A DNA stretch of 36,134 nucleotides from Candidatus Hodarchaeota archaeon (GTDB taxonomy: Archaea; Asgardarchaeota; Heimdallarchaeia; Hodarchaeales; YT1-039): NCBI GenBank assembly GCA_016840025.1, contig JAEOTF010000160.1, forward strand, positions 1 to 36,134. The letters run 5' to 3'. This document shows positions 1 through 36,134 of the stretch, in pieces (the first letter of the stretch is position 1; every line of letters starts with the position of its first letter). The position numbers and the translations under genes were made by a program. Below the pieces are notes generated by a model. It was not told where the DNA came from, searched no databases, and was given only the letters and a program-made list of their open reading frames with translations.

Positions 1-104
1 AAAGGAGGTTGAGGGAGACCTTTCATTTGATCTGATTTTACTGCATACCGATAGTATGTCTTCTCCATAAATTCGCTACCTGTACCCTTTGTCATCAGCT
101 GCAT
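1..104 (-). CDS. Partial N-terminus, probable SagB/ThcOx-type nitroreductase-family protein
   Basis: An open frame runs from an ATG at 104 off the left edge, giving 34 codons. It begins MQLMTKGTGSEFMEKTYYRY and ends with KSDQMKGLPQPP. A start of the form 'EFxEKTxYxY..SDQxxGxPQPP' resembles, from memory, archaeal SagB/ThcOx nitroreductase-family dehydrogenases (FMN-dependent oxidoreductases), but no catalytic region is visible. A second in-frame ATG lies at 95. A purine-rich GGGAAG precedes the first ATG. The gene starts 30 nt after the stop of the 1096-residue membrane protein, so it could be the last gene of that transcript. The coding call is fairly safe; the family is a guess from a short peptide. 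Confidence 0.45.
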   Translation of the reverse strand, partial: MQLMTKGTGSEFMEKTYYRYAVKSDQMKGLPQPP

Positions 105-134
105 CTTCCCGATTCGAAATTTCACGGAAAAATT

Positions 135-3100
135 CTATTCTAACTTTTTTACTACTCTATCAACGTATTTATCAATTGTATTATCCACATAACGGTCAGT
201 TGTTTCATTAATAAATCGTTCTATAGATTCTTCCGTTGTTTTCGCTATCGCTTGGTCAATTGTTTCAGAGATCCGTCTTTCAACTTGTTCTTCTATTATT
301 TTCTTGACATGTGACTTAAGGCGTTTCTTTATTTCCTTTTCAATATCCTTACGTAATTGTTCCTTCAATTTACTGGTGATTTTCTCTTCAATTTCCTTTT
401 CAAGATGTGCCTTGATCTTTTGCCCAACTTCAGTTTCTAGTGCAGTGCCCATACCCTCTTCCAGTTGAGAGGCATAATTACTGCCTAATTGGTCGTCAAA
501 TTCTGCCGCAATTTTCTGGGTCAAGCGTCTATCACGAAGTTTTTCTTGAAGCTTCTCTTCTAACTGTTGTCTAAGCTCACTATCCATATTCTTCTCAACT
601 TCAACAAAAACTTTGTCGACTAAACTATCGAGTTGTTTCTCAAGCTCTTTGTATAGTGTCTTGTCCAGATCTTTAATGAGGGTCTGTTCGATTTTCTTTT
701 TGATTTCTTTGGCAAGTTTAGGTGCAACTTTTTTAGTAAATTTCTCACGAATTGTCTCTTTTAATTTCGCTTTAAGTTGAGGTTTATATTCGGATTCTAT
801 TTTCTTCTTTAGAGGTGGACCCACTTGTTTTTTCACATTAGCTTTAACTTCGCTTTTTGTTGCTTCTTTTAGACTGCCAGCTTCTTTCCGAGCTTTCTGT
901 ATTTCTTTAACAGTCTTTTCTATCGTTTTTGTTAGTTCTTTCCCGAGTTCTTTCTCTATGGTTTTCTCAATTTCACCGAGAACCGCTTTCTTTGTCTCTT
1001 TTTCCACATCTTTTCGTATTTCTGTTGAAATGTCTCCTCTTCTTTCTTTTGCAAGGATTACGCCGACGTGTTCTTCAATCAATGCGCTTATTTGCTTGGT
1101 TGTCTCATCTCCAATGAGATCACCAGCCATTGTGGTGATTTGCCCTTTAATTGCGGTTTTTACATTCCCTTTTATGGAAGCTCCAAGCGATTTCCCCACT
1201 GTTTTGTCCATTTCTTCCATAACTGCTTGACTACTGGATAATTGATCAAGAATATTCATAATATCAAATTGAGACGTCTGGAATTTATTCTGGAAATAGA
1301 AGTACGCATAAACAAAAGGTGCTTGCATTGCAAGGAGATATGGTGCATTATCTCGAATCAGTGAGAAAGCTTCCTCTACTGTCTCACCACCAATGTACCT
1401 ACTCGCAGCATATATTATTGCCCCCAAAGCAACTGCAATTATTCCTAATTTCTTCAATGTTGAGGTTTGATCTTTTGTAAGACCCAGTTGGGTCTCAGGC
1501 ATTACATCATAACCGAGATGTTGATTGGAGTAGGGTTCCGCTTCATCAGGATCGATATAATTCCCTTTTGTATCATACAATGGATAAGTGACCGCAAGAA
1601 TATCGCGAGTTCCTGTTGCGATCGGAGTGACTGCAGCTTTGAAAGTCCCCTTTCCTCCCGATGGAACCTTTAGTTCTACAAGTGCTGGTGAAACTGTATC
1701 AAATCCAACCAACCGTACTCTAACGCCTGGTTGTTTTGTAGTGTTTTTCACAGTGAGTATTACCTCATTCGGTACCCCTTCCTGAAATTTTCTCAAAGGT
1801 TCAAATTTTTCAACCGCACCTTTTTCTTTAATCAGATACTTGTCTTTAGGGATTAATCCTGCCTGTTTTAGAAGTTCTGCTCCACGTAATCCCAGAACCC
1901 ATGCAATAAAAACACCAATTCCTATGATCATGAGATCTCTTGCATATTGAGGATAATCATTTAGACTACTAGATCCATCAAAGACTCTAAACCCTTCTAC
2001 TCCGAGGACGATAATTGAAATGACTGTGGCTGCGATTAAAATGATTTTTACGAAAAGTGAAAATGATTCACGAAATTGATCTATAAATACATCTATCCGT
2101 CTTTCAAAACGATCGACAATCTTATGTGTTGAAATGTCTGTGCCAAATGATAATTTAAGAGTAGCTTCTTCTGAAATATTCATTATTGTGCGTCTCATAT
2201 AATAAAGGATTGGAATAAACACTGCTAATTCAATTGCACCAACAATCCCAAGAAGTGCACCTGAATCTTGAAGGTAGTCTGCTGCGTTTTCCAAATTATC
2301 CATGACGGTTACAAAATTGGAATAGATTATTGATGCCGCAACAATTATAGAGTTGGCAATACTAAAGACCAGCATTGTAAATGCGTCTTTGTGGGGGTCC
2401 CTACTTTTACCTTTGATCTCCAAAATTGTATGAAGTTCTTTAGTATCATCGTAAAAGGATGACACAGTAGTAGGTGAAATTCTGATCTGTGCATCAACCT
2501 CAGATTGTTTCGATGGTAAGACAAAGAAGTTTTGCTCCCAAGTCTCCCCTGGTTCCAATACTTTTGTTTTATCTTCAGGTGGATAGCACCGAGCTGTCGA
2601 AACGGATTCAATTTTAAAGCTGGTGGCTTTATCAAGCTTATTACGAAAATTAATTTTGAGAGATGTCCATGTATCCTTAGTAAATGCCTTATCGGGAAGT
2701 ACAACGTTACTAATTGCCACTGCTGCCTCTTCAGGTGTCATATAACTCAATTTTCTTAATTGTTGATCAATTCTTAGATCTCGGACCTCAATTAAGACGT
2801 CTCCAAGCTCATAGAAGAATAATGTCGCAGGAATAAAGATTAACAAAATTACTGCAGAAATAAAGAATTGTTCAACAAAGATTGAAGAAGCATGCTTAAG
2901 CGTATCCTCAGTCAATTCTTCTGCTAAATGTCTGCCGTAAGCTGATACAAAACTTTCTGCTAATGCAATCCCAACTAAACCCCCTACCGTATTATTCCCA
3001 ATCCGTCCCCAAGTCTCTCTATCTTTGAACCTAGAGGTAATAGAGTCCCATTTTCCTTCAGGTCGTTTAGTCAGGACACCTACTGTCCATGCTCCTAGAC

Positions 3101-3425
3101 TATCCGCGACCAATGTAATTAAATCACCTATAGCTATTGTTGCAGGATCACCACCTGCACTGGCTAACAGGTTAGTACCAACGAGGTCTAAAGAGTGACC
3201 TAATGCTGCAGCACTTGCTCCGATCCCTTTTCCAAAAATTATTGCCGCTATAGCTGGTACAAATACCGCTAGATTGATCTCAGTATCCGGTTGTATATTT
3301 TTATTGAGATATTCTTGAATAGCAAGGTCTTCAGTAATATTCAAGACAGCTGCATAGATAATGCTTATAATCCCAATCGAGAAGTAACTCCCATATTTTG
3401 TCTTTTTTATTGCTTCTGGATCCAT
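135..3425 (-). CDS. Polytopic membrane protein with Ig-like domain and a ~370-residue charged C-terminal helix
   Basis: This 1096-residue protein has no family I recognise. Residues 1-205 form about five hydrophobic helices with small-residue stretches such as AAIIFGKGIGASAAALGHSLD, loosely like an ECF-transporter S-component fold (inference). Residues 230-340 and about 540-625 look like beta-sandwich domains; the second has the feel of a NEW3/Ig-like domain. Further membrane helices lie near 348-368, 388-410, 456-476, 494-514, 657-676 and 690-710. Residues 725-1096 are almost entirely Lys/Glu-rich amphipathic helix with hydrophobic residues spaced as in a coiled coil (for example KEIEKTIEKELGKEL). 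Its ATG directly follows the TAA of the upstream membrane-protein gene with no spacer, so the pair is probably translated together. It ends with TAG. Confidence 0.85.
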   Translation of the reverse strand: MDPEAIKKTKYGSYFSIGIISIIYAAVLNITEDLAIQEYLNKNIQPDTEINLAVFVPAIAAIIFGKGIGASAAALGHSLDLVGTNLLASAGGDPATIAIGDLITLVADSLGAWTVGVLTKRPEGKWDSITSRFKDRETWGRIGNNTVGGLVGIALAESFVSAYGRHLAEELTEDTLKHASSIFVEQFFISAVILLIFIPATLFFYELGDVLIEVRDLRIDQQLRKLSYMTPEEAAVAISNVVLPDKAFTKDTWTSLKINFRNKLDKATSFKIESVSTARCYPPEDKTKVLEPGETWEQNFFVLPSKQSEVDAQIRISPTTVSSFYDDTKELHTILEIKGKSRDPHKDAFTMLVFSIANSIIVAASIIYSNFVTVMDNLENAADYLQDSGALLGIVGAIELAVFIPILYYMRRTIMNISEEATLKLSFGTDISTHKIVDRFERRIDVFIDQFRESFSLFVKIILIAATVISIIVLGVEGFRVFDGSSSLNDYPQYARDLMIIGIGVFIAWVLGLRGAELLKQAGLIPKDKYLIKEKGAVEKFEPLRKFQEGVPNEVILTVKNTTKQPGVRVRLVGFDTVSPALVELKVPSGGKGTFKAAVTPIATGTRDILAVTYPLYDTKGNYIDPDEAEPYSNQHLGYDVMPETQLGLTKDQTSTLKKLGIIAVALGAIIYAASRYIGGETVEEAFSLIRDNAPYLLAMQAPFVYAYFYFQNKFQTSQFDIMNILDQLSSSQAVMEEMDKTVGKSLGASIKGNVKTAIKGQITTMAGDLIGDETTKQISALIEEHVGVILAKERRGDISTEIRKDVEKETKKAVLGEIEKTIEKELGKELTKTIEKTVKEIQKARKEAGSLKEATKSEVKANVKKQVGPPLKKKIESEYKPQLKAKLKETIREKFTKKVAPKLAKEIKKKIEQTLIKDLDKTLYKELEKQLDSLVDKVFVEVEKNMDSELRQQLEEKLQEKLRDRRLTQKIAAEFDDQLGSNYASQLEEGMGTALETEVGQKIKAHLEKEIEEKITSKLKEQLRKDIEKEIKKRLKSHVKKIIEEQVERRISETIDQAIAKTTEESIERFINETTDRYVDNTIDKYVDRVVKKLE

Positions 3426-5123
3426 TTACTCACCTTCTTTTGAAAAGGAACTGCTTTGAGTTTCTTTCTGAGCAGAAATGCGTTTTATTGGGAAGAGTGC
3501 TGCTCCTAATGTCCAGAATACATACTGTAACATAAAAAAGGCGTCTTCCAGACTATAAAGCTCCCAATCTTCAGGATCTATCTTCCATTCTCTGTAAGCA
3601 TACCATGTATCAGCGATGATCATACTAATCATTCCAATGACTAGTAAAATCCATCCTAAGGGTATTCTACTTCTTGCCCGAGCCATTTTTAGTATTATAT
3701 AACCCACGGTGTAGATAATCAGCACATCAGCTGTAAAATAGAATATATCAAGACTTTTTTGATAGGGTCCATAATCTTCATAGAACTCTGATATTAATAT
3801 CTCCCAAAAAGCAACATAAAGAAGTATTGCTACCAATATTCCGACAGCAATGAAGAATAAATACATAAGCTTCTTATTAATGTCCACATCTATAGTATCT
3901 GCAAAAATTAGTAACTCACTGACCATTATTGCAGTACCTATCGCCCAGAACAAATCACCAACACCAGGATAAGGCGGGTCTTCATTCAGTAGCAACACAT
4001 AACCAGCGTATATTGCTTCACCTATGAAGTAACAGAACCAAGCAAGAAATATTCCCCAATACGTCCTACGAGATAAAACTCCTGAGGGAGTGATTATTGC
4101 TTTGTTGAGGATTGTTATGGTTGCTAATAATGATAGTACTGGTACAGTTATCGTAACAAGATCAAGCCATTCGGCTTCTCCTAAACTTCTATCGACAAAA
4201 ATACTTAACCAAAGAAAAGCTATTACCAATGCAATAAGAGAAAAGATTATTTTTGTCAGAAAATCTATATTTACCAAAATTACTTTAATTGAGTGCCGTA
4301 GCTTTTTCAAATATGTAAATTCGAACTGTTTCAGGAAAAATTCATTTTCCGATACCAAATCACCAAGAATACAGGCAACGGCAGCGATTAGAATTTTTGG
4401 AAGCGCATCATCAGGATTAATAAGGACTAAACCCCCAATAAGAAATAATGAAGTGATAATAGCGACTAGCCAAACTCCCTTATTGAGCTGTCTAAGTCCA
4501 TACCCAGAGAAAAGTAGTATAACTCCAAATATGATTAAGATACTAGAAACTTCTTGGGGATCATAGTTTTCGATTTCAATAATACTTTCTTTATCATTCC
4601 AAGGATAAACTAATATGCCTAATACGATTACTGCTAATCCTGTTGCCATTACAATAAACGCGTGAAGTTGGATGAGAATTGGTGCTTTCCTTGTATCGAT
4701 ACCTGCAGCTTCCATTTTTTTCAAAGTTTCTTCTGATCTAAGAAAAAATTCATTTTCAGCAATAAGACTACCAAGAACAAAGCTAATAACTACTGTCGCA
4801 GTCTTTAGCGGAAGATCATCTAGATGTAGATAAAACGCAGAAGCGATAAGTAAGACTGCTGCACCGATAAAAAGTAACCATGAATAGGGATTTAATCTAT
4901 ATAATCCAATTCCCGCAATTATCATGACAATACCTAATGTTCCAAAAACTTCTCCTAAGACTGCGGGACTATACTCTTCAAATTCAATGTATTCTGTAAA
5001 TATGGCACCACCTGCTACAGTGATAGCCAAACCTATGAAAAATGTGGTAAGCGCCATTAATTTAACTGCTAATGGTGTTTGGGAAAAATAAGAGTGACTT
5101 TCGGATTGAGTCATGGTATTCAC
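3426..5123 (-). CDS. Polytopic membrane protein with duplicated 4TM module and 7TM sensor-like C-terminal region
   Basis: About 562-565 residues, very hydrophobic. Residues ~20-130 and ~150-266 are two copies of one module: each has several helices and ends in nearly the same motif, LIAENEFFLRS and LVSENEFFLKQ. Residues ~290-550 hold about seven helices with a conserved-looking loop (EDPPYPGVGDLFWAIG). That loop resembles the PYPSxxDxFY loop of membrane sensor regions found upstream of archaeal histidine kinases, but there is no kinase here. The longest frame starts at a GTG at 5123. The ATG at 5114 is more likely, because GGTGA at 5119-5123 sits 5 nt before it. The gene abuts the 1096-residue membrane protein downstream (TAA immediately followed by ATG), which suggests a two-protein membrane complex. 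Function unknown. Confidence 0.85.
   Translation of the reverse strand: MNTMTQSESHSYFSQTPLAVKLMALTTFFIGLAITVAGGAIFTEYIEFEEYSPAVLGEVFGTLGIVMIIAGIGLYRLNPYSWLLFIGAAVLLIASAFYLHLDDLPLKTATVVISFVLGSLIAENEFFLRSEETLKKMEAAGIDTRKAPILIQLHAFIVMATGLAVIVLGILVYPWNDKESIIEIENYDPQEVSSILIIFGVILLFSGYGLRQLNKGVWLVAIITSLFLIGGLVLINPDDALPKILIAAVACILGDLVSENEFFLKQFEFTYLKKLRHSIKVILVNIDFLTKIIFSLIALVIAFLWLSIFVDRSLGEAEWLDLVTITVPVLSLLATITILNKAIITPSGVLSRRTYWGIFLAWFCYFIGEAIYAGYVLLLNEDPPYPGVGDLFWAIGTAIMVSELLIFADTIDVDINKKLMYLFFIAVGILVAILLYVAFWEILISEFYEDYGPYQKSLDIFYFTADVLIIYTVGYIILKMARARSRIPLGWILLVIGMISMIIADTWYAYREWKIDPEDWELYSLEDAFFMLQYVFWTLGAALFPIKRISAQKETQSSSFSKEGE
5119..5123 (-). promoter_or_regulatory. Ribosome binding site GGTGA deciding the start at 5114
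   Basis: GGTGA on the minus strand matches the archaeal anti-SD sequence and lies 5 nt upstream of the ATG at 5112-5114. The longer frame begins with the GTG at 5121-5123, which forms part of this site, so translation probably begins at the ATG, three codons later. Confidence 0.5.
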
Positions 5124-5421
5124 CCACTTAACTATTTTTACTGTGAAATTATCAAAAAAATGGGGATATTTTGATTGAATAAAAGGGATTTTACATATAT
5201 TTTGTGTTGTCTATAATACAATTTGTCATACAACTATGATATTTCATTAGGTTAATCCAAAGTTTTTAGCGAAGCTTACTTGAATTAGGAAAATAGAAAG
5301 AAGTACTCCCTATCAGCATTAATTACCTTTTAAAGCCGCTAAATTGACCAAGATTACTAAAACTAAGCCAACATCCGGATAATACAAAATTGTTAGTAAA
5401 TCGAGAACCCAGTGGAGCATT
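5124..5421. other. Intergenic region with presumed promoter for the 3426-5123 pair
   Basis: 298 nt, very AT-rich, with stops in all frames and no RNA gene seen. On the minus strand an AAAATATATGT stretch at 5193-5203 could be a TATA element about 80 nt upstream of the start. No clear hairpin was found. The region separates the FxLYD gene from the membrane-protein pair, so the pair probably has its own promoter. Confidence 0.3.
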
Positions 5422-5688
5422 CTACTGAAATAATTTTCTCTTTTTAAGAAAAAGGATAGAGAGTCCCATAATTACAGGATAGAATGCTAATGGAACTTCA
5501 TTGTCGTTATGATGATTTTCTTCATTTGCTTCCCCGTCCTGTGAATCAGTAGAGGATGCCTCGGGATGAGCCACCCATGTATCAAAGTCCCATCCTTCTG
5601 CTGAAAGTTCAACAGTTCTATTTTCTCCAGATGCTAGATCTTCAGCTGGTGTTGGTCCTAGTTCCTTTGTTTCAGAACCCTTAAACAA
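5422..5688 (-). CDS. C-terminal part of a frameshifted FxLYD-type small membrane protein
   Basis: An 88-codon frame starting at a TTG at 5688. It reads KELGPTPAEDLASGENRTVELSAEGWDFDTW..HPEA, the second half of an FxLYD-like beta-sandwich (compare 'VHLSNGxELGPTPxxDLxPGExxxVxLxAxGxxFxxWxxHPE' in that family, from memory). An acidic linker follows (SSTDSQDGEANEENHHND), then a membrane helix ending in KKRK. The first half of the same domain is encoded just upstream in another frame (5681-5965), so this is probably the 3' half of one gene. It could still be translated separately: GGAGGT at 5693-5698 lies 4 nt before the TTG and the two frames overlap by 8 nt. It ends with TAG. Confidence 0.6.
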   Translation of the reverse strand: MFKGSETKELGPTPAEDLASGENRTVELSAEGWDFDTWVAHPEASSTDSQDGEANEENHHNDNEVPLAFYPVIMGLSILFLKKRKLFQ

Positions 5689-5965
5689 ATGAACCTCCAG
5701 CTACTTCCACCCGTACATTATACAAACTCTGGTCTGTTGGATTATAGACGTTCCCTTTAAAAGAATCAGAAGATTTATTGTATGCAATTACTAAATGAAC
5801 ACTATTTAGCCTCCCTTCATATGATTCGTCAGGCTGAAGGCGTAAACTTGGCTCTTCTTCGTCTTCCTTTCCAGTTTCTATATAATAGAAGGCGAATACG
5901 CCTATTCCTATTAAAACAATGATCTGAGCTATTGCTGCTCCGATCACTCTTTTATTTAAATTCAT
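5681..5965 (-). CDS. N-terminal part of the same FxLYD-type membrane-anchored protein
   Basis: 94 residues from the ATG at 5965, with an N-terminal membrane anchor (NLNKRVIGAAIAQIIVLIGI), an acidic linker (GKEDEEEPS), then the first half of an FxLYD domain (VYNPTDQSLYNVRVEV). The frame then runs into AGGSFV and a TAA. A longer frame exists from a GTG at 5974. I chose 5965 because its ATG overlaps the TGA of the preceding giant gene as ATGA (5962-5965), the classic coupling arrangement. The missing half of the domain is found in the next frame (5422-5688). The gene is probably cotranscribed with, and may function beside, the FG-GAP/7TM protein. Confidence 0.65.
   Translation of the reverse strand: MNLNKRVIGAAIAQIIVLIGIGVFAFYYIETGKEDEEEPSLRLQPDESYEGRLNSVHLVIAYNKSSDSFKGNVYNPTDQSLYNVRVEVAGGSFV
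5696..5705 (-). other. 10-nt apparent insertion that breaks the FxLYD frame
   Basis: On the minus strand the frame reads GTGGA, AGTAGCTGGA, GGTTCATTTG. Removing the middle ten bases (5696-5705) gives GTG GAG GTT CAT TTG (V-E-V-H-L). This rejoins both halves as NVRVEVHLFKG, the sequence expected for the FxLYD family. The ten bases end in GGA and follow GGA, so duplication or slippage between the two GGA copies, or a consensus error, would explain them. Confidence 0.5.
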
Positions 5966-8900
5966 GCATACCACAAAAGATCTAATACGACATCAATAAT
6001 AAAGCCTCTAAACATAATTAAAAATGCTAGAACTGCAGGGATTAAGACTACAGCAAAAAGAGGGACATATTCATAGATCTCAAAGGAAAAGATAAAAGTC
6101 ACAATGATGAGGCCGTACCAGAAAACAAATGAACGCGTTAGTAAGAAAAAATGATCTCTAAGAAGATCCCCTTTTTTAGAGTCGAGATAATTCTTGTGTT
6201 TTGGATAGTAGCCTTCTCTTACTTGTTGCTTGATTTCCTGCAAATGTTTAATGTTTGAACGAGTTCGGAGGATGGTACTAATAACTATTAAAAGAAAACC
6301 TAAAGTAAAGGCTATAATTCCAATATCGTAGTAAATTTGCGGGATGGTGAAGATATAAAGGTTTCTTTGAGAGTGCACAACGTAATAGTCAAACCATTGA
6401 ATCTCACCTGCTATAATAAAGACCATTATAAGCAGAAAAGCAATTAATAGTACGAAAATTAACGCACCATAGAATTTCCTTCTAGAAAACTGCATTGAAA
6501 TAATCTGTGAATGAACGATTTTGAAGAAAAATAACGCAAAAATAGTCAATACTAGTGCAATAGCTAATAAAAGAACCATAAAACTCCATATTGGAGTAGT
6601 TGTAAGCAAATAATACCAACTGGCTAGCACAATCACTAAAGCTAAGCTACTAATCAGCATAAGCATGTTTAAAACCCAGCCAGCTCGTTCTGGATTACTA
6701 CGTAAACGTGCGTAGGTCATTCTGAGACCTTTTGAGAGAATTAATGTAAAAATAAAGGTGGAGATGGCAATTACATAGAGGTTATCGGTAGAAATAGTAA
6801 TTGAAGGGAATTGGGGAATAATCATTACTTCTATTTTATGGGATGAGGATTCTAAGAAACTACCTTTTAGTAGAATCTCCATTTCATATGTACCATGCTT
6901 TAGATCTTTTGTAGGCAGAGACACACCAAATTTATCTCCTTCATCTAAAGCAATTACAGTATAATTCTTTCCGATAAATTGAACGGTGACATTAACCTCA
7001 TCTTGATTTAGTGTGTGTGCATAATTATCATGCACTTTTACATCTAGAGTAATAATGGAGCTTTCAATTACATCTTCCAAAATGCCTGCACCTGGAGAAT
7101 AACTTGCGCCTTCTGCAGATGCAGTGACAGTTGGTATCGCTTCCCCTATCACTACCATCTGTTTTTGCGGAAGATAATTTCCGTTCCAATCTTGATAGTC
7201 ATGGAGATCGATACTCTCATATGGTGAATAACTAATCGTAGAGAAGAGATCCCATTCACCAATGATCCAATTCTCTGTAGTAAAGGCGTAATGATAAGTA
7301 CCATTACCTAAATCTAGACCTCCTATTGTATAAAATAGGTTGGTACCGGTTTTTTGAGCGATAAGATTTACCTGGGCGTTTGTTATAGGACTGTTATAGA
7401 AATTAAATAAATTAACTGAAATATCCACCTGATCGCCTTGAGAAATAGTTGTTGGAGATTCCAGCGAGGAAAAGAGGGTGTAGGCAAGAATTAAATTTTG
7501 AATGGCGAATACTCTTCCATTCTGATCACCTAAAACAATGTCAACAACCCCATTTTGATCAAAATCTTCTAGTATGATGTTAGAAGTTATCGACTCATCA
7601 TATTTAATCGAATTTATCTCTCCTGTAAATCCATCAATGTAGTAAATCCCCTGCCATCCTTGCTTTGTTAATACAATATCGGGTATACTATCCTTTGTAA
7701 GATCCTCAATGACTATTTTAGTATTCTCATCGCTTATAACAATATTATCAAAGATTATTGCATTGAAAATTTCATTTCCTGTAGCGCCATCAAAAATGAA
7801 AATACGATTAGCAACCGTAGCAACAGCAATTTCGGGTATTGCATCATTATTCCAATCATATAATCCAATAGCATCAATCTGCTCTGTTAATCCAATTGAA
7901 CGATAGAGAAGACCTGTGCTTCCATCAATAATATCGATGTCTCCAAGGGATGTTCCTACAACTACATCAGATACGAAGTCATTGTTACAATCACTCACAG
8001 CAAGCGTTGTTATTTCTTGGTTTGAAAGAGTATAATTGTATAATTCAGCTTTAGTTGCTCCATTAATGAAATGAATCATGGAATCTCCTGGAGACCGTTT
8101 AGTAGACTCTTCATAAGACGTAGTGACAAAATCAGGGACGTTATCACCATTCAAGATGCCCGTAGTAAGAAATTCAACCACTCCAGCTCTTATATCACTT
8201 GTGAAAAGCATATCTCCAGTAACCCCATCGATAAAATGAATTTGTCCATATGATCCTACAACAATATCAGGAATGGAGTCCTGTGTGAAATCAATGATGG
8301 TCAATGAATTAATAGACATAGTAGACGCGTGAAGTTTATGGATGGCATCCCCTGTTGTACTATCAATGATAAAAAGATATCCTTTAGATGTACAAGCAAC
8401 AATATCAGGAAGTGAACCATTATTCCACTCTATTTCCGCAATTTTCGTGATTACTTCATCTGTAGCTAATACCTCACTAAAATTAGCTTGAGTTTCTCCA
8501 GTAGCACCATTGATGAAAAATATACTTGGATTTCCTGATGATACTGCTGCTGCAATATCTGGAATTGTATCATTGTTAAAATCAGCTACAACTAAGGAAT
8601 GAATCTTATCTCTTGATTGTTCATAATTAGACATAATATTTCGTTGTAAAACTGGTAAACTAAAAGTATTAGTCTCATTACCTTCAGCTTTCACATTTCC
8701 CCAGGTATCATTAGCCCAATACCAAAAATTCAGAATAGGATTCTCAAAATAAGGAATAGTAAAGGTAACCGAGGTACGTTCGTATTTAGTTGGGAATAGT
8801 GAGATTGTCTTATTAGTTTCATCAATATATTTCATCAATATATTCTTGATATTTGGCTCATCAAATATTACCTGAAATTCGAGTATCTCTTCTGAAGTAG

Positions 8901-10284
8901 TTACTTCAGGTAACAGAGCATAGTTTAAAATAGGAGCCACAAGGTCAGAAAAAATAATATGCACATTCTTTATTCCAGTAGCGATAATGTCATGAACACT
9001 ATCATTGTTCAAATCCACAGCCTTGATTACTCCCACTTCTCCAATTGTAAGGCTTGTATGAAATATTTTCCTAGTAATACCATCTATGAAGCTAATCTCC
9101 CCCTTTACTGTACCAGTTACTAAATCCAAGGTAGAGTCATTGTTCCAATCACAGAGGGAAAGAGAGGAGATAATTGCCGAGGCTGTGCTTGTATCAATTG
9201 TAGAGCCTGTAGAGCCATTAAGAAAATAGATAGTCTCATTAATTCCGCCTACAATAAGATCTGGGGTACTATCATTTGTCCATTCACCTACAGCCAATGT
9301 ATTAATCATGAATCCTAAATCTGAGCTACTAAACAGTATAGTCCCTGTAGAACCATTTATAAAATGTACAACACCGTTAATCCCGCCTGCTGCAACATCT
9401 GGTATAGAATCATTATTAAAATCTTCCACAACAAGGGTATGAATAGCTCCCAGACCGTCAATTTTGGAAATTTCCTGACCATTAGTACCATTAAGAATAA
9501 CAATTCCATCTGCGGTTCCTGCGACAACATCTAGAGTGCTATCATTGTTAAAATCAGCTGCAGCTAGGGTGTGAACGAATCCAGAGGTATCATTGTTGTA
9601 AAGTACAGAACCATTAACCCCATTAAGGAAGAATACGGAGCTATTATCTAATCCAACTGCAATATCAGATACATTGTCAGCATTCCAATCACCCACAGTT
9701 AAAGCAGTAACATTGGCAAGATTCGTATTGTTAAAAAGCGTATTACCCGAAGATCCATCGATAAAGTACACCCCTTCCATAGATGTCCCTATTGCGACAT
9801 CTGGAGTGTCGTCATAATTCCAGTCACCTATAACAAGTGAATTGATCATATTAAAAGTTTCACTAGTGTAAATTATCTCTCTTGTAGTAACATTGAGGAA
9901 ATATACAGTAGAAGAAGAGCTAGCAATGATATCTGGGACAAGATCATCGTTAAAACCAATCACTTTTAATTCGGAAATAGTTTCAGGGACATCAGTGATA
10001 ACTAAAGATGAAATTGGATGTATATCTGAAGAAAAATCGATCTTTTTTGATATAAGATAATCTTGTTGTTGAGTGGGTAATCTAGAAAGGGAAGATAACG
10101 CTATTTCTCTCTTTGATGAGATATCTATTTCCTTTCTATCATTCTCAATCTCTTCTATTTCGATTGTGCTATTGCTTCCACCCACGAAACCATGGATACG
10201 AGCTATGCTTACTAATAAAATAAGAATTAACACACTAATAAGAATAAATTTTGATAAATTTATCTTTAATACGATTAACTTCAT
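5962..10284 (-). CDS. Giant secreted double FG-GAP/VCBS propeller protein with 7TM C-terminus
   Basis: 1440 residues. Residues ~10-33 form a signal peptide or anchor. Residues ~85-455 hold eight FG-GAP/VCBS repeats of the form 'DWNNDSTPDIxxG...xFINGxTG', whose D-x-N-x-D-x-x-x-D core is the known calcium-binding loop of integrin-alpha-type blades. An Ig-like domain follows (~455-545), then eight more repeats (~550-940), then two beta-sandwich domains (~950-1150). Seven membrane helices lie near 1170-1186, 1203-1228, 1232-1255, 1271-1293, 1318-1339, 1380-1402 and 1408-1428. There are many N-glycosylation sequons (NDS, NGS). Two extracellular propellers on a 7TM base suggest a receptor or adhesin. 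The ATG at 10284 has only a weak ribosome binding site. Its TGA overlaps the ATG of the FxLYD gene by 4 nt. The propeller call is firm; the role is inferred. Confidence 0.9.
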   Translation of the reverse strand: MKLIVLKINLSKFILISVLILILLVSIARIHGFVGGSNSTIEIEEIENDRKEIDISSKREIALSSLSRLPTQQQDYLISKKIDFSSDIHPISSLVITDVPETISELKVIGFNDDLVPDIIASSSSTVYFLNVTTREIIYTSETFNMINSLVIGDWNYDDTPDVAIGTSMEGVYFIDGSSGNTLFNNTNLANVTALTVGDWNADNVSDIAVGLDNSSVFFLNGVNGSVLYNNDTSGFVHTLAAADFNNDSTLDVVAGTADGIVILNGTNGQEISKIDGLGAIHTLVVEDFNNDSIPDVAAGGINGVVHFINGSTGTILFSSSDLGFMINTLAVGEWTNDSTPDLIVGGINETIYFLNGSTGSTIDTSTASAIISSLSLCDWNNDSTLDLVTGTVKGEISFIDGITRKIFHTSLTIGEVGVIKAVDLNNDSVHDIIATGIKNVHIIFSDLVAPILNYALLPEVTTSEEILEFQVIFDEPNIKNILMKYIDETNKTISLFPTKYERTSVTFTIPYFENPILNFWYWANDTWGNVKAEGNETNTFSLPVLQRNIMSNYEQSRDKIHSLVVADFNNDTIPDIAAAVSSGNPSIFFINGATGETQANFSEVLATDEVITKIAEIEWNNGSLPDIVACTSKGYLFIIDSTTGDAIHKLHASTMSINSLTIIDFTQDSIPDIVVGSYGQIHFIDGVTGDMLFTSDIRAGVVEFLTTGILNGDNVPDFVTTSYEESTKRSPGDSMIHFINGATKAELYNYTLSNQEITTLAVSDCNNDFVSDVVVGTSLGDIDIIDGSTGLLYRSIGLTEQIDAIGLYDWNNDAIPEIAVATVANRIFIFDGATGNEIFNAIIFDNIVISDENTKIVIEDLTKDSIPDIVLTKQGWQGIYYIDGFTGEINSIKYDESITSNIILEDFDQNGVVDIVLGDQNGRVFAIQNLILAYTLFSSLESPTTISQGDQVDISVNLFNFYNSPITNAQVNLIAQKTGTNLFYTIGGLDLGNGTYHYAFTTENWIIGEWDLFSTISYSPYESIDLHDYQDWNGNYLPQKQMVVIGEAIPTVTASAEGASYSPGAGILEDVIESSIITLDVKVHDNYAHTLNQDEVNVTVQFIGKNYTVIALDEGDKFGVSLPTKDLKHGTYEMEILLKGSFLESSSHKIEVMIIPQFPSITISTDNLYVIAISTFIFTLILSKGLRMTYARLRSNPERAGWVLNMLMLISSLALVIVLASWYYLLTTTPIWSFMVLLLAIALVLTIFALFFFKIVHSQIISMQFSRRKFYGALIFVLLIAFLLIMVFIIAGEIQWFDYYVVHSQRNLYIFTIPQIYYDIGIIAFTLGFLLIVISTILRTRSNIKHLQEIKQQVREGYYPKHKNYLDSKKGDLLRDHFFLLTRSFVFWYGLIIVTFIFSFEIYEYVPLFAVVLIPAVLAFLIMFRGFIIDVVLDLLWYA

Positions 10285-10342
10285 AATTTACAACCATCAC
10301 ACTGTTTTTTAACTGGGTATAACTCATTAGACTTTTTATAAT

Positions 10343-10365
10343 AGCGTTTCTTAATGACCAACGCT
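10343..10365. repeat. Inverted repeat AGCGTT-n11-AACGCT
   Basis: Perfect 6-bp arms (10343-10348 and 10360-10365) around an 11-nt spacer, 59-81 nt upstream of the start of the FG-GAP/7TM gene. The position suits an operator or a leader hairpin. Arms this short occur by chance, so the call is weak. Confidence 0.3.
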
Positions 10366-10430
10366 TATTATTCTAAATTCTCTGCTATATGAACTTTAGT
10401 ATTCAAATCTTTTATTACTTGCTCATTTTC

Positions 10431-10475
10431 TCAAGTATGACATGTCTGATGCATGATGATATGGTCATCACTTGA
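10431..10475. repeat. Imperfect inverted repeat (11 paired bases, one bulge)
   Basis: TCAAGTATGAC at 10431-10441 pairs with GTCATCACTTGA at 10464-10475 with one unpaired C. The 22-nt loop itself contains ATGCAT. It could be a structured leader, a transcription terminator of the upstream PEF-tailed gene, or an operator. No U-tract follows on the minus strand. Confidence 0.35.
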
Positions 10476-10540
10476 ACGAAAAATAAAGGATGTTTCATCC
10501 ATTTTATCTTCTATAGACCTTCCATAAAGACACCAAAAAG

Positions 10541-10660
10541 TCACCTTCTGGGCATATTGTGGTAAATATACAGATCTTTATAGGTTATAGCACTAAAAGA
10601 CCGTTTGGCGTCTATAAACTCAATTGTCCCATCAGCTTAGCTAGTAACAATTTCTTGTAT
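10541..10660 (-). pseudogene. Possible FG-GAP repeat remnant
   Basis: In one minus-strand frame these bases read IQEIVTS, a TAA at 10637-10639, then ADGTIEFIDAKRSF and on to a TGA at 10541-10543. 'EIVxS.ADGTIxFIDA' has the spacing of the FG-GAP blades encoded immediately downstream ('DIVxGxxxGxIxFIDG'). I read it as a decayed blade or gene edge. It is short, interrupted and could be chance. Confidence 0.25.
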
Positions 10661-10868
10661 TATTTATTCGCTATTTTCAATTTTAGGGGTACTTCCGTTG
10701 TTTTGGAAATTACTTAAATCCTAATATAGAACAAACATCCCAACTCTACCTTCTCTTTTGATGAAATCACCTTATGATTAACAGTGGAGTTGTTTTAAGT
10801 GAATGTTCTGAGTTTTTTGTGGTACTAAGGACTGGAATTCGTACATTAGGAGTGTTTAGAAAACGGTC

Positions 10869-11492
10869 TTATTTTCTCTTTCTAACCAAGTAGACGTTCG
10901 CGAGGAATAAACTAGCAAGAACAACAAGGATAGGTGCTAGGGAGTTGAATTCGGGCGTAGCAGGACCGGAAAGCGCGAACGCGTCAAGATAAACCTCATT
11001 CATGTCAAGGGAAGGATCGATAGCGAAGCCGACAACTGCCTTAGCGGCATCACCAGGGGCGGTATGATTCACAGAAATCTCAGTATAGGAGAATATGTCA
11101 GTATATATTTCAGATGCCTGACTACCCGTTTTAGAATCATCAGACTTCAGGAATTGAATATAGAGATAGAAATTAGTATCTGCTGTACTATATACCCAAG
11201 CAGTCAAATCTAAATTACCACCAGCACCAATACCCGTCACGGTTTGAGAGTAATTGGACTCGATCGCACGAGAGGATTTCTTCACAACGAAATTGTAATA
11301 GAGATGATAAGAACCTTCATGGGCGTTACCATCGTTGATAGGAAAACCAGGCATACCTGACTCTAGAGTCCAGCCGTTCGTATTACCGGTTTCAAAACCA
11401 CCGTTAGTAAGGCTAGCAGCAAGAGGACTAGCTACCACAGTGGACACGAATAACGAACTGAACAAGAGAACGAAGAAGAAACATATTTTCAA
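10869..11492 (-). CDS. Secreted beta-sandwich protein with PEF-CTERM-like sorting tail
   Basis: 207 residues. A signal peptide spans ~1-28 (ICFFFVLLFSSLFVSTVVASPLAA). Next comes a domain opening with LTNGGFETGNTNGWT, the typical start of secreted carbohydrate-binding-like jelly-roll domains. Near the end are LDAFALSGP and the C-terminal tail TPEFNSLAPILVVLASLFL..RKRK. A PEF motif, a hydrophobic helix and a short basic end make the tripartite signal known as PEF-CTERM, processed in some archaea by an archaeosortase; no sortase gene is in this window. The start is a TTG at 11490-11492, backed by a strong AAGGTGG ribosome binding site about 7 nt upstream. The gene appears less AT-rich than its neighbours, with more CG dinucleotides, which may mean a different origin. 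Likely a cell-surface protein; ligand unknown. Confidence 0.8.
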   Translation of the reverse strand: MKICFFFVLLFSSLFVSTVVASPLAASLTNGGFETGNTNGWTLESGMPGFPINDGNAHEGSYHLYYNFVVKKSSRAIESNYSQTVTGIGAGGNLDLTAWVYSTADTNFYLYIQFLKSDDSKTGSQASEIYTDIFSYTEISVNHTAPGDAAKAVVGFAIDPSLDMNEVYLDAFALSGPATPEFNSLAPILVVLASLFLANVYLVRKRK

Positions 11493-11500
11493 ATTTAATC

Positions 11501-11507
11501 CACCTTT
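11501..11507 (-). promoter_or_regulatory. Strong ribosome binding site supporting a TTG start
   Basis: AAGGTGG on the minus strand, about 7-8 nt before the TTG at 11492. No in-frame ATG precedes the signal-peptide core, so this site supports TTG initiation. Confidence 0.5.
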
Positions 11508-11607
11508 ATTTTATGGTTTTAAGATTCTTAAGACAAAATTTGTTCTAGGAAGAAGGTGAATTGAGATTGTTAATAAAGAATTAGAAATTAAAAGAAGGGA
11601 AAAGAAG

Positions 11608-11709
11608 ATGGAAGCTCCACCAGTTACTCCCAAGTTACCCAATAGTTGTGTTGATTGGAGCAAAGTCCAACTATTTCCCATAGAGCGTAGTATGTCGGAA
11701 GCCTCTTAA
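11608..11709 (+). CDS. Possible small plus-strand ORF (33 residues)
   Basis: ATG at 11608 with purine-rich GAAGGG about 10 nt upstream, reading MEAPPVTPKLPNSC..DWSKVQLFPIE to a TAA at 11707-11709. The frame stays open upstream for about 15 further lysine/glutamate-rich codons. It lies between two minus-strand genes and its stop overlaps the end of the bactofilin-like gene by four bases. The composition looks protein-like, but 49 open codons are common by chance in AT-rich DNA and I recognise no family. Confidence 0.2.
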   Translation: MEAPPVTPKLPNSCVDWSKVQLFPIERSMSEAS

Positions 11710-12401
11710 TCTTTTACACAATCTGCATTATTTTTTAAAATAATATTTTCTGAGGTAATCTTACCTACATGACGGACTCCGTTAAGAATAACCTCGTCAG
11801 CTTCAATAGCGACATCAATTTCTATAAAAGATGTTCTTTTTGAAGAGCTTACAAGGTCGATAATTTTTCCAACAAATCCGAAAAAGCCCTCATCACGGCT
11901 TGTAATTTCAACTCTAGGCGCTTTGAGAACTCTTGCCTGTATAGGATTTATAGTATCCCCTGTATTGGAAATTCTGATGACAATTTCGTCCAGAGCCTCA
12001 ATGGAATCTTCAACCTCAACTGGACCATGAATTTTGATTGATCCTCCTTTAAATGCGTGGGCGGTGAAGGGACCATTAACTTGAAGGTACTCTCTCACAT
12101 CAATGGCTTTTCCTACTCTTAATGGACCATTTATTTTGCTCCAATTGAGCTGAGCAGTTCCTTTTATGGTAGCTGGACCATTTACCTTAAGAAAATCCCC
12201 AGATAAATCCCCTTCAACAATTAATGGACCGTTGGTTTTTGTAGAATTTGTTGTCAAATTTCCACGAATCTGTGCAGGTCCGAATGTACGTATTGAGTGA
12301 ACGTGAAGATTGCCCTGCGCAGTTAGGGGACCAAAAGAAGATAAGCTTTCTCCTTCATTTATATAGTCACTATCGATAGTTAGGGGACCAAATTTTCGCA
12401 T
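11706..12401 (-). CDS. Bactofilin-like beta-solenoid protein (polymer-forming cytoskeletal type)
   Basis: 231 residues, with no signal peptide or membrane helix, so cytoplasmic. Eight [FNH]-G-P turns occur at residues 5, 24, 41, 58, 75, 92, 110 and 126, each followed by beta-strand patterns such as NGPLIVEGDLSGDFLKV. The 16-19 residue period fits a right-handed beta-helix of the bactofilin or 'polymer-forming cytoskeletal' type, a family known to self-polymerise into filaments in bacteria. Residues ~140-231 continue as beta-rich sequence with less obvious repeats. The ATG at 12401 has an AAGGAG ribosome binding site about 7 nt upstream. The gene lies 99 nt after the Ig-like membrane protein and may scaffold the surface proteins from inside. 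The solenoid is clear; the family and polymerisation are inferred. Confidence 0.7.
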   Translation of the reverse strand: MRKFGPLTIDSDYINEGESLSSFGPLTAQGNLHVHSIRTFGPAQIRGNLTTNSTKTNGPLIVEGDLSGDFLKVNGPATIKGTAQLNWSKINGPLRVGKAIDVREYLQVNGPFTAHAFKGGSIKIHGPVEVEDSIEALDEIVIRISNTGDTINPIQARVLKAPRVEITSRDEGFFGFVGKIIDLVSSSKRTSFIEIDVAIEADEVILNGVRHVGKITSENIILKNNADCVKD

Positions 12402-12500
12402 CCTAGGAACTCCTTCGGATATTACTAAATATCCATGTTCTTGATAAGATTTGCTATGGATTAGAAAAAAGGGAAATAAAAGGATGTATGAATGGAGAGG

Positions 12501-14918
12501 TTATAGAGAAGCTAAAACGTTATTCAATATAGTATAAGAGAGATAAAAGACAGGAATCATGAGTGTGCCCAAGACTTTTGCATAAACCTTCATATAACCG
12601 ATCTTCCTTTTCTCAAGGGTACTCATCAGGTAGCTTCCGATAATATAGTCTATCTTTGTTTCCGAAGTAAGTTGGGCAGAGTCCTCAAAGTATTTCTCAG
12701 CGAAATCGACATTCTTGGCGGTATAAGTCTCAAGCATATCAGCTTGTTCCTTTCTAACGTCGGATTCAATGAGTTCAATGGGTATCACGGTAATTAGAAT
12801 CAAAATCGCTATTAATATTAGGAATTCAATGAAATCACTGACCCACCAGTCGGTAGTGATCAGGAAAATGACGTTCGCAATAAAGAAGAAGCCTAAAGAT
12901 AAAGTGATCTTGTTCCCAACACCCACCAAATCTTTGAGTCTATCTTCAATTATAATTGTGTAAAGATTCTTGTATTCACGCTGGAGGGTATAAATCCTCA
13001 TGAAGTTAAGGTACATAACCAGACTATAGAAGACACAACCAAAAATGTACCATTCAAGGGTCCATACTAAAGTTGTCAAGATATGCACTAGTGGGTTAAT
13101 GTAGACATATTCGGGATCATTCAGATCTAATAATGCGTAATAGCCGTCATATAAGATGAAAGGAGCAGCAACAATCAACCCCCGCCAATTACTGATTAAC
13201 CGATCTGTTTGTTTCTTGAGTTCGGACTCGGGTTCGTCTATTAGTTTGGGAATAGATGATAAAGCACTACGTAAGGCATTTCCCACAACCCAGATCATTA
13301 CAAAGTGGGCAAATAGAAAGATCGGCGTATTAATCATATCTCTACCCCAGCCTTCATTAGAAAAGTCCAGATAGTACTCTAGATTCTCATTAGAGGTACC
13401 AGTCATATCAAATCCATCGAATTCTATAAAGGCAAAGATATATCCAAGAACATATACGCCAATACTAAAAAGCAACATTAACAGGAAAGCTAGGATAGCA
13501 TTACCACGTTGGAATATAAAATCAGTCCAATATCGACGATGACGAATATAAGTATCAATATCGAACTCTTCAGCTTCAATGGGTTTTCTGTCAAAAATAT
13601 ACTTATTTGCTCCGAAAGACACCGCCAGAAATGCGCCAATTATGATAATAGCAAAAATAATGAATTCCGTCATATATGATGGAGCTACATATTCAAATTT
13701 GGGGTCATCGAGAAAATTATCACCGTAGTCTTCTTCTGTTGTTGTGGTCGTAAATTCATAGACAGGAATTATTTCTACGAGACCATACTGCCCAAAATCA
13801 TCTACATCTGATATAGTGATCTTGATAAAGTCTTCACCTGCCTTGGAAACAATTTCTGAAGTCACAGCGGTCCAATTACCGTCATCTTCGGAGTAATAGT
13901 ACACGGTAATATCTTCAGCGTTTATTCGCGTATCTTTGATACTATAAGTCAGTTCAAGTGTTGAAAAAGGCATAGCCGATTCTGAATAGATAGCTAGATC
14001 CACAAAAGTGTAATCCAGCGGGTTTAACCCTGATTCATTTCTGAATTGAATTGGCACTGTAACTTGCTCGACATCGAGCCAAAAAACTTCACTAACATCA
14101 CTAATATTTAGAGACAGCCCGTAATCATCAATTTCACGAGTCGAAGTACCAGTAGAGATTTCAAGCCCCGTCTTTACAACCAGACCGACTATGGTCTCAT
14201 TTGTCACATATCCTGGTTTTGAAGCAGTTACAGTAATCTCCCAAGGACCTGGGGAAAGACCTAGAGATGCACTGAGCTCTATTACGCCAAAATTATCGGG
14301 GATGATTTCGGAATGTATTAATTCAGTTTCCTCTGTGTATTGATGTTCGACAACAGCAGTAATATTCGTTCGTTCAACATCATACCCTACTTCCACTCCA
14401 CCATCTAGAAATGCTGTTATAGTAACTATAAGGTCGGTTGATCCACTTTCTGTGATTGTAATGTTTGAGAGAGAAGATTCAATCGCTAATTGGGGGAAGA
14501 TGACAGGGAGTTGAAATTGATCATCTGTCATGGAACCATTATTGAAGTTAACGATAGCATTTAAATTCAAAGTTGTCTGATCTTGCTTTGTAACATTAAC
14601 TGGGATAGTTCCGGTATAAAGTGCCTCGGTAGAGTTGTCAAAAAGATAAGATAGAAGTACTTCGTCACCACTATCAATGTTCGCCAGAGTTACGTTTTTA
14701 ACGTTAGTTTTTTCGTTAAGTGGAATACCTACAATTATATCTAATTGGTTATCGGTTACTACTTCCTCAGCATCATATTTTAAGTTAATTAAGAAGTCAT
14801 TAGATACCTTAGAAGGAGAATTTACCATTAACCCCCCTACCATTACTATATTCAATAACATTAGTGTGAATACAGTACTTGCTAAAACTAAATTCAGTAA
14901 TCTCAGTTTAAACATCAT
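12501..14918 (-). CDS. Secreted-domain/multispanning membrane protein with Ig-like ectodomains
   Basis: 805 residues. A signal peptide or anchor lies at ~5-32. Residues ~35-400 are an Asn/Thr-rich ectodomain with several beta-sandwich modules, including one like a carbohydrate-binding or Ig fold (GPWEITVTASKPGYVTN) and a segment YSIKDTRINAEDITVYYYS. A Thr/Glu linker follows (TTTTTEEDYGDN). At least seven membrane helices lie between ~418 and 800, with cytoplasmic-looking charged loops (KPIEAEEFDIDTYIRHRRY). The architecture (extracellular beta domains, then a polytopic base) mirrors the FG-GAP/7TM protein in this locus. The start is ATGATG at 14918/14915, 5 nt after GGTGAT. The upstream DNA shares a block with the SBBP gene. 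Function unknown. Confidence 0.85.
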   Translation of the reverse strand: MMFKLRLLNLVLASTVFTLMLLNIVMVGGLMVNSPSKVSNDFLINLKYDAEEVVTDNQLDIIVGIPLNEKTNVKNVTLANIDSGDEVLLSYLFDNSTEALYTGTIPVNVTKQDQTTLNLNAIVNFNNGSMTDDQFQLPVIFPQLAIESSLSNITITESGSTDLIVTITAFLDGGVEVGYDVERTNITAVVEHQYTEETELIHSEIIPDNFGVIELSASLGLSPGPWEITVTASKPGYVTNETIVGLVVKTGLEISTGTSTREIDDYGLSLNISDVSEVFWLDVEQVTVPIQFRNESGLNPLDYTFVDLAIYSESAMPFSTLELTYSIKDTRINAEDITVYYYSEDDGNWTAVTSEIVSKAGEDFIKITISDVDDFGQYGLVEIIPVYEFTTTTTEEDYGDNFLDDPKFEYVAPSYMTEFIIFAIIIIGAFLAVSFGANKYIFDRKPIEAEEFDIDTYIRHRRYWTDFIFQRGNAILAFLLMLLFSIGVYVLGYIFAFIEFDGFDMTGTSNENLEYYLDFSNEGWGRDMINTPIFLFAHFVMIWVVGNALRSALSSIPKLIDEPESELKKQTDRLISNWRGLIVAAPFILYDGYYALLDLNDPEYVYINPLVHILTTLVWTLEWYIFGCVFYSLVMYLNFMRIYTLQREYKNLYTIIIEDRLKDLVGVGNKITLSLGFFFIANVIFLITTDWWVSDFIEFLILIAILILITVIPIELIESDVRKEQADMLETYTAKNVDFAEKYFEDSAQLTSETKIDYIIGSYLMSTLEKRKIGYMKVYAKVLGTLMIPVFYLSYTILNNVLASL

Positions 14919-14997
14919 TCTATCACCGATAATACCAATGAACCATCATTTCAGGATAACGGAGATTGTTATTAAAAGAGTTGTTGTCTCTCACAGT

Positions 14998-15006
14998 ATT
15001 ATAAAG
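14998..15006 (-). promoter_or_regulatory. Candidate TATA box (CTTTATAAT)
   Basis: CTTTATAAT on the minus strand resembles an archaeal TATA element, 80-88 nt upstream of the start of the Ig-like membrane protein. It directly follows the conserved upstream block at 15010-15076. The implied 5' leader would be about 55 nt. Confidence 0.35.
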
Positions 15007-15009
15007 TAG

Positions 15010-15076
15010 TGGACTTTTGTGGGGCTTGGAATGATCACTGTAGTTTCTAGTAGCCTTATTCTACCAACTGCTAATG
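15010..15076 (-). promoter_or_regulatory. Conserved upstream block, copy 1
   Basis: About 70% identical (47 of 67 by my hand alignment) to 26401-26467. Both blocks begin exactly 92 nt upstream of the annotated start codon of a minus-strand surface-protein gene. The shared minus-strand core starts CATTAG, Y, AGTTGGTA, and many of the differences are transitions. It may be an activator site or leader element common to both units. Confidence 0.45.
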
Positions 15077-15097
15077 TTTAGGTAGCTGATACCTAAA
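15077..15097. repeat. Perfect 8-bp inverted repeat TTTAGGTA-GCTGA-TACCTAAA
   Basis: Arms at 15077-15084 and 15090-15097 around a 5-nt loop. It lies 53-73 nt beyond the stop of the PKD/TSP3 gene and abuts the conserved upstream block of the next gene. It could be a terminator hairpin or an operator. The symmetry is exact; the role is inferred. Confidence 0.4.
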
Positions 15098-15149
15098 TCC
15101 AGTATTAACATCCAGTCTACTGTTGAAGGGATATTCTAGTAAGATTCTA

Positions 15150-18100
15150 CTACGCAGGGGGCCAAGCATATCCATAGAGAGCTATATCAATAACGACCAA
15201 AAGATCTTTGAGAACGCCTCCAATAGCGAACGTATAGTGAAAGAGCTGATGGGCGATATCGAGAATCCCTACTATGATTTTCGATATTTGTGTGGGTTCA
15301 GGCGATTTTTCGATATACTCGAGGTAAATTACCCCATTGTCGGTTACAGTCTCCCAAAACATCCATAGTATGTCAATAATGTCATAGATCTGGACTATTG
15401 TAAACGTTACTACATGTAGTACTCCTTTTGCGTCATAAACCAAACCAATGATTCCGAAGACAATGTTCAGAAATACTGTAACGACTTTACCGAGCCATTC
15501 AACAATGAATGCGATAGCTTCGTACAATGCATCGAGTTTTAGATATATCTTCAATACACCGGCAATAATTTTGACGACATTCACGATAAGATCGTTATAG
15601 ATTATATCTAAAGCGCCAAGGACAATTTCTACAACAGATAGCCACCCAGTTTGATTATTTGGTTCCACACCAAAATCTTTTATTCCCTTTAGAACGAGAA
15701 TAGAGGTTTTACCTAGGGTGTTTATGACACCTACAACTCCTCCAATACACGCGCTAATGAAATCTGTGTAAGCAGAGACTTCTCTATCTTGGAGATAGCC
15801 GACTCCCGCTTGTTCGAGTGCCGCAATCGTTCTAAAAAGAAAATTATCTAGAGCTGATTGGATTCCACCAATTACCGTAAGAGTGATCTCGATACCCGCG
15901 GTAGCATAATCAAACCCGTTTCTCCGGTAGGATTGTCGTACGATGTTCAAATCAGCAACATTACGTCTTCTAATGGAAAAAATATCCCCAATAAAGTAAA
16001 TTATGTCCATCAGGATAAAGCCAAGGCTTGCCACTGGACTAAATAAATCTACTAAAAGGTCTGCCATTGTATAAGAACCAGGTGTATCCTTTACAAACAG
16101 ATCCATGAACATTAGTATATTTTCTACGCTAAATAAGTTTAGAGCATCTTGGATAATGCCCGCTGGGTTTGCGAATTTTGCAAGGAAATTAAACATAGAT
16201 GCTATGATGTCTGTAAGTTCTAAATCTTCAAGATTGAATTCCTCTGTTGGGAAAATGCCCAAATCTGCATTAAGCTTGGCAACAAATGCAGCAAAGTTTT
16301 CATATTGCTCAAGCAGGAAAACTACGATCGGTTTAAGTTTCGAGATCATAAGACGCTCTATAATCCTGTTATAAATGCGCTCAAGAATTTCTAGGGCTTT
16401 CATACCCAACCATTTGATCGCATCAAATATTACAGATGCAATCTCTCCTAAAATTGCGAATGGACCTAAATATTCCTCCAAGATTCTATCAATCGTATCT
16501 GCGTCCACGGTAGGAATATATTTGTCAAATTCCTCTCTTATATCTGTAAGTGTGTTATTGAACCCTTGAATAATATCACTTTTTAATACTACATTTAGAG
16601 CGGTGGTGATATGACCAGGAACCGTACCGTTGTTATACATTTCCATCATCAGTTCTAAACTCTTCCTAGCTTCTGGATGATATGTATTTCGATATGCATT
16701 TAATGCATCTGAGAGGAATTGCTCCCAAATAAATTCAAGGACACCTATCGTAAAATTAAGAAGTAGATCACCGAGATAGAGGACAAATTCGAAAAGATCT
16801 TCAAGGGCGTCTAATACACCGTCGATAAATTCTCCAATCTTCTCTAATGTCCAATCTACAAGCTCCCGCGGTATGTGAAGGAAGTCAGTAAATGCATATA
16901 TTCCTGATAGCGCAAGACCTGCTCCGAAATTCACTATGTCTGTCTCTCGTTCAAATTCTCGGACGTTCCCGTTTATATCAACAATCCTTATCTTTAAGGC
17001 TGTTCTTGGTAAATTGAAACCATCGGGGATCAGACTAAACGTTTCGTAGAAATTATAATTAGTATCTCCATTGACGTCGATTGTCTTTATAAGTTTATGA
17101 TCTTGCCATACATCGATCCTATCAATACCACCCTGATCAAATGCTCCAAAAGATACCGTAACTGTTGGATTAATGATACCAACGACTTCATCGACATAAT
17201 TTTGGACTGTAACTTTGAAAAGTCCCCACAAATTTAATCCAGTTGGGATACCTAGCACCTTTTTGACACTTAAACCCCATCCGCCATCAAATCCAATTGA
17301 ATCCTTTAGTACTGCATCGTATTTCTTCACATCTGGGATAAGAGTAGTTAGACTCGACCTAGCCCACGCTAATAACTCTTGTCCAATGATGCGTTTTATT
17401 TCGCTCCATGATTTTAATTTTGGTAGCCAATACCAGCCCGTTTTCCAACCCCACCACCAGTATCTGAAGCTATGCCATTCCTTATACCAAATCCGACTGA
17501 GAATATTGACAACCAATCTAACTGAAGCCTTAATCAGGTCCCAAATTTTTGAAATAGTTCCTCTGAGTACATGTTTGACAGCATTAGCTACGTTCTTTGG
17601 CGTCACACGATATTCTAGTTTAATATCAGATGCAAATCCTGGTGGGGTATAATCAGTAACCATTTTTTCTGGGTCTGCTGCGTCTGGTATTCCATCTCCG
17701 TCAGAGTCAGCCAACATAGGATTACTAATCGAGTCTGGCGTCCCCATTCCCATAATTTCTTGATAATCGGAGAGCCCATCTCCATCGGTGTCTGCCTTCA
17801 ACGGATCAGAAGTGACATAGACAGTTACATTCTCAACTTTTGGAGCTGTTATTTGAATGCCTTCCTCATTATAGACTCCATCACTGATCTTAACCAAAGG
17901 CATATACAATCCATTCACTTCGAAACCATCGGAGAGTCCATCATCATCGGTGTCGGAGTCTAAGGGCAATGTTCCATATGTATGGACTTCTTCAAAGTCA
18001 ATTAACGCGTCTTCATCGGTATCCATGTTTCCGGCGTTTGTAAAATAGGTGTACACTTCATCATAATCCGAAAGTCCATCCTCATCAGTGTCATTGCTCA

Positions 18101-18437
18101 ATGGGTCACAATAAAACGGTTGAGATTGAATTATACCTGATCCATTAACCCAGGTTGCATGGTAAGAAAATTGAGATTCCGCATAATCACTCATCTTATC
18201 TTTATCTGAATCGTACTCCGAAGCGGTTGTTCCTAGCACATCTTCAAGTTGATCATCTAAATTATCTGAATCTGTGTGCGCACGTGTGGGATCTGATCTT
18301 AAGAAATATTCTCTAGAGTCAGCAAGTCCATCATCATCGGTGTCATTGTCCTTAGGATCTGATGTTACATGATAATTCGTGGTTATCCCATCTTCATCAA
18401 TTAAACGTACATTCCAGCCCCCTACTTCATCTCCGTC
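15150..18437 (-). CDS. C-terminal portion of interrupted PKD/TSP3 giant: TSP3 repeats plus hydrophobic helical domain
   Basis: This frame is continuous with the 18438-21830 gene across a TAG at 18438-18440. The first ~265 codons finish a run of TSP3 calcium-binding repeats (for example SDPKDNDTDDDGLADSREY). A beta-rich segment follows, containing GGIDRIDVWQDHKLIKTIDV. About 600 residues of long hydrophobic or amphipathic helices come next, for example LLVDLFSPVASLGFILMDII and VVGVINTLGKTSILVLKGI, up to the end YGYAWPPA. The helical region has few charged breaks, as in pore-forming, tape-measure-like or membrane-embedded domains; I recognise no family. If translated alone, the only near start is a GTG at 18239, inside a TSP3 repeat and without a signal peptide or good ribosome binding site. 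Separate translation is therefore unlikely. The stop is TAG, directly followed by a second TAG. Confidence 0.7.
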   Translation of the reverse strand, partial: DGDEVGGWNVRLIDEDGITTNYHVTSDPKDNDTDDDGLADSREYFLRSDPTRAHTDSDNLDDQLEDVLGTTASEYDSDKDKMSDYAESQFSYHATWVNGSGIIQSQPFYCDPLSNDTDEDGLSDYDEVYTYFTNAGNMDTDEDALIDFEEVHTYGTLPLDSDTDDDGLSDGFEVNGLYMPLVKISDGVYNEEGIQITAPKVENVTVYVTSDPLKADTDGDGLSDYQEIMGMGTPDSISNPMLADSDGDGIPDAADPEKMVTDYTPPGFASDIKLEYRVTPKNVANAVKHVLRGTISKIWDLIKASVRLVVNILSRIWYKEWHSFRYWWWGWKTGWYWLPKLKSWSEIKRIIGQELLAWARSSLTTLIPDVKKYDAVLKDSIGFDGGWGLSVKKVLGIPTGLNLWGLFKVTVQNYVDEVVGIINPTVTVSFGAFDQGGIDRIDVWQDHKLIKTIDVNGDTNYNFYETFSLIPDGFNLPRTALKIRIVDINGNVREFERETDIVNFGAGLALSGIYAFTDFLHIPRELVDWTLEKIGEFIDGVLDALEDLFEFVLYLGDLLLNFTIGVLEFIWEQFLSDALNAYRNTYHPEARKSLELMMEMYNNGTVPGHITTALNVVLKSDIIQGFNNTLTDIREEFDKYIPTVDADTIDRILEEYLGPFAILGEIASVIFDAIKWLGMKALEILERIYNRIIERLMISKLKPIVVFLLEQYENFAAFVAKLNADLGIFPTEEFNLEDLELTDIIASMFNFLAKFANPAGIIQDALNLFSVENILMFMDLFVKDTPGSYTMADLLVDLFSPVASLGFILMDIIYFIGDIFSIRRRNVADLNIVRQSYRRNGFDYATAGIEITLTVIGGIQSALDNFLFRTIAALEQAGVGYLQDREVSAYTDFISACIGGVVGVINTLGKTSILVLKGIKDFGVEPNNQTGWLSVVEIVLGALDIIYNDLIVNVVKIIAGVLKIYLKLDALYEAIAFIVEWLGKVVTVFLNIVFGIIGLVYDAKGVLHVVTFTIVQIYDIIDILWMFWETVTDNGVIYLEYIEKSPEPTQISKIIVGILDIAHQLFHYTFAIGGVLKDLLVVIDIALYGYAWPPA

Positions 18438-18440
18438 CTA
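18438..18440 (-). other. In-frame TAG inside a TSP3 repeat
   Basis: The minus-strand frame reads NDTDGDKL, TAG, DGDEVGGWNV. The codon before and all 66 codons after it up to 18240 stay in TSP3 register with no other stop. The TAG falls at the variable position after 'DGDxL', where the neighbouring SBBP/TSP3 gene has S, Q or L and this gene has K elsewhere (DGLKDGF). Codons for those residues (TCG, CAG, TTG, AAG) are one base away from TAG. Confidence 0.85.
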
Positions 18441-21400
18441 AAGCTTATCCCCATCCGTATCGTTCGAGAGGGGGTCAGTACCATGATTTGCTTCCCCAAA
18501 GCCCTCGGAATCAAAGCCATCCTTTAGTCCATCTCCGTCGGTGTCTGCATTGGTCATATTAGTGCCAAGTACTAGTTCTCGTTCGTTTGTTAAACCATCA
18601 TCGTCAAAATCACTAAAAAGGACTACTTCTACAGGATCTACAACCCCATCTCCATCTGAGTCCGATGACCATGGATATATGGTAGTCACATCTTTCGAAT
18701 AACCTGGTTCCAGATCATCAGTTATGAAATCCCCGTCACTGTCTACAGTGATTGAAATAGACGTGTAAGTTTTCGAAATTACTTGATTAGTCTCAATTTC
18801 TTCCGCTGATACTTCGAGTGAGTACTTCCCAGATGGGTAGGCGCTCGAAGAGTTATATAGATCTGCCAGTACACCTAGAGAATCATATAATGCTTCAAAG
18901 AACTGCCTACTTCCAATAGTACTTGTGTCCACATCTAATCTAAATTTGTAATGCTCATCATAGAATTCTCCTTCACCTGAATCGATTATAGCTCCTTGTT
19001 CATCCTTAAGCGTGTAAGAGATCCCAATATTATCTCGATAATCTTCTCGATCAAATATTGAAAGACCTAAAGTACCAAAAACACGAAGTGTGGCATTGGT
19101 CGAGCCGTAGATATAATAATTAGGGATAGTTATTTCTAACGGTGACTCAACTATTGTGACAGTGAAATTTTCCGATAATTCAGCGCCTTCAGGATCGGTA
19201 ACAGTTAATGTTCCTGAATAAGAACCGTTCTCCAATAATAGTGAAACCAATCTTTCATTATAAATGTTCTCTTCTAGAGTCCAAGTATAACTAAGGCTTA
19301 ACATGTCATATGGACTGTCAGTGACATTTGCATTAAGGATAATTCGATTTCCTTCAGAGACTTCAATATTATCAAGAGGAACCAGGAGTCTTGGTGCAGT
19401 ATTTGTTATATTAGCTGTATATGTATAGTCAGCTGCAGTGTTTTGGTTATCAACTACATGCAGAGTGACATTATAGATTCCTGCGTGAGTGTATGCATGC
19501 TCAACGGTTCTTCCTAATCCGTATGTATTGTCAGCAAAATCCCAATAGTAATACAGGTTATCCATGTCGTCATAAGTGCCTACATCAATAGCCCCAAAAC
19601 TTAATATTTCTCCTTCTTCTTCAAAACCTTGTACAAAGGGTTGGACAGTTGGGGCAAGGTTTGTAATGTTCACCCATTGATGAATGACTGAGTCATAATA
19701 CCCATCATAGAGAACCACCCACACGAGGTATTCACCAAAAGTTGGATAGGAATGAATCGGTGATGTTTCTGGAGATCTATCCCCATCTCCAAAGTGCCAA
19801 TCATATTTTAATGTAGTTAGATTTTTACATGTTGGTTGAATTTGGAAGAATACGGCTTCATTTCCATAAATTTCCGTTTTTCCAAGCCATATTGCATCGG
19901 CTGCATAATGGGAGATATTATATCCCCAACGATCCCAGGATGGGATATTAGTATATGCTGCATCCCAATGATCCAATGCATACTCTTGCAATGGAATATA
20001 ATAGTATTTAGAGGACGCTCCATCTTCATCAGTCGCTATATACCGAAAATCAGTAATGTTGTCTACTGATCCAATAACTGTTACTGTCCCAGCAGTTGGA
20101 TTTGAACCTTGTTTTGTAATAGTTGACTCCTCTACGGTTGAACCAAAATCTACCTGAACAGTTACATCGTCACTACCTGGGTCAAAGACCTGAAAGTCTA
20201 AATTAATTGGAAAGCCGCGATCAATTGGAGCAACAGGAAATCGCCAAGTAGACTCTGCTTCACTAGAGCCATAATAATGGTGATAAAGAGAAAGAGATGA
20301 ACCGTCTTCAAATTCAAACTCAATTTCTGCCCAATTGTCAAAAACTTCTTCTGTAGTAGTTAGGTTCACTAAAATATCCCAGTATTCCTCTAAAGGTTGG
20401 TTCAAATTATAAAATGTGTATCCTTCGAGATTAGAGGTATAATAAATTGATTCACAAATAAGAGATCCACTTCGATTTAATTTATCATCATGGTAGAGTT
20501 CAAAAACTAATTTACTTCCAAGAGTTTCCCCCCAAACTCTGAATGTTACATTGTAAATACTGTAACCAGCGCTCAAACTAGCGATAGGGGGAAGATTACT
20601 CACAGTAAGGTCTACACTCTCTGAAATGTCTGATTTTGCTCCATTATCATCAGTGACATTCAATTGAATAGAGATATTACCGTCATCAGCAAAAGGTACT
20701 GAAGGCTTCCAGCCATCAGCGTCAATATTCCAGTTATATATCATGCTTACTAAGTCACTTTGGGAATCTTCAATGTTAGCTTCACAAGCAATGGTATCTC
20801 CTTCATATATATCATTTATAGAGATGGAAATATTCTGGATAACAGGAACCTGATTCACAATTCTGATCAGTGCAGTTTCTTCACTTCTTTCTCCATCATT
20901 ATCGATAACAGTTAGTTTTACGGTATAAATCCCATCATTGAGATATTGATGGGAGACTACTTTCCCTGTACCCATTAAGCCATCCCCAAATTCCCATATA
21001 TAGATCAAAGAATTCAGATCATAAGCTGTATCATAAGTATCACTAGCATTAAAGACGATTATATCATCTTCATTAACTTGGTTTGCTGAAACTTTGAGAG
21101 ATGGGCTAGGTCGTACATTATTAATGGTAACAGACTTGTAACCTGTGTATACCATAGAATTTTCGTCATACCCTCGTACACGGACGGTATATATTCCCGT
21201 ATGAGTATACGAATGCGAAACATTTTTTCCATACGCAACTGAATCATCCCCAAATTCCCAAATGTATTCTTCGATTTCTGTGGGGAATTCTGGCTCTACT
21301 TCTTCTGTTATGGAGCGGTATGCCCCCACTCTTTCTAAAGTCTCTATATATGGGTAATGAGCTTGAAAATTAATTATTTCATCTTCATTGGCTATGGTCT

Positions 21401-21830
21401 CCGATTCGATCTCAAGTGAACGGGTTTTAGGAAGAACAGTTATTGGTATCGTAAAAATTCTACTTTTACTGTCGGTCACATTGTCCGCAAATTGGAGAAG
21501 GAGTATCGATACGAGGAATCTCCCTGGTTCGTCGAACTGATGGTCTATAACTTGTTCATCGGGTGATGTTACTAAAATACTGGTATTATCGTGAAAATCC
21601 CACATAAGGCGGTAGATATCATAGTTAAGGAGCTGGGAGTCAACAAAAAAGAAAACACGGTCTCCCTGGTAAACCACATTGTTTTCGACCCAAATTGTAT
21701 CATCTGGTAACTCGTCCAATGGAAGAGCTTTGTACTCACCAGGAGGAACAATAGCCATACCAGCTAGTAGAACAGCAATAACAGCAAGTGCACCCGCAGT
21801 GCCTGATTCAGCATGATATTGTTTTACCAT
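18438..21830 (-). CDS. PKD-domain/TSP3 surface protein, N-terminal portion (ends at in-frame TAG)
   Basis: 1130 residues to the TAG; with the downstream part it would be a protein of 2226 codons. A single N-terminal hydrophobic segment (residues ~10-29, TAGALAVIAVLLAGMAIVPP) serves as signal or anchor. About seven PKD-like domains follow, the clearest carrying the hallmark as EFGDDSVAYGK, EFGDGLMGTGK, HFGDGDRSPET and DFADNTYGLGR, each followed by a 'H.Y...G.Y.V' strand. Residues ~410-620 are a different beta-rich region containing WDILVNLTTTEEVFDNW. TSP3 repeats begin near residue 1025 (VDSDGDFITDDLEPG). The start lies 18 nt after the SBBP gene, so the two are one operon. PKD domains usually mediate adhesion or spacing on the surface of archaeal cells. 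Truncation at the TAG would remove the helical C-terminus. Confidence 0.85.
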   Translation of the reverse strand: MVKQYHAESGTAGALAVIAVLLAGMAIVPPGEYKALPLDELPDDTIWVENNVVYQGDRVFFFVDSQLLNYDIYRLMWDFHDNTSILVTSPDEQVIDHQFDEPGRFLVSILLLQFADNVTDSKSRIFTIPITVLPKTRSLEIESETIANEDEIINFQAHYPYIETLERVGAYRSITEEVEPEFPTEIEEYIWEFGDDSVAYGKNVSHSYTHTGIYTVRVRGYDENSMVYTGYKSVTINNVRPSPSLKVSANQVNEDDIIVFNASDTYDTAYDLNSLIYIWEFGDGLMGTGKVVSHQYLNDGIYTVKLTVIDNDGERSEETALIRIVNQVPVIQNISISINDIYEGDTIACEANIEDSQSDLVSMIYNWNIDADGWKPSVPFADDGNISIQLNVTDDNGAKSDISESVDLTVSNLPPIASLSAGYSIYNVTFRVWGETLGSKLVFELYHDDKLNRSGSLICESIYYTSNLEGYTFYNLNQPLEEYWDILVNLTTTEEVFDNWAEIEFEFEDGSSLSLYHHYYGSSEAESTWRFPVAPIDRGFPINLDFQVFDPGSDDVTVQVDFGSTVEESTITKQGSNPTAGTVTVIGSVDNITDFRYIATDEDGASSKYYYIPLQEYALDHWDAAYTNIPSWDRWGYNISHYAADAIWLGKTEIYGNEAVFFQIQPTCKNLTTLKYDWHFGDGDRSPETSPIHSYPTFGEYLVWVVLYDGYYDSVIHQWVNITNLAPTVQPFVQGFEEEGEILSFGAIDVGTYDDMDNLYYYWDFADNTYGLGRTVEHAYTHAGIYNVTLHVVDNQNTAADYTYTANITNTAPRLLVPLDNIEVSEGNRIILNANVTDSPYDMLSLSYTWTLEENIYNERLVSLLLENGSYSGTLTVTDPEGAELSENFTVTIVESPLEITIPNYYIYGSTNATLRVFGTLGLSIFDREDYRDNIGISYTLKDEQGAIIDSGEGEFYDEHYKFRLDVDTSTIGSRQFFEALYDSLGVLADLYNSSSAYPSGKYSLEVSAEEIETNQVISKTYTSISITVDSDGDFITDDLEPGYSKDVTTIYPWSSDSDGDGVVDPVEVVLFSDFDDDGLTNERELVLGTNMTNADTDGDGLKDGFDSEGFGEANHGTDPLSNDTDGDKL

Positions 21831-21848
21831 TTTCGCATCAACTCCAAA

Positions 21849-24800
21849 TTAACGCTTCTTCCTTCTCCATGAAAATATCGCATGGCCTCCTACTCCAGCT
21901 GTACCCGCACCTGCAAGGCCAGCACCAGCGATCATTATGGTATTGTCCGCTGTAGGGCGATCCTCAGGATCATTGGGATCTGTACCATTATTTATTTCCT
22001 TTAAATCATTATGTCCGTCCCCATCAGTGTCAGCAAGAGTCGGATTTGTACCTTCCTGCCATTCCTGATAATTAGTTAAACCATCATTGTCTTTATCACT
22101 CTCTCCATCGGAATAAGTAACAGCTAAGGAGTAAAATACTTCCCAGCCATCTGGCATACCATCATCATCTGTATCGTTATTCAATGGCTCTGTATTATAA
22201 ATAAGGACTTCTTCCCCATCTTGAAGCCCATCGGCATCAGTATCTAATCCAGTAACATTTGTCAAATAGATGATAACTTCCTCATAATCAGATAGCCCAT
22301 CAGCATCGGTATCTGATTCAAATGGGTTAGAACCATGACTTATTTCTTGGCCATCTAACAATTTATCAAAATCAGTATCAGCTATTTTAGTATCAGTGTT
22401 ATAGATGGCTACCTCTTCATAAGCAGTCAACCCATCGGAATCGGTATCGATTACCAAAGGATTTGTAGAAAACAAATCTATTTCATCACGGTCTAACAAA
22501 TTGTCTCCATCTGTATCATTCAGTAATGGATCTGTGCCATAGATTTCCATTTCTACAAAATCTAAAATATCATCGTCATCTGTGTCAGGATTATTAGGAT
22601 CTGTGCCATAAAGAATCTCATCGCCGTCACTAAGAAAATCATGGTCTGTATCAGGATGTGTGACGTTAGTTCCGTAGGTTTTGATTTCCTCTCCATCCAA
22701 TAACCCATCTGCATCTGTATCGTTCACAAAGGGATCCGTACCGAGAATTAACTCCTCGGTATCGGTAAGTAAATCGTTATCGGGGTCCGCAGAAATCGGG
22801 TTGGTTTTATTAAGGTATTCAAAATAGTTACTCATTCCATCTAGGTCATCATCATCATCTGCATCATCTGTCAGAGGATCAGTACCATTGATAGCTTCCC
22901 AAGCATCAGGCATATTATCAGAATCAGAATCAGTATTATTAGGTTCTGTCCCATAAGTATTGATTTCTGCATAATCTGATAGCCCATCTTGATCGGTATC
23001 AGCATTAGTGGGATCGGAAATGTTTGTTACCACTTCAAATAAATCACTTAAACCATCTGCATCTGTATCATTCAGATTTGGATTTGTCCCATATTGAACT
23101 TCGTCGTAGTCATCTAAACCATCCGCATCTGTATCATTCAGATTCGGATTTGTCCCGAGCTGAATTTCCGCAGTATCATTCAAACCATCCAAATCAGTAT
23201 CTATTTCGGTAGCATTCGTGAAATAGAATTTTAATTCTTCATAGTCCGTAAGACCATCGTTATCTGTATCATTCAGGGTCGGATCTGTTTTTGCAGCAAT
23301 CTCTTCGGAATCTATTAACCCATCATCATCGGAATCAGCATCATTGGGATCGGATGGAAGATTAACGACTTCTTCATAGTCTGATAATCCATCTTGATCA
23401 GAATCAGCATTGTTGGGATTAGTCTGGTTAGTAAGCTCATCATTGTCTAATAAGCTATCTCCGTCCGTGTCATTACTTAATGGGTTTGTATGATACTGAA
23501 CGACTTCTAATCCATCTAATAATCCATCATCATCGGAATCAGCATCATTAGGGTCTGTTCCTGCTTTGTATTCTTGAATTGCGGTTAGGTCATCAACATC
23601 TGTATCATTAAAACTATCCCACACAATAGGATCTAGACCATTGTCGACTTCCCACCCATCAGGCATCCCATCCCCATCCGTGTCGTTGTTTCGAGGAAGG
23701 GTTCCATTAAGAAATTCGAAATAATCGTTTAATCCATCATCATCTGTGTCAGGGTCGTACACATCGGTATCATTTGTATACTCGTAATAATTAGTTAATC
23801 CATCACCATCTATATCTATTGAACCGTCCGTGATATTTGAAGGATCTAAGTTCATTTGATATTCCCAGATATTAGGCATACCGTCTATATCATCATCCGA
23901 ATTAGAATCATTTAATGTAGGATCAAGCCCATAATTAACCTCCCAACCATCAGGCATACCATCATCATCTGTATCGTTGTTCAGAGGAAGAGTGCCGTAA
24001 GTATGTTCGAAATAATCGTTTAATCCGTCATCATCTGTATCAGCATCATTCACATCGGTACCATTTGTGTATTCATGATAATTAATCATCCCATCTCCGT
24101 CTAAATCTGTGGAGTTATCTGTATCGTTTAAAGGATCTAAATTCATTTGGATTTCCCAGTTATCGGGCATATTATCATCATCAGAATCACTATCGTGGGG
24201 ATCTGTTCCAAAAGTGACAACTTCTTCATAATGTGATAAATTATCATAATCTACATCCGAGCGATCTCCAAGTTTGAACACAAAGACATCAAAACTTAAA
24301 TCGTCATTATGGGTAGAATTATAGGCATTAACCATGGGGAAATCGAGCGATTTTGTACCACCTACGATGTACGCATTACCAGAAGAATCCACCCCTAAAC
24401 CATAGCTATAATCATCATCCTCACCACCAATGTAAGTGGAATACAAAAGAAATTCTTCATTAGGGGATAATTTACATACAAAAACATCTAAAGCGCCATT
24501 GGAGCTATTATCATACGCCTCAGACATAGGAAAATCTGATGATCCTGTTGTACCTGTGACATACACATATCCCAAAGAATCTACACATAGTTCCTCGCCA
24601 TAGTCCCAACTACTGCCTCCAATGAAAGTTGAATATTCAAGTGAATCCCCAGTAGAGTTTAGTTTGAACACAAAGGCGTCATAAGTCCCATTGAGAATAG
24701 AATCAAACTCATTAACCATGGGAAAATCAATTGAGCTAGTGTAACCTGTAATATACACATTTTTGCTTTCATCTACACAAATAGCCTCGCCACGATCTGT

Positions 24801-26309
24801 CGACTCTCCACCAACGAAAGTAGAGTAGTTGAAAGAATCTCCAGTTGGGGTTAATTTGAACACAAAGGCGTCATATGTCCCATTGAGAGTCGCATCATAG
24901 GCATTGGTCGTGGGGAAATCAGTAGAGTATGTCCGTCCTGTTACATAAGCGGAGCCATTAATATCCACGCAGATATCCTCAGCATAGTCTTTAGACTCTC
25001 CACCAACGTAAGTAGAGTAGTTGAGAGAATCCCCTGTAGGTGATAACTTTAGCACAAAGGCATCAGTAGTCCCATTAAGGTTAGAATCGGAAAAATTAGT
25101 GGTTGGAAAGTTAATGGACTGTGTATAACCCGTAATGTATGCAGAGTCTTCATCATCCACATAAATACTCTGACTATAATCTGAGGATGTCCCGCCAATA
25201 TATGTAGAGTACAGGAGCGAGTTCCCAGATGGTGCTAATTTAAGCACAAAAGCATCGTAACTCCCGTTGAGAACAGGATTATAGGCATTAACTGTTGGAA
25301 AATTAGCCGATTGAGTGTAACCTGTGACGTACGCATAGCCACCCCCATCCACGTAAATACTCTGCCCATAATCTGAAGTATCCCCTCCAATATACGTAGA
25401 GTATAGGAGTGAATCCCCAGTGGGGGATAATTTAAACACAAAAACATCATAAGTCCCATCATGAGTTGTATCATAGCCGCTGACTGTTGGAAAATCGGTT
25501 GACATAGTGTAACCTGTAAGATATGCATAACCATTAGCATCTAAATATATATCTTCACCCCAATCCTCAGAATCCCCACCTACATAAGTGGAATATAATA
25601 ATGGATCAATAATTAGCTTTTTAGAAGGATCATATTGGTTAAGAGCGAACCCATATGAGTTATCACTTTTCCTCACAAATTTAGCATCTATCATCTGATC
25701 TTGCTTAACGACTAACTGATCATCGCGGAGTGTTTGTTCCTGACCTAACTCTAATTCTACCGCATCAGAAAAAATAGTTAATTTCGTCTGACCTGTTACA
25801 CAGATTTCAATTTCGGATGGGTTTGCATAGGGTTCAACATAAAACACATATTTGATTCCTTCTCCAGTAGTTTTGTAGATAAGATCAATTCCGTCCCAAA
25901 GATTTTCATAAATTATCGTTGTAAATCTAGAAACATCGGTTATTGCTTGATCCCCTCGAAAATAATTGGATTTTAAATCGACTTCTCCCATTGCTTCGGG
26001 TACAACACTGTTTGCATTTTTAAAAGAATATTCGATGAATTCGGGGTAATCAGATATCCAAAAAATGATTTTGCTGTTGGTAAATCCAGCCATGCCCTCG
26101 GGTAAGTAACTATAATAGAGGATTTCATCATTATTGAGTTGTCCGTTATTTTCCAAAAACTCAGCGCATTCTAACTGTTTTACTTTTTCATAAATATTTT
26201 TCTCTTTTAAAGTAGAATCATTCGCCTCAGGGTCAAATACAGTCCCATTGAAGAATAAAGCAGAAAGGAATAACACATTTATTATTAAAATTACCCGGTG
26301 AAGTTTCAT
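21849..26309 (-). CDS. Secreted seven-bladed SBBP beta-propeller with long TSP3 stalk and C-terminal anchor
   Basis: 1486 residues. A signal peptide lies at ~1-22 (LHRVILIINVLFLSALFFNG). Residues ~45-235 are the domain that usually precedes SBBP propellers (FLENNGQ...; ends KKLIIDP). Residues ~237-687 are exactly seven SBBP repeats of about 64 residues, each beginning 'YSTYxGG..D' with 'VTGYT.S.DFPT.NAYD..LNGTYDAFVFKL', which predicts one closed seven-bladed propeller. Residues ~690-1445 contain more than twenty TSP3-type repeats (D-x-D-x-D-G-L-x-D), a calcium-dependent stalk. The tail has a Gly/Ala-rich membrane helix and ends SWRRKKR. It is the first gene of the minus-strand surface locus, is probably cotranscribed with the PKD gene 18 nt downstream, and is preceded by GGAGAA 6 nt before the ATG. 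Surface adhesin is likely; the ligand is unknown. Confidence 0.92.
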   Translation of the reverse strand: MKLHRVILIINVLFLSALFFNGTVFDPEANDSTLKEKNIYEKVKQLECAEFLENNGQLNNDEILYYSYLPEGMAGFTNSKIIFWISDYPEFIEYSFKNANSVVPEAMGEVDLKSNYFRGDQAITDVSRFTTIIYENLWDGIDLIYKTTGEGIKYVFYVEPYANPSEIEICVTGQTKLTIFSDAVELELGQEQTLRDDQLVVKQDQMIDAKFVRKSDNSYGFALNQYDPSKKLIIDPLLYSTYVGGDSEDWGEDIYLDANGYAYLTGYTMSTDFPTVSGYDTTHDGTYDVFVFKLSPTGDSLLYSTYIGGDTSDYGQSIYVDGGGYAYVTGYTQSANFPTVNAYNPVLNGSYDAFVLKLAPSGNSLLYSTYIGGTSSDYSQSIYVDDEDSAYITGYTQSINFPTTNFSDSNLNGTTDAFVLKLSPTGDSLNYSTYVGGESKDYAEDICVDINGSAYVTGRTYSTDFPTTNAYDATLNGTYDAFVFKLTPTGDSFNYSTFVGGESTDRGEAICVDESKNVYITGYTSSIDFPMVNEFDSILNGTYDAFVFKLNSTGDSLEYSTFIGGSSWDYGEELCVDSLGYVYVTGTTGSSDFPMSEAYDNSSNGALDVFVCKLSPNEEFLLYSTYIGGEDDDYSYGLGVDSSGNAYIVGGTKSLDFPMVNAYNSTHNDDLSFDVFVFKLGDRSDVDYDNLSHYEEVVTFGTDPHDSDSDDDNMPDNWEIQMNLDPLNDTDNSTDLDGDGMINYHEYTNGTDVNDADTDDDGLNDYFEHTYGTLPLNNDTDDDGMPDGWEVNYGLDPTLNDSNSDDDIDGMPNIWEYQMNLDPSNITDGSIDIDGDGLTNYYEYTNDTDVYDPDTDDDGLNDYFEFLNGTLPRNNDTDGDGMPDGWEVDNGLDPIVWDSFNDTDVDDLTAIQEYKAGTDPNDADSDDDGLLDGLEVVQYHTNPLSNDTDGDSLLDNDELTNQTNPNNADSDQDGLSDYEEVVNLPSDPNDADSDDDGLIDSEEIAAKTDPTLNDTDNDGLTDYEELKFYFTNATEIDTDLDGLNDTAEIQLGTNPNLNDTDADGLDDYDEVQYGTNPNLNDTDADGLSDLFEVVTNISDPTNADTDQDGLSDYAEINTYGTEPNNTDSDSDNMPDAWEAINGTDPLTDDADDDDDLDGMSNYFEYLNKTNPISADPDNDLLTDTEELILGTDPFVNDTDADGLLDGEEIKTYGTNVTHPDTDHDFLSDGDEILYGTDPNNPDTDDDDILDFVEMEIYGTDPLLNDTDGDNLLDRDEIDLFSTNPLVIDTDSDGLTAYEEVAIYNTDTKIADTDFDKLLDGQEISHGSNPFESDTDADGLSDYEEVIIYLTNVTGLDTDADGLQDGEEVLIYNTEPLNNDTDDDGMPDGWEVFYSLAVTYSDGESDKDNDGLTNYQEWQEGTNPTLADTDGDGHNDLKEINNGTDPNDPEDRPTADNTIMIAGAGLAGAGTAGVGGHAIFSWRRKKR
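21990..24245 (-). repeat. TSP3 calcium-binding repeat tract
   Basis: A coding tract rich in GAT/GAC codons, encoding more than twenty units of the type 'NDTDADGLSDYEEV..YGTNP', 12-37 residues apart. Adjacent units are nearly identical at the DNA level (for example around 23040-23160, two copies of 'GTNPNLNDTDADGL'). This indicates recent unit duplication and makes the tract prone to length change or misassembly. Confidence 0.85.
24250..25602 (-). repeat. Seven tandem ~192-nt SBBP repeats
   Basis: Seven consecutive coding units of about 64 codons, recognisable by YSTYVGG/YSTYIGG/YSTFVGG at each start. Blades 4 and 5 and blades 1 and 2 are the most alike. The last blade has two extra residues and is the least typical. 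Confidence 0.85.
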
Positions 26310-26400
26310 TTTGGATTCTCCATTTTAATACATTTATGTTAATAGATTTTTACAAATTATTTTGTAGGATATGGATCTTGATAAAACTAGTTGGGAATTG

Positions 26401-26467
26401 TGGACTATTATTGGATCAGGAAGAATTACCATAGTCTTTAATAACTTCATTATACCAACTACTAATG
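26401..26467 (-). promoter_or_regulatory. Conserved upstream block, copy 2
   Basis: Partner of the block at 15010-15076, lying 92-158 nt upstream of the SBBP gene's ATG. Shared minus-strand landmarks are CATTAG, AGTTGGTA, ACTA, TTCC and AGTCCA, at identical spacing and without gaps. No TATA box sits at exactly the same distance as in copy 1; TTTTATCAAG at 26377-26386 is the nearest candidate. Confidence 0.45.
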
Positions 26468-26645
26468 AGCTATTGTTGGATTAATATACGGTTATGAACG
26501 GATGTTTATTACCGATATTGATCGAAGAAATCAATAGAACTACGCTGATCAGAACGTAAATAACTTCAAATGTCCCTGCAGAAGATGTAATCCCTGTACT
26601 CTCATCAAATGAAAGAGAATATCATATTCCCTCTTAACACTTAGC

Positions 26646-26662
26646 TGTTTCAAATCGAAACA
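26646..26662. repeat. Inverted repeat TGTTTC-AAATC-GAAACA
   Basis: Perfect 6-bp arms around a 5-nt spacer, about 150 nt upstream of the acyl-CoA dehydrogenase fusion start. The size and symmetry suit a dimeric helix-turn-helix repressor site. No regulator gene is adjacent, so this stays tentative. Confidence 0.3.
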
Positions 26663-26813
26663 CTATGACCTCAGAGAGTAACAAAAAGAAACTAATTAAG
26701 ATGAAACTTGGAAATATTTATCGTAAGAATCTCAATACTTAATTTTACAGTCACTCATCATGTTAAAAAGATAATTACTACTTTATTTCCAATTTAAGGA
26801 TGGATAACAATTT

Positions 26814-29165
26814 ATGTTATTAATTAATGACGAAGAATTACTTTATTCGACAGATGAACTAGGTTTTCAGTCAAAGATTCGAAAAATCGTTAAAACAGAG
26901 ATATTTCCCATTGTAGAGGAAATCGAAAATAAAACCATTGAGTACCAGGAATTCTTTAAGAAACTCGGTAGTTCTGGCTTATCAGGATTATTAATGCCTA
27001 AAAAATATGGTGGCTCCGAGAAACCATTTATGTATCAGCTCATTGCAGGTGAAGAACTCTCTGCTGTAAGCCCTACAGCTACAATGATGTTTGGAGCGAG
27101 TTGCACCCTATCTGCGATTCCTATATTACGTTTTGGGACCGAGGAACAGAAACAGAGATATCTTGTCCCATTGGCAAAGGGGGAAAAAATTGGTGCTCTT
27201 GCGATCACAGAACCGAATGTGGGAAGCGACACCGCGGGAATGGAGACCACAGCAGTCTGGAATGAAGAACAACAATGTTGGATTTTGAATGGAGAAAAGC
27301 GTTTTATCACCAACGGAAGTATAGCCGACCAAATTGTCACCTTTGCTATCACTAATCCTGATGTTGATAGCAGGAGTGGCATGTCTGCTTTTATCATCGA
27401 AACGTCGTGGGAAGGGTTTTCAGTGGTTAAAGATTTTCAACTTATGGGGCGTCAAGGCGTTTATAATTCACATATTAAATTTAATAATCTTAAAGTCCCT
27501 AAAGAGAATCTTCTAGGCAAACTGAATCATGGCTTTCTCATTTTAATGGATGAACTTGATTCGGAAAGAATAGGAATTGCAGCGGAAGCCCTAGGATGTA
27601 TCCGAACGCCGCTGGAGATTGCAATAGATTTTTCGCAAAAAAGAGTTCAATTTGGGCGACCTATTTCCCGTTTTGAAGGAATATCTTTCAAGATAGCGGA
27701 CATGACAATGAAATACCGAGCAGCAAGATTACTGATGATTTCCGCAGCAAGAATGGTGGAAAAAGGTCTTCCATGTACGAAAGAAGCGACAATGGCAAAG
27801 TTATATGCAACTGAGGCTTCTGTAGAAATCTGTGACTTAGCAATGCAAATTTGTGGAGGAGAGGGGTACGTGAAGGATTATTATCCATTAGAGCGATTTT
27901 ATAGAGATGCACGATTAGGTACAGTAGGCGGTGGAACTTCAGAAATTTGTCGATTTCTTATCCAAAGAGAAGTCTATATGGAAAGTAAAAGAGGTAAAGT
28001 TACTCAGAAAACACTTCCCGATACTGAAAAGATAGATTTCGATGTCATAATGCAGACAATTCCCAATGCATTCCGTCCAGATCGTGCTGAAGGTGTTTCT
28101 GCCGATATTCAATTTTGTTTTACAGAAAGTAACTGGTTATTAAGAATAAATAATCAAAAATGTGTGATAGAAAAAACCAAATTAGAAAATCCAATCATGA
28201 CGATTAATACCGATGAAAAAACTTGGATCGACATATTATTAGCAAAACTTGATGCCATGCAAGCAATGATGACGGGAAAAATTAAGATTGATACTGATGA
28301 CATGGATTTATTAATGAAATTTTCGCGTATGTTCAAATTTACACCAGATCTGATTGAAAGTACCAGCATAGAAGATGAACTACCAGAAGAAAAACCAAAG
28401 TTTCAATTAGGTAAGACTATAGATGAAATAAATGTGGGTGATATAGCTCAAGAAACAATGGAGGTAACAGAGCATCATATTGAACTATATGCGAAAATGT
28501 CTGGAGACTATAATCCTCTACATATGGATGCAAATTATGCTTCTACAACAATATTCGGTAGTAAAATCGCTCATGGACCAATTGGCGGGGCTCTGGTAGC
28601 TAGAACCGTTGGTATGAAATTACCAGGCTTAGGGACAATAGCTTATAATATGAAAGTAAATTTCACAGCACCTGTTTATCCAGGTGATGAAATTACTGCA
28701 ATTGTAGAAGTTAAAGAAAAAGATCTAGAAAAGAATTTGGTAAGATTGGATTTTAAAGTAATCAACCAAAAAAACGTAGAAGTAATGAATGGATACACTA
28801 ATGTTATGCCACCAATAGCTGAAATCGAGGAAAATGAGCAAGATATAGAAGATCTTGATGCTCAGATCTTAATTGAAAAACCAAGAGAACAGGAAGAGAT
28901 TGATCCACAATTAACAACTGAATTCGAAGAAGCAGTGAAAAGAGTAAATAAGTTACCCAATCAACCTCCAAAAATATTAATGGACATGTACGGGTTATAC
29001 AAGCAGGCAATACAGGGAGATATCACAGGGAAACGACCGGGGCGAATGAATGTTAAGGCCAGATACAAATTTGATGCATGGAGCAGTAGAAAGGGAATGT
29101 CAAGGGAAAAAGCAATGGAAGCGTATATTGAACTGATAAATAAACTTGAACAAGAGACTACCTAA
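26814..29165 (+). CDS. Four-domain beta-oxidation fusion: acyl-CoA dehydrogenase, SCP2, MaoC (R)-enoyl-CoA hydratase, ACBP
   Basis: 783 residues, soluble. Residues ~1-390 are an FAD acyl-CoA dehydrogenase (ITEPNVGSDT at 131-140; QFGRPISRFEG; MQICGGEGYVKDYPLERFYRD-like region at 344-365). The usual 'YEGT' glutamate is replaced by Gly373 in VGGGTSE. Glu251 in LDSERIG matches the catalytic-base position of isovaleryl- and long-chain enzymes. Residues ~408-508 are an SCP2 lipid-carrier domain. Residues ~530-665 are a MaoC hotdog hydratase with the (R)-hydratase motif SGDYNPLHMDANYA (Asp565, His570) and AHGPIGG. Residues ~697-780 are an acyl-CoA-binding protein domain (MYGLYKQAIQGD; KFDAWSSRKGMSREKAMEAY). 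It should convert acyl-CoA to enoyl-CoA and then to (3R)-hydroxyacyl-CoA. No hydroxyacyl dehydrogenase, thiolase or ETF gene is nearby. The start at 26814 follows AAGGATGG. Confidence 0.92.
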   Translation: MLLINDEELLYSTDELGFQSKIRKIVKTEIFPIVEEIENKTIEYQEFFKKLGSSGLSGLLMPKKYGGSEKPFMYQLIAGEELSAVSPTATMMFGASCTLSAIPILRFGTEEQKQRYLVPLAKGEKIGALAITEPNVGSDTAGMETTAVWNEEQQCWILNGEKRFITNGSIADQIVTFAITNPDVDSRSGMSAFIIETSWEGFSVVKDFQLMGRQGVYNSHIKFNNLKVPKENLLGKLNHGFLILMDELDSERIGIAAEALGCIRTPLEIAIDFSQKRVQFGRPISRFEGISFKIADMTMKYRAARLLMISAARMVEKGLPCTKEATMAKLYATEASVEICDLAMQICGGEGYVKDYYPLERFYRDARLGTVGGGTSEICRFLIQREVYMESKRGKVTQKTLPDTEKIDFDVIMQTIPNAFRPDRAEGVSADIQFCFTESNWLLRINNQKCVIEKTKLENPIMTINTDEKTWIDILLAKLDAMQAMMTGKIKIDTDDMDLLMKFSRMFKFTPDLIESTSIEDELPEEKPKFQLGKTIDEINVGDIAQETMEVTEHHIELYAKMSGDYNPLHMDANYASTTIFGSKIAHGPIGGALVARTVGMKLPGLGTIAYNMKVNFTAPVYPGDEITAIVEVKEKDLEKNLVRLDFKVINQKNVEVMNGYTNVMPPIAEIEENEQDIEDLDAQILIEKPREQEEIDPQLTTEFEEAVKRVNKLPNQPPKILMDMYGLYKQAIQGDITGKRPGRMNVKARYKFDAWSSRKGMSREKAMEAYIELINKLEQETT

Positions 29166-29199
29166 GATTCTTCTAATTAATTATCAGATGAGGAGAAGA

Positions 29200-32100
29200 T
29201 TAGGCAAGTAAGGGTTTCATGATCGTAAAATAGAACGTGCTTCCTTGCCCTACTTCTGATTCAACCCAAATTTTTCCACCGTTCATCTCAATGATCTTTT
29301 TTACTAGAGCAAGCCCAATTCCAGTTGCTTCTTTCTCATCTCGGGGGGAAAGGGTCTGAAACATTTGAAATATTTTAGCAAAGTATTTTTCCTCAATCCC
29401 TGATCCATTATCAGCTACACTGAATTGCCAATAAGCATCCTCATCTGTACAGCGAATATTGATGAGTCCTAAAGGCTTATCCATAAATTTGATTGCATTG
29501 TCTAATAAATTCAGAAATACTTGAGTAATTCGCGTTTTTTCATAGTGGAGAACAGGTAATTCGGAAGGAATTTCAATTTTGATAGTGGGTGGAGGATTAA
29601 GTACCTCTATCACTTCCGAAATGACCTGATATAAATCCAATTCCACTTTCACATCTCGAGTTCGTCCTAAACGAGAATATTGGAGTATCCCTTCAATCAG
29701 TGCATCCATGCGTTTTACTCGACCGATTAATAAACTGAATCGTTCCTTTCCTTTCTCATCCAACTGATGCTCATATTCTTGAACGAGCCAATCTGCCAAA
29801 AACGCCATCCCTCGTAAGGGCGCTTTCAAGTCATGTGAAACAATATACGCGAAATCTCTTAATTCAACATTAACCTTCTTTAGCTCTTGTAACAAGCGTA
29901 GGTTTTCAATTTCTCGTTGTTTCATTTCTGTGATGTCCATTATTGCTACAAGGAAAGCGGGTTTATTCTGATAGTCGATTATTTGTGAATAATTATCTAC
30001 CCACTTCGTTTTGTTCGTTTGAGAGACTATTCTCACCTGATAACGGGGAATTTGTTTGACTTTAACACGGTCTTGATAACTTTGTACTTGTTCTACTATA
30101 ATCTGTATATCTTCGGGATGAATAACTTTGTTAAGATCATTTATTGTCCAATTTAGTATCTCTTCTCTTGGATATTCAAAAATATTGATAAAAGCGTCAT
30201 TTATGAACTTAATTGTTGAATCCTGAACGATAGCTAAACCAACTAGTGATGACTCGGCAATCACTCGGAATTTTTGCTCACTTTCTTTTAGAGCTTCTTC
30301 CGCTCGCTTACGTTCAGTGTTGTCATTAAATGTAGTAAAAAGAGCTGGTTTGTCTTGGTAATTAATAAGGGATGTGGACGTTTCTACCCACTTAAGTTGG
30401 TTTGTCTTGGTGAATATACGAAGTGGATAATAAGGATCCAACTTTACTTCTTGATAATTTTGTAACCTTCGGGCTGGTATTAGTGCGTGTTCACGATCAT
30501 CAGGATGTATACGCTGAGCTATCTCCTCTATAGTCCGATTTACTATCTCTTCCCTTGAGTAACCGAACATTTGAACAAAAGCATCGTTAATATATTTTAT
30601 CTGCCCTTCTTGAATAATACTCATGCCAAATAGGGAAGATTCCGCTAAAGTTCGAAATTTTTCCTCACTCTCTCGTAAAGCTTCTTCTGTTAGCTTTTGT
30701 GATGTAATATCAACGATTTTTACAAGATATTGGACTGGAGACGTAGTTTTTTCTGGCTTTATGGCTGTAAGAAAACACTCTATATGCATAATCCCGGATT
30801 TTGTACACCGATATACTTTCCGCGCTTTAAAATCTTCAAAATCGACAGTATCTGGATAACGTACGATCTTTGTATGTTTTAGTTGTGTGGTAATTTCTTT
30901 CCATTTATTAGGATCCTTATGGAAAGAAAGCCCTAGTACCTCTGATTTATCAACGGTCCCATATAAATCCATACAGGTCTTATTTAGATCGACTAGTTTC
31001 CCCTCTTCATTGTATAATTCAATCGCGAGTGGGGAATCGGCAAATATCTTTCTAAAACGTTTTTCACTCTCACTTAATGCAATATTTGCTTGTTTTTGTG
31101 CAGTTATATCAATATTGACGATAAAATCAGCAGGTTTACCCCCATAAATGATTGTTTGCGAAAATACTTCTAACCATTTGAGTTTGTTCGTTCTTGTGAG
31201 TATTCGGTACTGATATCTCGGGATTACCCCCTCTACTATACCAGCTTGCTTTTTTGTCAGTTGTTCCCGAATTAGTGGTGCATCTTCAGGATGAATATAT
31301 TTTAAGACATCACTAGAAGTCAATTCAAGCTGTTCTTCTTTACTAACTTCAACTATTGCTGCCATTGCGTCATTTATGTATTTAACTTGGTTATCTTGAA
31401 TAATAGTTAGTCCTACCATTGCAGAGTCAGCAAGAACGCGGAATTTCTCTTCACTTTCTTTTAGAGCTTTTTCCATCAATTTTTGGTCTGTAATATCTAT
31501 AAAGGAAGATAATACACTAACAGGTTTTCCTGATTCATCTTTAATCATGCTTACCGAGAGAAGAACATGAAGAGGTGACTTATCTTTTATATAGAGAATG
31601 GTTTCGCCAATCCAACTACCCCGGCTATCTAGGCAATCCTCAATTTCATGAATTAGTTCTATTTGGGTAGTAAATTCATTAATATTTTTCCCAACCATAT
31701 CTTCCTCATTATAACCCGTCATTCTAAGATAAGTTGGATTTACATAAGATATTACGCCATTCAGATTAGTTATTGTAATTGCATTAATCGATGAATCAAT
31801 AGCATATTCTTTCAGCCAGAGATCTTGTTCTGCTTTCTTAAGTTCAGTAATATCTCGAACAATGTTACCCAACATGTAACCCTTATCAGTTTTTATAGTA
31901 AAGGGGAATTGCTGAATATTTCTGCGCGAATGATCTCTTCTTTGGATTATTGTCTCTTGGATCTGTAATTGATGCGGATCTTGTCCTTTTTTCAGAAGTT
32001 CACTTATAGATTCCTTTTGTATCTCATACATTTCTAAATTTTTTCTCTCTTCAGGCATAACATCAAAGCTAAATTCCCAAACTAGCAGATTCAATGCCTC

Positions 32101-33057
32101 TTTTTGCTTTAATCCAAATATTTGCTCCATTGCAGGATTCCATTCGCATATGTACCCGTTTTCATCTGCTAAAATGATACCATAAGGTGCATATTTCACG
32201 ATATTGCGAAATTTCTCCTCACTCTCCCTGAGTACCAGTTCTGCCTGTTTTTGATTGCTAATATCATGGAAGATCCCTTGAATTATTAATTTATTACCGA
32301 GTTTAACTGTAGAAGCGGTTATTTGAACAGGTACAATTTTCCCCGACTGAGTTATTATCTCTCCTTCTCCGCTAGCACCCTTTTTCTGTCTTATATGATT
32401 TCTAAACTGTTTAATATATTTAGCCTTTTTTTCAGGGGGATGCAACATATACTGATGGAGACCAATAATTTCTTCTTTACTTCTTTCCAAAAGGATTTCT
32501 GCTGCCTTATTACAGTTAATTATTGTACCTGTATCGGGATCAGCCCAGAATATTGCATCTTTTGCATGTTCAAAGGTTAGTCGGAATTTCTCCTCGCTAT
32601 CCAATAGCACCTGTGCTGCCCGAAATTTGTCTTTATCGTCTACTAACTTTGTTTGTTTTGGTTTATGTTCCACAGATTCATGAATAAATAATAAAGCTCC
32701 TGTAAAGTTATTTTTATCTTGGAAAGAAACTATTTTGTACGAAATAGTGAGAATTCTTCCATCTTTGTTTATGATCTCTAATTTGGATTCTAGTTTTCGT
32801 TCACTAACAAGAATTGAAAATTGATCATGAAATGAGGAAATGAAGGAATCAGTAAGAAAGTCTGTTAGGGGTTTTTCAACAATTTCGTTCTTCTTATAGC
32901 CTAAAATTTTCTCTGCAGCAGGATTACAGTCAATAATAGTCCTATTCATGTCTATAACTAAAACTCCCTCTGAGATATGTTCAAATATTAAATGATAGTC
33001 TATGCTAGGGTGTAGAACTGGATCTCTTCCCTTTTTGGAGCTGTTTAATCTAACCAT
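29200..33057 (-). CDS. Soluble sensor histidine kinase with eight PAS domains
   Basis: 1285 residues with no membrane helix, so a cytoplasmic sensor. Eight PAS domains start near residues 20, 155, 280, 415, 536, 663, 797 and 926, most introduced by 'ESEEKFR' and several with PAC ends such as DITxQK. PAS 5, 7 and 8 are closely similar (ESSLFGMSIIQEGQIKYINDAF versus ESSLVGLAIVQDSTIKFINDAF), indicating recent duplication. The HisKA domain has phospho-acceptor His1075 in IVSHDLKAPLRG. The HATPase domain has an N box (LDNAIKF, Asn1187), a G1 box (DNGSG, 1216-1220) and TGIGLALVKKI. There is no receiver domain and no response regulator in the window, so the partner is elsewhere. The gene converges on the acyl-CoA dehydrogenase fusion with only 34 nt between stops. 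No haem or flavin signature was evident in the PAS domains. Confidence 0.95.
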   Translation of the reverse strand: MVRLNSSKKGRDPVLHPSIDYHLIFEHISEGVLVIDMNRTIIDCNPAAEKILGYKKNEIVEKPLTDFLTDSFISSFHDQFSILVSERKLESKLEIINKDGRILTISYKIVSFQDKNNFTGALLFIHESVEHKPKQTKLVDDKDKFRAAQVLLDSEEKFRLTFEHAKDAIFWADPDTGTIINCNKAAEILLERSKEEIIGLHQYMLHPPEKKAKYIKQFRNHIRQKKGASGEGEIITQSGKIVPVQITASTVKLGNKLIIQGIFHDISNQKQAELVLRESEEKFRNIVKYAPYGIILADENGYICEWNPAMEQIFGLKQKEALNLLVWEFSFDVMPEERKNLEMYEIQKESISELLKKGQDPHQLQIQETIIQRRDHSRRNIQQFPFTIKTDKGYMLGNIVRDITELKKAEQDLWLKEYAIDSSINAITITNLNGVISYVNPTYLRMTGYNEEDMVGKNINEFTTQIELIHEIEDCLDSRGSWIGETILYIKDKSPLHVLLSVSMIKDESGKPVSVLSSFIDITDQKLMEKALKESEEKFRVLADSAMVGLTIIQDNQVKYINDAMAAIVEVSKEEQLELTSSDVLKYIHPEDAPLIREQLTKKQAGIVEGVIPRYQYRILTRTNKLKWLEVFSQTIIYGGKPADFIVNIDITAQKQANIALSESEKRFRKIFADSPLAIELYNEEGKLVDLNKTCMDLYGTVDKSEVLGLSFHKDPNKWKEITTQLKHTKIVRYPDTVDFEDFKARKVYRCTKSGIMHIECFLTAIKPEKTTSPVQYLVKIVDITSQKLTEEALRESEEKFRTLAESSLFGMSIIQEGQIKYINDAFVQMFGYSREEIVNRTIEEIAQRIHPDDREHALIPARRLQNYQEVKLDPYYPLRIFTKTNQLKWVETSTSLINYQDKPALFTTFNDNTERKRAEEALKESEQKFRVIAESSLVGLAIVQDSTIKFINDAFINIFEYPREEILNWTINDLNKVIHPEDIQIIVEQVQSYQDRVKVKQIPRYQVRIVSQTNKTKWVDNYSQIIDYQNKPAFLVAIMDITEMKQREIENLRLLQELKKVNVELRDFAYIVSHDLKAPLRGMAFLADWLVQEYEHQLDEKGKERFSLLIGRVKRMDALIEGILQYSRLGRTRDVKVELDLYQVISEVIEVLNPPPTIKIEIPSELPVLHYEKTRITQVFLNLLDNAIKFMDKPLGLINIRCTDEDAYWQFSVADNGSGIEEKYFAKIFQMFQTLSPRDEKEATGIGLALVKKIIEMNGGKIWVESEVGQGSTFYFTIMKPLLA

Positions 33058-33211
33058 TAAGATAACGCCAAGTTGTTATTGTTAATAGAAATGCAGAGAC
33101 CATTTAGAGCTCTCAATAAAACTCTACTCAATGTTAACTCTAAAATCTTAAGTACACTTTATTACTCAAATATCAATTGAAATCGCGATAGTAATCCACC
33201 AATTTGTAAAT

Positions 33212-33637
33212 TTATAATTGCATCCTCATAATGATTTCTTTCCCACTCATTTCTCCTGTCTCACGAAAGCCCACACTCTCATAAAGATTCTTTACCTCAA
33301 TATTCGCAGGGATGACACGAGTAACAGCTTCTGGTAACTGTCCTAATATGCGAAATAGTTGAATTATCTTTACAAGTGCTATTCGCTCGTAACCCTTTCC
33401 TTTGTAACGATAATCAATCATAAAATCGCTTATATCGTAATCACCAAGATCTATCACAACAAAACCACCTGATACATCGTCATGATAGATTCCAAAGGGA
33501 ATTTTTTCATCTTTAAATTGGCATAAGGCGATAGATCTTAAATTTGGGATAACAAGACCTTCTTGCTTTGATATACCCCGTAAAGCCGCTAATTCTCTCC
33601 AATTTTCTTTAGTTACAGGCCTTAGATTAATAGGCAT
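33212..33637 (-). CDS. GNAT family N-acetyltransferase
   Basis: 141 residues, the normal length for a single GNAT domain. The acetyl-CoA-binding motif is RYKGKGYERIAL (R-x-x-G-x-G type), preceded by FMIDY. The C-terminal signature is NIEVKNLYESVGFRETGEMSGKEIIMRM. The opening LRPVTKENWRELAAL..Q with IYHDD and GF resembles the spermidine/spermine acetyltransferase (PaiA/SpeG-like) branch, but the substrate cannot be fixed from sequence. The ATG at 33637 has a modest GAGGG ribosome binding site. An 8-bp inverted repeat 44-67 nt upstream is a candidate operator. The divergent neighbour is the STAS-like gene. Confidence 0.85.
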   Translation of the reverse strand: MPINLRPVTKENWRELAALRGISKQEGLVIPNLRSIALCQFKDEKIPFGIYHDDVSGGFVVIDLGDYDISDFMIDYRYKGKGYERIALVKIIQLFRILGQLPEAVTRVIPANIEVKNLYESVGFRETGEMSGKEIIMRMQL

Positions 33638-33680
33638 TAAAAACCCTCAACAAAACTTAGTTTAATGAACTTACTAGTAG

Positions 33681-33704
33681 TTGTGGTTAATCTGTAAACC
33701 ACAA
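33681..33704. repeat. Perfect 8-bp inverted repeat TTGTGGTT-AATCTGTA-AACCACAA
   Basis: Arms at 33681-33688 and 33697-33704 around an 8-nt spacer, between the divergent GNAT and STAS-like genes and 44-67 nt upstream of the GNAT start. The arm length and spacer suit a dimeric transcription-factor operator. No terminator-like T-run follows. Confidence 0.45.
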
Positions 33705-33834
33705 AATAAAATACTAAGGGGACGTAACAGTGAAATGCCTTATTGCTATTAATTGTTTACCCTCAATGTTCTTAATGTTTTTAATGATCCTCATGAGTGA
33801 CATCCAATATCTAAAATGTTAATGGGTAATAAAG

Positions 33835-34197
33835 ATGACATTTACTATTGATGTAGACAAAACTAAGAATCGACTTACTTTGATACTGGAAGGATTTATT
33901 AGCCAGGAAGAAGGTCGTGATCTTCAACAAAAAATGGAAAGTGCCGTTAAACAATTGAATAAAGGTTTCACAATGCTTGTAGATCAATCTAAATATAGAC
34001 TCACTTCTGATAAAGGAATGGCTCAGGAGATAATGGGAAAACTTGGAGAGTGGGGACTTAAAGCCAGTGGTATTGTCATAAGTGAGAGTGCTATCGGAAA
34101 GATTCAGATGAAGCACATGGCTCAGGAAGTTCGCAGATCAAGCAGAAGAATGTTTGATAACAGAACTGAGGCAATAAAATGGTTAGATTCTCAATAA
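33835..34197 (+). CDS. Small STAS/SpoIIAA-like protein
   Basis: 120 residues, soluble. An initial beta strand, MTFTIDVDKTKNRLTLILEG, leads into FISQEEGRDLQQKME and LNKGFTMLVDQSKYRL. The alternating strand-helix pattern and the opening resemble SpoIIAA-like/STAS single-domain proteins (anti-sigma-antagonist fold, or CRAL-TRIO-like lipid-binding in some members). I see no clear conserved phospho-serine signature. The 3' half is positively charged (HMAQEVRRSSRRMFDNR). It is divergent from the GNAT gene, with 197 nt between. The ATG follows a weak AATAAAG. The family is assigned by fold impression only. Confidence 0.6.
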   Translation: MTFTIDVDKTKNRLTLILEGFISQEEGRDLQQKMESAVKQLNKGFTMLVDQSKYRLTSDKGMAQEIMGKLGEWGLKASGIVISESAIGKIQMKHMAQEVRRSSRRMFDNRTEAIKWLDSQ

Positions 34198-34392
34198 GTA
34201 AGTATATTTAATATGATTTCGATAACTGGACAAGAATTTAAGAATTCAGAAAATTATTTTAGTAGAAATAAGCTAAAATTAAGAATATATACCAATAATT
34301 CTTTGCTGAGAATCTTGTCAATTATCTCAAGCAACTGGTCTTAAATTATAGTCAAGAAAACCTTAGCAAAGCTTAATTTTATAATCCAATCG

Positions 34393-34890
34393 TTATTCTA
34401 ATTCAAATCCAGTTGTTCTGTAATAATATTGTAATTCTGGGGATATAATTGATTTAACTGTCTCTGCACGTTCTATTGACTGTTTTAACCATTTTGTCGC
34501 TGATCCTGATTCTGATAGAAGGTTATAAGCTTCTTCAGCGGTAACCCAGCGGTGTTCTGAGTGTTCCGATGATAATTGGATTGTATCTGGATTGCTAATT
34601 GTGCAACAATAATTTACCATAACCATTTCATTCTCTAGTCTCTTCTCTCCACGATAGAGATGTGATGTTCCGATAATAAAGTCAATTTGTACCTTTGCTC
34701 TTAATTCTTCGTACACCTCGCGGTGTACAGCTTCTTCAAACCATTCCCCTTGGTTTAAACGACCGGTTATACATTCCCATGTATTTGCTCCAAAATCTTT
34801 TTCTGGAGACCTTTTTAATAAAAGATACTTGTTGTACCTCGGAGACCATAAAAGGGCTGCAATACCAACTATAAATCTTCCTACATCCAT
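34393..34890 (-). CDS. Nudix hydrolase
   Basis: 165 residues. The Nudix box lies at residues 43-65: Gly43, five residues, Glu49, seven residues, then REVYEEL (57-63). It matches G-x5-E-x7-R-E-U-x-E-E except that the usual Gly after EEx is Arg64. Glu58, Glu61 and Glu62 are the expected metal ligands. The strand before it (NKYLLLKRSPEKDFGANTWECITG) resembles MutT/NUDIX enzymes acting on (d)NTPs or nucleotide-sugar pyrophosphates; the substrate is not predictable. The gene is followed 50 nt upstream by the PhzF-family gene in the same direction, so the two may be cotranscribed. Confidence 0.88.
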   Translation of the reverse strand: MDVGRFIVGIAALLWSPRYNKYLLLKRSPEKDFGANTWECITGRLNQGEWFEEAVHREVYEELRAKVQIDFIIGTSHLYRGEKRLENEMVMVNYCCTISNPDTIQLSSEHSEHRWVTAEEAYNLLSESGSATKWLKQSIERAETVKSIISPELQYYYRTTGFELE

Positions 34891-34940
34891 CTAATAACCT
34901 CAATTCAAGATTAATTGTTTAATCCTTCTTGAATATACAT

Positions 34941-35819
34941 CTATTTGTCCACTAATTCGCCTTGAGCAACCATAATGACCCTTCCACCGACATAGATGTC
35001 AATGAATTCCTCTTTTTCCTCTGCTTTTAAGAGAATTAATGAAGGTCTATCAATTTCATAGCCCTGTTCTACTCGAATGTCAATGGAGTCCTTTTCTAAG
35101 TAACGATATCTAACCAGATAACCTGCTAAGCACCCATTACCGCTGCCTGTAGCGGGGTCTTCAGGAACCCCATAATAATCGGCAAAAACTCTTACACAAA
35201 GATCATTTTCTTTATTATAAGTTTCGGGACAGAAAAGTAATATTGCATTTGCATCATTACACTTAACTAATTCAAAGAATTTCTCCGTATCTACCTTTGC
35301 ACGTTTTAGGGCATCTAAGTTCCTCAAAGGTAAGATAAGAAATGGTATTCCAGTGGAAACTTCTTGGACTGGGAATTTTGTATCAATATCTTCCTCATTG
35401 AGATTCAAGCAGCTAGCAATAGATTCTGGATCATAGAGACACCCAAATGTCGGGGGCTTCTGCTTCATCCACAAAATATCCTTAGCTAGTTCAACGGGAA
35501 TCTTACCCACCTTTAGATTTAATACTATTGGCTTTTTTGATTTTTTTTCAATTTTATGTGCGATAATATAGGCTGTACCTAGGGTAGGATGTCCTGCAAA
35601 AGGTACTTCCTCTTTAGGAGTAAAAATTCGGACGGGGTAGCCTGTACTCTGTTTCCCTTTTGAAAGAATAAAGGTAGTCTCCGAGTAATTCATCTCTTGT
35701 GCTATTTGTTGCATTTCATCGCTTGGAAGTTTTTTAGCATCCAAGACTACAGCAAGCTGGTTTCCTTGATATTTTTTTTCCGCAAAGACATCCACAATAA
35801 AAAATTTGAGATTAGCCAA
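34941..35819 (-). CDS. PhzF-family isomerase/epimerase-like protein
   Basis: 292 residues, the typical length. Features of the PhzF family (diaminopimelate-epimerase fold) are the opening FFIVDVFAEKKYQGNQLAVV, the catalytic glutamate region NYSETTFI (Glu47), the substrate loop VPFAGHPTLG (His77) and the C-terminal EDPATGSGNGCLAGYLVRY. It is not evidence for phenazine synthesis: single PhzF homologues are widespread and mostly of unknown substrate. The start is a TTG at 35817-35819 with GGAG about 11 nt upstream. No ATG lies nearby in frame ahead of the conserved FIVDVF. It ends with TAG. It probably leads a two-gene unit with the Nudix gene. Confidence 0.9.
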   Translation of the reverse strand: MANLKFFIVDVFAEKKYQGNQLAVVLDAKKLPSDEMQQIAQEMNYSETTFILSKGKQSTGYPVRIFTPKEEVPFAGHPTLGTAYIIAHKIEKKSKKPIVLNLKVGKIPVELAKDILWMKQKPPTFGCLYDPESIASCLNLNEEDIDTKFPVQEVSTGIPFLILPLRNLDALKRAKVDTEKFFELVKCNDANAILLFCPETYNKENDLCVRVFADYYGVPEDPATGSGNGCLAGYLVRYRYLEKDSIDIRVEQGYEIDRPSLILLKAEEKEEFIDIYVGGRVIMVAQGELVDK

Positions 35820-36108
35820 AACTGATCAATCTCCTAGAATATGCAGAACACTAAAATATGTTCAAATATATTCAACAGTACCTATCTTAAGTTTGTTAAG
35901 TTTTCGGTCTAATGAACGATATTCACAATATTTCCTTTAGCGTATCAAAATGAAAGAGAAGAAAACTACCTTATTTGAGTATATGACAGATTATAGTTTT
36001 CTTAATGACATAATCATCCGATTAAAAACCTTCATAGAAAAATATTACATTTAAATCACACTCAATAGTCTAACTATTGTCTTCTATTGGAAATGGATGG
36101 AAATAACA
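35820..36108. other. Divergent intergenic region at the right edge
   Basis: 289 nt, AT-rich. It presumably contains promoters for the leftward PhzF gene and the rightward partial gene. A short direct repeat, ATATGTTCAA/ATATATTCAA, lies near 35857-35875. I saw no intact gene or RNA. Confidence 0.3.
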
Positions 36109-36134
36109 ATGAGTAAAGGTATAGTTTCTGGAAT
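36109..36134 (+). CDS. Possible 5' end of a truncated gene
   Basis: ATG at 36109 after GGATGG, reading MSKGIVSG to the window edge. Too short to assign. The position after a divergent promoter region is the main support. Confidence 0.3.

Follow-up and report, generated by a model that had tools for sequence, protein, structure and literature searches.

We identified an archaeal gene that encodes four lipid-metabolism domains in a single chain: an acyl-CoA dehydrogenase (ACAD), an SCP2 domain, a MaoC domain and an acyl-CoA-binding protein (ACBP), in that order from N- to C-terminus. We think it probable that this is a true gene fusion from an Asgard archaeon, composed of a two-step acyl-CoA enzyme core and an ACBP joined to it. 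The four-domain form is one sequence on one contig, with no second copy in the databases searched. Its features within the window (the whole stretch of DNA analysed, 36,134 nucleotides) are as follows.

26814-29165, + strand: four-domain protein ACAD-SCP2-MaoC-ACBP, one open frame, 783 aa, ATG start
26853..27974, + strand: ACAD domain, residues 14-387, Pfam Acyl-CoA_dh N/M/1; nearest solved structure 5lnx MmgC
27564..27566, + strand: predicted catalytic base Glu251 (DSERIG), on helix G where isovaleryl-/long-chain ACADs have theirs
27930..27932, + strand: Gly373, by alignment the usual catalytic-Glu site of short-/medium-chain ACADs
28077..28337, + strand: SCP2 sterol-carrier-type domain, predicted lipid-binding, residues 422-508, Pfam
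28449..28739, + strand: MaoC / (R)-specific enoyl-CoA hydratase domain, residues 546-642, Pfam and 5cpg match
28506..28523, + strand: Asp565...His570 (SGDYNPLH), predicted catalytic pair, MaoC motif aligned with 5cpg and 1iq6
28818..28892, + strand: acidic linker of 25 residues (10 acidic, 2 basic), lacking stop and start codons in frame
28917..29138, + strand: ACBP domain, residues 702-775, Pfam

A first-pass annotation had placed four lipid-metabolism domains in this 783-residue chain, and a Pfam scan bore this out, with scores above the cut-offs for Acyl-CoA_dh_N (89.5 bits, cut-off 22.9), Acyl-CoA_dh_M (75.7, cut-off 33.3), Acyl-CoA_dh_1 (151.2, cut-off 22.4) and MaoC_dehydratas (76.2, cut-off 27), and also for the SCP2 (39.4, cut-off 21.3) and ACBP (83.1, cut-off 28.3) matches that the annotation had singled out for a profile search. 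E-values for the four domain types range from 8e-10 (SCP2, the weakest) to 3e-44, which excludes chance matches. The N-terminal, middle and C-terminal ACAD domains are all present in Pfam, placing the protein in the ACAD superfamily. Among named sequences, the nearest to the core and likewise the nearest to the ACBP come from Asgard archaea, in agreement with the annotation's suggestion of a possible Asgard host.

The annotation had also called the four-domain combination unusual. No other example turned up in the searched data, but ACAD-SCP2-MaoC is already one protein in Asgard archaea. We surveyed 227 Asgard genomes, scoring at most four candidates per genome, and 46 had a match at E <= 1e-120. 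ACAD-SCP2-MaoC proteins (about 675 aa) were present in 13 genomes and ACAD-SCP2 proteins (about 520 aa) in four further ones; one more genome has a fragment reaching SCP2, and the remainder had ACAD only. Among the matches listed, none extends past residue 676. The protein search gave a consistent picture: 2573 of 7997 scored candidates passed, and among the 120 listed the ACBP occurs in the window protein only. Named proteins in this list come from Thorarchaeota, Promethearchaeota, Hodarchaeota/Hodarchaeales, one Heimdallarchaeota and one Odinarchaeota. On genome contigs, eight of nine loci carry three-domain Asgard genes (68-71% identity) and the ninth a Bacillota ACAD. Three of the four domains are thus already fused in several Asgard groups, and the novelty lies in the ACBP tail alone.

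An alignment of 117 listed proteins longer than 500 aa (P0001-P0118, window included; 86 longer than 640 aa) locates this difference precisely. The three-domain protein of Hermodarchaeota, Thorarchaeota and others is 68-73% identical to residues 1-670 and has the same domain order and catalytic residues, but it lacks the ACBP: in the 85 relatives longer than 640 aa the chain stops 1-18 residues past the residue 668 column (1-2 residues in 79, 5-6 in three and 18 in three). NCBI labels this protein 'acyl-CoA dehydrogenase family protein'. A two-domain ACAD-SCP2 protein from Hodarchaeales/Heimdallarchaeota is 63-73% identical to residues 1-514 and lacks both MaoC and ACBP. In an ACAD+SCP2 tree of 56 rows, a quick tree in which long outgroup branches were flagged, the window protein falls near the base of a 39-row group (SH-aLRT 94, not starred) to which every MaoC-bearing row of the tree belongs, along with five MaoC-less rows of 521-532 aa. 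Two further relatives, P0119 and P0120 (773-774 aa), contain two complete tandem ACAD domains per chain.

The C-terminal domain has the hallmarks of the ACBP/ACBD family, in both its Pfam profile and the acyl-CoA-binding Tyr and Lys residues. It matches the solved structure 1st7 by sequence comparison (E 2e-17), and alignment with 1st7 and 6kf8 finds the predicted acyl-CoA ligand residues Tyr726, Tyr729, Lys730, Lys752 and Tyr771 present, at positions named in the available text of PMC7057175. When the domain alone served as query, we found 25 stand-alone proteins of 82-94 aa, three with Asgard names; 24 are 61-73% identical to the window domain and one (P0145) 56%. From EEID onward, the tail resembles these stand-alone proteins minus their start Met. 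In a tree of 34 rows the window domain groups with 27 Asgard-type ACBPs (support 98/95). This tree holds two eukaryotic rows, and beyond the Asgard clade its resolution is poor; a eukaryotic or bacterial origin of the domain was set aside. Stand-alone ACBPs are rare in Asgard archaea, occurring in three of the 227 genomes (G049, G058 and G059; 59-70% identical to the window domain). Two of these three also have ACAD-SCP2 (Fisher p 0.017 with n=3, kinship uncorrected, and not used as evidence).

Fusion of this tail to other proteins was sought among 5.8 billion proteins, with residues 676-783 as query and proteins of 431-1370 aa considered, a search that reaches fairly close relatives; of 52 candidates, the window's own protein was the only one. 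A survey of bacterial ACBPs in plasmid and phage collections gave no match between the window ACBP and phage records, and yielded one extended bacterial ACBP, an alpha/beta hydrolase-ACBP encoded on a Variovorax plasmid (WP_319361828.1). This fusion indicates that extended prokaryotic ACBPs are not wholly absent, contrary to the available text of PMC7057175 (2020), which describes prokaryotic ACBPs, one of them from Lokiarchaeota, as small forms only, with no extended ones. The Variovorax protein (489 aa) likewise has its ACBP C-terminal to an enzyme-type domain, but the enzyme is a different one and the ACBP is 47% identical over 75% of the query.

The single observation, together with the missing join in 13 three-domain relatives across the 227 genomes, raises the question of whether an assembly or sequencing artefact has joined two genes. 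We regard this as very unlikely. MaoC and ACBP lie in the same frame, the join falls at a domain boundary, and residues 665-708 contain no in-frame ATG, GTG or TTG that could start a separate ACBP. The acidic linker is free of stops over its 25 codons (a chance of 0.13 by base composition, weak alone), and the other two frames contain 2 and 4 stops. A single indel would probably not restore two complete genes, and both parts are of Asgard type. Base composition bears on the question from both sides. GC content is 0.399 in ACAD, 0.328 in SCP2, 0.343 in MaoC and 0.389 in ACBP, and the gap between the ACAD and MaoC parts would suit a chimera; the corresponding gap in eight relatives is at most 0.021 in seven, but L003, an ordinary three-domain gene, has a nearly equal shift (0.049), and the shift in the window precedes the join. 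We take the GC differences neither as evidence of a chimera nor as proof against one. With its one frame, acidic linker and absent ACBP start codon, the fusion looks genuine at the sequence level.

Read-through of two adjacent genes was considered as a source of the fusion and rejected: ACAD-SCP2 lies about 1.9 Mb from the ACBP in G059 and on another contig in G049. The ACAD-SCP2 gene was not found in the 1.4-Mb assembly of G058, which has a stand-alone ACBP. Counter to a flat absence of linkage, however, G058 has an ordinary ACAD gene (40% identical) 3.4 kb from its ACBP.

The window's other genes encode large repeat proteins, a PAS histidine kinase, NUDIX and PhzF proteins and several proteins without a Pfam match; among neighbours with a Pfam match, none is a lipid-metabolism gene. 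The kinase (29200-33057, - strand; 1285 aa, many PAS domains) is convergent with the four-domain gene. On the same strand as the kinase are a 1486-aa protein with DUF7948, SBBP beta-propeller repeats and many TSP3-type repeats (21849-26309) and large FG-GAP and PKD-repeat proteins (5962-10284 and 18438-21830), the latter probably at the cell surface. The PhzF protein has matches in 149 of the 227 Asgard genomes, the best of them scattered and 59-63% identical, and a 565-aa gene has matches in nine, one of them good; these patterns single out no class within Asgard archaea for the host. At eight of eight three-domain loci (L001-L007, L009) a divergent 552-aa gene of aldehyde dehydrogenase type lies upstream, its copies 69-83% identical to that of L004. 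The L004 copy is recognised by Pfam Aldedh, and the L001 copy likewise by aldehyde dehydrogenase models. This gene is absent from the window, and its absence, like that of lipid-metabolism genes among the Pfam-matched neighbours, counts against our preferred reading.

The stand-alone ACBP genes of G058 (L066) and G059 (L067) are preceded by DUF169 and ICMT/PEMT-type genes that are 77-83% identical between the two genomes. Of the three genomes with a stand-alone ACBP, G058 has, about 2-7 kb from that gene and with other genes in between, both a methylmalonyl-CoA mutase gene and a cluster of ACAD, AMP-binding (acyl-CoA synthetase-type) and ETF genes. These genes suit a role in acyl-CoA breakdown. 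Adjoining the ETF gene is a 306-aa gene (L066:1285-2205, - strand) with a mechanosensitive channel domain (52.8 bits) and a sub-threshold N-terminal ETF match.

Sequence comparison places the whole-length ACAD domain nearest to MmgC (5lnx, E 2e-88) and short-chain/butyryl enzymes, not to isovaleryl-CoA dehydrogenase (IVD), and the 50 listed of 764 Foldseek matches to the whole AlphaFold model are all ACAD-family chains. Its active-site residues follow another pattern. Every one of the 117 aligned rows, the window's among them, has Glu in the 251 column, at a position where short-chain/butyryl enzymes align with Gly. Column 373 is Gly in 116 of the 117 rows and Ala in one, the usual Glu being missing throughout. 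IVDs carry Ala there, as judged by direct alignment of their J/K-loop letters; the helix-G location of the base in IVD and the long-chain enzyme (LCAD) was taken from the available text of PMC10925408. The predicted active site is of the IVD/LCAD type, with a Glu on helix G and none on the J/K loop.

This base, conserved in every aligned row, could point to a branched or bulky substrate, whose source would be branched amino acids or isoprenoid chains and which SCP2 would select, in place of straight fatty acids. SCP2 domains bind bulky lipids. Branched and sterol substrates are associated with LCAD in the available text of PMC10925408. Chain specificity is not fixed by the base's position alone, though, and the whole-length kinship just described lies with short-chain enzymes. 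ACBPs, moreover, prefer long straight acyl-CoA. On balance we think a branched or bulky substrate rather unlikely.

The SCP2 domain matches the solved structure 4uei weakly by sequence comparison (E 0.008), but is recognised by its Pfam profile and was modelled by AlphaFold with high confidence. The MaoC domain matches the (R)-specific enoyl-CoA hydratase 5cpg (E 3e-28) and human MFE-2 hydratase 1s9c (E 2e-8). The Asp and His of SGDYNPLH, which we take to be the catalytic pair of MaoC/PhaJ hydratases, are kept in each of the 90 aligned rows where a MaoC domain is present; the other 27 of the 117 have a gap. The domain carries the (R)-specific enoyl-CoA hydratase (MaoC/PhaJ) motif, and its predicted product is of the (R) form. 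Both active sites look intact by alignment. The AlphaFold model of the 783-aa protein (75 rows, mean pLDDT 75.8) has good confidence over most of ACAD, SCP2 and ACBP and poor confidence at residues 134-141, at 371-373 in an ACAD loop, and at 522-618 and 654-690 in MaoC and the linker. The low confidence in MaoC, the linker and loop 371-373 makes the domain arrangement unreadable from this model.

Most likely, the domain content specifies two consecutive beta-oxidation steps by the (R)-route, with ACBP and SCP2 keeping the acyl-CoA close. ACAD would remove two hydrogens from acyl-CoA, with electrons presumably passing to ETF, and MaoC would hydrate the trans-2-enoyl-CoA to (R)-3-hydroxyacyl-CoA, to be processed further by a dehydrogenase and a thiolase that are not part of this chain. 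SCP2, situated between ACAD and MaoC, would likely hold the acyl chain in its hydrophobic pocket between the two sites. A stand-alone Asgard ACBP was probably joined to the C-terminus in this lineage through a flexible acidic linker and would give the enzyme a reservoir or delivery domain of its own for acyl-CoA, comparable to that of animal ACBD2/ECI2. We put forward tentatively the full form of this scheme, a one-chain module whose own ACBP takes up acyl-CoA, whose SCP2 holds the chain and whose two active sites process it in succession. We infer activity, direction, substrate class and inter-domain hand-over alike, with the oxidative direction more likely than the reductive.

A precedent for the (R)-route may be offered by three Fusobacteriota plasmids, which encode the same two activities as neighbouring ACAD and MaoC genes (36.9-40.5% identical) together with ETF genes, but as separate proteins and with no adjacent SCP2 or ACBP gene annotated. 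Two of these plasmids also carry thiolase and a ketoreductase gene annotated as beta-ketoacyl-ACP reductase, and for such clusters a reductive direction is plausible. By analogy, ACAD in the four-domain protein would be an enoyl-CoA reductase and MaoC an (R)-3-hydroxyacyl-CoA dehydratase in reverse beta-oxidation, serving synthesis or fermentation. The best NCBIfam match, acryloyl-CoA reductase, fits this direction, but its 345 bits are below the 640-bit cut-off and the name was not adopted. An acyl-CoA reservoir fits an enzyme that consumes acyl-CoA, and the acyl-CoA synthetase/ACAD/ETF cluster and methylmalonyl-CoA mutase gene near the G058 ACBP likewise speak against synthesis. IVD, which shares its base position with LCAD, is an oxidative enzyme. 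LCAD itself is also oxidative according to the available text of PMC10925408. We consider the reductive direction doubtful, and retain the oxidative one as our working assignment.

The first-pass annotation had compared the protein to peroxisomal multifunctional enzyme 2 (MFE-2), which combines a MaoC-type hydratase and SCP2 in the order SDR-MaoC-SCP2. The likeness proved superficial. SCP2 follows MaoC in MFE-2 but precedes it in the window protein, a Pfam scan of the 783-aa protein gave no SDR match, and the hydratase is nearer the PhaJ type, as the 5cpg and 1s9c E-values indicate; kinship with MFE-2 was accordingly rejected. Nor did a proposed bearing on how eukaryotic fatty-acid oxidation arose hold up: with ACBP so rare among Asgard genomes and a two-eukaryote tree that resolves no tie, it is unsupported, and on present evidence the four-domain protein does not bear on that origin. 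Another parallel is animal ACBD2/ECI2, likewise an ACBP fused to a fatty-acid-oxidation enzyme, but with the ACBP N-terminal, an enoyl-CoA isomerase as the enzyme and a distribution confined, according to the available text of PMC7057175, to metazoans. For ACBD2/ECI2, a role of the ACBP in acyl-CoA channelling has been suggested, and the ACB domain is not essential for ACBD2 enzyme activity (both statements from the same text).

In the open-licence literature, we found no paper on Asgard SCP2 or on archaeal SCP2 with MaoC and ACAD, and PMC7057175 alone, through Lokiarchaeota, on Asgard ACBP; among the titles listed for fusions (10 of 28), none concerned one of the ACAD-SCP2-MaoC-ACBP type. The available text of PMC8163825 on Hermodarchaeota gives beta-oxidation enzymes and does not mention sterol carrier or acyl-CoA-binding proteins.

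The window protein is an extended archaeal ACBP, joined to two enzyme domains; extended ACBPs are a class that the available text of PMC7057175 reports as having no members in prokaryotes. If the one-chain module is correct, this would be the first extended archaeal ACBP described, as far as our searches show, and would provide a natural experiment on whether beta-oxidation runs faster with tethered carriers. The three-domain enzyme, so far named by its first domain only, is a concrete candidate for (R)-route beta-oxidation in Asgard archaea, and the natural pair of proteins with and without ACBP permits a direct test of the tethered carrier's role.
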